From Ignavibacteria bacterium (GTDB lineage Bacteria > Bacteroidota > Ignavibacteria > Kapaibacteriales > Kapaibacteriaceae): DNA of 64,000 nucleotides. The notes beneath the pieces were generated by a model. That model was not told where the DNA came from. It was given only the letters and a program-made list of their open reading frames with translations, and searched no databases. The stretch's first letter is position 1, and every line of letters starts with the position of its first letter. Location of the stretch: positions 1,980,207-2,044,206 of the forward strand of contig CP054181.1 of NCBI GenBank assembly GCA_015709655.1. The letters are read 5' to 3'. Positions 1 through 64,000 of this stretch are shown here, piece by piece. A program made the translations under genes and the position numbers.

Positions 1-2
1 CA

Positions 3-794
3 CTGATTGGCATGGGAATTCTAATTGTGTTCCCGTCGGCCGGTATTACGATACAATTGGCTGCACTTGTAGGTATGGCGGCGATGTTTGCCGGTGCTTC
101 ACGTGCGCTGTTAACATCAATCATATTTGCCTTTGAGACAACGGCACAGACCAATGCGCTGATACCGTTGGTGGTAACGTGTGTGGCAGCATATCTGGTA
201 TCGTTCTTCCTGATGGAGCACACGATCATGACAGAGAAGATTGCACGGCGTGGCGTTAAAGCGCCCGATTCATATCAGGCTGACTTGCTTGAGCAGGTAA
301 CCGTAGCCCAAATGCTTAAGGGTGATGGTACGGTGCTTAAGTCCGAGAATACAATTGCTGAAGTGCTGAACCTGCTGAGCACTGAGCCGGATAACTACTC
401 AAACTACTTTATCGTTACCAACAACGACGGTAGCTATCAAGGAATTATCAGCTCGTCGAACCTGTTTGCTGCACATCATAACCCGGAGAAATCAGTTGCC
501 AGTTTGATTAAGCGACGTCCGGTATTTGTGTATGCAAACAACTCGCTGCGTTCTGCCGTCGAAATCATGGCCAACGAAAATGTTGACGTGTTGCCGGTTG
601 TGTCCGGTGACAACATGGTCGTGGTTGGCGTACTGTCATACCGCGATATCCTGGCCACGTACAAACACGAAGTTAACGAGCACGAGATCCATCAGCCTAA
701 CATCATTGTAAAGAGGCGCAGTCTGCAAATGCTGGTTCGCTGGAGGAGGATGGTGGGTCGTGTGCAGCACAAATCAGACAACAGTAAAACGTAG
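3..794 (+). CDS. ClC-family chloride channel/antiporter, C-terminal part (5' end outside window)
   Basis: The reading frame is open from the left edge, so the N-terminal membrane part of the gene is missing. The first 85 or so visible residues are the last membrane helices of a ClC protein: a segment with ALVGMAAMFAGASRALLTS and IIFAFETT, followed by a helix ending in the basic stretch KIARRGVKAP, matches the family's C-terminal helices. The rest (about residues 95-230) reads as a tandem CBS pair, with the repeats around AQMLKGDGTVLK and SLIKRRPVFV, ending in a basic tail. ClC proteins move chloride, often in exchange for protons, across the inner membrane; CBS pairs usually sense adenine nucleotides. 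It is convergent with the next gene, with only 6 bp between the stops. The family call is secure; channel versus exchanger cannot be decided without the missing part. Confidence 0.85.
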   Translation: MIGMGILIVFPSAGITIQLAALVGMAAMFAGASRALLTSIIFAFETTAQTNALIPLVVTCVAAYLVSFFLMEHTIMTEKIARRGVKAPDSYQADLLEQVTVAQMLKGDGTVLKSENTIAEVLNLLSTEPDNYSNYFIVTNNDGSYQGIISSSNLFAAHHNPEKSVASLIKRRPVFVYANNSLRSAVEIMANENVDVLPVVSGDNMVVVGVLSYRDILATYKHEVNEHEIHQPNIIVKRRSLQMLVRWRRMVGRVQHKSDNSKT

Positions 795-800
795 TGGTGG

Positions 801-1445
801 CTACTGAAGCTCACGGAATGCAAGCTGCCTGTCGCCCGGCGTAACCAGGCTTGTGCGAATACCAAGTGCTGCCGCTGCAGCCGTATTCAGCGGACTGTCA
901 TCATACAACGCCACCAGGGAAGGATGTACGCCATGCTCCTCACATACATGCATGAAGAACTCGGCATCAGGCTTCCTGAGGCCGGCTTTGCAGGAGTAAT
1001 GCGCTGCATCTAGATTGAGCGGTGTAAGGCTTACAAGCCCGGGCAGCATGGACTGAGCAGTCTCCAGGTGTAACTCAGAGATGTTCGAGGTTAACACAAC
1101 CTTGGGTACGCTGCCCTGAACCGAGAAGTAGTGGTGTTTAAGTTCCGTAGGTATCTGTTCCGCAAACCAGAACGGTTCTACGATAATGGCATTCCATGCA
1201 TTACTGATGTGGTCGGAGGATGCCGTAAACCCAAAGTGATCCCGGAGCGCCTGATAGAATTCGGCAGTGGTGAGCATACCTTTATCGTAGCTGACAAAAA
1301 TCGGATTCTGTTCATCGTTTTCAAATTGGACAGGTGTCCCGTTGTATCCGGGTAGGGCCATGAAAGCGTTCCGAGTACGCCTGAAGTCAATCTTGAAAAG
1401 CACATTGCCCAAATCGAGCATCACAAGCTGAACGGGAGGCGTCAT
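801..1445 (-). CDS. HAD-like hydrolase, YihX-type phosphatase (214 aa)
   Basis: Haloacid dehalogenase superfamily protein of subfamily IA type, likely a cytoplasmic phosphatase for small sugar phosphates or similar. Motif I is MLDLGNVLF near residue 10; the second Asp of the usual DxD is Gly, as in the YihX group, which reads DLGNV. Motif II is the TSN of VVLTSNISE near residue 120, motif III the Lys in GLRKPDAEFF, and motif IV the DD of LYDDSPLNTAAAAALG. The length is typical. It lies 3 bp downstream of the PpiD-like gene, so the two are probably co-transcribed. The substrate cannot be inferred. Confidence 0.85.
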   Translation of the reverse strand: MTPPVQLVMLDLGNVLFKIDFRRTRNAFMALPGYNGTPVQFENDEQNPIFVSYDKGMLTTAEFYQALRDHFGFTASSDHISNAWNAIIVEPFWFAEQIPTELKHHYFSVQGSVPKVVLTSNISELHLETAQSMLPGLVSLTPLNLDAAHYSCKAGLRKPDAEFFMHVCEEHGVHPSLVALYDDSPLNTAAAAALGIRTSLVTPGDRQLAFRELQ

Positions 1446-1448
1446 AGT

Positions 1449-3224
1449 TTAGTACCGAAAACAAACCCACCTGAAGTCACGGATATCGGCTGTACGTGTT
1501 ATGTGGGTAAGAAAATCCGACCATTGCTGTTCGCGCTGACGCTGTACGTACAGATCACCCTCGGCTTGTAGCCACTCTGAAAACGGAGGAAGGTCGGTGG
1601 TTTTAGTGTTAATAATGTTTACAACATACCAGCCGGCATCACCACGGAACGGACCCATCATGCCTGCGCTGGTGGCGCGGCGGATGGCCAGTGATGCTGT
1701 TGGGTCGTACACTTCGGGGCCAACAAACCCTGTTGCATCAATCGTCTGGTCTCTCCACACGCTTGTTGTGGGGAGTTGTTCGGCAATAAACATTCGTCCG
1801 TCAGGCAGCGCCTTGCATAGTCCGTACATTGTCCGTGCCCTGGGTTCTAGGTGTGAACATGCCTTATTCCGAATGATGTCTTCAACAATGCGACTGCGGG
1901 CGGCATCAAGAGTAAGCAGGCCTGCAGGCAGCGAATCAGCTGCGATCACCAGCACCACCCCGCTGTCAGGCGTATCTACAGGCGGAGCCAAGCCCCCTAC
2001 AGGAACTTCGAAGGCAGCCTGCACTACCCGGTAGCTGCCAAAGACTTTATCGGTGGACGTAACCCATGGTGACATTGTAATTTTTTTGTTAAATCGTGCT
2101 TCGATCTCGTCGATAGGTGTACCATTGGAGTACATGTTTGCTGCCTGCCGGACATCTGCAAAAACACTGTCGGTAGTTTCTGCGCCTGGTTCAACCGGTG
2201 CAACAAGTATCCGTATGGCGTAATCGGGTGAGGTTTTATCCTGACGCCGCAGCACACTGTCAACCAGTATAATATGATAGCCCTGCGGATTCAGGATTGG
2301 TCCAACGCATGTACCGGGCCGGCCGTTGCGGGTAGAGGCAACAGCCTTATAGAACTCTCGCTGACTAACTGAATCGGCAGACAGAATTGTTGACGTATGC
2401 TTAACCTGCTGCGCTATTCCATCCCAGATTGAGTCTCGTTTCTCGGTATTATGTTCTCCATTGACGGCAGCAACAAATGACAGCATATCGCGGAGCACCA
2501 TTGATGAATCAAGGTGTGATGCAACAGTTTCCCAGCGCAGAGCGGCAAAGCGTCGCAGCGGCACATCCGACACGTAATCAGCCGTGTGTCTCTGGTACCA
2601 GTCATGAATTTCTGCATCGGTGGGTGTGTAACGCACATCCTTACACGGCAGGAAGTACACATCGGCCTCGGCCTGGTACGCTGCCTGCTTGTACAGTTCG
2701 GCCAAAGCAGCCGTATCAAGGGGGGTGATAGCCTCCCGATAGGCCCGCAGTGCATTCATGCGCAACACATCGGCAAGCCTGCTGCGTAATTCGTGCATAG
2801 TACTTGTAACCGATGCAACTGCCGAAGTAATATTCTTTAGCTTTGGATTTTGTGCTCGAACAAGTGAATCCGGCCGATACAGCATGGCTTCAAGAAGCTT
2901 TTTGTCGAACCGCCCCTTGTTATCGGTAAATCCGCGTTTCACATAGTCGGGAGTTGCATTCAGCAGTACCGAGTCAACCTGTGCGCTCGAAACGGCAATG
3001 CCGAGTTCATTTGTTTTTTGGCGAATCAGTTCTGTCTGCACCAGGGCATTCCAGGTATCCTGCATGATGCTGGCCGACGTTGAATGCGTCATTGAATACA
3101 GCTCGGATTTCCGTCCGATCTCGCGTGCATACGTTTCGAGCAGGATGGTGTCGCCATTCACGATACCGGCTACCGGAACTTCGGGTGTACTGGTTTGCAG
3201 GAGTAAGAAGAGTAGAAGTAGCAT
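1449..3224 (-). CDS. PpiD/SurA-like peptidyl-prolyl isomerase, periplasmic chaperone (591 aa)
   Basis: The chosen start (ATG at 3224) puts a hydrophobic MLLLLFLLLQTS at the N-terminus, a signal peptide or anchor; an in-frame ATG at 3314 would add 30 unconvincing residues. Next come a SurA-N-like helical region (VNGDTILLETYAREIGR, then VQTELIRQKTNELGI), two parvulin-like regions (around YAIRILVAPVEPG, and an earlier diverged one) and a charged C-terminal helical segment with QREQQW. Length and order resemble PpiD, which helps fold outer-membrane and secreted proteins as they leave the Sec translocon. That fits a region rich in secreted proteins. It probably forms an operon with the HAD gene. 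Parvulin catalytic residues are not clearly conserved by eye, so it may be a chaperone without isomerase activity. Confidence 0.7.
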   Translation of the reverse strand: MLLLLFLLLQTSTPEVPVAGIVNGDTILLETYAREIGRKSELYSMTHSTSASIMQDTWNALVQTELIRQKTNELGIAVSSAQVDSVLLNATPDYVKRGFTDNKGRFDKKLLEAMLYRPDSLVRAQNPKLKNITSAVASVTSTMHELRSRLADVLRMNALRAYREAITPLDTAALAELYKQAAYQAEADVYFLPCKDVRYTPTDAEIHDWYQRHTADYVSDVPLRRFAALRWETVASHLDSSMVLRDMLSFVAAVNGEHNTEKRDSIWDGIAQQVKHTSTILSADSVSQREFYKAVASTRNGRPGTCVGPILNPQGYHIILVDSVLRRQDKTSPDYAIRILVAPVEPGAETTDSVFADVRQAANMYSNGTPIDEIEARFNKKITMSPWVTSTDKVFGSYRVVQAAFEVPVGGLAPPVDTPDSGVVLVIAADSLPAGLLTLDAARSRIVEDIIRNKACSHLEPRARTMYGLCKALPDGRMFIAEQLPTTSVWRDQTIDATGFVGPEVYDPTASLAIRRATSAGMMGPFRGDAGWYVVNIINTKTTDLPPFSEWLQAEGDLYVQRQREQQWSDFLTHITRTADIRDFRWVCFRY

Positions 3225-3326
3225 GTGTGTAAAAATACCGCTCAATGCCGAAAGACTTTGCGACGGGTTGCAGACAGCAGTAGTTTTGAGCAGCCGGAGT
3301 GTTGAACAACTCAACTACACGTTTCT

Positions 3327-3848
3327 GTGTTCAATTTTATTACAGTATCAACCCGTTTTGGGATTCTTGCCGCTCTCTTCAACCATGAGGGTGTGCATGC
3401 CATTACGATTGCTGAATCAATTGACGGAGCCTACACTTCGCTTGTAGAAATGGCCGAGGCTTCGGTGCCGGAAGCAATCAACCCAAGCCCCCTCCCCAAT
3501 GCTGTCCTCAAACGTCAGCTTACCGGGCTGATAACAGGCGTTACGCCTGCTGACAGGATGCGGCTGTGTATCCGGGGAACACCGTTTCAGCAACGGGTAT
3601 GGTCGGCACTTTGCACCATTCCGCGAGGCGGTACCGAAACCTACGGTGGTATAGCTTCCAAACTGGGCCTGCCTGCGAGTGCAGCGCGCGCCATAGGTAG
3701 TGCCTGCGGTGCCAACATGTTTGCAATTGCGGTACCGTGCCATCGTGTGTTGCGGACGGATGGAGGGTTAGGGGGCTACCGCTGGGGCCTGGAACGTAAG
3801 GCTGCGCTGCTGCAGGCTGAGGCGGGAGTACAGCCACTGCTGCTTTGA
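3327..3848 (+). CDS. ogt: Methylated-DNA--[protein]-cysteine S-methyltransferase (173 aa)
   Basis: Suicide DNA-repair protein that takes the alkyl group from O6-alkylguanine onto its own cysteine. The signature PCHRVL (acceptor Cys) lies in the segment AIAVPCHRV near residue 140. It is preceded by the helix-turn-helix region FQQRVWSALCTIPRGG and ETYGGIASKLG and followed by GGYRWGLERKAALL, all in family order. The N-terminal 80 residues form the variable ribonuclease-like domain. Length and absence of an Ada domain fit Ogt. Transcribed divergently from the PpiD-like gene, about 100 bp between starts. Confidence 0.92.
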   Translation: MFNFITVSTRFGILAALFNHEGVHAITIAESIDGAYTSLVEMAEASVPEAINPSPLPNAVLKRQLTGLITGVTPADRMRLCIRGTPFQQRVWSALCTIPRGGTETYGGIASKLGLPASAARAIGSACGANMFAIAVPCHRVLRTDGGLGGYRWGLERKAALLQAEAGVQPLLL

Positions 3849-4045
3849 AATACATGGTCCTAACAAAGATCAAAACCAATGTGCTCACCGGGTACTCGGA
3901 GGCAATGCGCTAAAAAAATTTACACTATGGAGTGGGCCAGTCCGGGCGAACTTCTCAGCGTATAGGCCTTGATGAATCGGCTGAAGTCGTTCGCGCAGCC
4001 ACCAGTTCCGCTCGCTTTGAGTTCTGGTATCAAGCATAACTGAAT
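3849..4045. other. Gene-poor stretch next to the integrase remnant
   Basis: Together with the remnant this makes about 670 bp without an intact gene up to tRNA-Lys. A 64-codon minus-strand frame (3885-4079) has no recognisable product and may be decayed integrase sequence in another frame. No hairpin terminator or promoter stands out. Confidence 0.4.
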
Positions 4046-4324
4046 CTACAATCGAAACTTCGCAACATCGAAACAGCACTTCGACGCTTTTAAGGGGGGT
4101 TGGCGGTAGAGTTCGACAATGAAGGATTCGATAGACTTCAAGCGTCTTGTGTTGACATTGATGTGCGGGTCGGTCGGACGAAGTGCTTGACGGTCAACAT
4201 TCCAATGTTTGGGTTTGAGAGAAATTCCCGAACTACATCGCAGTCGTTGGCCAAAAACTGCCACATTGATCATCACAGCACTGCCAGATGGCGGTGGTTT
4301 GTTCAGATAGAATGAAGGACGCAT
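4046..4324 (-). pseudogene. Tyrosine integrase remnant (arm DNA-binding domain only)
   Basis: The 92-codon reading frame begins PSFYLNKPPPSGSAVMINV and continues with RLRCSSGISLKPKHWNV, then LKSIESFIVELYRQ. This is the pattern of the N-terminal arm-type DNA-binding domain of Bacteroidota phage and conjugative-transposon integrases: short strands, then 'S(T)GI.(V/L)KPK.WN', then a helix. Core-binding and catalytic domains are absent; the frame ends after the first domain and the sequence down to 3849 shows no recognisable integrase. The remnant lies on the same strand as tRNA-Lys and beyond its 3' end, where a tRNA-targeting element would sit. Recognised by pattern only. Confidence 0.5.
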
Positions 4325-4329
4325 AAACG

Positions 4330-4400
4330 AAGAAACCGTCAGTAGTGTGTTCGCGCACAGGCCTTACCTGAAATTTGAACTAACCTACTGACGGTTTCTT
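4330..4400. repeat. Perfect 16-bp inverted repeat, 39-bp spacer
   Basis: The arms AAGAAACCGTCAGTAG (4330-4345) and CTACTGACGGTTTCTT (4385-4400) are perfect reverse complements. The spacer holds no gene. It lies between tRNA-Lys and the integrase remnant, so it may be a mobile-element end or regulatory palindrome of the lost element. It lacks a T-run on either side and is not a convincing terminator. Confidence 0.75.
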
Positions 4401-4517
4401 ACAACAGCCTGAAATACGGCAGGAACACGGTGGATTTTCTCGTCTGCATAAACTACTCCAGAAGAGCTCGTTCGTCGCAAATCGTCTTCCTGTGGTTCCT
4501 GCCAATTTCAATGATTG

Positions 4518-4591
4518 TGCTCCCTCGGGGGCTCGAACCCCGGACCCACTGATTAAGAGTCAGTTGCTCTAGCCAGCTGAGCTAAGGAAGC
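4518..4591 (-). tRNA. tRNA-Lys (anticodon CTT)
   Basis: Full cloverleaf: acceptor GCTTCCT/AGGGAGC (one G-T pair), D-arm GCTC/GAGC, anticodon stem ACTGA/TCAGT with loop CTCTTAA, T-arm CGGGG-TTCGAGC-CCCCG, discriminator A. 74 nt, CCA not encoded. A TATTTTTG box on the same strand lies only 3 nt upstream (4595-4602), perhaps too close to be its promoter. The integrase remnant lies just beyond its 3' end. Confidence 0.97.
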
Positions 4592-4634
4592 TCGCAAAAA
4601 TAGACTTTTTTTTGAAATGTTTCAGACCAGGAAT

Positions 4635-4670
4635 AAAAAAAAGGTCACTGATGTGAATCAGCGACCTTTT
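4635..4670 (-). terminator. Rho-independent terminator of Ig/ASH gene 1
   Basis: On the minus strand a stem AAAAGGTCgCTGAT / ATCAGtGACCTTTT with a 4-nt loop runs into a T-tract, about 20 bp after the stop of the gene ending at 4692. Confidence 0.85.
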
Positions 4671-4691
4671 CAGGAGAAGTTAATCTGGCAC

Positions 4692-7391
4692 TTACCTGAT
4701 AACGTTCAGTTTCATGAAGTACGAACCTTCCGGTGTGGTAATTACGATATTGTACAAGCCGGACGATACCGAGCTTCCGGTGGCGGACGTGAGGTTCCAC
4801 TGTACTTGTTGCGTTGTTGGATGCAGTGTTGTAACGATATTACCCTGCGCATCAACAATCATTACCGTAGTAGCAGTACTTCCCGTATTGATGGTAACCG
4901 TTCCCGTTGCCGGATTCGGGTACGCACTCATGCCAGCCGAATATGCATCGGTTACCGATGCAGCAATTTCGCAGGTACCGCTGGCAGCAACAGCGCTGTT
5001 TCCACCTTCTGCCGATGTAATGAGCAGATTGGCAGTGTAGTTGCCGGGGTTAAGGGGCTTGAACTCGGCGCATACTTCTGCTGATGATCCTGCCTGTACC
5101 GTGAGCGGCAGGGCAGTGGTAATTGTAAACTCTGATACGTTAGTACCGTCAACAGTTACGTTGTCAATTGTAATATCGGCAGCTGTCGGGTTTGAGATGC
5201 TAAAGCACTTTACCCGCACTTCACCCTTGTCAACCGTGCCAAACGGTAACGTCCTGTCAGCCGAATACAGAACAACACCCGATCCTGAAATGGCAATAGA
5301 GCTTGTTCCTGCAGTAGCTGTTGACTGGATGTTTAGGGTAGCGGTCGAGGCGCCGACTGAGCCGGGAGTGAATTTGATTTTTACAGTGAGTGACTCACCC
5401 TTGTTAAGGGTGTTTGAAACGGGTGCAGTAACTGTGAAATCGGCAGCATTGGGTCCGCTAAAATTAAATCCGTTTATGGTTATCGGTACATTACCGCCAT
5501 TGCGAACCAGGGCGTCGAACGTGACTTCGCGACTGTATCCGAAAGGCACTCTACCCATATTGAGTGACGGTGATGAAAGGGCAATTGTCGGGACGCTTGA
5601 GGCGGGGTCAATCACTGTTAGCCTAAATGCTCTCGTTGTAACACTACCGCAGACGTTACTTATCGTAACGCGGTAGAAACCATCGTGCGAGAGATTCACA
5701 CTTGGAATGGTAAATCGGGTATTCGTGCTTCGCTGCACCACCTGGTCATTATGCATCCATACGATTTGACTACCTGTGGTCTGTCCCAGGTCGAACGTTA
5801 CAGATGCTCCAACGTCGGCAATCTGATCTGCGGGCGTTACGGGGATAGCCGGCATGTCAAGGACGTTCAGAACAGCCTGTGAGCTTGTTACGGTAAAGCC
5901 GCAGGTTCCGGTAACTTCAACGGTATAAACTCCGGAATGCTGCTTTGTTGCGTTGTTGATTTTCAGCTCGTAGTTATCGGAGTTGTTAATAGGATTGCCA
6001 TCCTTAAACCACTTGTAATGCAGGTCGGATCCCTCGGCATTCACATGTAGGCTTATACCCGAAGTACCGGCACAAACGTCGGCAGACTGAGGCTGAGTAC
6101 TGATAACGGGTGCTCCGTACACTCCCACGTATGCGCGGTTGGATGACACCTCGGCAGGACATTCGGTTAGGACTGAGCCGGGAACAATCACATGAACCCA
6201 GTAGAAACCTTTATCGCCGTCCTGCAGGTTAGCAAGTGTGAGTGAGCTGCCTGTAGCGCCGGCTATGGGCTGACTCTCTTTATACCACTGATAGCTTAAG
6301 GTAGCGCCTACGGCATTGGCCTGTAGGGTAGTAGTTGAACCGGGACAGAAGAGTCCACCTGCTAAAGGAGAAGCAAATTGTGGTTTAGCAGCAACGGCAA
6401 GAACGGCAGTGGAGCTGGTGACCGGCTTCCCGCAGGCGCCGCTGACAACAACATGGTACTTCCCATCATCACTGATGGTTGCGCTGTTCACGGTATATGT
6501 AGCAGATGTTGCTCCTGTGATTGCCTTGTTGTTGTGATACCACTGATAGGTAAGTGCAGTTCCGGTGGCTTTAACGGTCAGCGTGGCACTCTTCGACTCG
6601 CAAACCGCCTTGCTTTCCGGGTTAGCCGTAATGTCGGCGGGCTGCTGAACTGTTATCGTGAACTTCGGGCTGGTAACCTGCTTATCACATGAATTCGTGA
6701 TGGTAGCATACCACGTTCCGTCATGTCCGCTTTTTGAAGCCGATGGAATTTGCAATATTGGCACAGCAGTTTTAGCAAAGGCTTCGCCATTTCGATACCA
6801 GAGAACCGTAAGCCCCTTGGCATCAGCCATTGAAAACTGCAGGTTAACAATATCGCCCTCACAGGCCTTAACGTCTTTAGGACCAGCAACGATGACCGGC
6901 GGTGTGCATTCAACCTTTATTGCAAACGGGCCATTGTATTTCCAGGCATCCTTGCTGGTGTAGATACATGTTTTCGTGCCGGTTATCCCACCGCTCTTGA
7001 CGGCTTCCGAGATGCGGATGTAGCATTGGTCAACAGTTCCGAAGTCGGACGGTACGGTAAACTTTGCCGTCAGAACACCATAAAATTCCTTGCCATTATA
7101 GTCTGACTTCAGAAGTTCAGCAGTTGTCACGGTGGTCCAGGTCTGTGTACCGTCTGTTGACAGTTGTACCGGGAACTCGCTGGTTTTGGGGAAGTCAGCA
7201 CCGCGCAGGTACATCTCGGCTTCTACAGACATCACGTCGCCTGCTTTAACAGCCTTTGGGTTTGACTCCCCGTTTGCCGAGTACGAATACGTTGCAATGT
7301 AGCCATAGGCATATTCACATTGCGCCTGCATTCTGGAGGTAGAAGCTGCTATCAGCAAGCAGGAAAAAATGAAAGAATACAGTACCTTCAT
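4692..7391 (-). CDS. T9SS-secreted Ig-like/ASH-domain surface protein, array member 1 (899 aa)
   Basis: Signal peptide of 24 residues (cleavage after MQAQ), then an N-terminal domain (about 25-160) of unknown fold starting CEYAYGYIATYSYSANG. Five Ig-like domains follow (about 165-600), each with a Cys near the first strand (VCESKSATL, VCAGTSG) paired with one in the last (SGACG, TGTCG) and a central YQWY or YKWF. Two ASH/choice-of-anchor-D-like domains follow (about 600-815, VPFGYSREVTFDALV and FGTVDKGEVRVKCF). The C-terminus is a T9SS type A sorting domain: YPNPATGTVTI, SSGLYNIVI and the end MKLNVIR. A GGAG ribosome site precedes the ATG. It groups with member 2 by its N-terminal domain. Likely exported and attached to, or released from, the cell surface; adhesion is a reasonable guess, not shown. 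Confidence 0.85.
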   Translation of the reverse strand: MKVLYSFIFSCLLIAASTSRMQAQCEYAYGYIATYSYSANGESNPKAVKAGDVMSVEAEMYLRGADFPKTSEFPVQLSTDGTQTWTTVTTAELLKSDYNGKEFYGVLTAKFTVPSDFGTVDQCYIRISEAVKSGGITGTKTCIYTSKDAWKYNGPFAIKVECTPPVIVAGPKDVKACEGDIVNLQFSMADAKGLTVLWYRNGEAFAKTAVPILQIPSASKSGHDGTWYATITNSCDKQVTSPKFTITVQQPADITANPESKAVCESKSATLTVKATGTALTYQWYHNNKAITGATSATYTVNSATISDDGKYHVVVSGACGKPVTSSTAVLAVAAKPQFASPLAGGLFCPGSTTTLQANAVGATLSYQWYKESQPIAGATGSSLTLANLQDGDKGFYWVHVIVPGSVLTECPAEVSSNRAYVGVYGAPVISTQPQSADVCAGTSGISLHVNAEGSDLHYKWFKDGNPINNSDNYELKINNATKQHSGVYTVEVTGTCGFTVTSSQAVLNVLDMPAIPVTPADQIADVGASVTFDLGQTTGSQIVWMHNDQVVQRSTNTRFTIPSVNLSHDGFYRVTISNVCGSVTTRAFRLTVIDPASSVPTIALSSPSLNMGRVPFGYSREVTFDALVRNGGNVPITINGFNFSGPNAADFTVTAPVSNTLNKGESLTVKIKFTPGSVGASTATLNIQSTATAGTSSIAISGSGVVLYSADRTLPFGTVDKGEVRVKCFSISNPTAADITIDNVTVDGTNVSEFTITTALPLTVQAGSSAEVCAEFKPLNPGNYTANLLITSAEGGNSAVAASGTCEIAASVTDAYSAGMSAYPNPATGTVTINTGSTATTVMIVDAQGNIVTTLHPTTQQVQWNLTSATGSSVSSGLYNIVITTPEGSYFMKLNVIR

Positions 7392-7598
7392 AGGTGCTCT
7401 CCGTGGTTATATCGATGGATAAAGAAGCCGGGATTCGGCTGTCGAAATGACGCTGGTGATAAGCATATAGCGCTCCAGGAGAAATTTGGTTACACTGTGC
7501 GGAGCATTGCGGCACATTTTCAGCATTAAACCACGTCATCTGCTACAATTCTGACAGGCAGTGGTGAAATGCAGAGGATGTAAGACCAGCCTATCAGC

Positions 7599-7630
7599 AA
7601 AAAAAACGGGTATGCTGGCAAGCATACCCA
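7599..7630 (-). terminator. Terminator of Ig/ASH gene 2
   Basis: Stem GGGTATGCT / AGCATACCC with a GGCA loop on the minus strand, followed by a run of eight T (A at 7599-7606). Confidence 0.85.
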
Positions 7631-7668
7631 TTGTGAGTTGTGAGATGTAGTAAGCTACGTTAATTTGA

Positions 7669-10365
7669 TTAACGAATTACGTTCAGTTTCATGAAGTACG
7701 AACCTTCTGTTGCAGCAACAACGATAGTGTACATACCGGATGGAGCTGCATTACCGTCGGAGGATGTAAGATTCCACTGTGCTGACGTTGATGTTGGATA
7801 CAGAGTTGTAACTACATTGCCGCGGGCATCGAGAATCGTGACCGATGTGGCGATGGTGCTTCCCGTGCTTATGGTAACGGTGCCTGAAGCCGGATTTGGG
7901 TACGCGCTCATGCCAACCGAATACGCATCGGTTACTGATGCAGCAATTTCGCAGGTACCAGTGGCTACTACAGTAGTGTTACCAGCATCAGCAGATGTAA
8001 TGAGTAAATCGGCAGTATATGATCCCGGGTTAACGGGCTTGAACTCGGCACATACTTCGGCGGTGCCGCCGGCAGGGACGGTAAGCGGTAATGTGGTGGT
8101 GATACCGAATTGTGCCGTACTTGCACCTCCGACGGTGACGGCCTCAATTGCAATGTCGGCTGCAGTAGGATTGGTGATCGTGAAGCATTTTAAGCGAACT
8201 TCGCCCTTATCAACAGTACCAAAATCCAGTTTGCGGTTTACCGAATAGAGAACAACGCCCGAGCCGGAAATCCCAACCGAGCTTGTCCCGGCAGTTGCAG
8301 TGGACTGAACGTTAAGTGTAGCCGAAGAGGTGCCAACGAAGCTTGGAGTGAATTTGATTTTTACAGTGAGTGACTCACCCTTGTTAAGAGTGTTGGCAAC
8401 AGGCGCAGTAACCACAAAATCAGCAGCATTGGGTCCACTAAAACTAAATCCGTTTACGGTGATCGGTACATTACCGCCATTGCGTACCAGGGCGTCAAAC
8501 GTAGTTTCGCGACTGTATCCGAAAGGCACTCTGCCCGCATCAAGGGACGGCGATGAAATCGTGATTGTTGGAATTTGTGATGCGGGGTCAACAACTGTTA
8601 AACGGGCGCTCCTTGAAGTGACGCTTCCGCAGGCGCTGTTGATAACAATGCGGTAGAAGCCTTCGTCAGACAACTGAACGGCTGGGATAGTAAACGATGT
8701 GGCGGCACCACGGGACAGAATCTGATCGTCGTGCATCCAAACAACTTCCTGTGCATGATCAGCCGTAACGTTGAATGTAACTGACTTACCAACGTCGGCA
8801 GTTTTGTCGGCAGGCTGTACCGTGATTGCCGGAACTCCAACAACGCTGACAACTGCCTGCTGGGACGAGGCCGTAAATCCGCACACACCCGTAATCTCTA
8901 CGGTGTAAACACCTGAATGCTGCCTCTTTGCGTTTATAAGTTCCAGCTGATAACTGTTAGAATTATTAATGGGGTTGCCATCCTTAAACCACTTGTAATG
9001 CAGGTCGGATCCCTCCACGCTTACGGTGAGTTTTACGGTTGTACCTTCACATGCGTTAACAGACTGTGGTTGGGCACTTATTGTTGGGGCGCCGTGAACG
9101 CCGATATACACCCGGTCTGACATAGATTCGGCATTACAGCCGGTTTGGGCCGACCCTGGCACGCTAACATGTACCCAGTAAAAACCTTTATCATCGCTGG
9201 TCATGTTTGCCAGTGTGAACGAAGGCTTGTTGGCGCCCTGGATAGGCTGATTATCTTTATACCATTGATAGGTAAGCGTGGAGCCGGTTGCCGCACCGTT
9301 AAGAGTAGTTGTAGCACCTGGACAGAACAAACCGCCTACAGGTGTTTGGGTGAATACCGGTTTGGCAGCAACGATAATAGTAGCCCTCTGACTGGTGTCG
9401 GGTTTACCACAAGCCCCTTTAGCTACCACAAAATACGTTCCTTCATCAATGAGTTTCGCAGATCCAATCAGGTAAGAGTTACCGGTTGCGCCATTGATTG
9501 GCATGTTGTTTTTATACCACTGATACGTAATCAGCGAACCGGTAGCGTTTGCTGCAAGACTGTATTGCTGTCCGTCACACAACGTTTTTCCCGTTGGATG
9601 AGCCGTAATGAGAGCAGGTTTTTGGACAGTTACCTGGTAGGTAGAGGTATTGGCTGACAGGCCACATGCATCCTTGATCTTCACGTACCATGTACCCTGA
9701 TGCTGGCTTTGGGCTACTGAGGCAATGGTATATGACGGAGTTCCGGTCGTTGCTGCAAGCCCGCCATTACAGTACCATTCATAGGTGATTACACCCGGGT
9801 TTGATGATGCGTTTACCGTCATTGTCAGCGGCGATCCCTCGCATCCGGTCACATTGGTTGGCTGACTGAAAATCGTAGGCGTTACGCACGGTGCCTTGAT
9901 TTCGAAGGGTCCGTCGGCATACCAGTCATTCTTGCCGGCATACAAACAATCTTTGGAACCGTCGGGAAGTTCCTCACCCACTCGAATGTAACAATTTTTC
10001 CCATAACCAAAATTAGAAAGTGTAAATTCGCCGGTGATCCAGCCGTAGATATAGCCGTAGCCGTCATCGTACGGACCATACAGATACTGGCAGTACGCAA
10101 CAGTGGTCCACGTCCGGCCGGCATCGGTAGAGATCTGAATCGGGAAATAATGGTCCATCGGGAAGTCCTGAACATCGTAAAATTCAAAGTATGCTTCCAG
10201 ATAGATTACGTCACCGGCTGCAACGAGGGTTGGGCGGTACTTTCCGTTGGCATCCCAGTAATCGATCCCGATGTATCCGTAGTTGTACTCGCACTGTGCC
10301 TTGGTCTGCACTGCTCCCAAAGTTACAAACAGGGCAAGAATGAGAGTTGTATAAAATTTACTCAT
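7669..10365 (-). CDS. T9SS-secreted Ig-like/ASH-domain surface protein, array member 2 (898 aa)
   Basis: Same plan as member 1: signal peptide (cleavage near TKAQ), N-terminal domain starting CEYNYGYIGIDYWDANG and unusually rich in Tyr and Gly, five Ig-like domains, two ASH-like domains (VPFGYSRETTFDALV and FGTVDKGEVRLKCF), and a T9SS tail (YPNPASGTVTI, SGMYTIVV, end MKLNVIR). N-terminal domains of members 1 and 2 share about the same length and the CEYxYGYI opening, making a subgroup distinct from members 3-6, which open with CW. An AGGA ribosome site precedes the ATG. It has its own terminator and a 277-bp upstream gap, so it is probably a single-gene unit. Function unknown. Confidence 0.85.
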   Translation of the reverse strand: MSKFYTTLILALFVTLGAVQTKAQCEYNYGYIGIDYWDANGKYRPTLVAAGDVIYLEAYFEFYDVQDFPMDHYFPIQISTDAGRTWTTVAYCQYLYGPYDDGYGYIYGWITGEFTLSNFGYGKNCYIRVGEELPDGSKDCLYAGKNDWYADGPFEIKAPCVTPTIFSQPTNVTGCEGSPLTMTVNASSNPGVITYEWYCNGGLAATTGTPSYTIASVAQSQHQGTWYVKIKDACGLSANTSTYQVTVQKPALITAHPTGKTLCDGQQYSLAANATGSLITYQWYKNNMPINGATGNSYLIGSAKLIDEGTYFVVAKGACGKPDTSQRATIIVAAKPVFTQTPVGGLFCPGATTTLNGAATGSTLTYQWYKDNQPIQGANKPSFTLANMTSDDKGFYWVHVSVPGSAQTGCNAESMSDRVYIGVHGAPTISAQPQSVNACEGTTVKLTVSVEGSDLHYKWFKDGNPINNSNSYQLELINAKRQHSGVYTVEITGVCGFTASSQQAVVSVVGVPAITVQPADKTADVGKSVTFNVTADHAQEVVWMHDDQILSRGAATSFTIPAVQLSDEGFYRIVINSACGSVTSRSARLTVVDPASQIPTITISSPSLDAGRVPFGYSRETTFDALVRNGGNVPITVNGFSFSGPNAADFVVTAPVANTLNKGESLTVKIKFTPSFVGTSSATLNVQSTATAGTSSVGISGSGVVLYSVNRKLDFGTVDKGEVRLKCFTITNPTAADIAIEAVTVGGASTAQFGITTTLPLTVPAGGTAEVCAEFKPVNPGSYTADLLITSADAGNTTVVATGTCEIAASVTDAYSVGMSAYPNPASGTVTISTGSTIATSVTILDARGNVVTTLYPTSTSAQWNLTSSDGNAAPSGMYTIVVAATEGSYFMKLNVIR

Positions 10366-10479
10366 AGTGTACGTCCTGAAAATATTGAATACGTAATCAG
10401 TAGGTTGCTATATAACGCTAATGCACTGCTTCGGTTACGGTACCCTGTGCAATAAGTTAAAATAACAATAAAAAATGCA

Positions 10480-10511
10480 AAAGCCCCTTTCCTGGTGGAG
10501 AAAGGGGCTTT
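10480..10511 (-). terminator. Terminator of Ig/ASH gene 3
   Basis: Stem AAAGCCCCTTTC / GAAAGGGGCTTT with a short loop, followed on the minus strand by a T-rich stretch (A-rich 10461-10480 on the plus strand). Confidence 0.75.
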
Positions 10512-10539
10512 AAATAGTATTGGATTCGACAGATTATAT

Positions 10540-13248
10540 CTATCTGGCCACGTTGAGTTTCATGAAGTATGAACCGGCCGGGTTAGTTACAATGATGTTG
10601 TACAGACCAGAAGCGAGTGGTAAACCGTTGGCATTTGTCAGGTTCCATACGGTAGCAGACAGTGTGGGGTGCAGGGTGGCAACCACGGCACCGTGTGCAT
10701 CGACGATCGAGATGGTTGATGCGACAGTTTCACCGGTGTTGATGGTAACGCTTCCGCTTGCCGGGTTCGGATAGATGCTCATACCGGCATTCAGGGCGTC
10801 CAGAGTAACCGATGATGCTATTTCGCATGTTCCATTGGCGCCGACAGTAGAGTTGCCGCCGGTGCTGGACTTGATGGCAAAGCTGGCAGTGTAGCTACCT
10901 ACTTCGTGCGGGGTAAACTCGGCACATACTTCCTTGGTGCTACCGGCTGGGACCTCAACGGGCAGCGGAGTAGTGATGCTGAACAGCGAAGCATTGGTAC
11001 CGCTGACCTGGATATCATCAATGGTAATGTTGGTTGACGAGGTGTTGTTAATGGTGAAGCACTTGATCCGTGTTTCATTCTTGTCGGCAGTGCCAAACTC
11101 TACCGTCTGGTCAGTTGTGTACAGCACAACACCGTTACCGCTGATCTCTGCCGTGCTTTCGCCTTCGGTGGCGGTGGACTGAATGTTCAGTGTGGCGGTG
11201 GAGGTGCCAACAAAACTTGGCGTGAATTTAATCTTCACGGTGAGTGACTCACCTTTATTCAATGTGTTGGCAACCGGAGCGGTAACCACGAAGTCAGCCG
11301 CGTTGGGACCGCTGAAGCTAAAGCCGTTTACTGTAATCGGCACGTTGCCTGCATTCATGACCAGTGCATCGAAGGTGACTTCATTGCTGTAGCCAAAGGG
11401 TACGTTGCCGGCGTCAAGGGTAGGTGACGAAACAGCGATGGTCGGCACCAGCGAGCTGGGGTCGATCACGGTAACGCGTGCCAGACGAGAGTTTACGCTG
11501 CCGCAGACGTTGGTGATCACAGCCTGGTAGAAGCCGACATCGCTGAGCTTGACGTCTGTCAGTGTAAGTGTGGCCTCGGTTCCCCTTGCCACTTCCTTAC
11601 CGTTACGGAGCCATACAACCTCTTGTGCACCCTGATTGTTTGCAGTTAGCGTTATGGTTTCACCGACCTCGGCAATAGCGTCGGCAGGCTGCGAGGTGAG
11701 CACCGGTAATGAGTACACATTTACTTCGGCAACCTCACTGGTTGCAAAGAAGCCGCACATGCTGCTCACCTGCACCGAGTATGAGCCCTGCTGTGCGGGA
11801 GTAACGTTGTTGAGTTCGAGAGCATAGTTGTTTGACTGCGGAATCGGAGCCCCTTTATAGAACCACTGATACTGAAGATCTGCGCCCTCAGCATTTACGG
11901 TAAGCGTAATGTCGGACCCTTCACAAACGTCGGCCGAGGCAGGTTGTTCGGTAATGGTAGGTGCATCATATACGCCAACATAGACGCGGCCCGAGGTGGC
12001 GTCGGCCAGGCAGCCGGTTTCAGCTGATCCCGGCACGACTACATACACCCAGTAGAAGCCGTTGTCGCGTTCTGAGATATTATCAATCGTTAGTGTTCTC
12101 TGGTTTGCACCAAGAATCGGTTTATCGCCCTTGTACCACTGGTAGGCCAGGATGTTGCCTGTTGTTTGAGCCGAGAGAGTAGCCTTGCTGCCCGGACAGA
12201 AGGTTCCGCCTGCAAGCGGAGTTGTAAACCGCGGTTTCACGGGTACAGCAATGGTAATTGCTTCGCTGGTGTCCGGGTCGCCGCAGGTACCGTTAACGAT
12301 TACCTGGTACACACCTTCGTTATCGGAAGAGGCACTGGGGATGCTGACTGTAGTTCCGGTTGCTCCGGACATTGCTACGCCGTCCTTATACCACTGATAC
12401 TTAAGGTTCGTACCTTCGGCAGCCACAGAAATTGTGTGTGAATTGCCTTGGCAAACAGTTTTCGATTGTGGCTCCTGCGTAATCTTGGTCGGGATGTCAA
12501 TCGTTACTCTAAACTCATCTGTCTTCGCCTTGGTACCGCAAACGTCAATAATGTTAACCATCCATGTTCCCTCGTGGTCAGCCTTAACTGATTGTGCATA
12601 GGAAAGTGATGGCTGCAGAGTAGTTGTCATTAACACGCCGTCTTTATACCACTCAAAAAAGATGTATCCGTATTCTTCCTTTGTTGCAATCTTCATGGAC
12701 AGCGGATCGCCCTGACATACGGCAATACTTGATGGTTGCGGTTTGACGATAGGCGTAACGCAGGGACGAATTACCTTAATCTTGCCATACCAGTATGGCT
12801 GATTGTAGTCTGGTGGGTACGATTCAGCACAACTCTTGGTATTATTGGGGACTTCCTTTACCCGGATGTAGTAGTCACCAGGCTTTGTGTCGGTTGGCAG
12901 TGTGAACTTATAGACAAGTTCGCCATAGTAGTCATATTTATAATCCCAGGTGGTTACGTCGTCGCTTAAACTCTTCCACGTTGTACCGCCGTCTCCCGAG
13001 AGCTCAACCGCGAATTTCGAGTCTGGAAACCTTCCACTATAATAATAGATCCAGAAGTAAGCAGCTACAACGTCACCGGGTGCAACGGTCAGAGCCTGGT
13101 CACTCCAAACATACTGTCCGGTTTTAGCGTCAATGAAATAGTCAAAAACTAGTTGGCCATTCCAGTTCCAGCAGTCCTGGGCTTTTACCCCGACGCTTGA
13201 CTGGAATAGCAACACTGCAAACACAAATAATGTTGCAAAAGATTTCAT
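10540..13248 (-). CDS. T9SS-secreted Ig-like/ASH-domain surface protein, array member 3 (902 aa)
   Basis: The start is placed at ATG 13248 because the protein then begins with a normal signal peptide (MKSFATLFVFAVLLFQ, cleavage near VKAQ) and has an upstream AAGGG; the longer frame to 13320 adds 24 unlikely residues. The N-terminal domain (about 25-165) opens CWNWNGQLVFDYF, is rich in aromatic residues and contains ELSGDGGTTW and PGDYYIRVKEVP. Five Ig-like domains, two ASH-like domains and a T9SS tail (YPNPASGSVTINTG, ASGLYNIIV, end MKLNVAR) follow. From the first Ig domain to the T9SS tail it is nearly identical to members 4-6 and shares a 380-bp identical stretch with member 4. Function unknown; surface display is inferred. 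Confidence 0.85.
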   Translation of the reverse strand: MKSFATLFVFAVLLFQSSVGVKAQDCWNWNGQLVFDYFIDAKTGQYVWSDQALTVAPGDVVAAYFWIYYYSGRFPDSKFAVELSGDGGTTWKSLSDDVTTWDYKYDYYGELVYKFTLPTDTKPGDYYIRVKEVPNNTKSCAESYPPDYNQPYWYGKIKVIRPCVTPIVKPQPSSIAVCQGDPLSMKIATKEEYGYIFFEWYKDGVLMTTTLQPSLSYAQSVKADHEGTWMVNIIDVCGTKAKTDEFRVTIDIPTKITQEPQSKTVCQGNSHTISVAAEGTNLKYQWYKDGVAMSGATGTTVSIPSASSDNEGVYQVIVNGTCGDPDTSEAITIAVPVKPRFTTPLAGGTFCPGSKATLSAQTTGNILAYQWYKGDKPILGANQRTLTIDNISERDNGFYWVYVVVPGSAETGCLADATSGRVYVGVYDAPTITEQPASADVCEGSDITLTVNAEGADLQYQWFYKGAPIPQSNNYALELNNVTPAQQGSYSVQVSSMCGFFATSEVAEVNVYSLPVLTSQPADAIAEVGETITLTANNQGAQEVVWLRNGKEVARGTEATLTLTDVKLSDVGFYQAVITNVCGSVNSRLARVTVIDPSSLVPTIAVSSPTLDAGNVPFGYSNEVTFDALVMNAGNVPITVNGFSFSGPNAADFVVTAPVANTLNKGESLTVKIKFTPSFVGTSTATLNIQSTATEGESTAEISGNGVVLYTTDQTVEFGTADKNETRIKCFTINNTSSTNITIDDIQVSGTNASLFSITTPLPVEVPAGSTKEVCAEFTPHEVGSYTASFAIKSSTGGNSTVGANGTCEIASSVTLDALNAGMSIYPNPASGSVTINTGETVASTISIVDAHGAVVATLHPTLSATVWNLTNANGLPLASGLYNIIVTNPAGSYFMKLNVAR

Positions 13249-13576
13249 ACAAAGAACCCTTCGTTGGTTAAATCCTGAATTGTTTTCAATGGTACTGTGC
13301 GGTTCATACAGTATGCTCAAAAAACACCTGTTGGCATTAACACATCCGGAGCTGAAAACGCAATGTAATTCAACGAATCTGTCAACACGCTATGAAACCA
13401 GTTTACAACAATAACACTTAGTAGGGATTATTGTTACTTTGGGGGTCGGTTACTAAAACTACAAAATGTTGTAACAACTAGATAATTAAAGTCCTTACGA
13501 CGCAACGGTGCTGTTCATGGTTCCGATTTGATGCAGCGTGTTTACCCGGATAACAAGGGCATACCCCATAAATAAA
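13249..13576. other. Intergenic region upstream of array member 3
   Basis: About 330 bp between the start of member 3 and the terminator of member 4. It must hold the member 3 promoter and leader. I see no TAnnTTTG box with a matching upstream TTTG, no RNA gene and no credible small protein. Confidence 0.5.
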
Positions 13577-13608
13577 ACGGCTCTCCTCTGATATCAGAGG
13601 AGAGCCGT
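13577..13608 (-). terminator. Terminator-like palindrome of Ig/ASH gene 4
   Basis: A perfect 32-bp palindrome (arms ACGGCTCTCCTCTGAT / ATCAGAGGAGAGCCGT) lies about 30 bp after the stop; the minus-strand tail is only moderately T-rich. Almost the same palindrome follows member 5. Confidence 0.75.
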
Positions 13609-13638
13609 GTGTAAAATCGGCAGATTGATGGTTACGGG

Positions 13639-16395
13639 TTATCTGACAACGTTGAGCTTGATGTAGAACGAACCTGCCGGATTGGCAATGATGACGTTGT
13701 ACACACCCGATGGGACAGGCAAGCCTGCAGCATCACTCAGGTTCCATACGGTAGCAGACTGTGTGGGGTGCAGGGTGGCAACCACGGCACCGTGAGCATC
13801 GACGATCGAGATGGTTGATGCGACAGTTTCACCGGTGTTGATGGTAACGCTTCCGCTTGCCGGGTTCGGATAGATGCTCATACCGGCATTCAGGGCGTCC
13901 AGAGTAACCGATGATGCTATTTCGCATGTTCCATTGGCGCCGACAGTAGAGTTGCCGCCGGTGCTGGACTTGATGGCAAAGCTGGCAGTGTAGCTACCTA
14001 CTTCGTGCGGGGTAAACTCGGCACATACTTCCTTGGTGCTACCGGCTGGGACCTCAACGGGCAGCGGAGTAGTGATGCTGAACAGCGAAGCATTGGTACC
14101 GCTGACCTGGATATCATCAATGGTAATGTTGGTTGACGAGGTGTTGTTAATGGTGAAGCACTTGATCCGTGTTTCGTTCTTGTCGGCAGTACCAAACTCT
14201 ACCGTCTGGTCAGTTGTGTACAGCACAACACCGTTGCCGCTGATCGCTGCCGTGCTTGCGCCTTCGGTGGCGGTGGACTGAATGTTCAGTGTGGCGGTGG
14301 AGGTGCCAACAAAACTGGGCGTGAATTTGATTTTTACGGTGAGTGACTCACCTTTATTCAGTGTGTTGGCAACCGGAGCGGTAACCACGAAGTCAGCCGC
14401 ATTGGGACCGCTGAAGCTAAAGCCGTTTACGGTTATCGGTACGTTGCCTGCATTCATGACCAGTGCATCAAAGGTAACTTCGTTGCTGTAGCCAAAGGGT
14501 ACGTTGCCGGCGTCAAGAGTCGGTGACGAAACGGCGATGGTCGGCACCAGCGAGTTGGGATCGATCACGGTAACGCGTGCAGGACGAGAGTTTACGCTGC
14601 CGCAGACGTTGGTGATCACAGCCTGATAGAAACCGGCATCGCTGAGCTTAACGTCGGTCAGTGTGAGTGTGGCCTCGGTTCCCTTGGCCACTTCCTTACC
14701 GTTACGGAGCCATACAACTTCCTGTGCACCCTGATTATTTACTGTCAGCGTTACGGTTTCACCAACCTCGGCAATCGCGTCGGCAGGCTGCGAGGTGAGT
14801 ACCGGTAATGAGTACACCTTCACTTCGGCGACCTTACTGGTTGCAAAAAAGCCGCACATGCTGCTCACCTGCACAGAGTACGAGCCCTGCTGTGCGGGAG
14901 TAACATTGTTGAGTTCAAGAGCGTAGTTGTTTGACCGCGGAATCGGAGCCCCTTTAAAGAACCACTGATACTGAAGATCTGCGCCTTCAGAAATCGCGGT
15001 AAGGGTAATGTCAGACCCGGCACAAACGTCGGCCGAGGCAGGTTGTTCAGTAATGGTTGGGGCATCATAAACGCCAACATAGACGCGGCCCGAGGTGGCG
15101 TCGGCCAGACAGCCGGTTTCAGCCGAACCCGGAACAACTACATACACCCAGTAGAAGCCGTTGTCGCGTTCTGAGATAGCGTCAATTGTTAAATTCTTTT
15201 GGTTCTCGCCAAGCATTGGCTTGTCGCCCTTGTACCACTGATAGGCCAGGATGGTGCCTGTGGTATTGGCCGTAAGGGTAACCTTTGCACCGGGACAGTA
15301 GGTACCACCAGCGAGTGGCACCGTAAAGCTTGGTTTTACAGGGACAGCAATGGTTGCAACATCACTGGTGTCGGGATCACCGCAGGTACCATTAACAATA
15401 ACCTGATACAAGCCTTCATTCTCCGAAGATGCACTGGGGATGTTAATGGATGTTCCTGTAGCACCCATGATTGGGGAACCATTTTTATACCACTGGTATC
15501 TCAGGGATGTGCCTTCAGCAGCCACGGTGATTATGTGTGAATTGCCCTGGCAAACAGTTTTCGATTGTGGCTCCTGAGTGATTCTGGTTGGAATATCAAT
15601 CGATACTTTAAACTCATTTGTTTTTGCCTTTGTGCCACAAACATCGATGATGTTAACCATCCACGTTCCCTCGTGGTTTGCCTTTACGGATTGCGCATAG
15701 GTTAGGACGGGTTGCAGCGTGGTTGTAACAAGCTCACCATTGCGGTACCATTCAAAGAAAATGTAGCCGTACTCTTCCTTGGTTGCAATCTTCATCGTGA
15801 GCGGGTCTCCCTGACACACGGCAATATTCGACGGTTGTGGTTTTACTACCGGCGTAACACACGGGCGTACAACCTTGATTTTTCCGTACCAGTACGGCTG
15901 GTTGTAGTCTGGCGGATACGATTGCGCACACCCGCCGTCGGTAGGGACTTCTTTCAGTCGAATGAAATAGTCGCCCGGCTTTAAGTCATTTGGGAGCGTA
16001 AGGCGATCATGAAACATTCCATAGTAATCATATTTATATGACCACGGTGGGTTGCTGCTTGTACTTAAATCATCAGCAGTATATGTTTTTATTACCGTCC
16101 AGCTTGAACCACCATCGCCCGAAATTTCAAATACAAACGAGGCGTTTTTGGGAAGAAAGGTACCGTAACTGGCATAATAGGAATAGTAGTAAAAGTAAAA
16201 ATATGGGTCAATTACTCCGCCCGGATAGGTTTGAACCTGACCATCTGAATAAATATACTGGCCCGTCTGGGTGTCAATAAAGTACTGGAAATACGTATAT
16301 CCCATGTAATTCCAACACGTTTGCGCTTTTGCACCGGTGTGGGTTTGAAGCGCGATGGCAGTAAACACCAACAATGTAGCAAGTGATTTCAACAT
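13639..16395 (-). CDS. T9SS-secreted Ig-like/ASH-domain surface protein, array member 4 (918 aa)
   Basis: Signal peptide MLKSLATLLVFTAIALQ with cleavage near AKAQ, then a Tyr-rich N-terminal domain opening CWNYMGYTYFQYF and containing a run of tyrosines (YFYFYYYSYYASYG). It shares the KEVPTDGG and SYPPDYNQPYWYGK segments with member 3. Five Ig-like and two ASH-like domains follow, then a T9SS tail ending PSGVYNVII and IKLNVVR. The last 135 bp and the terminator are almost identical to member 5, while the ASH region is closest to member 3, so the gene is a mosaic of its neighbours. AAGG lies upstream of the ATG. Function unknown. Confidence 0.85.
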   Translation of the reverse strand: MLKSLATLLVFTAIALQTHTGAKAQTCWNYMGYTYFQYFIDTQTGQYIYSDGQVQTYPGGVIDPYFYFYYYSYYASYGTFLPKNASFVFEISGDGGSSWTVIKTYTADDLSTSSNPPWSYKYDYYGMFHDRLTLPNDLKPGDYFIRLKEVPTDGGCAQSYPPDYNQPYWYGKIKVVRPCVTPVVKPQPSNIAVCQGDPLTMKIATKEEYGYIFFEWYRNGELVTTTLQPVLTYAQSVKANHEGTWMVNIIDVCGTKAKTNEFKVSIDIPTRITQEPQSKTVCQGNSHIITVAAEGTSLRYQWYKNGSPIMGATGTSINIPSASSENEGLYQVIVNGTCGDPDTSDVATIAVPVKPSFTVPLAGGTYCPGAKVTLTANTTGTILAYQWYKGDKPMLGENQKNLTIDAISERDNGFYWVYVVVPGSAETGCLADATSGRVYVGVYDAPTITEQPASADVCAGSDITLTAISEGADLQYQWFFKGAPIPRSNNYALELNNVTPAQQGSYSVQVSSMCGFFATSKVAEVKVYSLPVLTSQPADAIAEVGETVTLTVNNQGAQEVVWLRNGKEVAKGTEATLTLTDVKLSDAGFYQAVITNVCGSVNSRPARVTVIDPNSLVPTIAVSSPTLDAGNVPFGYSNEVTFDALVMNAGNVPITVNGFSFSGPNAADFVVTAPVANTLNKGESLTVKIKFTPSFVGTSTATLNIQSTATEGASTAAISGNGVVLYTTDQTVEFGTADKNETRIKCFTINNTSSTNITIDDIQVSGTNASLFSITTPLPVEVPAGSTKEVCAEFTPHEVGSYTASFAIKSSTGGNSTVGANGTCEIASSVTLDALNAGMSIYPNPASGSVTINTGETVASTISIVDAHGAVVATLHPTQSATVWNLSDAAGLPVPSGVYNVIIANPAGSFYIKLNVVR

Positions 16396-16847
16396 CGTGT
16401 AAACCTTGAATAATGATTACGTGAAAACTTTTTCAATCCGCACAGAGTTTTTCATCCAATGCTGTAGGCGTGCCATACGGAATGCTGGTTGAATTCAGAA
16501 TTGTACGTGGAGCAACACCGACAATCTGACAGCTTGTACGAAGAAAATCAACCAGTCAAGTGCCCGACAATCTGGCAGGTAGTAAAATAAGTTAGCACCC
16601 GAGCCAGACGTAACACAGCTTGAACGTAATATCGTTAGCACCTGAAGCGGGTTTTGGTTACAACGTTTATGAGTAACCAACAAGTGCAGAGTATGCTGCT
16701 CATCACTGTGTTTTGTGGTAAGGCTGTTGTTCCCTTACGGTTAATGAAGTTGAGTGAGGTCAAAAAAAGAAGTAAGAAAAAAACATGTCAAGGCAGAAAG
16801 AAGAGTATTCACATAGTGTAAGTAGCAATGTTCAGAAATAAAAAAGA
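16396..16847. other. Long intergenic region upstream of array member 4
   Basis: About 450 bp. It contains a short imperfect direct repeat (CGACAATCTG near 16530 and again near 16563) and an A-rich stretch near 16760-16850. A 62-codon minus-strand frame here has no protein-like features. No RNA gene seen. Confidence 0.45.
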
Positions 16848-16879
16848 ACGGCTCTCCTCTGATTTCAGAGGAGAGCCGT
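16848..16879 (-). terminator. Terminator of Ig/ASH gene 5
   Basis: Near-perfect palindrome (ACGGCTCTCCTCTGA / TCAGAGGAGAGCCGT) differing at one central base from the one after gene 4; the flank 16837-16845 is A-rich, giving a T-rich minus-strand tail. Confidence 0.8.
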
Positions 16880-16909
16880 GTGTAAAATCGGCAGATTGAT
16901 GGTTACGGG

Positions 16910-19681
16910 TTATCTGACAACGTTGAGCTTGATGTAGAACGAACCTGCCGGATTGGCAATGATGACGTTGTACACACCCGATGGGACAGGCAAGCCTGCT
17001 GCATCACTCAGGTTCCACACGGTAGCAGACTGTGTTGGGTGCAGGGTGGCAACCACGGCACCGTGTGCATCGACAATCGAGATGGTTGATGCGACAGTTT
17101 CACCGGTGTTGATGGTAACGCTTCCGCTTGCCGGGTTCGGATAGATGCTCATACCGGCATTCAGGGCGTCCAGAGTAACCGATGATGCGATTTCGCATGT
17201 TCCATTGGCGCCGACGGAAGAGTTTCCGCCGGTGCTGGACTTGATGGCAAAGCTTGCAGTGTAGCTACCTACTTCGTGCGGGGTAAACTCAGCGCATACT
17301 TCCTTGGTGGTACCGGCGGGGATGCTAACCGGTAGCGGTGTGGTAACTCGGAACAGCGAAGTATTGGTACCGCTGACCTGGATGTCATCAATGGTAATGT
17401 TGGTTGACGAGGTGTTGTTGATGGTGAAGCACTTGATCCGTGTTTCGTTCTTGTCGGCAGTACCAAACTCTACCGTCGGGTCAGTTGTGTACAGCACAAC
17501 ACCGTTGCCGCTGATCGCTGCCGTGCTTTCGCCTTCGGCGGCGGTGGACTGAATGTTCAGTGTGGCGGTGGAGGTGCCAACAAAACTGGGCGTGAATTTA
17601 ATCTTCACGGTGAGTGACTCACCTTTATTCAGTGTGTTGGCAACCGGAGCGGTGACAACGAAGTCGGCTGCGTTTGGACCGCTGAAACTAAAGCCGTTTA
17701 CGGTAATCGGCACGTTGCCTGCATTCATGACCAGTGCATCAAAGGTAACTTCGTTGCTGTAGCCAAAGGGTACGTTGCCGGCGTCAAGAGTCGGTGACGA
17801 AACAGTGATGGTCGGCACCAGCGAGTTGGGATCGATCACGGTAACGCGTGCAAGACGAGAGTTTACGCTGCCGCAGACGTTGGTGACCACTGCCTGATAG
17901 AAACCGGCATCACTGAGCTTGACGTCGGTCAGTGTGAGTGTAGCCTCGGTTCCCTTGGCCACTTCCTTACCGTTACGGAGCCATACAACTTCCTGTGCAC
18001 CCTGATTATTTACTGTCAGCGTTACGGTTTCACCGACCTCGGCAATTGCGTCGGCGGGCTGCGATGTGAGCACCGGTAATGAGTACACCTTCACTTCGGC
18101 GACCTTACTGGTTGCAAAAAAGCCGCACATGCTGCTCACCTGCACCGAGTATGAACCCTGCTGTGCGGGAGTAACATTGTTGAGTTCAAGAGCGAAGTTG
18201 TTTGACTGCGGAATCGGAGCCCCTTTAAAGAACCACTGATACTGAAGATCTGCGCCTTCAGACGTAACTGTAAGGGTAATGTCAGATCCGGCACAAACGT
18301 CGGCGGAGGCAGGTTGTTCGGTAATGGTTGGTGCATCATATACGCCAACATAGACGCGGCCCGAGGTGGCGTCGGCCAAACAGCCGGTTTCGGCAGATCC
18401 GGGAACGACCACGTACACCCAGTAGAAGCCGTTGTCGCGTTCTGAGATATTATCAATCGTTAGTGTTCTCTGATGAGCGCCAAGAATTGATTTATCGCCT
18501 TTGTACCACTGGTAGGCCAGGATGTTGCCTGTTGTTTGAGCCGAAAGAGTAGCCTTGCTGCCCGGACAGAAGGTTCCGCCTGCAAGCGGAGTTGTAAACT
18601 GCGGTTTAATCGGCACTGCGATGGTGGCTGTCTCGCTGGTGTCGGGGTCACCGCAGGTACCGTTAACGATTACCTGGTACACACCTTCGTTATCGGAAGA
18701 GGCGCTGGGGATGTTGATTGTCGGCGTTGTTGCACCCGGCATGGCGGTGCCATCCTTATACCACTGATACTTAAGGTTCGTACCTTCGGCAGTAACGCTG
18801 ATCGTGTGTGAGTTCCCCTGGCATACCGTACGGTTTTGCGGTTCCTGGGTGATCTTTGTTGGAATATCAATTGCAACCCTAAATTCTTTCGTTTGTGCTT
18901 TGGTACCGCAAACGTCAATAATGTTTACGTACCAGGTGCCCTCATGATTTGCCTTTACAGACTGCGGATACGAGAGAGTGGGTTGCAGCGTAGTTGTCAT
19001 TAGCGAACCGTCGCGATACCATTCAAAAAAGACATATCCGTAATCTTCCTTAGTATCAATCTTCATGGACAGCGGATCACCCTGACATACGGCAATATTT
19101 GATGGCTGCGTATTTACAACCGGAGTGACGCACTTGCGTTTGACGGTCAGGTTCCCAATCTGGCCGGAAAATGAGTCAGGCGAGTATCCAATACCACAGC
19201 TCCCGTCATCCTTAATGTTTTTCTCGCAGATGCGCAGATAATAGCTTCCGGGCTTCATGGTGGTAGGGATTGTATAGTCAACAAAATGATAGCCATACAG
19301 CACACCCCAGTAATAGTACCACGGCGAATTGGAATTACTCTGATTGGTTGTGGTGTAGTACGTGAGTGTATCAACAGATACGGTACGAATGTCCGTCCAT
19401 GTTGTCTTGTCGTCGGATATCTGAATCTTCCACTCTGTATTCTTGGGCTTACCATAGCTGTTGTAGTAATTCAGGTAGTACATGTAGAACACAGGACGGA
19501 TTTTATCGCCTTGATAGACAGTGATAGAGTTCCCCAAACCATAATAATAGTTATACGAGGGATCGCCGAAGCCGTTAAAGTACGTATAGCCCTGATAGTT
19601 CCAGCACGTCTGAGCTTTAACAGCTGCGCCGGAAATAGCAAGCAAGGTTATAAGAACTAAAGTAGAAAAGAACGATTTCAT
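16910..19681 (-). CDS. T9SS-secreted Ig-like/ASH-domain surface protein, array member 5 (923 aa)
   Basis: The start is set at ATG 19681, giving a clean signal peptide (MKSFFSTLVLITLLAISG, cleavage near VKAQ); the frame can be extended to 19756 but without signal-peptide character. The N-terminal domain opens CWNYQGYTYFNGF and is the most divergent of members 3-6: it has YLRICEKNIKDDG and YSPDSFSGQIG where members 3 and 4 have the PDYNQPYWYGK segment. Five Ig-like domains, two ASH-like domains and a T9SS tail almost identical to member 4 (end IKLNVVR) follow. Own terminator, long upstream gap. Function unknown. Confidence 0.85.
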   Translation of the reverse strand: MKSFFSTLVLITLLAISGAAVKAQTCWNYQGYTYFNGFGDPSYNYYYGLGNSITVYQGDKIRPVFYMYYLNYYNSYGKPKNTEWKIQISDDKTTWTDIRTVSVDTLTYYTTTNQSNSNSPWYYYWGVLYGYHFVDYTIPTTMKPGSYYLRICEKNIKDDGSCGIGYSPDSFSGQIGNLTVKRKCVTPVVNTQPSNIAVCQGDPLSMKIDTKEDYGYVFFEWYRDGSLMTTTLQPTLSYPQSVKANHEGTWYVNIIDVCGTKAQTKEFRVAIDIPTKITQEPQNRTVCQGNSHTISVTAEGTNLKYQWYKDGTAMPGATTPTINIPSASSDNEGVYQVIVNGTCGDPDTSETATIAVPIKPQFTTPLAGGTFCPGSKATLSAQTTGNILAYQWYKGDKSILGAHQRTLTIDNISERDNGFYWVYVVVPGSAETGCLADATSGRVYVGVYDAPTITEQPASADVCAGSDITLTVTSEGADLQYQWFFKGAPIPQSNNFALELNNVTPAQQGSYSVQVSSMCGFFATSKVAEVKVYSLPVLTSQPADAIAEVGETVTLTVNNQGAQEVVWLRNGKEVAKGTEATLTLTDVKLSDAGFYQAVVTNVCGSVNSRLARVTVIDPNSLVPTITVSSPTLDAGNVPFGYSNEVTFDALVMNAGNVPITVNGFSFSGPNAADFVVTAPVANTLNKGESLTVKIKFTPSFVGTSTATLNIQSTAAEGESTAAISGNGVVLYTTDPTVEFGTADKNETRIKCFTINNTSSTNITIDDIQVSGTNTSLFRVTTPLPVSIPAGTTKEVCAEFTPHEVGSYTASFAIKSSTGGNSSVGANGTCEIASSVTLDALNAGMSIYPNPASGSVTINTGETVASTISIVDAHGAVVATLHPTQSATVWNLSDAAGLPVPSGVYNVIIANPAGSFYIKLNVVR

Positions 19682-19983
19682 TCTACCATCCATGAATTGG
19701 TTGTTAAAAGTTGTTTGTTTGCCTTGTTTGAGTATTACTATATCTACATCTTGCACAAAATACGATAAAATCTTACCTTGTCAAGACAAAATGCCACTAT
19801 GTAGTGACATAAAAAGGAAAAAGGTCACCGACCGCTACCTGTGCCCGAGGCGTACTGCCATCCCGTCGGAATTACTGGTACTTGTTATGACACATTTTTG
19901 CTGATAAAGGGGCTTTGCCAGCAGCGGTAAATGACTGTGTACCAAAAAAATGCCACAAGGTCTTCTCAGTAATCCAAACCCCT
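19682..19983. other. Intergenic region upstream of array member 5
   Basis: About 300 bp. On the minus strand there is a TATTTTG (19756-19762) with TTG 19 bp further upstream, one base short of the TAnnTTTG consensus, so only a possible promoter. Nothing else recognised. Confidence 0.35.
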
Positions 19984-20020
19984 TAAAAAAAACGGCTCCC
20001 CGCTATTCGTGAGGAGCCGC
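19984..20020 (-). terminator. Terminator of Ig/ASH gene 6
   Basis: Stem CGGCTCC / GGAGCCG (19993-20019) followed on the minus strand by a run of eight T. Confidence 0.85.
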
Positions 20021-20052
20021 ATGGTGAAAGGGCGACAAATTACATTTTCAGA

Positions 20053-22803
20053 TTATCTGACAATATAGAGCGTCATGAAGTACGAGCCTGTCAAATTGGC
20101 AATGATAATGGTGTATGATCCCGACGGCAACGTTTGACCTGACGAAGTTGTCAGGTCCCATGCAGTAACTGACTGCGTTGGATGAAGAGTGGCTACAACA
20201 ATGCCCTGGGCATCCACAATGGTGATGGTAGAGGCTATCGTTTCACCAGTGTTGATGGTGACGTTTCCATTTACCGGATTCGGGTAGATGCTCATACCGT
20301 CATTCAGGGCGTCCAGAGTAACCGATGATGCGATTTCGCATGTTCCATTGGCGCCGACGGAAGAGTTGCCGCCGGTGCTGGACTTGATGGCAAAGCTGGC
20401 AGTGTAGCTACCTACTTCGTGCGGGGTAAACTCAGCGCATACTTCCTTGGTGGTACCGGCGGGGATGCTAACCGGTAGCGGTGTGGTAACTCGGAACAGC
20501 GAAGCATTGGTACCGCTGACCTGGATGTCATCAATGGTAATGTTGGTTGACGAGGTGTTGTTAATGGTGAAGCACTTGATCCGTGTTTCATTCTTGTCGG
20601 CAGTACCAAACTCTACCGTCTGGTCAGTTGTGTACTGCACAACACCACTGCCACTGATTTCAACACTGCTTTCGCCATCGGTGGCGGTGGACTGGATGTT
20701 CAGTGTGGCGGTGGAGGCGCCCACTGAGCTTGGCGTGAATTTGATTTTTACGGTGAGTGACTCGCCTTTATTCAGTGTGTTGGCAACCGGAGCGGTGACA
20801 ACGAAGTCTGTGGCGTTGGGACCGCTGAAGCTTAAGCCGTTTACTGTAATCGGTACGTTGCCTGCATTCATGACCAGTGCATCGAAGGTAATTTCATTGC
20901 TGTAGCCAAAGGGTACGTTGCCGGCGTCAAGGGTAGGTGACGAAACAGCGATGGTCGGTACCAGCGAGTTGGGGTCGATCACGGTAACGCGTGCCAGACG
21001 AGAGTTTATGCTGCCGCAGACGTTGGTGATCACAGCCTGATAGAAACCGGCATCACTGAGCTTAACGTCTGTCAGTGTGAGTGTGGCTTCTGTTCCCTTG
21101 GCCACTTCCTTACCGTTACGGAGCCATACAACTTCCTGTGCACCCTGATTGTTTACTGTCAGCGTTACGGTTTCACCAACCTCGGCAATCGCGTCGGCAG
21201 GCTGCGAGGTGAGTACCGGTAGCGAGTACACATTCACTTCGGCAACCTTACTGGTTGTAAAGAAGCCGCACATGCTGCTCACCTGCACCGAGTATGAACC
21301 CTGCTGTGCGGGAGTAATGTTGTTGAGCTCTAGAGCGTAGTTGTTTGACTGCGGAATCGGAGCCCCTTTAAAGAACCACTGATACTGAAGATCTGCACCT
21401 TCAGCATTTACGGTAAGAGTAATGTCGGACCCTTCACAAACGTTGGCGGAGGTAGGTTGTTCGGTAATGGTTGGTGCATCATAAACGCCAACATAGACGC
21501 GGCCCGAGGTAGCGTCGGCCAAACAGCCGGTTTCGGCAGATCCGGGAACGACCACGTACACCCAGTAGAAGCCATTGTCGTGTTCTGAGATATTATCAAT
21601 TGTTAGTGTTCTCTGATTAGCGCCAAGAATTGGCTGATCGCCCTTGTACCACTGATAGGCCAGGATATTGCCTGTTGTTTGCGCCGAGAGAGTAGCCTTG
21701 CTGCCCGGACAGAAAGTTCCACCGGCAAGCGGAGTTGTAAACTGCGGTTTAATCGGAACTGCGATAGTGGCTGTCTCGCTTGTGTCCGGGTCACCGCAGG
21801 TACCGTTAACGATTACCTGGTACACACCTTCGTTATCGGAAGAGGCACTGGGGATGTTTATTGTCGGCGTTGTTGCACCCGGCATGGCGGTGCCATCCTT
21901 ATACCACTGATACGTAAGGTTCGTGCCTTCGGCAGAAACGCTGATCGTGTGTGAATTTCCCTGGCACACCGTTCGGTTTTGCGGTTCCTGGGTGATTTTG
22001 GTTGGAATATCGATTGTAACCTTGAATTCGTTCGTTTGTGCCTTTGTACCACATACGTCAATAATGTTTACGTACCAGGTGCCTTCATGATTTTCTTTTG
22101 ACGATTCGGGGAATGACAGCGTCGGAGCCAGCGTGGTGGTTACGAGTGTACCATTGCGGTACCATTCAAAAAAGATGTAACCGTACTCTTCCTTAGTTGC
22201 GATTTTCATTGTGAGCGGATCGCCCTGACAAATAGAAATGTTCGACGGCTGCGGACTAATTACCGGAGTAACACACGGACGTTTCACCGTCATCTTACCA
22301 TAGGTATAGGTGTTGGGTGCATTCGACACACCACAGCCGCTGGATTTTTCTTCACGTCCACGTACAACGTAATCACCTGGAGCCAGGTTGGTTGGCAGGG
22401 TAATTTTGTCGTAAAAGTAACCGTAATAGGTGGATCGGGTGTACCACGGCGGATTGGTTCTGTTGTTTAGGTCATCATATTCCCAGGTTTTTAAAACCTT
22501 CCAGGTAACACCATCATCCTTTGAAATTTCAAAATGCCATTTGGAATCCTTCGGAGGGAACTGGTTCCCGTTGTTCCTATAGTAGGTGTAGGCATACAGG
22601 TACATGTGTGGCTGGATTACATCTCCGGGAAGAACTACTAACGGAGTACCATTGTAATAGTACAGGCGGTTGCCGGTTTTGGTGTCAACAAAATAGTTGA
22701 AGTAAAAACTGGCTTGCCGGTCCCAACAGGTTTGCGAATACACTTTTGATCCAACCGTACTCCACAAAAGCAGAACTATAAAAATAGTTAAAAGATGTTT
22801 CAT
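20053..22803 (-). CDS. T9SS-secreted Ig-like/ASH-domain surface protein, array member 6 (916 aa)
   Basis: Signal peptide MKHLLTIFIVLLLWSTVG, cleavage near VYSQ. The N-terminal domain opens CWDRQASFYFNYFVDTKTG and contains HFEISKDDGVTW and PGDYVVRGREEKSSG, so it keeps the group-B layout but with different surface residues. The five Ig-like and two ASH-like domains are very close to members 3-5. The T9SS tail has diverged (YPNPVNGNVTI, PSGSYTIII, end MTLYIVR). An AAGGG lies upstream of the ATG. As the most upstream gene on the strand it bounds the array. Function unknown. Confidence 0.85.
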   Translation of the reverse strand: MKHLLTIFIVLLLWSTVGSKVYSQTCWDRQASFYFNYFVDTKTGNRLYYYNGTPLVVLPGDVIQPHMYLYAYTYYRNNGNQFPPKDSKWHFEISKDDGVTWKVLKTWEYDDLNNRTNPPWYTRSTYYGYFYDKITLPTNLAPGDYVVRGREEKSSGCGVSNAPNTYTYGKMTVKRPCVTPVISPQPSNISICQGDPLTMKIATKEEYGYIFFEWYRNGTLVTTTLAPTLSFPESSKENHEGTWYVNIIDVCGTKAQTNEFKVTIDIPTKITQEPQNRTVCQGNSHTISVSAEGTNLTYQWYKDGTAMPGATTPTINIPSASSDNEGVYQVIVNGTCGDPDTSETATIAVPIKPQFTTPLAGGTFCPGSKATLSAQTTGNILAYQWYKGDQPILGANQRTLTIDNISEHDNGFYWVYVVVPGSAETGCLADATSGRVYVGVYDAPTITEQPTSANVCEGSDITLTVNAEGADLQYQWFFKGAPIPQSNNYALELNNITPAQQGSYSVQVSSMCGFFTTSKVAEVNVYSLPVLTSQPADAIAEVGETVTLTVNNQGAQEVVWLRNGKEVAKGTEATLTLTDVKLSDAGFYQAVITNVCGSINSRLARVTVIDPNSLVPTIAVSSPTLDAGNVPFGYSNEITFDALVMNAGNVPITVNGLSFSGPNATDFVVTAPVANTLNKGESLTVKIKFTPSSVGASTATLNIQSTATDGESSVEISGSGVVQYTTDQTVEFGTADKNETRIKCFTINNTSSTNITIDDIQVSGTNASLFRVTTPLPVSIPAGTTKEVCAEFTPHEVGSYTASFAIKSSTGGNSSVGANGTCEIASSVTLDALNDGMSIYPNPVNGNVTINTGETIASTITIVDAQGIVVATLHPTQSVTAWDLTTSSGQTLPSGSYTIIIANLTGSYFMTLYIVR

Positions 22804-23104
22804 TAAATTACCCTTTCGTGTGAAACTGAAAGCAGATAGTGAGGCGCCACAATGGCATATAATTCAATGATTGAGCGACAAAATAGCAGATATTGTTTAT
22901 GCAATGCAAGTCAAATTGTTAGTTATTCTGAAAATATGCAGAATCTGTTTGCGTAAAAACGCCATAATAGCATGCAATAGCTCAATATGACACTGCTTGT
23001 GAGGGTTACGTATTTTTACTGACATTTCAGGACGTTGTGAAGAACACCGTATAAAGCTGTACTTTTAAATCGGTATTTGAAAATGCCACAATTCAGATAA
23101 CAGC
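22804..23104. other. Divergent intergenic region
   Basis: 300 bp AT-rich region between the divergent array member 6 and the DUF4256 gene, so it should contain both promoters. TATTTTG on the minus strand (22879-22885) resembles a Bacteroidota -7 box lacking one base. No RNA gene seen. Confidence 0.4.
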
Positions 23105-23668
23105 ATGAGAACAAACCATACAAGTGGGCCGACAGATGATTTTATCGAAGGGCTTCGGCAACGTTTTGCATTACATCCGGAAAGGCACACTGAGATTGCG
23201 TGGTCAGATGTTAGAACAATGCTTATAGAAACGCCGGAGGTACTGAACGCGGTGTATGGTATGGAAATAACAGGTGGCGAGCCTGATGTTGTAGTGCTTG
23301 ACAGTTTGCAGCAGCAAATAATACTGTGCGATTGTTCCGCTGAATCGCCTGTTCAGCGCAGAAGTTTATGTTACGATGATCCTGCATTGCAGGCCAGGAA
23401 GACCAATAAACCGGCAGGGAGCGCAGAGGGCATGGCCCAGAGGATGGGGATTGAGTTACTTACTGAATCAATGTATTTGTCACTGCAACACCTGGGTCCG
23501 TTTGATACCAAAACCTCAAGCTGGATTCAAACGCCACCTGAGATGAGAGTACGGGGAGGAGCACTTTTCGGTGCCTGCCGGTTCGGCAGGATATTCTTTT
23601 ATCACAACTCCGCCGAGTCGTATTACGCGGGTCGCGGATTTCGAGGCTTTGTCCGCCTGCGTGGATAA
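23105..23668 (+). CDS. DUF4256 family protein (187 aa)
   Basis: Full-length match to the layout of DUF4256 proteins: MEITGGEPDVV, then CDCSAESPVQRRSLCYD, ARKTNKPAGSA, MGIELLTESMYLSL, FDTKTSSWIQTP, and at the end YHNSAESYYAGRGFRG. The family is cytoplasmic, about 185 residues, and has no established function. No signal peptide or membrane segment. Stands alone, divergent from the Ig array and 60 bp ahead of the broken hydrolase gene. Confidence 0.88.
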   Translation: MRTNHTSGPTDDFIEGLRQRFALHPERHTEIAWSDVRTMLIETPEVLNAVYGMEITGGEPDVVVLDSLQQQIILCDCSAESPVQRRSLCYDDPALQARKTNKPAGSAEGMAQRMGIELLTESMYLSLQHLGPFDTKTSSWIQTPPEMRVRGGALFGACRFGRIFFYHNSAESYYAGRGFRGFVRLRG

Positions 23669-23729
23669 TTGCCGGTTGCTGGATCAGTAAAGTCTGGTCG
23701 ATGAATTAAAAAAAAGCAATATTCTTTGT

Positions 23730-25903
23730 ATGATGATACTCAAATCCGGTGGCTGTTTGATCGTTGGTTTGTTTATCTGCTGTGTGTATAGGGCAGCGGG
23801 ACAGGCGGTGATCGAGCTACCTGTGGACCCTGCTACGAAACAGGTTCCGTACACTCTGCGGGGTCATAATACAGAAGCCTCAAATGAAGCGGTGTGGTAC
23901 ATTTCACCGTCGGCTACAGAGGTGATCAGCCGTCTTAGACCCGGTGTTTTCAGATGGCCCGGTGGAAATACTGCAAACAACTACGACTGGAAGGCGCATG
24001 TAAAGGACAATCGCCGGTTAACCATTGCCGTGTTGCAGCAGGTGTCAGCCAGGTACGGTACACAGCCTCAAATCGTTGTCAACTATGGCACCGGATCCGC
24101 TGCTGATGCTGCCGAACTTGTCCGATTCTGTAACAGCACATCTGACTGGTACCGGCAACAGCGAGAGAAGATGCTGTTAGGCGACTCGACCCGGCTGGAT
24201 GTACAGATGTGGGAAATTGGCAACGAAAATGCCTATGCCTGGGCGTTTGCTCGTACCAGGAAAACATCTTCTACCGTAGCGGAGAGCCGTCCCGACATCT
24301 CACCAGGAAAAGTATTGACAGCCTGTACTACTACGGTGGCTCGTTTGATCGTAGCGGTTGGGTACGGGTTGTTGGCGGACTGGATAAGATCACGGCTGTT
24401 TTGGGTGACGTGAAATTGTATCAGCATCCGGTAACCGGAGATACCATTCGTGTCAAATATCCAAAACTCGATACTAAAAATCGGGATGGTATCCACGTAT
24501 ATCATACACCGAACTTCGACCGCAACTGGGCTAACGTAACCGCATCAATGCAGCAGTTGTACGATTCGATTTCGCAGCCGCATAATAAATTGGAGTTGAG
24601 TGACTTTACGTTTACTGATTCGGTCGTAATTATTCACCCGGAAGTTCCCATTGAAGGGGGCTCTGTTATCCTGATCGAATACAAGTCGGTTGGACATGAC
24701 GGTGCATTTGCTTTCAGGGACTCCATTAAAGCTGCTGACCCGAATGTGATGGTTGGCTATAACGTTGATGTGGAGAATCTGGAAACGGATGCCACGTTCA
24801 GGCTGGACTTCGCCCGGCATCCGCCTGACTTCATGATCAAGCATCCGTACCCGTCCGTTACGGTTCAGGCTGCTTACAAGGGTTTACGTACCGAGGCAGT
24901 TTTTCAGGCGGAGCGTACAGCTACAAACCTGGTTCAGGAACAAGTCCGGTGGGATGGACGGCAAATTGCATGACAACTTCCGGACAAGGTAGGGATAGGA
25001 GTAACAGAATGGAATAGCGCCCTGTGTGATGAGTGTACGGCGAATCATCCGATACGCGGCATTGTTAGCGGTGTCTATGTGGCGAGTTTCTGGGCCAACA
25101 TGATTGCCAGACATCTTGAGGATTCTATCCGGCTGGCAGCCCTGAACCATTTTGCCCTCGTGGCAACCGGAAACAACTTTATTCACCTGTTCCATACCAA
25201 GGCTGCAGGTCTTCGTCATACGCCGGGTGTTGAGGGCGTAGCTGCCACAATGGTTATGGAAACCATCGGAACACAGTTTTTCCCTGTACATATCGAAAAC
25301 GCCCCTGTAGTAACGGTGTTCACAAATGCACCTGCTGACACGGCACAGATCCCGGCGCTCGAAGCCTGGGGGGGCGTGGGGGACGGAGATACGGTGAACC
25401 TGCTGGTTATTAATCGTGATGACAATAAAACAAATACCATTACAGTTCGGGTTCCTGCATCGTGGGGAGCACGCACGGCTGAGGTGAAAACATTGTTCGG
25501 TTCTGCCGATAGTTCGGATTTCTATACTGACTCGATCCCGTTTACGATCGCTGGCGATGTTATTACAATTAACCTCCCCGTCCTGTCGGTTACCACAATA
25601 CGAATTCCCCGGCTGAAGGGAACCGGGATTGCGGTGACCGACGGTGAGCCGGAAGCCGGCATGGCTATTCTGCCCAATCCCGCATTGAACGCAATAGCTA
25701 TTACGGGCAGCCGTGACCTGAACGAAGACGTCTTGCGGATCGTAACTGTGTACGGCGACTGTGTGCAGACGGTACGTACCCCGAAGCTTTCTGCCAACGA
25801 AAAGTTTTTCATTGACCTTACAGTCCTTCCCTCCGGATTTTATTTGGCAGAATGGGAAGTGTCCGGTACCTGTTTCTCAAAAAAAATGGTGGTGCTTAAG
25901 TAA
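23730..25903 (+). pseudogene. Broken glycoside hydrolase (arabinofuranosidase-like, clan GH-A) with T9SS tail
   Basis: Three segments of one gene. Frame 1 (23730 to about 24250) has a signal peptide (MMILKSGGCLIVGLFICC) and clan GH-A features: FRWPGGNTANNYDW, then MWEIGNENAYAW with the acid/base Glu. A 1-bp loss near 24245 moves the reading to another frame, which continues YQENIFYRSGEP and YYYGGSFDRSGW to a TGA at 24971-24973. Beyond that TGA the same frame continues QLPDKVGIGVTEWNSA, containing the likely nucleophile Glu, and runs to a T9SS sorting domain (ILPNPALNAIAITG, PSGFYLAEW, end KKMVVLK) at 25903. GH51-like or GH79-like enzymes remove sugars from plant or extracellular polysaccharides. 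One frameshift plus one nonsense codon make it a likely pseudogene; sequencing error at two sites is less likely. Confidence 0.75.
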
Positions 25904-25913
25904 GCACCACCAT
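25879..25913 (-). terminator. Terminator of the pyrophosphatase gene, overlapping the hydrolase stop
   Basis: Perfect 13-bp arms ATGGTGGTGCTTA / TAAGCACCACCAT with a 2-nt centre; on the minus strand it runs into seven or eight T. It overlaps the last codons and stop of the hydrolase gene and lies 54 bp past the hppA stop. Confidence 0.8.
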
Positions 25914-25966
25914 GGATTTGTATTCAATCCGTGTTGTTCTGGATGAGTTGTATCGGCAACACCTGC

Positions 25967-28096
25967 TTACCGAAGCAGGATACCGCCAACCGTTGCAAAT
26001 GTACCTGCAAAAACCAGAGAGATGATAGCCATCAGCTTGATAAGAATGTTTAGTGACGGACCCGACGTATCTTTAAACGGATCGCCAACGGTGTCACCAA
26101 CAACGGCAGCTTTGTGAGTATCGCTCCCTTTGCCACCATGAACGCCGGTCTCAATGTACTTCTTGGCATTATCCCAGGCGCCGCCGCTGTTTGCCATCGA
26201 AACGGCAAGCATTACGCCTACAACCAATGCGCCGATAAGCACACCGGCAAGCATTTGCGGACCAAACAGAAAGCCGATAATGAGTGGCGTTAAGATCACG
26301 AGTAAACCGGGAGCAATCATTTCACGAATTGATGCCTTGGTGCTGATGTCAACGCACTTTGCGTACTCGGCGCGGGCCTTGCCTTCCATCAGACCCGGTA
26401 TGGTTCTAAACTGACGGCGAACCTCTTCAATCATATCAAAAGCAGCCTTGCCAACGCTCTTCATCGTCATTGCCGAGAATGCGAAGGGCAGCGCACCGCC
26501 TACCAGCAGACCGGCAAGAACATTGGGGTCGGTGATGCTCAGGTCAAGAGTTTTGCCCTGTGTGGCAAGTACGCCCTGAGCACGAGTAAGGAAGGCGCCG
26601 GTCAATGCCAGTGAGGTAAGAGCAGCAGAGCCAATTGCAAACCCCTTGCCGATGGCTGCGGTTGTATTACCCGCAGCGTCCAGTGCATCGGTGCGCTTAC
26701 GAATGTCCTTACCCATTTCGGCCATCTCGGCAATCCCGCCTGCATTATCGGAGGTCGGACCGTAAGCGTCGATTGTTAGCCCCACAGCAATCGTTCCCAG
26801 CATTCCGATTGCCGTTAAGGCAATACCGTACATGCCGGCGGCAACGTAGCCTACAACAACACTGGCAGCAATCAGAAGCATTGGGAGCACCGCACTGTTG
26901 TATCCAAGAGCTAACCCGTAAATAATGTTAGTTGCCGCTCCGGTTTTTGACGCATCGGCTACTTCACGTACCGGCTTGTAGGCGTGCGAGGTATAAAACT
27001 CTGTGATAAGGCCAATGAGCAAACCGGCAATGAGACCGGCAGCCAGTGCGGTAAATACACCGACGGCGTTAACCGAAATTGTCCCGATCATAAAGCTTTC
27101 CGATCCAAAGGCCCACTGTGTAACCGGCCACAGTGCAGCAAGCATCAGGACGGTAGAAATAATCAGAGCGCTCTTCAGAGCGCCCTCTACCTTGTCTTCA
27201 TGTTTCACATTCACAAAGAACAGCGATATTAAGCTGGCAACAATGCCAACAGCATTCACCATCATCGGAAACAGGAGTATTCCCAGGTTTTGCGATGTCT
27301 CGGGAGTAGCTGCATAGGCTGCTGCGCCAATCACCAATGCAGCGCATGTGCTCTCGGCAACACTGCCAAACAGGTCGGCACCCATACCTGCGATATCGCC
27401 TACATTGTCACCAACGTTATCGGCAATAACAGCCGGGTTTCGCGGATCATCTTCCGGAATTCCGGCTTCAACCTTACCTACAAGGTCGGCTCCAACATCG
27501 GCCGCCTTGGTGTAGATACCGCCGCCAACCCGGCCAAACAAAGCCACCGACGAGCCGCCAAGACCAAATCCAGACAGGATTTCCATTTGAATTTCTCTGG
27601 TAATCGAATCTGACAGCGGCATCAGCACGTCGATACCAAGATACACCAGCAGCAAGCCAAGAACGGCCAGTCCGGTTAGACCAAAGCCCATTACGGCCCC
27701 GCTCTCAAACGCAACCCTGAAGGCCTTTGTTATGGAAAGTCGGGCTGCCGACGCAGTACGGACGTTTCCCTTGGTGGCGATCTTCATGCCAATGTAACCG
27801 CTTACGACAGACGTGGCTGAACCAATGAGGAACGATAAGGCAGTGTACATCCCATGGTCAACAGTAAACCATATTAACACCGCAAACAACAGCATGAAAA
27901 TTGCCATTACCCTGTACTCACGTCCCAGGAATGCCATAGCCCCTTCCGCAATGGCATCGGATATTTCTTTCAGCCTGCTTACTTCTTCGGCCGAAGCAGC
28001 GCCGTCTTCAATGCGTACGGCTAAAACACGTTGACGGAAAACAATGGCAACCAGCAGAGCCAGTACACCAATTCCAGCGATGATACCAATAAACAT
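25967..28096 (-). CDS. hppA: Membrane-bound ion-translocating pyrophosphatase (709 aa)
   Basis: Inner-membrane enzyme coupling PPi hydrolysis to outward pumping of H+ or Na+. About 16 hydrophobic helices. The catalytic signature [18 protein letters not shown] is followed by [15 protein letters not shown] and GMGADLFGS, and near the C-terminus by [18 protein letters not shown]. The site that distinguishes K+-dependent from K+-independent enzymes reads [16 protein letters not shown]; the Ala after GNTTA, where K+-independent enzymes have Lys, indicates the K+-dependent class. That class contains both Na+ and H+ pumps, so the ion is not settled. Length normal. Followed by a strong terminator; divergent from tRNA-Val. 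Confidence 0.95.
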
Positions 28097-28128
28097 GGGT
28101 TGTTCCTGTTGATTTATTATCCAGATAC

Positions 28129-28160
28129 TTTGTTGTTTCGAATAAGTAAGCGTACTTTTG
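28129..28160 (+). promoter_or_regulatory. Promoter of tRNA-Val, Bacteroidota type
   Basis: TTTG (28129-28132), a 20-bp spacer and TACTTTTG (28153-28160), matching the TTTG / TAnnTTTG pattern of the Bacteroidota housekeeping sigma factor. The tRNA begins 12 nt further on. Confidence 0.7.
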
Positions 28161-28172
28161 CGGTTCTAATAC

Positions 28173-28246
<74 letters not shown>

Positions 28247-28419
28247 CACTCGTCCCACAAGGCAACAAAGATAGGAGTTTACCTATCGTCTGCGACGTCT
28301 GCCATCCTTTTTCCGGTTGGTTTGCCCTGTGTTCCCAGCCTATTTACATCAAACGCGTCACCAATGCAGGGGGCTGACCTACCGTGACGGCAGTGCGCCA
28401 CCTGTCCGCAGAGCTCAAA

Positions 28420-28458
28420 TAAAAAAAGCCGGACTATTCCTGACGGACGGTCCGGCTT
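28420..28458 (-). terminator. Terminator of citrate synthase gene
   Basis: Stem AAGCCGGAC / GTCCGGCTT (28426-28458) followed on the minus strand by a T-run; 19 bp past the citrate synthase stop. Confidence 0.85.
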
Positions 28459-28477
28459 CGGCGTTGATTACTCATTG

Positions 28478-29749
28478 TTACTTAGCTGCAGACATTTCTG
28501 CCAGGGTTAGGCTTTTGGGGCGTACGATTGGCAGATTCATCATGCGATTTGTAATCATCTGACTGCACAGGCCAATGGCGCGGCTAACACCAAACATCAC
28601 GGTATAGAAGTCAAATTCAGTCATCCCGTACGAATACAGCAGAGATCCGCTGTAGGCATCTACGTTTGGCCAGGGATTCTTAGCCTTGCCGTGCTCCTGC
28701 AGAACGCCGGGAACTACAGTAAAGATTCGCTGAACGATCTGAACGTTATCATCGGTGATATTATGTTTTTTTGCAAACTCATGAAATGCCGTAAAGCGTG
28801 GATCGGTTACGCGCAGAACAGCGTGACCGTAACCGGGTATTACCTGCCCGCTATTCAAACGCTCCCATGCGAATTCCCTGATTTGGTCTTCCGATGGAAC
28901 ACCACCAAATTTTTCCTTCACGCCAATGATAAACCGTAAACACTCCTGATTCGCCAGTCCGTGCAATGGTCCTGCCAGACCGCACAGGGCAGCACTGACG
29001 GAGTAGAACGGATCGCTTAAGGCGCTGCTGACAACGTAGCCGGTGAAGGCGCTTACGTTGCCTCCCTCGTGATCACTGTGTAGAACCAGGTATAGTCGTA
29101 CCAGCTCCTTCCACGAGGCTGCATCGCTGATGCCAAGCATGTGGGCAAAGTTGTTACTCATGTCATTATCATTCTGCAAGGGGGCTATCACATCACCCTT
29201 ATTGAAGCGGATACGGTAAATGGCAGCCGCAATGCCGGGCATCGAGGCAATAAGCCGGACGGCATCGTTCAGTGAGTACTTCCACAAGTCATCCTTCCCG
29301 GTGCCTGCATCGTAGGCTGCCCGGAATTCACTTTCACGCTCCATTGCAAGCAGTGCGGTGCTGAACATTGCCATCGGGTGAGAGTCAGCCGGCATTGCTT
29401 TTAGCACATTAACAACATACTGCGGTATTGCATAGTATTTGGCAAAGTGACCCTGCAATTCAGAGATCTCGGAGGCCGTAGCCCGCCGGCCTGTAACCAG
29501 TAGCCAGAATGTTTCTTCCGGTGTGATGTTGGTAAGATCCAAAACCGGAATGCCCCGGATTCGCAAACCTTCGTCAGCCGAAACACTGGAGGTTTCGCAG
29601 GGCAGCGCCGGCGTACCCCGCATGCCTCCAAATACGTGTCCGGGTGTTACCGTGGAAAGCACTGCATCGGCATTGTGTGACAGCAGTTCTGCTTTACGCT
29701 TACGCAACTGAATGGCTTCTTCGTTTAACGCATTTTGTAGTATACTCAT
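28478..29749 (-). CDS. gltA: Citrate synthase, eukaryotic-like type (423 aa)
   Basis: Condenses acetyl-CoA and oxaloacetate to citrate, first step of the TCA cycle. Start at ATG 29749, preceded by GGAGAAACACC; a longer frame to 29881 adds residues without family similarity. Active-site residues are visible: His in VLHSDHEGGNVSAFTG, His in PGYGHAVLRVTDPR, and Asp in NPWPNVDAYSGSLL. The wording HSDHEGGNVSAF and the overall length match the mitochondrial-like group rather than the hexameric GltA group. Monocistronic by its terminator and the divergent neighbour. Confidence 0.95.
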   Translation of the reverse strand: MSILQNALNEEAIQLRKRKAELLSHNADAVLSTVTPGHVFGGMRGTPALPCETSSVSADEGLRIRGIPVLDLTNITPEETFWLLVTGRRATASEISELQGHFAKYYAIPQYVVNVLKAMPADSHPMAMFSTALLAMERESEFRAAYDAGTGKDDLWKYSLNDAVRLIASMPGIAAAIYRIRFNKGDVIAPLQNDNDMSNNFAHMLGISDAASWKELVRLYLVLHSDHEGGNVSAFTGYVVSSALSDPFYSVSAALCGLAGPLHGLANQECLRFIIGVKEKFGGVPSEDQIREFAWERLNSGQVIPGYGHAVLRVTDPRFTAFHEFAKKHNITDDNVQIVQRIFTVVPGVLQEHGKAKNPWPNVDAYSGSLLYSYGMTEFDFYTVMFGVSRAIGLCSQMITNRMMNLPIVRPKSLTLAEMSAAK

Positions 29750-29784
29750 GGTGTTTCTCCGGTATGGTCGTTCATTAGGGCGTG

Positions 29785-29792
29785 CAAAACTA
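29785..29792 (-). promoter_or_regulatory. Possible -7 box for citrate synthase
   Basis: TAGTTTTG on the minus strand fits TAnnTTTG and lies 36 bp upstream of the start codon. No TTG at the expected distance upstream, so weak. Confidence 0.35.
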
Positions 29793-29851
29793 CGACGCAG
29801 GAAATTGAGAGGAGTAGAATTTGTGCAACAACTCGTATTTTCCGAGTTCTT

Positions 29852-31156
29852 ATGAGCAAAATCAAAGTTGTTCTCCTGCACGAATACCGTACCAGGGTTC
29901 GGAGTAAATGGTTCATTATCTCAACCCTTCTCGGTCCTGTTGGCATTGCAGTGATGATTGCGATCCCTGTTGTTATGACGCTGCTGATGGGTGACGGAGC
30001 TATCGGAAAGGTTGCCGTTATAGATTCAACGGGAACGATCGGCCCCCTGGTTGTAGCGTCAGATACCTCACGGTATGTGGCGGCGGGTAATCTTTCGGCA
30101 GCCGAGCTTCAAACAAAGGTAGCTGCTGAAGAGCTTCAGGCCTATGTGGTTGTTCCGCCAGATGTGCTGGATTCGGGAAGTTTGACGTTGTATTCAAGAG
30201 GGGGCTTGGGCGTGTCGTTCGAGGGGAGGGTGAAGGCCGACTTTCAGCCAGTTGTCGTCCGTGCTCGTCTGCAAAGGGCAGGTACCGACACAACGGTGAT
30301 TTCGCTGGTTGAAAAAGAGGTGTCACTGTCATCTCTCAAGCTTACCGATGGCGGTATTGAGAAGGATAGCTCGATGGTGTCGGGTGCTCTGGGTTATCTG
30401 GCAGGGTTTGCAATGTATATGCTGATCCTGCTGTACGGAACACTGGTAATGCGCGGTGTTGTTGAAGAGAAGTCCAACCGGATAATCGAGGTGCTTGCAT
30501 CGTCGGTACGGCCATACGATCTGCTTCTGGGCAAGGTTGTGGGTATTGGTTTGGTGGGACTCACCCAGGTGGTTGCCTGGATTGTTCTGGGTTCACTGGT
30601 TGTTGTTGGAATTTCGTCGCTCGCTGGTGGTGGTTTTGATATGCAGTCTGCGGCATTGCAGATGTCAGAAAGCCAGCAGATGATGGGGTCTGCTCCGCAA
30701 CCGTTCATGATTGGCGATGTTGCGGTGCCGGCAATCAACGTTGGCGTTCTGTTGCTTCTGGTGTTCTACTTTCTGGCCGGATACTTTATCTACGCAACCA
30801 TGTATGCTGCGGTTGGTTCGGCAGTGGACCAGGAGTCGGATGCTCAGTCCCTTACGTTGCCAATTACGCTTCCGATTATACTGACGATTATGTTTGTTGG
30901 GAATGTGGTTTCTGCACCGAATTCTGTTACGTCAGTGATCCTTTCACTGATCCCGATTTTTACGCCGATCCTTATGACGGTGCGTGTGGCAGCTACCGAT
31001 GTTCCGTGGTGGCAGGTGTCGTTGTCAGTGATTCTGTGCATCGGTACCTTTATGGGTGCCGTGTGGGTTGCCGCAAGAATATACCGGATTGGCATCCTGT
31101 CATACGGCAAGAAACCAAGTATGAAGCAGATTGTCCGCTGGTTGTTTGTACGCTAA
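29852..31156 (+). CDS. ABC-2 type transporter permease, NatB-like (434 aa)
   Basis: Starts KVVLLHEYRTRVRSKWF, the usual N-terminus of ABC-2/NatB permeases, followed by one membrane helix (about 25-47), a long external loop (about 50-180) and five further helices (from LGYLAGFAMYMLILLYG to the last near LSVILCIGTFMGAVW). The motif VEEKSNRIIEVLASSVRP after the second helix is typical. Such permeases export small ions or lipophilic compounds with a separate ATPase. No ATPase gene is adjacent, which is unusual because the pair normally sits together. Short basic C-terminus. Divergent from citrate synthase, about 100 bp apart. Confidence 0.88.
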   Translation: MSKIKVVLLHEYRTRVRSKWFIISTLLGPVGIAVMIAIPVVMTLLMGDGAIGKVAVIDSTGTIGPLVVASDTSRYVAAGNLSAAELQTKVAAEELQAYVVVPPDVLDSGSLTLYSRGGLGVSFEGRVKADFQPVVVRARLQRAGTDTTVISLVEKEVSLSSLKLTDGGIEKDSSMVSGALGYLAGFAMYMLILLYGTLVMRGVVEEKSNRIIEVLASSVRPYDLLLGKVVGIGLVGLTQVVAWIVLGSLVVVGISSLAGGGFDMQSAALQMSESQQMMGSAPQPFMIGDVAVPAINVGVLLLLVFYFLAGYFIYATMYAAVGSAVDQESDAQSLTLPITLPIILTIMFVGNVVSAPNSVTSVILSLIPIFTPILMTVRVAATDVPWWQVSLSVILCIGTFMGAVWVAARIYRIGILSYGKKPSMKQIVRWLFVR

Positions 31157-31205
31157 CTGTCCGCTGGAGTAGGGCAGTAGTGCTGTAGGTGCAGTGTTGG
31201 ACCGG

Positions 31206-33167
31206 TTATCGAGAGATTATCAGTGGGGTGGTAAACGTTACGCCCGTTTCTGATACGGTTTGCATTGTAAACATTCCGGGTACAAGCGTCTGCAGGTTGA
31301 ACACATGGTACGAGGTTCCGTCAGGTACCGGTAACTGCATGCAGAGAACTCCATCAACGTCAAAAATGTTAATATAACGGGCTTGAATATTTTCCAGCCG
31401 GACCGATACGATGTTGTCGGCCGGGTTTGGGTAAACATGAATTCGCTCTGCGGCAGACTGGGTTGTGAGCGATGTAGTGGTTGACGAAACTTCTACAAGG
31501 CTCCGGCACTTTGTGCCGTTGTTGATGCTGAACTGATCCGGACTGAATACAGGCAGCACCAGTGAATCTGACTGCATAATGATTACAGTATCAGCAAGGT
31601 TGCCACTGCCGGGACTGCGGTACACAAGGTTTAGCGGAAGAGTGGTAAAAATCGGCCAGGTGGGATTTGTGCTCTTCTGTGTCTGCCGGATGATAGCTTT
31701 CCAGTTACCGGCGGTGCTGACGAATTCTACCGAGAGTTTGGGCCATCCAATACCAAATACCCACTCGTCAAAGAAGGGCTGCACCATGCTGCCCAGGGCA
31801 GGTGTAAGTGCTTCTATCATGTTGGTGGTGGTTGCAACGCCAAAGCGGTGGTCGTCCAGATACCGTTGCAGTGCTGCAAAGAATGCTTTATCTCCGGCAA
31901 GCGTTCGAGCCATTGCAAGCACGATAGCACCTTTACGGTAGATGGTCTCCGGGTAATTGCTCGAGGGTGGAGTTCTGGGAAAATTGTAGAGTGGCAGTGT
32001 GCCTTCCTGACGTGCAACGCGGGTGCGGTAGCGTGTGGCACCTTCAGCATGAGTGGTCAGATAGATGTCCGGTCCAAGCAGGTGCTCAATCCAGAGTGAC
32101 TCACAAAATGTTGCAAAGGCTTCCGTCAGCCATACATGCGTAAAGTCTAACGGCGTAACAAGATCGCCCCACCACTGGTGTGCCAGCTCGTGAGCTGCCG
32201 TAGTGTTGATTGTGTCTCGCAGCTTTACCAGCGATACCGGGAAACTTACCAGTGACTGGTGCTCCATAGCCCCTTTCTGAGTATTAACATAGCCGACCTT
32301 GGCCATTGGATAGGCACCAAAGGTGTTGCTAAAAAGGGTTGTCATTTCCGGGAGGAGTTTATATGACTGCTCAGAGGCAGCGAGATCTCGTGCCAGGCTG
32401 TACACTTCAATGTCTGGTGTACCACGTTTGGTAAGAACAAGTCTTTTAAAGGGGCCGGCAGCAAACGTCAGCAAATATGTTGCGCATGGTTCATTCTGCT
32501 CCCACACAAACTCCGAAAGCGTATCGCCGAAGTTTTCTTCGTGCACAAGTTTGCCTACTGAAACAACGCATAATCCGCCTTCCCATGGTGCAGCACCTGT
32601 TGGCTGACGTATCCGGAATGTTCCCCGAAACGTAGCCTTATCAGAAGGGTGGTCGTAGCATGGCATCCAGTAGGCTGTGTTGCTAACGTACGGACTGTTA
32701 AATCCTACACCGAGTGTGTAGAGAACACTGTCGGCATAATGAACTCCACCCCACGGCATGGCACCGTGCTCGTTCTGCATCTGTCCGTGGTAATACACGG
32801 TAAGGCTGGTCGTGATGTCTGTAACAACGTCATGTTCAAGAGGAACGCGGTAGTGGAAGGTATCCAGTACAGGTTCGCCATGCTGAACATAGTCAATACG
32901 CTTACCATTAACAAGGACGGAGTCAATGGTGAGCTCATGAAGGTGAAGCGGAATTGATGGCTGTGCTGTACTCTGCGTCCAGCGCAACTGTATCGTGCAT
33001 TCAGCACTGATGCGTGCAGTGGGTAAGCTATCAATAAATGCATTCAGCTCGTAATGCTCGATATCGAAGGGCTGCTGCACATAGTGGGTTGGACCCGAGA
33101 TGGGGGGCATCTGTGCACTGACTAATGCAGTCAGTATCAGAAAGAGGGGAATGCAAAACCGTGTCAT
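31206..33167 (-). CDS. M1-family metallo-aminopeptidase with T9SS sorting domain (653 aa)
   Basis: Signal peptide MTRFCIPLFLILTALVSAQ, then the M1 N-terminal beta-domain. In the catalytic domain the substrate motif reads GAMEHQS (GAMEN-like) and zinc ligands are in HELAHQWWGD with the distant Glu in LTEAFATF exactly 18 residues on (HExxH-x18-E). The C-terminal 80 residues form a T9SS sorting domain: VYPNPADNIVSV, a middle IFDVDGV and the tail FTTPLIISR. The protein is probably secreted or surface-attached and cuts N-terminal residues from external peptides. Convergent with the ABC permease, with 49 bp between the stops and no clear terminator. Confidence 0.92.
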   Translation of the reverse strand: MTRFCIPLFLILTALVSAQMPPISGPTHYVQQPFDIEHYELNAFIDSLPTARISAECTIQLRWTQSTAQPSIPLHLHELTIDSVLVNGKRIDYVQHGEPVLDTFHYRVPLEHDVVTDITTSLTVYYHGQMQNEHGAMPWGGVHYADSVLYTLGVGFNSPYVSNTAYWMPCYDHPSDKATFRGTFRIRQPTGAAPWEGGLCVVSVGKLVHEENFGDTLSEFVWEQNEPCATYLLTFAAGPFKRLVLTKRGTPDIEVYSLARDLAASEQSYKLLPEMTTLFSNTFGAYPMAKVGYVNTQKGAMEHQSLVSFPVSLVKLRDTINTTAAHELAHQWWGDLVTPLDFTHVWLTEAFATFCESLWIEHLLGPDIYLTTHAEGATRYRTRVARQEGTLPLYNFPRTPPSSNYPETIYRKGAIVLAMARTLAGDKAFFAALQRYLDDHRFGVATTTNMIEALTPALGSMVQPFFDEWVFGIGWPKLSVEFVSTAGNWKAIIRQTQKSTNPTWPIFTTLPLNLVYRSPGSGNLADTVIIMQSDSLVLPVFSPDQFSINNGTKCRSLVEVSSTTTSLTTQSAAERIHVYPNPADNIVSVRLENIQARYINIFDVDGVLCMQLPVPDGTSYHVFNLQTLVPGMFTMQTVSETGVTFTTPLIISR

Positions 33168-33171
33168 GCAT

Positions 33172-33211
33172 AAAAATAGCAGAGTCCGACAACTTAGCGT
33201 TGTCGGACTCT
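33172..33211 (-). terminator. Terminator of the multidomain T9SS gene
   Basis: Stem AGAGTCCGACAAC / GTTGTCGGACTCT (33181-33211, 5-nt loop) followed on the minus strand by a short T-rich tail; between the stop of the gene at 33232 and the start of the aminopeptidase gene. Confidence 0.75.
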
Positions 33212-33231
33212 GAGATTTATGACTTTTTGAA

Positions 33232-35841
33232 TTATCTGACTACGTTCAGTGGCAGTGCAAAAACGGATGACGGAGTGGTGACGTGGATCATAAAGCTTCC
33301 GGACGGCAACGAATCGGCTGCGACTTCGGTGCTGACCTGTCCGCCCTGGGTGGCAATGATTTGTGATGAAACAACGGTTCCCATTAGGTCGGTAATTCGA
33401 ATTGTTACCGTGCCTGGTTCAGTGTGCAGCAACAGTGTAGCGCTCCCGGTGGAAGGATTGGGATACAGATTGATGTCTGAGCCAATTTGGTGTACCGGAA
33501 CATCAACCGAGCTAACAACCTTGTTCATACCGAGATATTCCTCGGTGTCAAGCTGATCGGCAGAGAGTTCAACTTCGTCAACAACCTGGTCGTACCACAC
33601 TCTGTCAGCCCGCACCAGGATCGTTCCAATGGTGATATTATTCATTTCGAACACACCATTTTCATCGGAAATGCTAAAATCAATGATGGTGCCGGTGTTG
33701 TCGGTAGCAACAATCAGAGCGCCAAAAATAGGCATTGCAGCTTGAACGCTGTTATCGTTATTTACAATAATGCCACCACCTTGTTTATCGAACACATGCC
33801 CGCGAATCCGGCCCTTACCTCTTTCACGGTCAGCCTTCTTCAGCAGAATTACAATTTCATGTTCCAGAACTTTATCGCCAACATCAATTCTGGTAGCATG
33901 CTTCCAACTGTCGGCAGACGCTGCATCAAGCACGTACCACCCGGGCGTCCAGTCACCCATAACGGATTTAGCAAACACGATGTAAGTACCCGGCACCAGA
34001 TTGGTGAAGGTAAAGCCACCGTCATCGTTGGTTTTTGTGGAGGCAACGTATTGTTTTTTACTATCTGAAGGATGTGCCGGCTTCAGCAAATAGGCTACGA
34101 TTTCGCCGGTGACGGATTCGCCACTTTCAAACGCGATCAGTTTCCCGGAGAACCCGTTGTTGTATGATTCGCGTTTTGTGAGCGCAAAATTGATATCCGT
34201 CCGATCTTCAGTTGTTAGCGTGATGGGCGTAGCTGTTGTAGCATCATCCGAGTTATGATACCACTGCTGTTTGTAGCCTTCGGTATGATTATTCTGGTTA
34301 ACGACTTTTGCATGGACAATGTATGTTGTGCCTGCCGGAACCCGTGCTTCGTAAAACCCGTTACTATTGGTTTCACGACGGAGGTTCCAGAGGTCGGGTT
34401 TGGATTTATCGAGCCTACCCTTTACGGCTGATATCGTAATCACGGCACCTCTAATCGGCTGTCTGGTTTCGGCATCAATAACAGTGCCGCCAATAATCAA
34501 GCCATCTGGTTTTTCGAAGGGGGTAACAGTAAAGTTGACGGATTTACGCGGCTCGTTACAGGTAAGGGTGACGTTCTCGCCGTCAACAAGCTCGGCGGCA
34601 TTGTTATACCACTCTGCTTTGAACGCATAGCCTTCTGCTCTGAACTTATACGTGCCGTCAGACAAATTCAGAACGTACTTGCCATTATGAATTTCTGCCT
34701 TGGCAATCCGATCTTTCTGGTTGGAGGTTCCGGGTGTGTCCTTAATTCGCCAGGCGGTAACAACGCCTGACGGGACCGGTTCACCGGAATCGAACACAAC
34801 ACTGCCGGAAACTTCGACGCAGGGCTTTGCCGGGTCGGTATCGCCTTTGTCAACCTCCAGCACGAATTCCTGTTTGGTTGTTACCGTAGTGCCATCGTCG
34901 GTAACGCCGGTAACCTCAATGATAAAGACGTAGCGTCCCTTTACAGGATTATCCCACTCCATCTCGCCGGTCTTGGCATCAATCGTTAAGCCATCAGGTG
35001 CATCCTTCACGGTGTATGAAATGCTAACGAAGCGAACACTTGTTTCAATCTTAACATCGAACTCCCATTCCTTGCCTTCATGTGCCGCATCCGCACGTTT
35101 TGATACTATTGCGATTGACGGTTTGGCAGGTGTTTCACCGTCTTCACCGTCGCCAACTTCGAGTACGAACTTCTGCTTTGTTTTTACGGTCTCGCCGTTA
35201 GCGTCCTTGCCCGATACCAGGATGTAGAATACGTAGCGACCTTCCTTTGGATTGTCCCACGTCATCACACCAGTCTCTTCATCGATCGTTACACCATCCG
35301 GTGCACCGTCAAGGTCGTATTCAATATCGGTAAGCGATCCATTTACTTTAATCTTAACCTGGAAATCCCATCCGCTGCCCGCTTCAGTTCCGGCTGACGA
35401 CTTGGAGATAATTGTAATTGAGGGGGCTTCGGCTTCTTTCTTTTTAATCGTAACAACCTTTATTTTCGAGCGTTCACTTGATCCATCGGCATTCCGGGCA
35501 ATCACGTAAAAGGTATATACTCCTGGTGAAAGGCGTGCAGTGAGGTACCAATATGAAGTACCGTGTTTTTGGTCGGCTGCCGACACGCTGTCAAGGAGTT
35601 CGAACTTCGTCATATCCTCGGTTTCGCCTTCAGCAATGTAAATATCAAACATGGAAGGCGTTCCGCCAGTCCGATTTGCCATCCATGAAAGCTTGGCCAT
35701 TGCACCGACAGAATCAGCTTCAACAGCCATTGCCGAAAACTCAATCGGGCTGTCCGGGGCTTCTGCGCGTACTGCTATGGCGGTGCTGAAAAGCAGCAGC
35801 ACCAGGATCGCAGATTTAAAAACGTTGAATGAAATATTCAT
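33232..35841 (-). CDS. Secreted multidomain protein: FN3-like, two Ig-like, carboxypeptidase-regulatory-like domains, T9SS tail (869 aa)
   Basis: Start at ATG 35841, with AAGGAG 13 bp upstream; the frame is open further but loses the signal peptide (hydrophobic FKSAILVLLLFSTAIAVRAE). An FN3-like domain (about 30-125) is followed by two closely related Ig-like domains; compare DGAPDGVTIDEETGVMTWDN with DAPDGLTIDAKTGEMEWDN. Then come about four carboxypeptidase-regulatory-like beta-domains (VSGSVVFDSGEPVPSG, GGTVIDAETRQPIRGAV, FSGKLIAFESGESV, IRGHVFDKQGGG). The T9SS tail has LYPNPSTGSATL, PSGSFMIHV and ends LPLNVVR. Likely a structural or binding protein on the cell surface. Own terminator, so probably monocistronic. 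Function not inferable. Confidence 0.85.
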   Translation of the reverse strand: MNISFNVFKSAILVLLLFSTAIAVRAEAPDSPIEFSAMAVEADSVGAMAKLSWMANRTGGTPSMFDIYIAEGETEDMTKFELLDSVSAADQKHGTSYWYLTARLSPGVYTFYVIARNADGSSERSKIKVVTIKKKEAEAPSITIISKSSAGTEAGSGWDFQVKIKVNGSLTDIEYDLDGAPDGVTIDEETGVMTWDNPKEGRYVFYILVSGKDANGETVKTKQKFVLEVGDGEDGETPAKPSIAIVSKRADAAHEGKEWEFDVKIETSVRFVSISYTVKDAPDGLTIDAKTGEMEWDNPVKGRYVFIIEVTGVTDDGTTVTTKQEFVLEVDKGDTDPAKPCVEVSGSVVFDSGEPVPSGVVTAWRIKDTPGTSNQKDRIAKAEIHNGKYVLNLSDGTYKFRAEGYAFKAEWYNNAAELVDGENVTLTCNEPRKSVNFTVTPFEKPDGLIIGGTVIDAETRQPIRGAVITISAVKGRLDKSKPDLWNLRRETNSNGFYEARVPAGTTYIVHAKVVNQNNHTEGYKQQWYHNSDDATTATPITLTTEDRTDINFALTKRESYNNGFSGKLIAFESGESVTGEIVAYLLKPAHPSDSKKQYVASTKTNDDGGFTFTNLVPGTYIVFAKSVMGDWTPGWYVLDAASADSWKHATRIDVGDKVLEHEIVILLKKADRERGKGRIRGHVFDKQGGGIIVNNDNSVQAAMPIFGALIVATDNTGTIIDFSISDENGVFEMNNITIGTILVRADRVWYDQVVDEVELSADQLDTEEYLGMNKVVSSVDVPVHQIGSDINLYPNPSTGSATLLLHTEPGTVTIRITDLMGTVVSSQIIATQGGQVSTEVAADSLPSGSFMIHVTTPSSVFALPLNVVR

Positions 35842-35945
35842 GTGGTTCTTCTCCTTCGGTGAAGTTGTTGGTAACACGGAATGGCAGGAATAACCCGGTA
35901 CTATGAAAAGCGTTACAAACAACGAAGAAAAACCGTTGAGCCCCT

Positions 35946-36503
35946 TTACATCACTACGCGCAGCCTGCCCAGCAGTAACTGCTCACCAAAGCCCGACACG
36001 AACTGTCCCTTATTCCCCTCAATAAGGATGGTAATTTCTGCCGTTCGGGGCATCCCTGCAGCGGCAGGCAGTTCTTCGATAAGCAGGGTTGCAGTATTAA
36101 CGCTTCCATCGATACGGAAATCTTCAGGGCCATATCCCAGGTCCATTCGTATTGTTCCCTGACCCGTCTGAAGCCGGGTAGTGTACCCGTTGGCAACTAC
36201 CGAGTCCACCTGAATCGTGAAGCCCTTAATCAGGGTATCAGCAGCTGGGTTCGATTCAGCCATTGTGATGTTGATCCAGAACGACATGGTGGGGCCGGAT
36301 GTGTCAACCTTAATTGACGGAGTTCCAACGAGTGCGTACTGCAGCTCACCGGATGTAAAGCTCTGCTGAACATAGCTCGGTTCAACCCTTGGTGCGGCCG
36401 TCAGAGGCGTTTCGATACGTGTTGTGTTCACGTCGAGCGGCGATGTACAGGCAACCAGGGCTATTGCAATGCTTAGTATGAGAAGTGATAGAGTTGTGCG
36501 CAT
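35946..36503 (-). CDS. Putative lipoprotein downstream of ECF sigma operon (185 aa)
   Basis: Start chosen at ATG 36503, which gives a lipoprotein signal MRTTLSLLILSIAIALVACTS with a lipobox (LVAC) and modification Cys near residue 20. Upstream extension overlaps the neighbouring gene and is not protein-like. The rest is beta-rich (DTSGPTMSFWINITM, GKGFTIQV-type strands) with no recognised domain, perhaps a single Ig-like or ASH-like sandwich of about 140 residues. It lies 29 bp after the anti-sigma/barrel gene and is likely co-transcribed with it and the sigma factor. Its role may be structural in the envelope; unproven. Confidence 0.7.
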   Translation of the reverse strand: MRTTLSLLILSIAIALVACTSPLDVNTTRIETPLTAAPRVEPSYVQQSFTSGELQYALVGTPSIKVDTSGPTMSFWINITMAESNPAADTLIKGFTIQVDSVVANGYTTRLQTGQGTIRMDLGYGPEDFRIDGSVNTATLLIEELPAAAGMPRTAEITILIEGNKGQFVSGFGEQLLLGRLRVVM

Positions 36504-36532
36504 GATCTTAATAGAAATTATTATCATTATTA

Positions 36533-37726
36533 TTAAAAGCGGATGGCGAGTCCGTAGGTAAGACCAAATTTGGGTGACAGATACCACTGATTTTGGAATG
36601 AGTATGCCAGCGTTGCAGCTTCGGCGCCGAGTACAAACGTCAGGTTGCCGGCGGGTGAGTACGTAACACCGGCAGATGTCCGCCCAACCGGGCCTAGTTG
36701 TGAGCCTGCCAGGGTAACCTGGCCGTACGGAGCAAAACCGCTCTCGGACCATTGGGGACCGCTGTACCGGTATGTAGCACCCCACCACATCGTTGCGGGA
36801 TTCTGGTCGTACCGAATCAGCTGACCATTTCTGTTGCCATCAAAAACCATTGGAAATGTTTCGTTACCCATCTCGATACCGGCGCTGTGGGTTTGATTAA
36901 ACCGATACAGGAAGGCCAGACCGATATTAGTGTACCAATCCGAGGTGCCCTGCACCGCTGTTCCTGTCGAAGCTGACAGTGGGAAGCCACGAAGCTGAAC
37001 AACTGGTCCGGCCTGGAATGGCGATGTGTGGGGAAGCAGACTGCGTTGTTCAAAGGGCAGGGGCTCCGGCGAGCGTTGCATCGTTACGGTATAGGCCGAT
37101 GTCACCGGTATCACTCTGCTGTCCATAGACGGCTGTTCTTCACGATAAGCCTCATTATGATGTTGAATCGCACGTAATGCTTCACGCAGCCGATTGTTTT
37201 CGTCTTTGAGCTGTGCAATTGTCCGCAGCAGAGTATTATCGGGTGCCGTTACCGTACGAACAATGGTCTGTGTAACCGGAGCCGTTGGGGCAACTGAAAT
37301 CGGTGATTCCAGTGCCAGTGCACCGGTTTGAGCGGTTTGAATATTACGATAGGAATCGGCCATCGGTTCGTGTGTTGGCGTTGCTGGTTGCTGAATCCAA
37401 AAAGCTAAACCCGCAGCCATCAGTGCAGATGCAACAGGCAGACCCAGACGAGTAAGCCATTGTGCAAGCATACTGCCTCCGGCTGTGCCGGCAATAGAGC
37501 CTGCAAGTGGTGCCGTAAAACCCAGCCCCGTAAAAACTTTATTTGTCAGCGCTGCAGGTGGAACTAGCAAGGCGCGGTCTTCCTGGATTGCAAACCGCAT
37601 TGCCAGTTGTTCACGTAGGCTTGTACGCAAATCCGCATCGGCAGCCAGTCTGGCGTACAGCGAAGCTTCGGCTGCTGTGTCAAGCTCACCGTCGATAAGC
37701 TGGTTTATTAATTCAGAATAGTCCAT
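36533..37726 (-). CDS. Anti-sigma-like protein fused to an outer-membrane-barrel-like C-terminus (397 aa)
   Basis: Residues 1-50 (MDYSELINQLIDGELD... LYARLAADADLR) look like an anti-sigma N-terminus, an acidic helical pair without a Cys/His zinc site. A single membrane helix lies at about 93-111 (LGLPVASALMAAGLAFWI). A coiled coil follows at 165-195 (LLRTIAQLKDENNRLREALRAI). The C-terminal 170 residues are alternating beta strands with aromatic and Gly-rich turns (NIGLAFLYRFN, MWWGATYRYSG, KFGLTYGLAIRF) and end in Phe, as outer-membrane proteins do. The gene follows the ECF sigma gene by 27 bp, supporting an anti-sigma role. Similar sensor fusions are known in Bacteroidota. The barrel fold is inferred from strand pattern only. 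Confidence 0.65.
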   Translation of the reverse strand: MDYSELINQLIDGELDTAAEASLYARLAADADLRTSLREQLAMRFAIQEDRALLVPPAALTNKVFTGLGFTAPLAGSIAGTAGGSMLAQWLTRLGLPVASALMAAGLAFWIQQPATPTHEPMADSYRNIQTAQTGALALESPISVAPTAPVTQTIVRTVTAPDNTLLRTIAQLKDENNRLREALRAIQHHNEAYREEQPSMDSRVIPVTSAYTVTMQRSPEPLPFEQRSLLPHTSPFQAGPVVQLRGFPLSASTGTAVQGTSDWYTNIGLAFLYRFNQTHSAGIEMGNETFPMVFDGNRNGQLIRYDQNPATMWWGATYRYSGPQWSESGFAPYGQVTLAGSQLGPVGRTSAGVTYSPAGNLTFVLGAEAATLAYSFQNQWYLSPKFGLTYGLAIRF

Positions 37727-37753
37727 AGTACCCTCGATAAATGGATCTCACAG

Positions 37754-38314
37754 CTAATCGTGCTGAAATTCATCTAAGTATGGTTGTAAAATTTCTTTAA
37801 TACGTTGCCTGGCGCGGAAAACCCTGACCTTGGCGGTTTCCAGTTTTATTGTCAGCAGCCCGGAAATCTCCTGGTAGGTTAAGCCCTGGTATTCCCGGAG
37901 TACAAACGCTTCGCGCATATCGTCAGGCAACAGTTCCAAAGCCATGGCAATAAGCTGCATCATCTCATTGTAGTCCGCTTCACGGGAAAATCCGGGGTTA
38001 TACAGCTCCTCGTCAAATTCAAGATTCTGGGATGATGCTCGTTTTTTTTCGTTAAAGCACAGGTTCCGTGTAATCGTCAGCAAATACCCTTTTACATTGT
38101 CAAGTTGCTGATGTCTGCGAGCGCTCTGCAAGAAGTGCATGAACGTATCCTGGAAGATATCGTGGGCTTTTTCTCTATCGCCCATTAGTCGAATACAGTA
38201 GCTGTACACTGTGCCGGAATAGCGTGCATAGAGTTCGCCAAAGGCATCCTCGCTCTGGCCGGAGGCAAGGAGGCGGAAAAGCTCTACGTCGGTATATTCG
38301 CTGAACTGGCGCAT
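37754..38314 (-). CDS. ECF-type RNA polymerase sigma factor (186 aa)
   Basis: Start at ATG 38314 (MRQFSEYTDVELFRLL), since the extra 33 residues upstream overlap the divergent gene. Region 2 is visible at about 20-95: DAFGELYARYSGTVYSYC, GDREKAHDIFQDTFMHF and VKGYLLTITRNLCFNEKKR. Region 4, a helix-turn-helix, is at about 125-180 (LLPDDMREAFVLREYQGLTY, SGLLTIKLETAKVRVFRAR). No extra C-terminal domain. It would direct transcription of an envelope- or stress-related set, released by the next gene's product. It probably autoregulates the three-gene operon (sigma, anti-sigma/barrel, lipoprotein). Overlaps none of its neighbours; divergent from the YgjP-like gene by 21 bp. Confidence 0.93.
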   Translation of the reverse strand: MRQFSEYTDVELFRLLASGQSEDAFGELYARYSGTVYSYCIRLMGDREKAHDIFQDTFMHFLQSARRHQQLDNVKGYLLTITRNLCFNEKKRASSQNLEFDEELYNPGFSREADYNEMMQLIAMALELLPDDMREAFVLREYQGLTYQEISGLLTIKLETAKVRVFRARQRIKEILQPYLDEFQHD

Positions 38315-38335
38315 CACATTGTATAGTAACAATAA

Positions 38336-38950
38336 ATGGATCAAAAGGTTACCGATATCCCGTATTCGGTGGTTCGCAGTAAGCGTCGCACCCTGGCGGT
38401 CGAGATTCAGCATTCGGGAGCTGTAGTTGTGCGTGCTCCTCTCCGTGAACCTGAATCAGCTATCACATCGTTTATCCTGTCTCGGCAGCAGTGGATACAC
38501 AGCAAACTTGGCCAACTGCTTGCCGCCAGGAACACACTGCCCAAACTTACGCAGCCTGATGGCTTCTATCACCGTGGCTCTGAACAGGTATGGGAGGGGG
38601 CTTTGGCCATGCGCGACAGGTGGGAACGCAAGCAGTCACTACTGGTGTTTAATGAATTTCTTACCGATATTCTGCCCGGCCTAGGCGTGCATGCGCTAAG
38701 GTTTAAAAGGCTGGCAGTTCGCCGGATGCGCCGTCGCTGGGGTTCGTGCTCTGCTAACGGCACAGTTCTGCTGAACACCCTGCTAATACGAGTACCCGAC
38801 AGATGCTCTAAAGCCGTAATTGCCCATGAACTTGCCCATCTTGTTTATATGAATCATGGACGACAGTTTAAACACCTGGCATCGAGTTTATACCCGGATT
38901 ATGTTCAGGCAGATAAAGATTTGCAGGCTTGGGCTCTTGTACTGGAATAA
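38336..38950 (+). CDS. YgjP/DUF45-like M48-type zinc metallopeptidase (204 aa)
   Basis: Contains the family features in order: RSKRRTLAVEIQHSG at the start, RRRWGSCSANGTVLLN in the middle, then HELAHLVYMNHGRQF, the zinc-binding HExxH plus NHG-x2-F, and LYPDYVQADKDL. The protein has no signal peptide or membrane segment and is the usual length (about 200-240 aa). Substrate unknown; some members process DNA-damage or phosphohydrolase-type proteins. Followed at once by a decayed propeller-gene 3' end, so sequences downstream of its stop are probably rearranged. Confidence 0.9.
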   Translation: MDQKVTDIPYSVVRSKRRTLAVEIQHSGAVVVRAPLREPESAITSFILSRQQWIHSKLGQLLAARNTLPKLTQPDGFYHRGSEQVWEGALAMRDRWERKQSLLVFNEFLTDILPGLGVHALRFKRLAVRRMRRRWGSCSANGTVLLNTLLIRVPDRCSKAVIAHELAHLVYMNHGRQFKHLASSLYPDYVQADKDLQAWALVLE

Positions 38951-38982
38951 TGTGCTTCGAACGCTCTGTAACCAGAGAGGTT

Positions 38983-39245
38983 AGCTATCCCAACCCGGGC
39001 GGCAGCACAATAACGCTGCGTCTGCATAACACGGGGCTTCTGCAGGGCGAGGCAGAGGTACTAAAGATCATTGACATCATGGGTCGTACCCCGTTGCCGA
39101 CCTGCGTTCCCGCACACGCGGCCTGCCTGCATCGGAGAGCATCGACGTGCCGCTGCAATTGGGTGACCTCCCTTGTGGCATGTACCTGCTGGTTTCCGGC
39201 AGTGGAGGCGCCGTTACCACCCGGCCGCTGCAGATGCAGGAATAA
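38983..39245 (+). pseudogene. 3' remnant of a beta-propeller T9SS gene (third cassette copy)
   Basis: Homologous to the last 260 bp of the two propeller genes (42321-42578 and 45663-45923), coding YPNPGGSTITL and KIIDIMGRT, the T9SS tail. A 2-bp insertion (GTACCCCGTTG against GTACCGTTG, near 39090) breaks the frame, and no upstream part of the gene remains. The following 150 bp are nearly identical to the spacer after the first full propeller gene. So an older cassette was deleted, leaving only its end. Confidence 0.85.
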
Positions 39246-39334
39246 GATGTTTAAAGGAAAACACTATTCATGACATTGCCGGAGAATGGTAGTACTATTC
39301 TGTAACAGTGCCGTGTACCTGATTACACAACCCA

Positions 39335-39366
39335 TTTGCAATGTATAGCAGTGTGTTGTATGTTTG
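39335..39366 (+). promoter_or_regulatory. Promoter of cassette 1
   Basis: TTTG (39335-39338), 20-bp spacer and TATGTTTG (39359-39366) fit the Bacteroidota promoter pattern. The start codon is 33 bp downstream of the -7 box, after AAGGGGAG at about 39386. Confidence 0.6.
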
Positions 39367-39399
39367 GTGCAACAATACTTCATCAAGGGGAGAAACGGC

Positions 39400-40077
39400 A
39401 TGAAGCGCGTACTGCTTACGTTGTCATTCATTGGGATGCTGGCATGCATTATGCCGATCACAATACAAGCTCAATGCAACGGGCAAGACAGTTTAAACTG
39501 TCAGTTTCCATTGCCCGATTTTACATGTGACTATACCATCTGTGTTGATGGTACCGATTACGATATTACCATTGAGTATAACCGGCAACTCCCAACGCTG
39601 GGACCGATTCGTAATCCTTGCCCTTGGGCTCAATGCGACCGTGCACTTGACCAGGTATCGTGGATCAGACGTATTTGCGTACCACCGGCAATCCAGAATA
39701 TAGCGGCAGAGAAGATATACAACGGTATCATCAGAGCCACCAACCTGTGTACCGACACCTGCTTCGGAGCAACAATACCTGATTGCAGTATCCCCTCTAC
39801 CGGACCGTGCCCGTCACCTTCGGCAAGCATTGATGCCTACTGCCATATCATCGCCTTCCCGCGCTGTTACCGCTGGATAGCAGGTTGCATCGAGGTGTGC
39901 AACGAGGCTGCCTGTGAGCAGTACTGTTTTGCAGAATGGCGGTACTGCAACCAGGGTGGTAACTGCACACAGTGTTTTATTACTGTTTGTGACCACCATT
40001 CTTTTATTCAATGCCCTCATGAATGCTCTAAATTTAATTGTGATCTTCTCGGTATAACATCGTGTGTGCAGCAATGA
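39400..40077 (+). CDS. Secreted cysteine-rich protein, cassette copy 1 (225 aa)
   Basis: Start at ATG 39400, 8 bp after AAGGGGAG; the frame is open 12 codons further but without signal character. Signal peptide MKRVLLTLSFIGMLACIMP with cleavage near IQAQ. The mature protein (about 200 aa) carries about 25 cysteines (NLCTDTCFGATIPDC, CNEAACEQYCFAEWRYC, GGNCTQCFITVC) and few other features, so it is probably disulfide-rich and compact. No family recognised. It has no T9SS tail of its own. Its stop overlaps the next gene's start (ATGA), implying translational coupling with the propeller protein and a joint function, perhaps a complex. Confidence 0.85.
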   Translation: MKRVLLTLSFIGMLACIMPITIQAQCNGQDSLNCQFPLPDFTCDYTICVDGTDYDITIEYNRQLPTLGPIRNPCPWAQCDRALDQVSWIRRICVPPAIQNIAAEKIYNGIIRATNLCTDTCFGATIPDCSIPSTGPCPSPSASIDAYCHIIAFPRCYRWIAGCIEVCNEAACEQYCFAEWRYCNQGGNCTQCFITVCDHHSFIQCPHECSKFNCDLLGITSCVQQ

Positions 40078-42578
40078 GAGGTCTATACGTTACAGTTCTA
40101 GTTGGGAATATTCTGTTCTTTGCTGTTGTTGTTTTGCTGCTGAGTCCTGCACTGGGTTTCGGGCAACACGCCGAAGTTGTGTCGGTGCGGCACTGGATAA
40201 CCTCTATAGAGAGTGGCAACGGCAACACACCGGCAATTGCGTATGACGGGATAACCGGCCTGTGTATGACAGGTGAAGTTGGAGTTCTGCGTACAACGGA
40301 TATGTTCCGCACCTTCGATGCCGTATTCCCCCCGGAGGTAGCAGATTATTTTGCCGATGAGTACGGCTGCGCCAGTGTTCATCGGGGATATTTTATTGCC
40401 GGCGGTCGTACGAACTTGCATGATGCTTACAAGACTCTGGTCTCGTATGACGGCGGATTGCACTGGGAGCAGCATCCAACGTTAACGACGCAGGGATTTG
40501 TTCCCCGATCTCCATATCTGTTTCCGGACGGCAAGCATGGCCGGCTGGGCTGGAGCTTTACCCGGGATTCAGGCCGTACGTTTTTTGATGCACAATATGA
40601 CTTTCCACTCCATGAATTGGACATAGGAGACTATCATTACGCCGGCGATGGTCGTTTTTTATACAGGCACCGTAGCCAGAATCAGTGGTACGAACTCGAT
40701 TGGGATAGCAAGCGGTTTGTGCCAACCGATGTAGTGCCTGCCTCGATTTATGAAGTGTATCAAACATCCGACAGCACGGTTATAGGATTAGGCTCAAAGC
40801 TATATGTACAGAAAAATAACAGCCCGGAGTATCAGCGCCTTACCTTGGTCGATGAGGATGGTACCCCGGTAGAGAAATACTCACTATCAAAGGCATGTCA
40901 TCTTGATGGCGGGTCGCTGTTTCTTTTTGTGCATTTGAGCGGAATGTTTAACCGGAGTGCTGTCGTTGTCGGCGACAAGGCACAACTGCTGCCGGAAGAC
41001 TTTGCCGGAGCGGGTATGCTCTCGGTAGATGTTCCCCACTCATCACATCACAATACTGTTGCCCTTACGGCCTATGATCCGTACGACTCCCGAAACAATA
41101 AAGTGGTAGTCCTGAATGCCGAAACCCGGTCCGTTCGTGAGGTGCCGGTACGGTCACTCATCATGCCACGGTTTGATTTGCAAACTGACAGTTTGCTTCT
41201 GTATTTTGATAAAATGACAATAGCATCGGTAAATATCTTTACCGGTGAGACAGAGCTTCTTGGTACGATCAACGATTCTTATGACCGTACCGTTGCCATA
41301 CCGGTTGACAAAGGCGTGCTTGCCAATGACCGGTTAGTATTTACCGATTATACCGGAAATGTCTTTGAGCTTGACAGTGGTAACAGAAGCCTGCTTCTCC
41401 GGAAAAATCTTATCGGCAGAAACCTCGGCAATCATACGATATTTTCATCCATACGTATGGGTGCAAATTTCACCTGGTCCGACTCTGCAGACATTATTGT
41501 TGGTGGATCGGCACTGCACCGTGTCACTGCCGATGGGAGTATACGGCAGGAGCGTGCCGATTCCACCAGTGCGTGGGTGCGCACTTCGTGGGGCGATGAG
41601 CTTGCAGGCCACCACAGGCTGAGCATCCGCCGTGCCGGCAGCGATGACTATGAGCCTCTTCCGGTGCCATGGGATACGACAGCAATTATTGGCACCCTGG
41701 CGGAAAGCAATGGTGTTCTGGTGGCAGGCCTACGGGGAATGTACAGGGAAAAAAACTTAGAACCAGACAGTACTATGGCAGGGGGCTTATGGCTCTCTGC
41801 AGATCAGGGCGCCACGTGGAGGCAGAGCACACTGCCCGGTGACCCGCTGATGATTTTGTCAGTTAGCGTCCGCCCTGCTGACGGCACCCTGTGGGTAACG
41901 GCAGCCGATGTTACGGTACACATAGATACCGAGCCCGGAGCAGACGGTGTTGATCGCACAACGGCCGAGATGAGCAATCTTCGTTTGCTGTACACACGGG
42001 ATCAGGGCAACACCTGGCGGGAGGCAGCCTCCGCACCACGGAAGACCGGCTGGCGTGATAATATCAGTAATGCAACATTCTTCGGTGAGCAGACGGTAGC
42101 CTGGGCTGCATTCGACCAGGTACTGTGGTCGGACGATGCAGGGCAAACGTGGCGTGAAGTAACGGGTCTTCCCGCCGGCAAAACCGCTGTCTCACATGTG
42201 ATGTTCGACGCTCACGGCAACCTGTACATCAGCACCAATCAGGGGATCTACACGGTGGCGTCGCAGCCGTCGGGCGTGGAGGCCGCCGAAGACGGCGGAC
42301 GTATTTTCTGGGCTGAGAGTTATCCCAACCCGGGCGGCAGCACAATAACGCTGCGTCTGCATAACACGGGGCTTCTGCAGGGCGAGGCAGAGGTACTAAA
42401 GATTATTGACATCATGGGTCGTACCGTTGCCGACCTGCGTTCCCGCACACGCGGCCTGCCTGCATCGGAGAGTATCGATGTGCCGCTGCAATTGGGTGAC
42501 CTCCCTTGTGGCATGTACCTGCTGGTTTCCGGCAGTGGAGGCGCCGTTACCACCCGGCCGCTGCAGATGCAGGAATAA
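40074..42578 (+). CDS. Secreted Asp-box beta-propeller protein with T9SS tail, cassette copy 1 (834 aa)
   Basis: Start at the ATG overlapping the previous stop (40074); a GTG at 40062 in the same frame is an alternative. Signal peptide with FFAVVVLLLSPALGFGQ. Asp-box/BNR repeats (S-x-D-x-G-x-x-W) are visible: SYDGGLHWEQH, TRDSGRTFFD, SADQGATWRQS, TRDQGNTWREA, SDDAGQTWREV. This fits a multi-bladed propeller like the sortilin/sialidase group, without clear catalytic residues. The T9SS sorting domain has YPNPGGSTITL, a KIIDIMGRT strand, and the tail CGMYLLVSG...RPLQMQE. Probably binds or sits on surface glycans or proteins. Partner of the Cys-rich protein. Confidence 0.85.
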   Translation: MRGLYVTVLVGNILFFAVVVLLLSPALGFGQHAEVVSVRHWITSIESGNGNTPAIAYDGITGLCMTGEVGVLRTTDMFRTFDAVFPPEVADYFADEYGCASVHRGYFIAGGRTNLHDAYKTLVSYDGGLHWEQHPTLTTQGFVPRSPYLFPDGKHGRLGWSFTRDSGRTFFDAQYDFPLHELDIGDYHYAGDGRFLYRHRSQNQWYELDWDSKRFVPTDVVPASIYEVYQTSDSTVIGLGSKLYVQKNNSPEYQRLTLVDEDGTPVEKYSLSKACHLDGGSLFLFVHLSGMFNRSAVVVGDKAQLLPEDFAGAGMLSVDVPHSSHHNTVALTAYDPYDSRNNKVVVLNAETRSVREVPVRSLIMPRFDLQTDSLLLYFDKMTIASVNIFTGETELLGTINDSYDRTVAIPVDKGVLANDRLVFTDYTGNVFELDSGNRSLLLRKNLIGRNLGNHTIFSSIRMGANFTWSDSADIIVGGSALHRVTADGSIRQERADSTSAWVRTSWGDELAGHHRLSIRRAGSDDYEPLPVPWDTTAIIGTLAESNGVLVAGLRGMYREKNLEPDSTMAGGLWLSADQGATWRQSTLPGDPLMILSVSVRPADGTLWVTAADVTVHIDTEPGADGVDRTTAEMSNLRLLYTRDQGNTWREAASAPRKTGWRDNISNATFFGEQTVAWAAFDQVLWSDDAGQTWREVTGLPAGKTAVSHVMFDAHGNLYISTNQGIYTVASQPSGVEAAEDGGRIFWAESYPNPGGSTITLRLHNTGLLQGEAEVLKIIDIMGRTVADLRSRTRGLPASESIDVPLQLGDLPCGMYLLVSGSGGAVTTRPLQMQE

Positions 42579-42667
42579 GATGTTTAAAGGAAAACACTAT
42601 TCATGACATTGCCGGAGAATGGTAGGACTATTCTGTAACAGTGCCGTGTACCTGATTACACAACCCA

Positions 42668-42699
42668 TTTGCAATGTATAGCAGTGTGTTGTATGTTTG
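42668..42699 (+). promoter_or_regulatory. Promoter of cassette 2
   Basis: Same boxes as for cassette 1 (TTTG-N20-TATGTTTG) at a 3333-bp offset; the whole spacer is duplicated with one base difference in 155. Confidence 0.6.
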
Positions 42700-42732
42700 G
42701 TGCAACAATACTTCATCAAGGGGAGAAACGGC

Positions 42733-43416
42733 ATGAAGCGCGTACTGCTTACGTTGTCATTCATTGGGATGCTGGCATGCATTATGCCGATCACAATACA
42801 AGCTCAATGCAACGGGCAAGACAGTTTAAACTGTCAGTTTCCATTGCCCGATTTTACATGTGACTATACCATCTGTGTTGATGGTACCGATTACGATATT
42901 ACCATTGAGTATAACCGGCAACTGCCAACTCAAGGTCTGATTCGTAATCCTTGCAGATGGCCTCTATGCATCTATCCACTCGACCAGGTATCCTGGATCA
43001 GACGCATTTGCGTGCCACCGGCAATCCAGAACATAGCGGCAGAGAAGATATATAACGGTATCATCAGAGCCACCAACCTGTGCACCGACAACTGCTTCGG
43101 GGCAACAATACCGGACTGTAGTCTCGGCTCTGTCGGGCCGTGCCCGCTTGGGACGCCTCAAACAAGTATTGATGCGTACTGCCATATCATCGCCTTCCCG
43201 CGCTGTTACCGCTGGATAGCAGGCTGCATCGAGGTGTGCAACGAGGCTGCCTGTGAGCAGTACTGCTTTGCAGAGTGGCGGTACTGCAACCAGGGTGGTA
43301 ACTGCACGCAGTGTTTTATTACTGTTTGTGGACACCATGACTTTGTCCAGTGCCCGTTAGGATGCTTGCAGGCGAACTGTGAATTTCTAGGCATAGAATC
43401 GTGTGTACAGCCATGA
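42733..43416 (+). CDS. Secreted cysteine-rich protein, cassette copy 2 (227 aa)
   Basis: Identical to copy 1 over the signal peptide and the first 60 or so residues, then diverged in two patches (TQGLIRNPCRWPLCIYP and LGSVGPCPLGTPQTS), while keeping the cysteine pattern (CNEAACEQYCFAEWRYC). Near its end it also differs from copy 1 (ICGHHDFVQCPLGC-like against VCDHHSFIQCPHEC). The conserved cysteines and changing loops suggest a scaffold under diversifying selection or partner matching. ATGA overlap with the next gene. Family unknown. Confidence 0.85.
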   Translation: MKRVLLTLSFIGMLACIMPITIQAQCNGQDSLNCQFPLPDFTCDYTICVDGTDYDITIEYNRQLPTQGLIRNPCRWPLCIYPLDQVSWIRRICVPPAIQNIAAEKIYNGIIRATNLCTDNCFGATIPDCSLGSVGPCPLGTPQTSIDAYCHIIAFPRCYRWIAGCIEVCNEAACEQYCFAEWRYCNQGGNCTQCFITVCGHHDFVQCPLGCLQANCEFLGIESCVQP

Positions 43417-45923
43417 GAATTCTTAGTTTTACTATTCTTTTTCGGAACATTCTGCTTCCTGCCCTTGTTGTTTTGTTGCTGGGTCCTGCACTGGGCTTTG
43501 GGCAACACGCCGAGGTTGTGTCGGTGCGGCACTGGATAACCTCTATGCTAAATGGCATTGGCAACACACCGGCCATTGCGTATGACGGGATAACGGGCCT
43601 GTGTATGACAGGTGAGGAGGGAGTTCTGCGTACAACGGATATGTTCCGCACCTTCGATGCCGTATTCCCCCCGGAGGTAGCAGCGTATTTTTTACAGTAT
43701 TACGGCTGTGCCAGTGTTCATCAGGGATATTTTATTGCCGGCGGTTCTACGAAACTGCAGGATAATACTTACAAAACTCTGGTCTCGCATGACGGCGGAT
43801 TGCACTGGGAGCAGCATCCGACGTTAACGACGCAGGGATTTGGCCCGCGTTCTCCGTATCTGTTTCCTGACGGCAAGCATGGCAGGCTGGGCTGGAGCTT
43901 TACCCGGGATTCAGGCCACACGTTTTTTGATGCGCAATTTGACTTTCCTGTGGGTGAGTTGGACTATGATGACTTCAGTTATGCTGGCGACGGCCGTTTT
44001 TTGTACAGGCACCGTAACCAGCGTCAGTGGTACGAACTTGATTGGGATAGCGAGCGGTTTGTGCCAACCGACGCAGTCCCTGCCTCGATTCATAAAGTGT
44101 ATCGAACATCCGACAGCACGGTTATAGGGTTGGGCTCAAAGCTGTATGTACAGAAAAACAACAGCGGTGAGTATCAGCGCCTTACCTTGGTTGATGAGGA
44201 TGGTAACCCGATGGAGAAATACTCACTAGAGACGACATATCATCTTGATGGCGGGTCACTGTTTCTTTTTGTGCATTTGAGTGGCATGTTTTACCGGTGT
44301 GCTGTCATTGTCGGTGACAGGGCACAGCTGCTGCCGGAAGACTTTGCCGGAGCGGGTATGCTCTCGGTAGATGTTCCCCACTCATCACATCACAATACTG
44401 TTGCCCTTACGGCCTATGATCCGTACGATACCAGAAACAATAAAGTGGTAGTCCTGAATACCGAAACCCGGTCGGTTCGTGATGTGCCGGTACGGTCGCT
44501 CAGCATGCCGCGGTTTGATTTGCAAACTGACAGTTTGCTTCTGTATTTCGACAACAAGAGAGCTATCGCATCGGTAAATATCTTTACCGGAGAGACAGAG
44601 CTTCTTGGCACGATTAACGATCCGTACGGCCGTGCCGTTGCCATACCGGTTGACAAGGGTGTACTGGTCAATGGCCGCCTGGTGTTTGCCGAGTCCACGG
44701 GTAATGTCTTTGAGCTTGACAGCAGCAACAGAAGCCTGCTTCTCCGGAACAATCTTGTCGCCAGAAAACTCTCCCGTCAAACAGATGTTTCGTCACTTCT
44801 GTCTGGTACGAACAGGCTGTGGTCAGACTCTGCCGGCGTTGTTGCCGGTGGCGAGGCACTGCACCGTGTCACTGCCGATGGAAGGATAATTCAGGAGCGT
44901 GCAGACTCCACCAGCGCATGGGTGCACACTTCGTGGGGTGATGAGCTTGCGGGCCACCACGGACTGAGCATCCGCCGTGCCGGCAGCGATGACTATGAGC
45001 CTCTTCCGGTGCCATGGGATACGACGGCAATTATTGGCACCCTGGCGGAAAGCAACGGCGTCCTGGTGGCAGGCTTGCGGGGAATGTACAGGGAAAAAGA
45101 CTTAGAACCAGACGGTACTGTGGCAGGGGGCTTATGGCTCTCTGCAGATCAGGGCACTACGTGGACACAAAGCACGCTGCCCGGCAACCCGCCAATGGTA
45201 CTGTCAGTTAGCGTCCGCCGTTCTGATGCCTCCCTGTGGGTAACGGCAGCCGATGTTACGGTACACATAGATACCGAGCCCGGAGCAGACGGTGTTGATC
45301 GCACAACGGCTGAGATGAGCAATCTTCGTTTGCTGTACTCACGGGATCAGGGCAACACCTGGCGGGAGGTAGCCTCCGCACCACGGAAGACCGGCTGGCG
45401 TGATAATATCAGTAATGCAACATTCTTCGGTGAGCAGACGATAGCCTGGGCTGCATTCGACCAGGTACTGTGGTCGGATGACGCAGGGCAAACGTGGCGT
45501 GAAGTATCGGGTCTTCCCGCCGGCAAAACCGCTGTCTCACATGTGATGTTCGACGCTCACGGCAACCTGTACATCAGCACCAATCAGGGGATCTACACGG
45601 TGGCGGCGCAGCCGTCGGGCGTGGAGGCCGCCGAAGACGGCGGACGTATCTTCTGGGCCGAGAGCTACCCCAACCCGGGCGGCAGTACAATCACGCTGCG
45701 CCTGCACAACACGGGGCTTCTGCAGGGCGAGGCAGAGGTACTAAAGATTATTGACATCATGGGTCGTACCGTTGCCGACCTGCGTTCCCGCACACGCGGC
45801 CTGCCTGCATCGGAGAGCATCGACGTGCCGCTGCAATTGGGTGACCTCCCTTGTGGCATGTACCTGCTGGTTTCCGGCAGTGGAGGCGCCGTTACCACCC
45901 GGCCGCTGCAGGTGCAGGAATAA
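43413..45923 (+). CDS. Secreted Asp-box beta-propeller protein with T9SS tail, cassette copy 2 (836 aa)
   Basis: Same layout as copy 1 (signal peptide, Asp-box repeats SHDGGLHWEQH, TRDSGHTFFD, SADQGTTWTQS, SRDQGNTWREV, SDDAGQTWREV, T9SS tail ending RPLQVQE). Most differences from copy 1 fall in the first 250 residues and in loops, for example FDFPVGELDYDDFSY against YDFPLHELDIGDYHY, while the last 300 residues are nearly identical. A terminator follows directly. ATG overlapping the previous stop was preferred to the GTG at 43401. Confidence 0.85.
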   Translation: MRILSFTILFRNILLPALVVLLLGPALGFGQHAEVVSVRHWITSMLNGIGNTPAIAYDGITGLCMTGEEGVLRTTDMFRTFDAVFPPEVAAYFLQYYGCASVHQGYFIAGGSTKLQDNTYKTLVSHDGGLHWEQHPTLTTQGFGPRSPYLFPDGKHGRLGWSFTRDSGHTFFDAQFDFPVGELDYDDFSYAGDGRFLYRHRNQRQWYELDWDSERFVPTDAVPASIHKVYRTSDSTVIGLGSKLYVQKNNSGEYQRLTLVDEDGNPMEKYSLETTYHLDGGSLFLFVHLSGMFYRCAVIVGDRAQLLPEDFAGAGMLSVDVPHSSHHNTVALTAYDPYDTRNNKVVVLNTETRSVRDVPVRSLSMPRFDLQTDSLLLYFDNKRAIASVNIFTGETELLGTINDPYGRAVAIPVDKGVLVNGRLVFAESTGNVFELDSSNRSLLLRNNLVARKLSRQTDVSSLLSGTNRLWSDSAGVVAGGEALHRVTADGRIIQERADSTSAWVHTSWGDELAGHHGLSIRRAGSDDYEPLPVPWDTTAIIGTLAESNGVLVAGLRGMYREKDLEPDGTVAGGLWLSADQGTTWTQSTLPGNPPMVLSVSVRRSDASLWVTAADVTVHIDTEPGADGVDRTTAEMSNLRLLYSRDQGNTWREVASAPRKTGWRDNISNATFFGEQTIAWAAFDQVLWSDDAGQTWREVSGLPAGKTAVSHVMFDAHGNLYISTNQGIYTVAAQPSGVEAAEDGGRIFWAESYPNPGGSTITLRLHNTGLLQGEAEVLKIIDIMGRTVADLRSRTRGLPASESIDVPLQLGDLPCGMYLLVSGSGGAVTTRPLQVQE

Positions 45924-45926
45924 AAA

Positions 45927-45956
45927 AGGTTGGAGCGTACCAGACACTCCAACCTT
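45927..45956. terminator. Terminator between convergent cassette 2 and bacilliredoxin genes
   Basis: Stem AAGGTTGGAG / CTCCAACCTT with an 11-nt loop. The A-run at 45922-45928 gives a T-run on the minus strand, so it mainly serves the minus-strand gene; it can also act for the plus-strand gene. Confidence 0.8.
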
Positions 45957-45978
45957 ACATATTTTGTATCCTGGAAGA

Positions 45979-46401
45979 TTATGCAGTTTTGCTCAGCTCT
46001 TCGAATGCAGATGTAAGAGCAGTTGCAATTTGGTCCGGTGTATGACCTTCGATTTGGTGACGTGGCATGAAGCCGACCAGCTCGGCGTCGCGCAGCAGTG
46101 CTACGGAGGGCGATGACGGTGGCATGCCTGTGAAGTAACTCCGGGCTCGCTCTGTGGCTTCGAGGTCTTGTCCGGCAAATACGGTAACTAAGTGGTCAGG
46201 ACGACTGGCGTGCTGAATTGCTTTAACAATTGCGGGGCGGGCGCCTGCAGCAGCACAGCCACACACTGAATTCACAACAACCATGGTAAGGCCCGGCCGG
46301 GCAACAGCCGCATCAACATCCGCTTCAGTGAGAAGCTCCTGGAATCCGGCTCTGGTAAGTTCTTCGCGCATTGGCTGCACAAACATTGGATCGTATGGCA
46401 T
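45979..46401 (-). CDS. BrxA/BrxB-type bacilliredoxin (140 aa)
   Basis: Small cytoplasmic thioredoxin-fold protein of the YphP/YqiW (DUF1094) family, which removes bacillithiol or similar thiols from proteins or keeps thiols reduced. MPYDPMFVQPMREELTRAGF at the start and the active motif CGC in VVVNSVCGCAAAGARPA are diagnostic; AGQDLEATERARSYFTG and PPSSPSVALLRDAELVGFM follow. Length is normal. It lies 20 bp after the TPR gene, so probably co-transcribed. Which thiol it uses in this lineage is not shown. Confidence 0.93.
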   Translation of the reverse strand: MPYDPMFVQPMREELTRAGFQELLTEADVDAAVARPGLTMVVVNSVCGCAAAGARPAIVKAIQHASRPDHLVTVFAGQDLEATERARSYFTGMPPSSPSVALLRDAELVGFMPRHQIEGHTPDQIATALTSAFEELSKTA

Positions 46402-46421
46402 AGTAATATTAACCTGGGATA

Positions 46422-47846
46422 TTAAGTAAGAAGTGTTCGTAAATATTCCATTTCCAGCGGACCAACCACTGGCGGGAATTCTGATTCAAAAGTATCACGT
46501 TTGGAACTATCCAACTGAATACCTGCTTTCAGATACTCTGCAGCTTCAGCGGGTTTCCCCATTATACATAGCCCCTTAGCCATTGAAATATGAGTGTCTG
46601 CACAGTCTGGTTCCAGCGAGAGTGCGCATGAGAACGATTCAATGGCATCGGTAGTGTTGCCGGCATCAAGCAATGCTTCACCAAGGTCAAGCCAGCACAT
46701 GGCATCGTTCGGTTGCAATTCGAGAGCAGCACGATAGCAGCCGACGGCATCCTGGTACTGTTTCATGTTAGCCAGCACGTCGGCCTTTGCATACCATACT
46801 TCGGCAACCGTCGGGTCCAGTTCCAATGCTGCATTGTAGTCCTGAAGAGCATCATGAAAACTCTCTAGGGCGTCATGACACGTGCCGCGGCCAAAGTACG
46901 ACGGAGCGTGCTGCTGATCTGCCTGAATAGCCTTGGTAAACATGGCGATTGCATCAATGAATCGTCCTCTGTCTTCAAGTGTTGCGGCAAGGTTGTGCAT
47001 AACAGGAACATCCAGCGGATCGGCAGTATGAGCTTCGGAGTATGCCTCAATTGCTCTGTCAACATTTCCCGTTGCAGAATATGCGTTACCCATGTTAAAC
47101 CAGGCATTAACAAAATCAGGCTTAATGAGCGTTGCCATTTCGTAGCACCGGATTGCTCCACGAAAAGCCTGACTCTTACCTATTATTACTCCCTTGTTAA
47201 ACCATGCATTCTCGTCGTACGGATCCAGATCAATCAGTTTATCGTACACCTGTACTGCCGAGGCGAAATCGTCGAGTGCTTCATGACAGTATGCCAGCTC
47301 GAACAGTGCATCGCGTGCGAGCTCATCCTGTTTGCTCAGGTAGGCAAACAGGCGACGAGCCTCGTCGAACCGAAGTTTTTTGGCAAGGATCATTGCCTTT
47401 GTAAACAGAGCGTCGGAGTTATCCGGGTCGGATACAAGAACCGCATCCACAACCAGACCTGCCTGCTCCAGGTTGCCGAGTTGCTCCAGTGCAATTGCTT
47501 TGTTCACCTGGATTTCAGTGTCAACCGGATCGAGTTCAGCAGCCTTGGAGTACACGGTAAGGGCGTCTGCCCAACGTCCGAGACTACACATTGCAACGCC
47601 CAGTTTATGCCATGCGTCGGCACTGTAGGGAGTAACATCACACCACATGAGCGCAAAGGTTAGGGCATCATCGAACTTACGTAGTTCAAGGCAGTAGTGA
47701 ACTACCGCTTCCAGTGCATCGGCACCAGGTAAACCGTTCTGCCATTGTCCGCTGCGGTGTGACTCCCGGAACTGCTGCAACGTTTCATCTAAATTTTTAC
47801 CATCCGGTTCATCGGCGGCATCGTCGTCACTAAAAAACTCCAGCAT
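46422..47846 (-). CDS. Tetratricopeptide-repeat protein (474 aa)
   Basis: No signal peptide or membrane helix. An acidic N-terminus (FFSDDDAADEPDG) is followed by about eleven TPR units of 34 residues from residue 60 on; typical repeats are WHKLGVAMCSLGRWADALTV, NKAIALEQLGNLEQAG and WFNKGVIIGKSQAFRGAIR. TPR proteins act as scaffolds in complexes. No second domain. First gene of a likely two-gene unit with the bacilliredoxin. Specific role unknown. Confidence 0.88.
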   Translation of the reverse strand: MLEFFSDDDAADEPDGKNLDETLQQFRESHRSGQWQNGLPGADALEAVVHYCLELRKFDDALTFALMWCDVTPYSADAWHKLGVAMCSLGRWADALTVYSKAAELDPVDTEIQVNKAIALEQLGNLEQAGLVVDAVLVSDPDNSDALFTKAMILAKKLRFDEARRLFAYLSKQDELARDALFELAYCHEALDDFASAVQVYDKLIDLDPYDENAWFNKGVIIGKSQAFRGAIRCYEMATLIKPDFVNAWFNMGNAYSATGNVDRAIEAYSEAHTADPLDVPVMHNLAATLEDRGRFIDAIAMFTKAIQADQQHAPSYFGRGTCHDALESFHDALQDYNAALELDPTVAEVWYAKADVLANMKQYQDAVGCYRAALELQPNDAMCWLDLGEALLDAGNTTDAIESFSCALSLEPDCADTHISMAKGLCIMGKPAEAAEYLKAGIQLDSSKRDTFESEFPPVVGPLEMEYLRTLLT

Positions 47847-47962
47847 GACGTACCCGAAAGTAAGTGAAACATCTGTCCGCTGTTGTATGCAATGTACGCA
47901 TGAACAGGAAGAGAACGATTAAGAAAGTGGTGGATGTGGACAATCTGTTAAAGCCCCTTTCA

Positions 47963-49132
47963 CTAATAAACACTGAACACGAGAAACTTCAGGTACTGGG
48001 TTTCGGGCATTGCAAGAAGAATCGGGTGATCGGGTGCCTGATTGCCACGGTGGATAAGACGTAATGACTTGTTTAATCGTGCTGCTTCGGCATACACAAT
48101 ATCAAGGAGGTCGTGCTCGGTTACAAGCTGCGTGCACGACGAGGTTACCAGGTAGCCATTCGGAGGGATGAGTTTCAGGGCTGCCCGGTTCAGGGTTGCG
48201 TAGCCGGATCGCGCGCCCGCAAGTGCGGAGCGGGTTTTTGCAAACGACGGAGGGTCAAGTATGACCATGTCCCAGGTGCGCCCACTCAGCGCCTGATCCT
48301 TCAGCACGTCGAATACATTGCCAACTTCAAAGTTCACGGTGGTGAGGCCGTTCGCTGCAGCATGGAGCCGCGCACTTTCGATTGCAGATGCCGAACTGTC
48401 GATACCCAGAACCTGCACTGCCCCACCAAGACCGGCATTCAGGGCAAAGCCACCCACATTGCAAAAGGTATCAAGGACTGATAATCCGCGGGAGTACTGC
48501 TGCACCCAGTGTCGGTTCACTTTTTGATCCAAAAAATACCCCGTCTTTTGTCCGTCCAGCACATTGGCAAACAGTCGGATTCCGTTTTCGGTAAACTCTA
48601 CCGGTCCGGATACGGCACCCCACAGTACACCTTCACGGAGCGGAAGGCCTTCCTTGATACGTACCTGCATGGTATTGCGTTCAACGATTGCTGTAAGATG
48701 TGGCAGAACGGTTCGAAGTGCGTTGGATATCTCTGTCAGACGAATGTCCATGCCGTAACTAAATGTTTGCACAACCGCAACGTTGCTAAAAATATCTATA
48801 ATGAGTCCGCTGAGCATGTCGGATTCGCCAAACACCAGCCGGTAGGCCTGACTGCTGCCAACAAAACGCGTGCGCAGGGCAAGTGCCTGCCGAAATCTGT
48901 TAACAAAGAAACCGGTGTCCACCACGTCATCGCACGTGCCAATGATGCGCACGGCAATCCTGCTCTTAGGATTATAGAAACCGATGCCAATCTCACGACC
49001 GGCGTCAGAAATCACCGTTACAATATCCCCGGCTGCAGCCTGCGGAGGTTCGGCCAATTCTGTAGTGAACACCCACTGGTAGCCTCCGTACAGATTTTTA
49101 TGCTTATGCGGTTTTAAGCGTGCAATTTTCAT
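47963..49132 (-). CDS. rlmI: RlmI-type 23S rRNA (cytosine-C5) methyltransferase (389 aa)
   Basis: PUA-like N-terminal domain (HKNLYGGYQWVFTTE, DAGREIGIGFYNPKSRIAVR), then a Rossmann methyltransferase domain: VLDTFCNVGGFALNAG binds S-adenosylmethionine, VILDPPSFAKTRSAL is motif IV, and SSCTQLV follows. The end GNQAPDHPILLAMPETQYLK is characteristic of RlmI/YwbD-like enzymes. RlmI of E. coli methylates C1962 of 23S rRNA; the same target is likely but inferred. Monocistronic, divergent from the PKD/T9SS gene. Confidence 0.88.
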   Translation of the reverse strand: MKIARLKPHKHKNLYGGYQWVFTTELAEPPQAAAGDIVTVISDAGREIGIGFYNPKSRIAVRIIGTCDDVVDTGFFVNRFRQALALRTRFVGSSQAYRLVFGESDMLSGLIIDIFSNVAVVQTFSYGMDIRLTEISNALRTVLPHLTAIVERNTMQVRIKEGLPLREGVLWGAVSGPVEFTENGIRLFANVLDGQKTGYFLDQKVNRHWVQQYSRGLSVLDTFCNVGGFALNAGLGGAVQVLGIDSSASAIESARLHAAANGLTTVNFEVGNVFDVLKDQALSGRTWDMVILDPPSFAKTRSALAGARSGYATLNRAALKLIPPNGYLVTSSCTQLVTEHDLLDIVYAEAARLNKSLRLIHRGNQAPDHPILLAMPETQYLKFLVFSVY

Positions 49133-49184
49133 TATGAAAAATAACCTTCAGTAAACGATTTGTGTTGTAGATTGTTAGTAGTGT

Positions 49185-51476
49185 ATGACGGTACTCAGGT
49201 CAATAGCGCTTTTCGTTACCGTGTTATGGGCAACTCTTCCTGTCCATACTCAAAACGAATATGCAGTGTGGCAGTTCGGGAATTTTGCCGGATTAGATTT
49301 CCGCACTGCTCCTCCCACGCCAGTTTCTGCTCCGTTTTACACTGACGAAGGGAGTTCGATGTGGTGTAACCCCATAACGGGTAATCTAATCCTGAGTTCG
49401 AATGGTAAGCAAGTGTACGATGCGTCAGGTGCTGTTGTTGCTAACGGCGCCGGTTTGCGCGGAGGCAACTCCAGCTCGAGCTGCGTAGTTATCCTTCCCG
49501 ATCCGGTATTCAAGTACCCGCACGAAGCAACACGGTTCTACATATTCTGTATCGGTGACCAGTCTTCGGCGATTCAGCCGCCCGATTCTGCACTGACCAT
49601 GAACACGGTTGAGTACAGGGATGGCAGATGGGAAGTGGTTCAGAAAAATGTGGTGGTTGACTCGGGCTTTGCAGAAAAACTCGCTGTTACACATCATTGT
49701 GATGGACGTTCGTTCTGGCTTGTTGTTCACGCACGGTCCGAGCCGGCATTTTATGCATACCAGCTATCCGGGAAGGGGCTTCAGCCGGCGGTGAAGAGTG
49801 TTGTGGGTGCAGTGAATACACCACGTGCCGACAGTGTGTTGGGTGGTGCGTACGGACAAGGCCTGATGGCTTTCTCGCAGGATGGTTCCAAGCTTGCAAT
49901 GGCTACACCATTCAGCTATTCAACAGAGGTATTCGATTTTGATATTTCCACCGGAATAGTTTCAAATGCCCGCGTCCTGGATCCGGTATCCCGAAACTAC
50001 GGAGTCTGCTTTTCACCAAATGGTAGATATGTTTACGGTGTTCAATGGGCAACCCGAACCGAGAACGGATCTGTCGTCAGACAGTACGATGTGACCAATA
50101 CCGTGAACCCAGTAGTTGTGGGGTCACTAAAACCAGCCGTTTCTGACTTTTACAATGGCGGTATTCAGGCAGGACCCGACGGGAAGCTGTGGCTGGCAAT
50201 GGAAACGTCAGTAGTTAGTATTGCCAGTCCTGATAGTGCAGCTCCGGACTGCGGTTTCCGTGCCGATGAGGTTGTGCTGCTGCCGTCATCCGACATTGTT
50301 GTTGGTTTGCCAACCATCGTTACATCATTCTATAAGCTTGGTCGGCTAAACAGTTGTGCACCACCGGTTAGTAGGATCACTGCCGATACCGCTATCTGTT
50401 CCGGTGAGTGTCTTCAGGTTAGCAGCATTAGCACAAACTCGCCAGCACAGTGGTTATGGACATTTGATGGCGCTGAGCCGGCTGTCTTTAGCGGTGAAAG
50501 TCCTCCGGCGGTATGTTATCGGACAGCCGGTCGGTTTGCCATACGCCTAATCACCAGGAATCAATGGGGTGCCGATACGGCCACTCACTTTGTGCTGGTT
50601 CACCAACTTCCGGTAATTAGTGCCGGTGCGGATGTGATTTTATGCGATAGTGCATCGGGACGGTTAGCGGCAACGGGTGGCGTACGCTATGAATGGGAGG
50701 CACAGCAGGGTATTGGAAACCGATTTTCTCCTGACCCCATCGTTCGGGTGTTCACACATACCGCATTTGTTGTCCGCGGTTGGAACGAACACGGTTGCAG
50801 CTCTACTGATACAGTCATAGTTTACAGCTACCCACACGGAATGCCTCCTGTTACTCTGAGTGTTGTTCCATCGGTTGCTGAAGCCGGCTCCGAAGCCGTT
50901 ATTCAGATTGCAGTCACCGATGGGGTACCAATTGCCGAGATCATAACAGAAGTTAGCATCCCTGCAAGGGCACTAACAGATGTCCGGGTTACGCATGGGA
51001 TGGAACTGTACCGTAGAACTGCTGGGACAGACACGCTGATTCTGGGTGTTAGAACCGAACTGAAGGATAATAAAAACGTGATCAGCATTCGAGGGATTGC
51101 ATTGCTATTCACCGATACGGTGCGGATTGCATTACGGAGCGCAACGTCGCTGACGTGTCAGCCTGTTTGGACCGCTGACACTACGTTTGCGGTTACTGCA
51201 TGCGGGAAACTCCTCCGTGCTGTTATGTTTTTGAATACTCCACTGCAGATAACCGGTTACGAACAGCAGACAGGCAGGGTAAGTATTTCCGGAAACCCGG
51301 CAGCGTTGGCAACAGTTTCGGTGTACACTCTTCAGGGAACACTTGTAGAGAACCATACCGTCCGTATTTCAGCAGTTCCGTCCGCGGTGCACTTGTCCAG
51401 CCTCCCCGCCGGCCTCTATCTGCTCAGACTTCACAGTGGCAGTCATCAGGATGTCCGCCTGATATTACAGGAATAA
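49185..51476 (+). CDS. Secreted WD40/PKD-like protein with T9SS tail (763 aa)
   Basis: Signal peptide MTVLRSIALFVTVLWATLPV with cleavage near VHTQ. Residues 25-390 look like a beta-propeller (GNLILSSNGKQVYDASG, SPNGRYVYGVQW). Two PKD-like domains follow (about 395-560, with AQWLWTFDGAEPAVFSGE and ADVILCDSASGRLAATGG, YEWEAQQ), then a beta-rich stretch, and the T9SS tail (ALATVSVYTLQGTLV, AGLYLLRLHSG, end LILQE). The end resembles the propeller cassettes' QE tail. Reads as a surface protein of unknown role. The upstream ORF start at 49160 is in another frame and not used. Confidence 0.8.
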   Translation: MTVLRSIALFVTVLWATLPVHTQNEYAVWQFGNFAGLDFRTAPPTPVSAPFYTDEGSSMWCNPITGNLILSSNGKQVYDASGAVVANGAGLRGGNSSSSCVVILPDPVFKYPHEATRFYIFCIGDQSSAIQPPDSALTMNTVEYRDGRWEVVQKNVVVDSGFAEKLAVTHHCDGRSFWLVVHARSEPAFYAYQLSGKGLQPAVKSVVGAVNTPRADSVLGGAYGQGLMAFSQDGSKLAMATPFSYSTEVFDFDISTGIVSNARVLDPVSRNYGVCFSPNGRYVYGVQWATRTENGSVVRQYDVTNTVNPVVVGSLKPAVSDFYNGGIQAGPDGKLWLAMETSVVSIASPDSAAPDCGFRADEVVLLPSSDIVVGLPTIVTSFYKLGRLNSCAPPVSRITADTAICSGECLQVSSISTNSPAQWLWTFDGAEPAVFSGESPPAVCYRTAGRFAIRLITRNQWGADTATHFVLVHQLPVISAGADVILCDSASGRLAATGGVRYEWEAQQGIGNRFSPDPIVRVFTHTAFVVRGWNEHGCSSTDTVIVYSYPHGMPPVTLSVVPSVAEAGSEAVIQIAVTDGVPIAEIITEVSIPARALTDVRVTHGMELYRRTAGTDTLILGVRTELKDNKNVISIRGIALLFTDTVRIALRSATSLTCQPVWTADTTFAVTACGKLLRAVMFLNTPLQITGYEQQTGRVSISGNPAALATVSVYTLQGTLVENHTVRISAVPSAVHLSSLPAGLYLLRLHSGSHQDVRLILQE

Positions 51477-51558
51477 TGAATATCCGGAAGGGGGCTCAGT
51501 CACACACCGTCACCACACATCCGGGGATTAATGAACAGCGCCTGGTACAGCGCCTGGT

Positions 51559-51588
51559 AAAAAAAAACTCCACCCTACGGTGGAGTTT
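51559..51588 (-). terminator. Terminator after tRNA-Thr
   Basis: Stem AAACTCCACC / GGTGGAGTTT with a CTAC loop and, on the minus strand, a T-run (A at 51559-51567). Confidence 0.85.
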
Positions 51589-51592
51589 ACTG

Positions 51593-51665
51593 AGCCGACG
51601 ACCAGACTTGAACTGGTGACCTGCTGATTACAAATCAGCTGCTCTACCAGCTGAGCTACATCGGC
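51593..51665 (-). tRNA. tRNA-Thr (anticodon TGT)
   Basis: Cloverleaf complete: acceptor GCCGATG/CGTCGGC with one T-G pair, D-arm GCTC/GAGC, anticodon stem GCTGA/TCAGC with loop TTTGTAA, T-arm ACCAG-TTCAAGT-CTGGT, discriminator T. 73 nt, CCA not encoded. Confidence 0.97.
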
Positions 51666-51672
51666 AGAGCAA

Positions 51673-51704
51673 CAAAAATACAAATGCAGTGGCTATTCTT
51701 CAAA
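51673..51704 (-). promoter_or_regulatory. Promoter of tRNA-Thr, Bacteroidota type
   Basis: On the minus strand, TTTG (51704-51701), 20-bp spacer and TATTTTTG (51680-51673), 7 nt before the tRNA. Same boxes and spacing as the tRNA-Val promoter. Confidence 0.7.
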
Positions 51705-51718
51705 AAAACAGTGTGTTG

Positions 51719-52321
51719 CTATCGGAACAACTCCGGGGCAACGGCCTCCTCGATCATTTCGCACCACAGGTGACCAATCATGATGTGACACTCCTGAATC
51801 CGCGCAGTGTTGGTTGAAGGAACCACAACACTTTTTGTGCAGAGACCGTTTAACACTCCGCCCGAGCCCCCTAACAAACCAACCGTTTGAACACCAAGCA
51901 TGTTTGCCCGTGTAACTGCCTGCACCACATTGGCCGAAGTACCGCTGGTGCTGATGGCAACAAGCACGCTTCCGGGCGAGGCAAAGGCTTCTACCTGCCT
52001 TTCGAAAACTCTGTTGTACCCGTAGTCGTTGCCACCGGCCGTAAGAACCGACGAGTCAACAGTCAGCGCCATGGCTTTAATAGCCCGACGTTCTACTGAG
52101 CCGCGAAGGCGCACCACCAGTTCTGCCGCAATATGCTGACTATCGGCAGCACTCCCGCCGTTTCCACACAACATGATAAGTGCGTTACTGACGGCGGCGG
52201 ATGCCAGAAGTTCACCACAGTCCAAAATATTCTGTGACTGTGTTTGCAGCAACTCCTGTTTAGTGCTGATACTCTCGGTAATCGTAGAAGCAATACGTGA
52301 TAGTGTGAAGGGGCTTGACAT
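51719..52321 (-). CDS. gmhA: Phosphoheptose isomerase (sedoheptulose-7-phosphate isomerase) (200 aa)
   Basis: SIS-domain enzyme converting sedoheptulose 7-phosphate to D-glycero-manno-heptose 7-phosphate, first step of the heptose precursor pathway for LPS core or S-layer glycans. CGNGGSAADSQHIAAELVVR, ALTVDSSVLTAGGNDYGY and AISTSGTSANVVQAV are the family motifs; GIIE-type metal ligands fall in the His/Glu-containing C-terminal part (QECHIMIGHLWCEMIEEA). Typical length. Last gene of a four-gene operon, 5 bp after the exported protein. Confidence 0.92.
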   Translation of the reverse strand: MSSPFTLSRIASTITESISTKQELLQTQSQNILDCGELLASAAVSNALIMLCGNGGSAADSQHIAAELVVRLRGSVERRAIKAMALTVDSSVLTAGGNDYGYNRVFERQVEAFASPGSVLVAISTSGTSANVVQAVTRANMLGVQTVGLLGGSGGVLNGLCTKSVVVPSTNTARIQECHIMIGHLWCEMIEEAVAPELFR

Positions 52322-52326
52322 AATGG

Positions 52327-53286
52327 TTATCTCTGGAAATCAAACTCATCGTCAACGGTGTACGAAATTCGCATTTGTTGAGGTGCCTTACCTACGGTAG
52401 CAGCGAAGTGGGTGTTCGAGGCAACCCAGACCGTTGGATACCGTTCGTCAATAGGGACGGCTATATCCAGCGTTGCTTCAATCGTAGCATTCTCCACAGG
52501 CATACCTTCCAACGAATCCACAGCATTGGTAACGGAAGCCTTCATGCTGACAACGGCTACGGGAATATCGTGCAAAACGTCAACTTTTTTAAATGTTGCC
52601 TTTCCGGTAACAATGCGTTTTTTATTCTTGGGCGGACTCCCCAGGGTTGCGGCAAAGGCATCGGCATTAATGTGCCACGAATCGCCAACACGAACTGGCT
52701 TAGGCGGATTCATGATAACACCGGTTTTTAAGCCCCCCTCCGAGCGCAAGAGTCCAACAAGGTCGGCAGTTACTGCGGCAGCCAGGGTATCATCGTTAAC
52801 AGTATAAACGTAGCCTGTATCCGAGTAGAAGGCCTTAATGGTGGTCCCAGTGGCCACGATCGTGGTGTTTTGTCCCTGGTACCGTGTTTCTGCATTGCGG
52901 ACTACGACGGTTTTCACCGCCTCTTGTCCGTCCTCTGTAACGTTGTTTACGGTAACAGTTCCGGCAAACGTTGAGCGCACTGTATCGGCCTGTACGGTTT
53001 CTTCCCTGTTGCCGTGCAGGAGCGCATAACGGGAGATCCTGATATTCATTGCCTTTACCAGGTACTCGTCGAACGGTCTGAGTTCGCGGCCGAGCTTAAG
53101 CTGAATTGCTGTATCCGAACCTATAGTGTTCTGTTTTGGTTTCTGGGCACTGACCGGCACGGTAACAGTTATACTAAAGCCAGCCAGCAGCAAACCGGTG
53201 CACAGCGTTTTTATTGTTTGGTGGAGAAAACAAACATGATTACGATGTAGCGACATGAACGAATGGAGGAGTGATGATAACGTCAT
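52327..53286 (-). CDS. Exported protein of unknown function (319 aa)
   Basis: Hydrophobic TLCTGLLLAGFSITVTVPVSA near residue 28-47 is a signal peptide; the rest is beta-rich and mostly polar (YRYVYTVNDD-type strands, KTVVVRNAETRY, VWVASNTHFAATVG). Start at the ATG directly after the upstream TAA (no gap) implies translational coupling; a second ATG 10 codons on would also work. No recognised domain. The operon links it to the LiaF-like membrane protein before it and GmhA after it, hinting at envelope or polysaccharide function. Function unknown. Confidence 0.75.
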   Translation of the reverse strand: MTLSSLLHSFMSLHRNHVCFLHQTIKTLCTGLLLAGFSITVTVPVSAQKPKQNTIGSDTAIQLKLGRELRPFDEYLVKAMNIRISRYALLHGNREETVQADTVRSTFAGTVTVNNVTEDGQEAVKTVVVRNAETRYQGQNTTIVATGTTIKAFYSDTGYVYTVNDDTLAAAVTADLVGLLRSEGGLKTGVIMNPPKPVRVGDSWHINADAFAATLGSPPKNKKRIVTGKATFKKVDVLHDIPVAVVSMKASVTNAVDSLEGMPVENATIEATLDIAVPIDERYPTVWVASNTHFAATVGKAPQQMRISYTVDDEFDFQR

Positions 53287-54051
53287 TTATGAGGTGATTT
53301 CAATTTCAGCCAGGACAGACGTGGCGTTGATAAACAGAACCGGTGCATCGGCACTTGACGAGTTGATAACATTGGTGTCATCTATCGACCCAAGGATGGG
53401 AGTGCCGCGTACAATCACCGTCCACGTTGACGGTACTCGAATTGTAATACCACCAAGAACAGCCGTTGCTGTAATAGTTTCGCTGGCATTTCTCAAGCCG
53501 GCCAGCCGCAGGTCGCAGTCAACCGATCCGAATACTGCGGTAAGATCACCGCCGGTGAACTGCTGTGAAGTACTCCTTGCTCTAAATGAGCTGAACAGAG
53601 CAACGGTATCCAGGGTATCGGAATCAGTCTGGGAGTTGCGTGTGCCATTCAGAGGCTCCGTACTGAGATCGCCTTTTTTTTTTATTCGTTTGGTAATAAA
53701 GGAAATCCCAATCAGGATAAGAAGCACAGGCCAAAATGCGCTCCAGAATCCGCCTGGGAGATAGCCAAGTTCGCTCATCTGAAGGATTGCGCCAACGCTG
53801 AATAAAATAACGTTGCCGACAATCGTGCCTGAGCGGAAAATCAGGCGCAGGATGGCCAGAACCGATAGCGAGACCGGCCACCACCGTAGGATAACATCGC
53901 CGTAAAAGTTTAATCCAAGTGAGTTCAGCAGCCACCCTGTGCCCACAAGTACAAGGATAATGCCCAGCCAGAAGCCAAGTCCGAACTCGCTGCTCCGGGT
54001 ACCAAACCGAAAGTGAACTGAGTGTTGAGCTGATGTATTGGGATTGTCCAT
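53287..54051 (-). CDS. LiaF-like membrane protein (254 aa)
   Basis: Four hydrophobic helices in the first half (FGLGFWLGIILVLVGTGWLL, VILRWWPVSLSVLAIL, TIVGNVILFSVGAILQM, FWSAFWPVLLILIGISF) and a polar C-terminal part with GGDLTAVFGSVDCDL, GGITIRVPSTWTVIVRG and ILGSIDDT. This order matches DUF5668 plus the LiaF C-terminal ('cell wall-active antibiotics response') domain. In Firmicutes LiaF restrains envelope-stress signalling; no LiaRS pair is present, so the role here is open. Overlap-free spacing of 13 bp from the aminotransferase and 0 bp from the exported protein. Confidence 0.8.
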   Translation of the reverse strand: MDNPNTSAQHSVHFRFGTRSSEFGLGFWLGIILVLVGTGWLLNSLGLNFYGDVILRWWPVSLSVLAILRLIFRSGTIVGNVILFSVGAILQMSELGYLPGGFWSAFWPVLLILIGISFITKRIKKKGDLSTEPLNGTRNSQTDSDTLDTVALFSSFRARSTSQQFTGGDLTAVFGSVDCDLRLAGLRNASETITATAVLGGITIRVPSTWTVIVRGTPILGSIDDTNVINSSSADAPVLFINATSVLAEIEITS

Positions 54052-54064
54052 ACTAAACTCCCCG

Positions 54065-55243
54065 TTAGTGTTGTGGTGCAGTAGAACGAATAAAGTTAGA
54101 AATCGTTGTAACCACGTATTCGATTTGTTGGCGAGTTAGCTCAGGGTACACAGGCAGTGACAGTACGGTACGCGCAAGGTTGCAGGTTACCGGAAAAGCG
54201 TCATCGGTACGTGTAAGATGACGGAAGCATTCCTGACTGTGCAACGGGAGGGGATAGTAAATCTCGGTACCAATCTGGTGCTCCGTTAGGTACGCACGCA
54301 GGGCGTCGCGGTGCCGGGTTCGGATTGTGTACTGGTTATAAATATGGGCGTCGGCGCCGTTTTCGGGCTGCAGTGTTGCCGGCAGGAGTATGGTGTTGGA
54401 CTCGTCGAAGCTGGTTACGCCGGCTGCCGTGGCCAGGCCTTCCTTGATAAACAGCGTGTTATACAGCTCTGCGTTCCGTTGGCGTGCTTCGTGCCACGAC
54501 TGCAGATGTTCTATTTTTATGCTAAGCACAGCAGCCTGCAGGGCATCCAGCCGGAAGTTGCCTCCAACATATTTGTGGTAATAGCGGGGTTCCATACCAT
54601 GGTTTCGAAGCTGACGCAGCTTATCGGCCAGGTGACCGTGGTTTGTGGTTACCATGCCGGCATCGCCCATGGCGCCAAGGTTCTTGGTAGGATAAAACGA
54701 AAAGCAGCCCATTGTACCTATGCCACCCACGCGTGTTCCTCCGCAGGCCCGGGTGCCGATGGCCTGAGCCGCATCTTCGATGACCGGGATATCATGCTGA
54801 GCTGCAATTGCCATGATCTTTTCCAGACCTGCCGCCTGTCCGAACAGGTGAACAGGGATAATCGCAGCCGTCCGCGACGTAATGGCGCACTCTACAGCTT
54901 CGGGCTGCATCATAAAACCGCGGGAGTCCACATCAACAAATACGGGCGTTGCACCCGTACGTGCCACACACCCCGCCGTTGCAAAAAACGAGAAGTCTGG
55001 TACAATTACTTCGTCACCAACGCCTACATCCAGAGCCATCAGCGCAAGCAACAGGGCATCGGTGCCACTGGAGACGCCAATGGCATGGTCCACACCAAGG
55101 TATTCGGCTGCCTGCCGCTCAAAAGCACTAACTTCAGGTCCAAGGATATACGCCTGGCTTTGTGCCACCCGGATTAACGCTGCTTCGAGCTGTGGCTGCA
55201 ACTGTCGGAACTGGGCCTGTAAATCAAGTAAGGGTACCTGCAT
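54065..55243 (-). CDS. DegT/DnrJ/EryC1/StrS-family aminotransferase (392 aa)
   Basis: PLP-dependent nucleotide-sugar aminotransferase family. Start at ATG 55243 (MQVPLLDLQAQFRQLQP), the normal N-terminus; the longer frame overlaps the divergent gene. VDHAIGVSSGTDALLLAL near residue 50 binds PLP, EDAAQAIGTRACG contains the Asp of the family, and the Schiff-base Lys is in FSFYPTKNLGAMGDAGMV. C-terminal part with IYYPLPLHSQECF is typical. Probably makes an amino-sugar for surface glycan; co-transcribed with GmhA, fitting glycan assembly. Substrate not predictable. Confidence 0.92.
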   Translation of the reverse strand: MQVPLLDLQAQFRQLQPQLEAALIRVAQSQAYILGPEVSAFERQAAEYLGVDHAIGVSSGTDALLLALMALDVGVGDEVIVPDFSFFATAGCVARTGATPVFVDVDSRGFMMQPEAVECAITSRTAAIIPVHLFGQAAGLEKIMAIAAQHDIPVIEDAAQAIGTRACGGTRVGGIGTMGCFSFYPTKNLGAMGDAGMVTTNHGHLADKLRQLRNHGMEPRYYHKYVGGNFRLDALQAAVLSIKIEHLQSWHEARQRNAELYNTLFIKEGLATAAGVTSFDESNTILLPATLQPENGADAHIYNQYTIRTRHRDALRAYLTEHQIGTEIYYPLPLHSQECFRHLTRTDDAFPVTCNLARTVLSLPVYPELTRQQIEYVVTTISNFIRSTAPQH

Positions 55244-55343
55244 GGAGTACAAACTTATTGGTTTTCGGACCGAATTAGCTGATACCAAATGTTTAATGCA
55301 ATTTTGTACTCGTTATTCAACAATGTTTTATCAGAGGAAAGTA

Positions 55344-56462
55344 ATGATAATCGGTGTTCCAAAAGAAATTAAGCCGCTGGAAAAAAGAGTTGGTATGACT
55401 CCCGGCGGATGCGATATGATGATTCGTAATGGTCATACCGTAGTCGTACAACGGTCTGCCGGTGAAGGCAGCGGTTTTGCCGATGAGAAGTATGCTGCCG
55501 TAGGTGCCGAACTTGTAGATTCGGCAGCCGACGTATATGGTCGTGCCGATATGATCGTAAAGGTTAAAGAACCAATTGCCCCCGAATATCCTCTTATTCG
55601 GAAGGACCAGGTTTTGTTTACCTACTTTCACTGTGCTGCGTCCCGCGAGCTTACCGAAGCAATGGTTGCAAACGGCTCCGTTTGTATCGCGTACGAAACC
55701 GTGCAGCGTGCAGACGGTTCGCTGCCGTTGCTGATCCCGATGTCGGAAGTTGCTGGCCGGATGTCAGCTCAGGAAGGTGCTAAATATCTTGAGCATCCAA
55801 TGGGGGGACGGGGAGTACTGCTTGGCGGGGTCCCGGGTGTTAAACCCGCCAACGTCATCGTCCTTGGCGGCGGTGTTGTTGGTACCAACGCTGCAAAGAT
55901 CGCTGCGGGGTTCGGTGCTCGCGTTACCATTTTTGATAACAATCTGTACCGTCTGCGCTACCTTGACGACGTTATGCCAAGGAACTGTGAAACCCAGATG
56001 TCAACCCCGGCAAACATCCGCGAAGCGATTATTGATGCTGATTTGGTGATTGGTGGCGTACTTGTTGTGGGCGCAAAGGCTCCCCGACTGGTAACTCGCG
56101 ACATGCTGTCCACTATGAAACCGGGCAGTGTGATTGTTGACGTTGCCGTAGATCAGGGCGGCTGTGTTGAAACAACGAAGCCAACCACGCATGATAACCC
56201 TACCTATGTTGTTGACGGCGTGGTTCACTATTGCGTTGCCAATATGCCCGGTGCTGTACCCTATACGTCCACACTTGCCCTGACCGGCGCAACGCTTCCG
56301 TATGCCATGAACCTTGCCAACCATGGATGGGAAGCCGCTGTTAAGGAAAGTCACGAACTGGCACTGGGAGTAAACATCGTAAAGAATACAATCGTGTACA
56401 AGGCCGTTGCCGATGCATTTGATATGGAGTATAAACATCTGAACGATGTGATGGGCTGGTAA
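55344..56462 (+). CDS. ald: Alanine dehydrogenase (372 aa)
   Basis: Catalyses reversible oxidative deamination of L-alanine to pyruvate with NAD+. Start ATG 55344, preceded by AGAGGAAAG and opening IIGVPKEIKPLEKRVGMTP; the much longer in-frame extension is not protein-like. Substrate residues are in KVKEPIAPEYPLIR (Lys) and LFTYFHCAAS (His); the NAD-binding fold shows VIVLGGGVVGTNAAKIAAG. PLLIPMSEVAGRMSAQEGA and the MEYKHLNDV C-terminus complete the pattern. Full length. Divergent from the aminotransferase operon. Confidence 0.96.
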   Translation: MIIGVPKEIKPLEKRVGMTPGGCDMMIRNGHTVVVQRSAGEGSGFADEKYAAVGAELVDSAADVYGRADMIVKVKEPIAPEYPLIRKDQVLFTYFHCAASRELTEAMVANGSVCIAYETVQRADGSLPLLIPMSEVAGRMSAQEGAKYLEHPMGGRGVLLGGVPGVKPANVIVLGGGVVGTNAAKIAAGFGARVTIFDNNLYRLRYLDDVMPRNCETQMSTPANIREAIIDADLVIGGVLVVGAKAPRLVTRDMLSTMKPGSVIVDVAVDQGGCVETTKPTTHDNPTYVVDGVVHYCVANMPGAVPYTSTLALTGATLPYAMNLANHGWEAAVKESHELALGVNIVKNTIVYKAVADAFDMEYKHLNDVMGW

Positions 56463-56496
56463 CGTTTGGTTACGGATTATCAAAGGTTTTTACATT

Positions 56497-57903
56497 ATGG
56501 TGCGCAACCTCTGTTGTAGTGTTCTGATCTGGGTGTCGCTTATGCTTGCAGGGCAGGTACGGGCGGTATCACAGGAGGTGCGTGCCGCTTTTGATGACAG
56601 CAGTACGGTGTGGGTAATCACGGCACAGATGCAGAAGTCGCATTGGTTTCTGCAAGCCGATACTGCTGGGTTTTCCGAAGCACGGCTGTTCAAGCGGAGT
56701 GATGGAGAGTACCGGCTTGAAATTTCACGGGTGGATTCCACCGGTACTCTTGTAACCGTAAATGAAGTTATCTCCGAAGGAGCAGTCCGCTCAGTCAGAG
56801 CACGTGTTACAGCTGTTTACCATAATAAACCATCAGCCGTGACCGGAACAGGGGCTGGAGCGTCGGGTTTCGGTTCGGAATCTGTTGCATCGCTGGATGC
56901 CGGGCGTACCAGCCTTCTGGTTGGCTCTACCTTTTGGGGCCTTGCTTACGGCTTATATACCACCGCAGCCCTGGGTGCCGACGAGTACGTGGGCTACGGT
57001 GGTCTGATTGGCATTGGAGTTGGCTACATGGTCCCTGCCTTGCTTACAAGGGGAAGGCATGTTTCTGTTGCCTCCAGTGAGCTTGCACTTGGTGGACTGT
57101 TTCAGGGGCTTGGGCACGGGCTGCTGCTGACCGGTACATTGTTTGGCGATGATCCGATTGATTTTAGAACCCCGTATGCCTTGGCTGTTATTGTTGGCCT
57201 ATCAGAAGCTACCGCAGGCTATCTGATTGCCGCGAAAACCAACATGTCAGCCGGCGATGCTTCGGCAATTACCGCATCGGCATTCACAGGAAGTATTGCG
57301 GGGGCCCAGATTGCTGGTACGGTGCTATCGGGCATTAGAACAAACGAAGCGTTTGACACCCGTGTGGCATCCGGAATCATCCTGGCAACATCAGCCGCAG
57401 GAATCTGGGCTGGGACGATGCTTGCCGAGGCCTATCACTTCACACCGTCCGACGCTGTTGCCTACACCCTGATTTCTGTATATGGCGCTGCACTGCCGTA
57501 TGCATTTGCCCCGATAATTTCGCATGACCTGGAATCATCGGTGTATCTGTACGCTGTCGGGTTGATTACCACGGTTTCCGGAATGTGGCTGGGGTTACAG
57601 GTGGTTCAGGATCATGACCTTGTGCCACCCGCTACAACGTACATGGCTGCCGGTGCCGGTGCCGGTGCTCTTGCCGGACTGGGCGTGTATGGCTTAACCG
57701 GTGCGTCGGACGAAGATACCGCTGTCCTTTTCCCGTATGTGGGCTCTGTTGCCGGCTTCCTGTTTGGGTATGGACTGTCGGAAACAATTCCTGACGGTGA
57801 TTTTGGCAGCGCCATAGATCTTACCGTAAAACCCAAGGCACTCCTTGCCGCTGACGGTGGCGTACAGTTTATACCCACTGTAGGGTTTAACTGGAGTTTT
57901 TAA
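56497..57903 (+). CDS. Exported Gly/Ala-rich protein of unknown function (468 aa)
   Basis: Signal peptide MVRNLCCSVLIWVSLMLAG followed by a 90-residue beta-like stretch (SVRARVTAVYHNKPSAV). From residue 130 on it consists of many weakly hydrophobic, Gly/Ala-rich segments (SLLVGSTFWGLAYGLYTTAA, GIILATSAAGIWAGTML, AGAGAGALAGLGVYG) without charged loops, ending in QFIPTVGFNWSF with a terminal Phe. This may be a large membrane protein, either helical or an outer-membrane barrel; the final aromatic residue favours an envelope-exposed role. No family recognised. 34 bp after ald, so possibly in one transcript. Confidence 0.65.
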   Translation: MVRNLCCSVLIWVSLMLAGQVRAVSQEVRAAFDDSSTVWVITAQMQKSHWFLQADTAGFSEARLFKRSDGEYRLEISRVDSTGTLVTVNEVISEGAVRSVRARVTAVYHNKPSAVTGTGAGASGFGSESVASLDAGRTSLLVGSTFWGLAYGLYTTAALGADEYVGYGGLIGIGVGYMVPALLTRGRHVSVASSELALGGLFQGLGHGLLLTGTLFGDDPIDFRTPYALAVIVGLSEATAGYLIAAKTNMSAGDASAITASAFTGSIAGAQIAGTVLSGIRTNEAFDTRVASGIILATSAAGIWAGTMLAEAYHFTPSDAVAYTLISVYGAALPYAFAPIISHDLESSVYLYAVGLITTVSGMWLGLQVVQDHDLVPPATTYMAAGAGAGALAGLGVYGLTGASDEDTAVLFPYVGSVAGFLFGYGLSETIPDGDFGSAIDLTVKPKALLAADGGVQFIPTVGFNWSF

Positions 57904-58003
57904 TTTCTTGTAACTTGCAGTCTCCGGCCTGCAGGTCTGCAACCGGCGGTACCAGCCAACCGGAGGTTAACCTACACTTGTGCAACAGTAATCTTTAAAC
58001 ATT

Positions 58004-59677
58004 ATGACGAATATTCCCGACCACACATCCACACTTGAATCGGCAATCAGCGCTGTGCGTAACCGTACGTTTTTTGCACACTGGCCGGAAGCCCCCTCAG
58101 GGAAAATTTATGGCGAGACTGCTAATGCCGACGGTGAAGCAGCTTTTAAGGCTCACCTTGGAAAACCGTTTACGGAACTCCTGCAAAACGATGCCGAGCC
58201 GGTGGGTTCCGAACTGTCGCCCTGGGGCTTCCCGCTGCATATTACCTACCCGAGTGCCAAGGTGGACGAGCTTACCGAGCAGGCACGGATGGCACAGGCA
58301 TCGTGGCAGAGAGTGCCGGTACGCAGTCGGGCGATGATTCTGATTGAAGCTCTGGAACGCGCAGCACAGCGGTTCTTCGAAATTGGGTATGCCACCATGC
58401 ATACTACCGGCCAGGGCTTCGTGATGGCATTTCAGTCCAGTGGACCCCATGCGTTTGACAGAGCACTGGAATCTGTTGCGCTGGGAGTTGTAGCGCACGA
58501 AACATTTAGCAGCAGTGCCACCTGGGCTAAGCCCATGGGCAAGTTCGAGGTGCATATTCAAAAACATTACCGAACGATCCCAAAGGGTATTAACCTGGTC
58601 ATCGGCTGCTCAACGTTTCCGGTGTGGAACTCGTTGCCCGGCATCTTTGCAGGCCTGATTACCGGAAGCAGCGTTATCGTGAAGCCGCATCCGATGGCTG
58701 TGCTGCCCATTGCAATCATCGTGGCCGAGATTCAGAAAACACTCCGTGATGTTGGAGTACATCCGCTAACAATACAGCTTGCTGCCGATTCGGCCGATAA
58801 TCCTGTGGCGCTGAAGCTTCTGGAACATCCCGCAATTCAGGTTGTTGACTATACCGGTGGTCCGGCCTTTGGAAACATTGTGGAAGAAACGGCCCGACGC
58901 CTGGGTAAGGTTGTGTACTCCGAAAAAGCAGGCGTGAACAGCGTTATTATCGATAGTGCCGATGATCTTGATGCAGCACTGGATAACCTGGCATTCTCGG
59001 TATCCCTTTACTCCGGTCAGATGTGTACGGCTCCTCAAAATATTTATATTCCAGCCGAGGGAGTGATGGTGAAGGGGGCTTTGATACCGGCAGGTGACGT
59101 TGCCGAAAGATTGAAAGTAAAAATTGATACATTGGTGGGTAACCCCAAGATGGGTCCGGGTACGCTGGGGACAATTCAGAATCCGGCAACCGCACAGCGC
59201 GTTGCTGATGCGCGCACAACTGGTCTGCCCGTACTCCGCGACTCGGCAGAGGTTGGCCAGGCAGGCTTCGATACGGCCCGTACGGCATCACCATTACTGC
59301 TGATGGCAACGGCAGCCGATGCTGCAACCTATCACCGTGAGTGGTTTGGTCCGATATCGTTTGTGATAACCGCACAATCGTTTGGTGATGCTGTGCGCGA
59401 GGTAGCCGCTACCGTTCGGGAAGCCGGCGCACTGTCGGTCCTGATTTACACAACCGATCCTGATAAAGCCGAGCAGTCGGAACAGGTCCTGGTATCAGCG
59501 GGAGCCCCGGTAGCCTATAACTTTAACAGTTTTGTGTGGGTTAACCAGTCGGCAGCGTATTCCGATTTTCACGGTACCGGTGCTAATCCGGCAGGAACGG
59601 CATCGTATTCGGATTTAGGATATATCACCGGTCGCTACCATGTGGTTGGCGTGCGCAAGCAGGCTGCATCTGCCTGA
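58004..59677 (+). CDS. paaN: PaaN-type aldehyde dehydrogenase (phenylacetate degradation-like) (557 aa)
   Basis: Aldehyde-dehydrogenase fold: INLVIGCSTFPVWNSLPG, SSVIVKPHPMAVLP, the nucleophile Cys in SLYSGQMCTAPQNIYI, and a C-terminal YNFNSFVWVNQSAAYSDFHG. The N-terminal FFAHWPEAPSGKIYGE and overall length match PaaN proteins (about 550 aa), which oxidise a ring-opened CoA thioester aldehyde in phenylacetate catabolism; unlike PaaZ it has no hydratase domain. No other paa gene lies in the window, so the substrate may differ. Convergent with the gamma-synthase gene, 18 bp. Confidence 0.85.
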   Translation: MTNIPDHTSTLESAISAVRNRTFFAHWPEAPSGKIYGETANADGEAAFKAHLGKPFTELLQNDAEPVGSELSPWGFPLHITYPSAKVDELTEQARMAQASWQRVPVRSRAMILIEALERAAQRFFEIGYATMHTTGQGFVMAFQSSGPHAFDRALESVALGVVAHETFSSSATWAKPMGKFEVHIQKHYRTIPKGINLVIGCSTFPVWNSLPGIFAGLITGSSVIVKPHPMAVLPIAIIVAEIQKTLRDVGVHPLTIQLAADSADNPVALKLLEHPAIQVVDYTGGPAFGNIVEETARRLGKVVYSEKAGVNSVIIDSADDLDAALDNLAFSVSLYSGQMCTAPQNIYIPAEGVMVKGALIPAGDVAERLKVKIDTLVGNPKMGPGTLGTIQNPATAQRVADARTTGLPVLRDSAEVGQAGFDTARTASPLLLMATAADAATYHREWFGPISFVITAQSFGDAVREVAATVREAGALSVLIYTTDPDKAEQSEQVLVSAGAPVAYNFNSFVWVNQSAAYSDFHGTGANPAGTASYSDLGYITGRYHVVGVRKQAASA

Positions 59678-59695
59678 GCCCCTTTAACGGGAGGT

Positions 59696-60829
59696 TTACG
59701 CCAATGCCTGCTCAAGATCTGCAATCAGATCTTCGGGATCTTCAACACCAACGCTCAGCCGCACCAGTCCCTGGGTAATGCCAAGGCGTTTGCGCTGCTC
59801 GTCGGGCACACTGGCATGGGTCATCGTTATCGGATGGCAAACGAGTGACTCAACGCCACCAAGACTTTCGGCAAGGGTGAAGAGTTTTGTTTTGGCGGTA
59901 AATTTCTGTGCGGCCGCCAGCGAGCCAAGCTCAATACTTATCATGCCACCAAATGCCTTCATCTGGCGGGCGGCAATGGAATGCTGGGGGTGACTTTTCA
60001 GGCCGGGATAGTGTACAGCCTGAACCTTTGAATGTGTATCCAGAATTTCGGCAAGAGCAAGGGCATTGCTGCTGTGTGCTTCCATCCTAAGGTGTAATGT
60101 TTTTGCGGAGCGCAAACACAGCCAGCTTTCAAGCGGACCCGGCACGGCACCGGCGGCATTCTGAATAAAGTGCAGCTGCTCGGCCAGTTCAGAGGTTTTT
60201 GTGGCAACAATGCCATGCACCAGATCGCTGTGACCACCAAGGTACTTTGTGGCACTGTGCACAACGATATCGGCACCAAGCGTAATTGGCTGCTGCAGAT
60301 AGGGTGAAGCAAACGTATTGTCAACAACCATTAGTGCATCAGCCCCGTGCGCGATGGTAGCAACGGCAGCAAGGTCAGTAATGGTCATCATCGGATTTGT
60401 TGGTGTTTCGGTGTACACCATTTTTGTTGTGGCAGTGAGTGCCCTGGCTACATTGTCAGGATTGCGCATATCCACGAACGAAAACAGCAGACCAAATTTT
60501 TCGTGCATCCGCGTAGCCAGGCGGTAGGTGCCGCCGTACATATCCTCGGCCATAATCACGTGGTCACCTGCTTTCAGCATCCGCAGGACGGCGTCAACCG
60601 CTGCAGACCCGCTGCCAAAGGCTATTGCATCGGCAGCTTGTTCCATTGCGGCTAAGCAGGTTTCCCAGCGCGATCGTGTTGGATTCTGGGTTCGGGCATA
60701 CTCCCACCCCTTGTGTTTGCCAATTTCTTCCTGGGCGTAAGTCGAGGTTTGATACAGTGGTACGGTAACGGCACCGGTGAGTTCGTCAGGTTCCTGGCCA
60801 ATATGAATGGCCTTGGTAGAAAATTTCAC
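59696..60829 (-). CDS. Cystathionine gamma-synthase/lyase-family PLP enzyme (377 aa)
   Basis: Cys/Met-metabolism PLP enzyme. The start codon is GTG (60829), followed by KFSTKAIHIGQEPDELTGAV, the usual opening. The pattern continues with YQTSTYAQEEIG, YARTQNPTRSRWE, AFGSGSAAVDAVL, VYTETPTNPMM, the Schiff-base Lys in IVVHSATKYLGGHSD, and SLGGVESLVCHPITMTHAS near the C-terminus. It could be cystathionine gamma-synthase, gamma-lyase or methionine gamma-lyase; sequence by eye does not decide. It follows the small T9SS gene by 15 bp, an unusual partner. Confidence 0.9.
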   Translation of the reverse strand: MKFSTKAIHIGQEPDELTGAVTVPLYQTSTYAQEEIGKHKGWEYARTQNPTRSRWETCLAAMEQAADAIAFGSGSAAVDAVLRMLKAGDHVIMAEDMYGGTYRLATRMHEKFGLLFSFVDMRNPDNVARALTATTKMVYTETPTNPMMTITDLAAVATIAHGADALMVVDNTFASPYLQQPITLGADIVVHSATKYLGGHSDLVHGIVATKTSELAEQLHFIQNAAGAVPGPLESWLCLRSAKTLHLRMEAHSSNALALAEILDTHSKVQAVHYPGLKSHPQHSIAARQMKAFGGMISIELGSLAAAQKFTAKTKLFTLAESLGGVESLVCHPITMTHASVPDEQRKRLGITQGLVRLSVGVEDPEDLIADLEQALA

Positions 60830-60844
60830 GATGTTGGTTTGTGG

Positions 60845-61357
60845 TTAACGGCTGAGGTAAAACTTTTCGGCTCTGCGGAAATTAGAGCCCTGAACAGTGC
60901 AGATATACACGCCCTCGGGCAGATCAGAAATCGATGAGCTGTATTCATGCTCACCTTTTGATGCATATCCGCTGTACACTTTCTTCATTTCCTTGCCAAG
61001 CAGGTTCAGTACGGTTACTTCCAGCTTGTCCTGTTCGGCACCAAGATTTACCCGTACGTTCAGGACGTCGGGAGTTGCCCGAACGGCAATGATTTTGCTC
61101 TCAGTCTTGTTTGTATCGGCCGCAAGCACTGTCCGTGATCGGCTGCGCGGTGCGTTTTGTGCTGCTGCCAGAATTATCTCTACGGCGTTGAGTGACGGGA
61201 TTGAAAGCTGACCGTTGCCATTGAACACCCGAAGGGGTGGCGATACCGATTTCCCACTTTTGTCGGCCCGGACTACCGGCGATGCAGCAATCCCAAGCAG
61301 AACTGAAAGTATCAGGCCTGCAAGGAATGTGCGGGTATGGTACGGGCGTTGTTTCAT
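60845..61357 (-). CDS. Small secreted T9SS-tailed protein (170 aa)
   Basis: Signal peptide MKQRPYHTRTFLAGLILSVL with cleavage near VRAD; a short spacer of about 60 residues; then a T9SS sorting-like domain of about 85 residues (RATPDVLNVRVNLG, KLEVTVLNLLGKEMK, LPEGVYICTVQG, tail RRAEKFYLSR). There is almost no other domain, so the secreted portion is tiny. Function unknown; possibly a decoy or carrier of the T9SS tail. A good TACTTTTG promoter lies 20 bp upstream of the ATG. Confidence 0.8.
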   Translation of the reverse strand: MKQRPYHTRTFLAGLILSVLLGIAASPVVRADKSGKSVSPPLRVFNGNGQLSIPSLNAVEIILAAAQNAPRSRSRTVLAADTNKTESKIIAVRATPDVLNVRVNLGAEQDKLEVTVLNLLGKEMKKVYSGYASKGEHEYSSSISDLPEGVYICTVQGSNFRRAEKFYLSR

Positions 61358-61376
61358 CTTTTATACCTCGTGCCAG

Positions 61377-61409
61377 CAAAAGTAGCTGTCAGAACACCAA
61401 TAAAGCAAA
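61377..61409 (-). promoter_or_regulatory. Promoter of the small T9SS gene and likely the gamma-synthase gene
   Basis: Minus strand TTTG (61409-61406), 21-bp spacer and TACTTTTG (61384-61377). Start codon 20 bp on. Confidence 0.6.
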
Positions 61410-61417
61410 TAACGTGC

Positions 61418-61447
61418 AAAAAAAAACGGATCCCGTGGGATCCGTTT
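61418..61447 (-). terminator. Terminator of the large ASH/T9SS gene
   Basis: Stem AAACGGATCCC / GGGATCCGTTT with a 2-nt loop, followed on the minus strand by a run of nine T. Confidence 0.88.
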
Positions 61448-61472
61448 TCCTTGTTTGCAGGCTGGCGGTTTT

Positions 61473-64000
61473 TTACCGTGCAATCACAAACGGGACTGCT
61501 TCGGCGTAGTCAGAGCTTTGGATGCGCAGTGAGTACACGCCGTTCGAAAGTGACTGTACCGGAATAGAGAGCGAATATTCGCCGTCTTCCAGAGATTGCC
61601 GAATCAGCGTGGCCACAACCTGACCTGCAGTGTTCACCAGTTCGATTGTTGTTGGTGCCGTAACGCCGATACCAAATTCAACAACGGCAACGTCAGAACT
61701 TACAGGGTTGGGTGAAGGGGGCTTGACAAAGTGTTTGTTCTTGCTGAGCGAAACTACACGCTTGGTAAGGGCACAGTTAGTGATTTCGGTGCTGCACCCC
61801 GATGTTGTGGTGATGAAGCACGGACGGAACAGGTTTACTTCCAGGTCCTGATTCTGTTTGAACTCTTCGGACAGGAGCAGGGTAGTACCAAACGAGAATA
61901 AGTTACCATCAGCGCTTAATGGCGTGAAACCGTTGAGCGAGAAGCGTAGGCGTGATTGTGTACCGTTAATGTCGGTCCGTACCGGATCGCTAACCGTCCA
62001 GTCACCCGGGAGGTCCAGTTTGGTGATCGAACCCGGCGTAAATGCCATTGAATTGGTTACATAGATCACATCGGCAGTGAGCGACAGGATGCCGGAGCCG
62101 GCCCAGTTGGATGAGCTGGCGGAAACAGTAAATCTGGCCGACGGGTCGGTATTGGGGTCGGTTACAGATCCCTGACGGTTGTTGGAGAGCTTAAAGGCAA
62201 AGGGTACAACGTATCCAATTCCTCGCAGCTGAACGTAAACGTCGGGGTTGAACTCGGTATTCTGGCCTTCTTCGTAGTTCACAACCTTGATTCGTGCCGA
62301 AAACGACCTGTCAGGCCAGGGTGCCGTGTTTGGCTCGTTGGGGATAAACCGTACCACAACACGGTAGGTGGACTGTGCGGGAATCATGAACGGTAGGGTG
62401 ACAGGCACATTCGAGGCATCCAGGATGTTAACAATCTGGAATACTCCTGCGTCGGCGTCAACAAGTTGCAGGTCACGGATTTCCAGCCTGTTTACACCAC
62501 CGCCGGTGTTTGAAATGGTGAATTCCATGAGTGGCTGATCACAATTGGCAAGTTGCCGACCGTAATCAATGTCGGTAACCCGAATGTCCGGTCCTGCACA
62601 GCTTGCCACATCAAAGCGTTCCGTGGTTTGAGCCGTGGTTGTTAGCACACTGTCAGTACCGTTACCGGGGATGGCATCGTGGGTAACTTCAACAACCAGG
62701 TTGCTGCCACCGTTGTAACCGCTTGGGCGGGTGTACTGAACCGGGATTGAAAGGGTGTTGTTCCCGGCAATATGTGAAACGGTGTAGGGGTTGGCCGGGG
62801 GCGTGGCAAACGACCATGCGGCGTCTGAGCCGGGGGCTAAGGCCACCGACACCGTCAGGTCCATATTGCCATTGTTGGTGATGACCAGGTTTCTGCTAAC
62901 AGGCTGTCCTTGCGGTGTTTCCAGACACAAGAGCGAAGCCCCCTGCGTGGTGATTTCTGGAAGAATTCCTTCTCCTTCCAACAGGGCAGACACGTCAGGA
63001 ATACCGCTTTCCTGCCATACGGGCCTGATGGCCTGGCTGTACGTTTGCCGGTCTGCCGGACGGAATTCAACAAGAACCTGGATAACATCGGCTACCGATA
63101 CCTTGGGGTTTGTAACGGGGGTACCGTTCTGCATCAGACCGTTAATCTTAAACACAAAGTTGGCATCATTACTTCCGGCGGGCCAGTATTTGGAGCCATC
63201 CATAAATGTGACATCGGTAAGTGTAATTGCCTGGTTACCGGAGTTGCGTACTTCAATCAGGGCCTGGTGCAATGTGTTCACCCGACGTTTCAGCCAGTTG
63301 TAACCGGTGATGCGCGGTCCAGGCTCCTGCGTACGGCCTGTCCAGGTACTTACGCTGTCAGGTCCGTCGCCGTTGTTTTCAAATACAACGTCTATCGAAT
63401 CGGTTCCCACAGAGCCACGCTCATAGCAAATTTCTGTGACAACAACTTCCTGCTTGGGTGCTACGCGGATGGGCAATGGCGGTGTTGTGGGTGACGATAC
63501 CGTAAAGTTTTGTCCGTTATATCCCGTAAGTGCGGTTACCACAAGAGTATCCGATCCGGGGTTCTTTATGGTAATGCCGGGCTGCTTGCACACTTTTTCG
63601 TTTACGCCAACGATGCCGGCATTAAAGTTGTCAACTTCGATGCGTGGTATGGCGGCAACGCCAACCAGGGGAAGCCGGAAGGGGGCACATTCGGTGGAGA
63701 TTTCAATGGTGTCAATATCAAGGTCAGACAGCAGGTTGGTGGTTTCGCGGGTTCCCTGATAGGTGACGTCGAGGGTTACGGTTTCACCGTCCTTAAGTGT
63801 AACCGCCGGCGGAATACCATTAGCGGTAATCGAGAAATACGTTCCTGCCAGTACTCTGCTGCGCCGGAGCTCAATGTTACCACCCGTAGTGTTCCGGATG
63901 GTGAGCTGTAATGTTTTATTGGTTCCGAGTCGGAGTTTGCCAAAGTCCAGGATCGGTGGTTCAAAGCTGAGCTTTGGTGCAAAGTACTGAATGGTATCGC
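61473..64000 (-). CDS. Large secreted ASH/choice-of-anchor-D protein with T9SS tail, C-terminal part (5' end outside window)
   Basis: The frame is open through the right edge; at least 842 residues are visible and no start codon with a signal peptide appears, so the N-terminus is missing. Repeated ASH-like domains: ILDFGKLRLGTNKTLQL, VDNFNAGIVGVNEKVC, ITGYNWLKRRVNTLHQALI and DIDYGRQLANCDQPLMEF. The T9SS tail has NPVSSDVAVVEFGI, TIELVNTAGQV, SNGVYSLRI and ends AVPFVIAR. A GTG at 63593 is in the middle of a domain and is not the start. Probably a large structural surface protein. Terminator follows. Confidence 0.88.
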   Translation of the reverse strand, partial: DTIQYFAPKLSFEPPILDFGKLRLGTNKTLQLTIRNTTGGNIELRRSRVLAGTYFSITANGIPPAVTLKDGETVTLDVTYQGTRETTNLLSDLDIDTIEISTECAPFRLPLVGVAAIPRIEVDNFNAGIVGVNEKVCKQPGITIKNPGSDTLVVTALTGYNGQNFTVSSPTTPPLPIRVAPKQEVVVTEICYERGSVGTDSIDVVFENNGDGPDSVSTWTGRTQEPGPRITGYNWLKRRVNTLHQALIEVRNSGNQAITLTDVTFMDGSKYWPAGSNDANFVFKINGLMQNGTPVTNPKVSVADVIQVLVEFRPADRQTYSQAIRPVWQESGIPDVSALLEGEGILPEITTQGASLLCLETPQGQPVSRNLVITNNGNMDLTVSVALAPGSDAAWSFATPPANPYTVSHIAGNNTLSIPVQYTRPSGYNGGSNLVVEVTHDAIPGNGTDSVLTTTAQTTERFDVASCAGPDIRVTDIDYGRQLANCDQPLMEFTISNTGGGVNRLEIRDLQLVDADAGVFQIVNILDASNVPVTLPFMIPAQSTYRVVVRFIPNEPNTAPWPDRSFSARIKVVNYEEGQNTEFNPDVYVQLRGIGYVVPFAFKLSNNRQGSVTDPNTDPSARFTVSASSSNWAGSGILSLTADVIYVTNSMAFTPGSITKLDLPGDWTVSDPVRTDINGTQSRLRFSLNGFTPLSADGNLFSFGTTLLLSEEFKQNQDLEVNLFRPCFITTTSGCSTEITNCALTKRVVSLSKNKHFVKPPSPNPVSSDVAVVEFGIGVTAPTTIELVNTAGQVVATLIRQSLEDGEYSLSIPVQSLSNGVYSLRIQSSDYAEAVPFVIAR

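Follow-up and report, generated by a model that had tools for sequence, protein, structure and literature searches.

Six tandem genes in an uncultured member of the Kapabacteria encode proteins of one secreted architecture, in which a common stalk has been homogenised by overlapping gene-conversion tracts while the N-terminal tip domains are of old origin and differ from copy to copy, yet stay conserved along each lineage and are not hypervariable. It is about an even call that the array provides adhesin-like proteins secreted by the T9SS, in which a common rod would present distinct tips, held by purifying selection, most likely to different glycans or partners. Surface proteins encoded in tandem arrays or containing repeats that recombine are already known from T9SS bacteria, and the six genes are a good instance of a surface-protein family of this familiar sort, not a new system.

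Organisation of the gene array

The window, which is the whole stretch of 64,000 nucleotides analysed and corresponds to positions 1980207-2044206 of the genome contig, contains six complete genes on the minus strand, g1 to g6, spanning positions 4692 to 22803. First in the order of transcription is g6 (20053..22803, 916 amino acids), followed by g5 (16910..19681, 923 amino acids), g4 (13639..16395, 918 amino acids), g3 (10540..13248, 902 amino acids), g2 (7669..10365, 898 amino acids), and g1 (4692..7391, 899 amino acids). The start codons of g5 and g3 were placed at ATG codons (19681 and 13248), with reading frames which open at a GTG (19756) and a TTG (13320), respectively. All six share a signal peptide, a tip, five Ig domains, two choice-of-anchor-D/ASH domains, and a T9SS type A tail. 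Scans with Pfam and NCBIfam models detected four or five Ig_3 stretches and two HYDIN/choice-of-anchor-D domains in every one of the proteins, and the tail model TIGR04183 scored 24.8–35.3 bits in all six at a curated cut-off of 23. The six open reading frames and these scans confirm the original prediction of six same-strand genes with one secreted architecture. No enzyme domain was found in the Pfam and NCBIfam scans, and no leucine-rich repeat family was among the Pfam matches listed. The genome, a single contig of 2.84 Mb, has no full-length copies beyond g1 to g6. It also carries the T9SS parts SprA_N and three genes of the PorV family, and with tails above the cut-off the six proteins are predicted to be secreted as T9SS type A cargo. 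About 37 kb past the end of the window a second group of long Ig-containing reading frames (1067, 1062, and 909 amino acids; G000:C1:2081612-2089788) is found.

A terminator-like hairpin lies 3' of every stop codon. It is clear for g5 (16848..16879), g4 (13577..13608), g3 (10480..10511), g2 (7605..7632), and g1 (4638..4671) and weak for g6 (19991..20004; all minus strand), so that the proposal of an own terminator for each gene holds with a reservation for g6; as a class, such sites numbered 25 against a mean of 20.4 in shuffled sequences, which is only slightly above. The leaders of the six genes are 174–514 bp long, displayed no obvious relation when compared by eye, and contain the −33/−7 promoter pattern of Bacteroidota in two cases only. 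Each gene is probably its own transcription unit. The GC content is 44–51% in the tips and 50–53% in the stalk, with 51% for the window.

The outer border of the array is a tRNA-Lys(CTT) gene (4517..4591, minus strand), which is common to the congeners G003 and G005. The border at the other side in congeners is hppA (25967..28096, minus strand), coding for a 709-amino-acid membrane protein named proton pyrophosphatase from its sequence rather than by profile search. Between the array and hppA a glycoside hydrolase-like gene with a C-terminal sorting tail (23730-25903, plus strand) is split over three reading frames in different frames (23730-24413, 24209-24973, and 25079-25903), being either a pseudogene or a sequencing error. 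Elsewhere in the window (39364-45923, plus strand) a two-gene unit is duplicated in tandem, its very similar copies coding for a cysteine-rich protein of 237/239 amino acids and a secreted protein of 838/840 amino acids.

Gene conversion in the stalk

Among g3 to g6 silent sites are saturated in the signal peptide, the tip, and Ig1 (pS about 0.6–0.94), and pS drops to 0.04–0.3 from Ig4/Ig5 to ASH2. Despite its saturated silent sites Ig1 has retained 74–88% amino acid identity. The left border of the young segment depends on the pair, lying at Ig2 for g5/g6, around Ig3 for g3/g5 and g3/g6, and around Ig4 for the pairs with g4. At the other end the tail matches well only among g3, g4, and g5 (84–100%, versus 67–68% with g6), and old tail ends are present in g3 and g6. 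The supposed near-identity of the region from Ig to T9SS tail in these four genes is therefore real between Ig2–Ig4, depending on the pair, and ASH2, and does not extend to Ig1 or to the tail, which frays. The idea of divergent tips on a homogenised stalk, on the other hand, was borne out by saturated pS in the tips versus low pS in the stalk.

The longest runs of identical silent codons exceeded those expected from permutation in all six pairs of g3 to g6 (p 0.0005–0.004), with 125 consecutive codons in g3/g4. The genes g1 and g2 are outside this homogenised stalk and are joined to each other by a weaker island (pS 0.42 in ASH1 and 0.56 in the T9SS tail), their longest run also exceeding permutation (p 0.007). 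None of the eight pairs between the two groups had an excess of such runs. The terminator regions of g4 and g5 differ in one base up to about 65 bp past the stop codon, from which it follows that conversion extended beyond the stop codon. A young middle flanked by old ends, with borders specific for each pair, is characteristic of gene conversion that has occurred repeatedly. The stalks of g3 to g6 thus carry overlapping conversion tracts, and weak tracts also connect g1 and g2; the alternation of older and younger stretches within a gene, together with the clustering of identical silent codons, is that of concerted evolution by gene conversion.

A recent duplication of the stalk followed by capture of new tips, that is, domain shuffling rather than conversion, would offer another origin for the same contrast. 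In sister genera, a second kind of tip, called type B here (L042, L049, and L066), with a motif like DAFGDGWN, is found on the same kind of stalk; two type B tips tested against Pfam had no match at E<=1. Two genomes, G008 and G017, have a tandem pair of one Kre9/KNH-like and one type B tip. A single clade for the stalks of three type B genes is rejected (p-AU 3.8e-8, for a group picked after the tree had been seen), which means that tip exchange or stalk conversion has occurred in the family and that tip and stalk are decoupled elsewhere, too. For the array itself, however, domain shuffling is improbable. The young segment is bounded on both sides by old sequence, namely, leader, tip, and Ig1 on one side and the tail and 3' untranslated region of g3 and g6 on the other, and its left border differs by pair. 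Furthermore, tips and stalks fall into the same two clades, g1 with g2 and g3 to g6, and the tips were therefore not imported from an unrelated source. A search of the genome with the tips recovered only the six of the array and two fragmentary matches at E 0.1–0.2.

Selection on the tips

High dN/dS in the tips and low dN/dS in the stalk had been expected from the original prediction. Ratios from the paralogues in the window are unusable for this purpose because silent sites of tip and Ig1 are saturated, and the contrast they yield arises because gene conversion has lowered dS in the stalk. The only orthologue pairs which could be scored come from the two-copy congeners G003 and G001 and not from the six genes of this species; here dN/dS of the tip was 0.05 (G003_a/G001_a) and 0.06 (G003_b/G001_b), with 0.03–0.19 for the stalk domains. 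Diversifying selection on the orthologous tips of the congeners is rejected by these values, which lie within or below the range of the stalk. The expectation of a contrast has failed for these pairs, and a lack of contrast had itself been named beforehand as the outcome speaking against the proposal. The tips of orthologues in congeners are 91–95% identical, versus 20–59% between paralogues in the window. A comparable situation was found in another genus, where the paralogues G014_1 and G014_2 have 53% identity in the tip and 89% in ASH2, and the orthologues G020_A and G014_2 have 87% and 88%, respectively.

Antigenic or phage-escape variation, with tips under diversifying selection and the array serving as a recombination reservoir for new variants, is very improbable in view of these data. 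Tandem paralogues, gene conversion, and differences in copy number between species are indeed ingredients of such systems. The low dN/dS of orthologous tips and the absence of conversion from the tips speak against it, as do six complete genes, each with its own start, leader, and terminator-like site, among which neither silent cassettes nor a single expression site were seen.

The main rival is a neutral one. Gene conversion fails once sequence identity falls, and an early divergence may simply have blocked conversion of the tips, the copies then providing dosage of one structural protein of matrix or envelope, with little functional meaning in the tip differences. Ig1, which is conserved in its amino acids, has likewise escaped conversion, so that escape is not specific for the tip. 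In addition, contrast between tip and stalk is small for g1/g2 and for the paralogues of a two-copy congener (G003 a/b, pN 0.42 in the tip and 0.26–0.42 in the stalk). Two findings argue against this explanation: the tips of g3 to g6 are only 34–59% identical, compared to 75–88% for Ig1 at equally saturated silent sites, and orthologous tips in congeners are strongly conserved (dN/dS around 0.05). Together they suggest that the tips have roles of their own and are not simply under relaxed constraint. We consider the neutral explanation rather unlikely, though to be taken seriously.

Identity of the tip domain

The tips comprise 157 amino acids in g6 (22264..22734), 164 in g5 (19121..19612), 158 in g4 (15850..16323), 143 in g3 (12751..13179), 140 in g2 (9877..10296), and 142 in g1 (6897..7322; all minus strand). 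Direct searches did not name them, with no Pfam family matching a window tip. The Kre9_KNH family (PF10342) was not found at E<=0.1 among the best 25 families listed for the six whole proteins, at E<=1 with the tips of g2 and g4 searched alone, or at E<=0.01 at the array in a search of the own genome. NCBIfam had no match to a window tip, and a profile search of the sequences of solved structures with the tip yielded nothing which names it (best E 0.005). Identification became possible through relatives. Tips at the same position in sister genera scored 28.5 and 24.9 bits with PF10342 at a cut-off of 24.6, more such tips were found in several species, and in two homologues scanned from other families of the order Kre9_KNH directly precedes the Ig domains (30.5 and 32.0 bits). 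Alignment of the window tips to the family tips with hhalign gave a probability of 98.4% and E 4.2e-15.

AlphaFold2 models of two tips, g6 (pLDDT 76.6) and g2, predicted together with its relatives (pLDDT 78.9), have a pTM of 0.77 each and are all or mostly beta, with the fold of an Ig-like sandwich. Structural searches with these models returned Ig-like sandwiches at Z 7–9. As this is near background for such folds, the fold says little on the ligand, and no ligand is claimed from the search; the best match to the first model was the carbohydrate-binding domain of Wzt (Z 8.9), which also ranked high with the second (Z 7.9). Linked to this family by intermediates which occupy the equivalent place in related proteins, the window tip is thus a diverged Kre9/KNH-like Ig domain. 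It resembles the N-terminal Ig-like domain of PF10342 in position, in motif pattern, and in the profile match through the tips of sister genera, but it is below detection by the Pfam model and is longer and more aromatic than most. Tyrosine, tryptophan, and phenylalanine make up 14–25% of the window tips and 19–26% of the congener tips, compared to 7–8% of the stalk. The domain, first described as unrecognised, has in this way been assigned by the sister-genus tips, hhalign, and AlphaFold2. A known and uniform domain had been named as speaking against the repertoire idea; the domain is known and differs between copies.

The locus in related genomes

Beside hppA, the six congeners including this genome carry 6, at least 5, 2, 2, 0, and 0 copies, and the suspected variation in copy number is thus seen between species at one conserved locus. 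The complete order of tRNA-Lys, two copies, hppA, and tRNA-Val is present in G003, where an integrase-like gene beside the border tRNA-Lys (L036:3861-5129) suggests an integration hotspot. In G001 two copies adjoin hppA, one of them cut by the end of the contig. The number of at least five for G005 assumes that two contigs form one array, one with three copies and a cut copy beyond tRNA-Lys and the other with one copy beside hppA; two sequences of this genome (L095 and L096) are filed under a Bradyrhizobiaceae metagenome-assembled genome and group with Kapabacteria by array genes and genome placement. In G002 and G004 the left neighbours of hppA are unchanged, but the array is missing.

Full-length relatives of the stalk (E<=1e-60) were present in 20 of the 23 genomes searched for the family and in 52 of 123 at the level of the order; outside the family there is usually one copy per genome. 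The order-wide protein of Kapabacteria consists of choice-of-anchor-V, Kre9_KNH, Ig, choice-of-anchor-D, and T9SS domains and has a related stalk, Kre9_KNH directly before Ig, and the T9SS tail in common with the window proteins. It differs in being usually single-copy and in its extra N-terminal choice-of-anchor-V domain, which the arrayed window proteins lack. In the order-level relatives L177-L188, which begin with this domain, a Cys/His motif varies between CxCH, CxxCH, and CxxxCH and is possibly a heme or metal site.

Proposed function and known comparators

A tandem duplication at one chromosomal spot would have given rise to the six copies, and homologous recombination would keep converting their stalks towards one another, with tips, leaders, signal peptides, and Ig1 either too diverged to convert or spared by selection. 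The proteins would first be exported by the Sec pathway, then be recognised by the T9SS via the type A tail, and end up outside the cell, either on display or set free. A rod may be formed by the five Ig and two choice-of-anchor-D domains, with the aromatic-rich Kre9/KNH-like Ig domain at its N-terminus, and each tip would be a distinct domain under purifying selection, most likely for its own glycan or surface partner. Kre9/KNH proteins owe their name to a role in fungal beta-glucan. This name, the aromatic content, and the weak similarity to Wzt suggest that the tips are probably glycan-binding. The aromatic residues could also be structural or aid adhesion without glycan specificity. A more specific form, an Ig-on-Ig display repertoire in which recombination actively keeps the rod interchangeable while every copy bears a different aromatic-rich recognition face, dedicated to one glycan or partner cell, is offered tentatively and is on present data unlikely. 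From the original idea of a surface repertoire with a constant stalk and different tips, the secreted architecture and the homogenised stalk have stood, and diversifying tips and an unrecognised domain have not.

Comparable arrays have been described. Flavobacterium psychrophilum has 17 tandem-arranged leucine-rich repeat proteins which are putative secreted adhesins (PMC9723704), and their copy number differs between isolates (PMC8400371). These, too, are tandem putative secreted adhesins of variable copy number in a T9SS bacterium, but they are built from leucine-rich repeats rather than KNH, Ig, and ASH domains and so are not homologous, and they vary between strains, whereas the variation here is between species. 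In Porphyromonas gingivalis, repeat regions of RgpA, Kgp, and HagA are identical within and between genes, and recombination has been discussed as a source of diversity (PMC5266723). There the shared part is the adhesin itself, whereas in the window array it is the stalk, the tips are kept apart, and no protease domain is present. A search of the open-access literature for concerted evolution together with T9SS found no paper with this pattern.

With conversion in the stalk, stable distinct tips, and a single locus whose copy number ranges from 0 to 6, these uncultured Kapabacteria offer a clear natural example of how putative surface rods can stay alike while their tips stay apart. The array also cautions against inferring diversifying selection from a single genome merely because identical stalks bear divergent tips.
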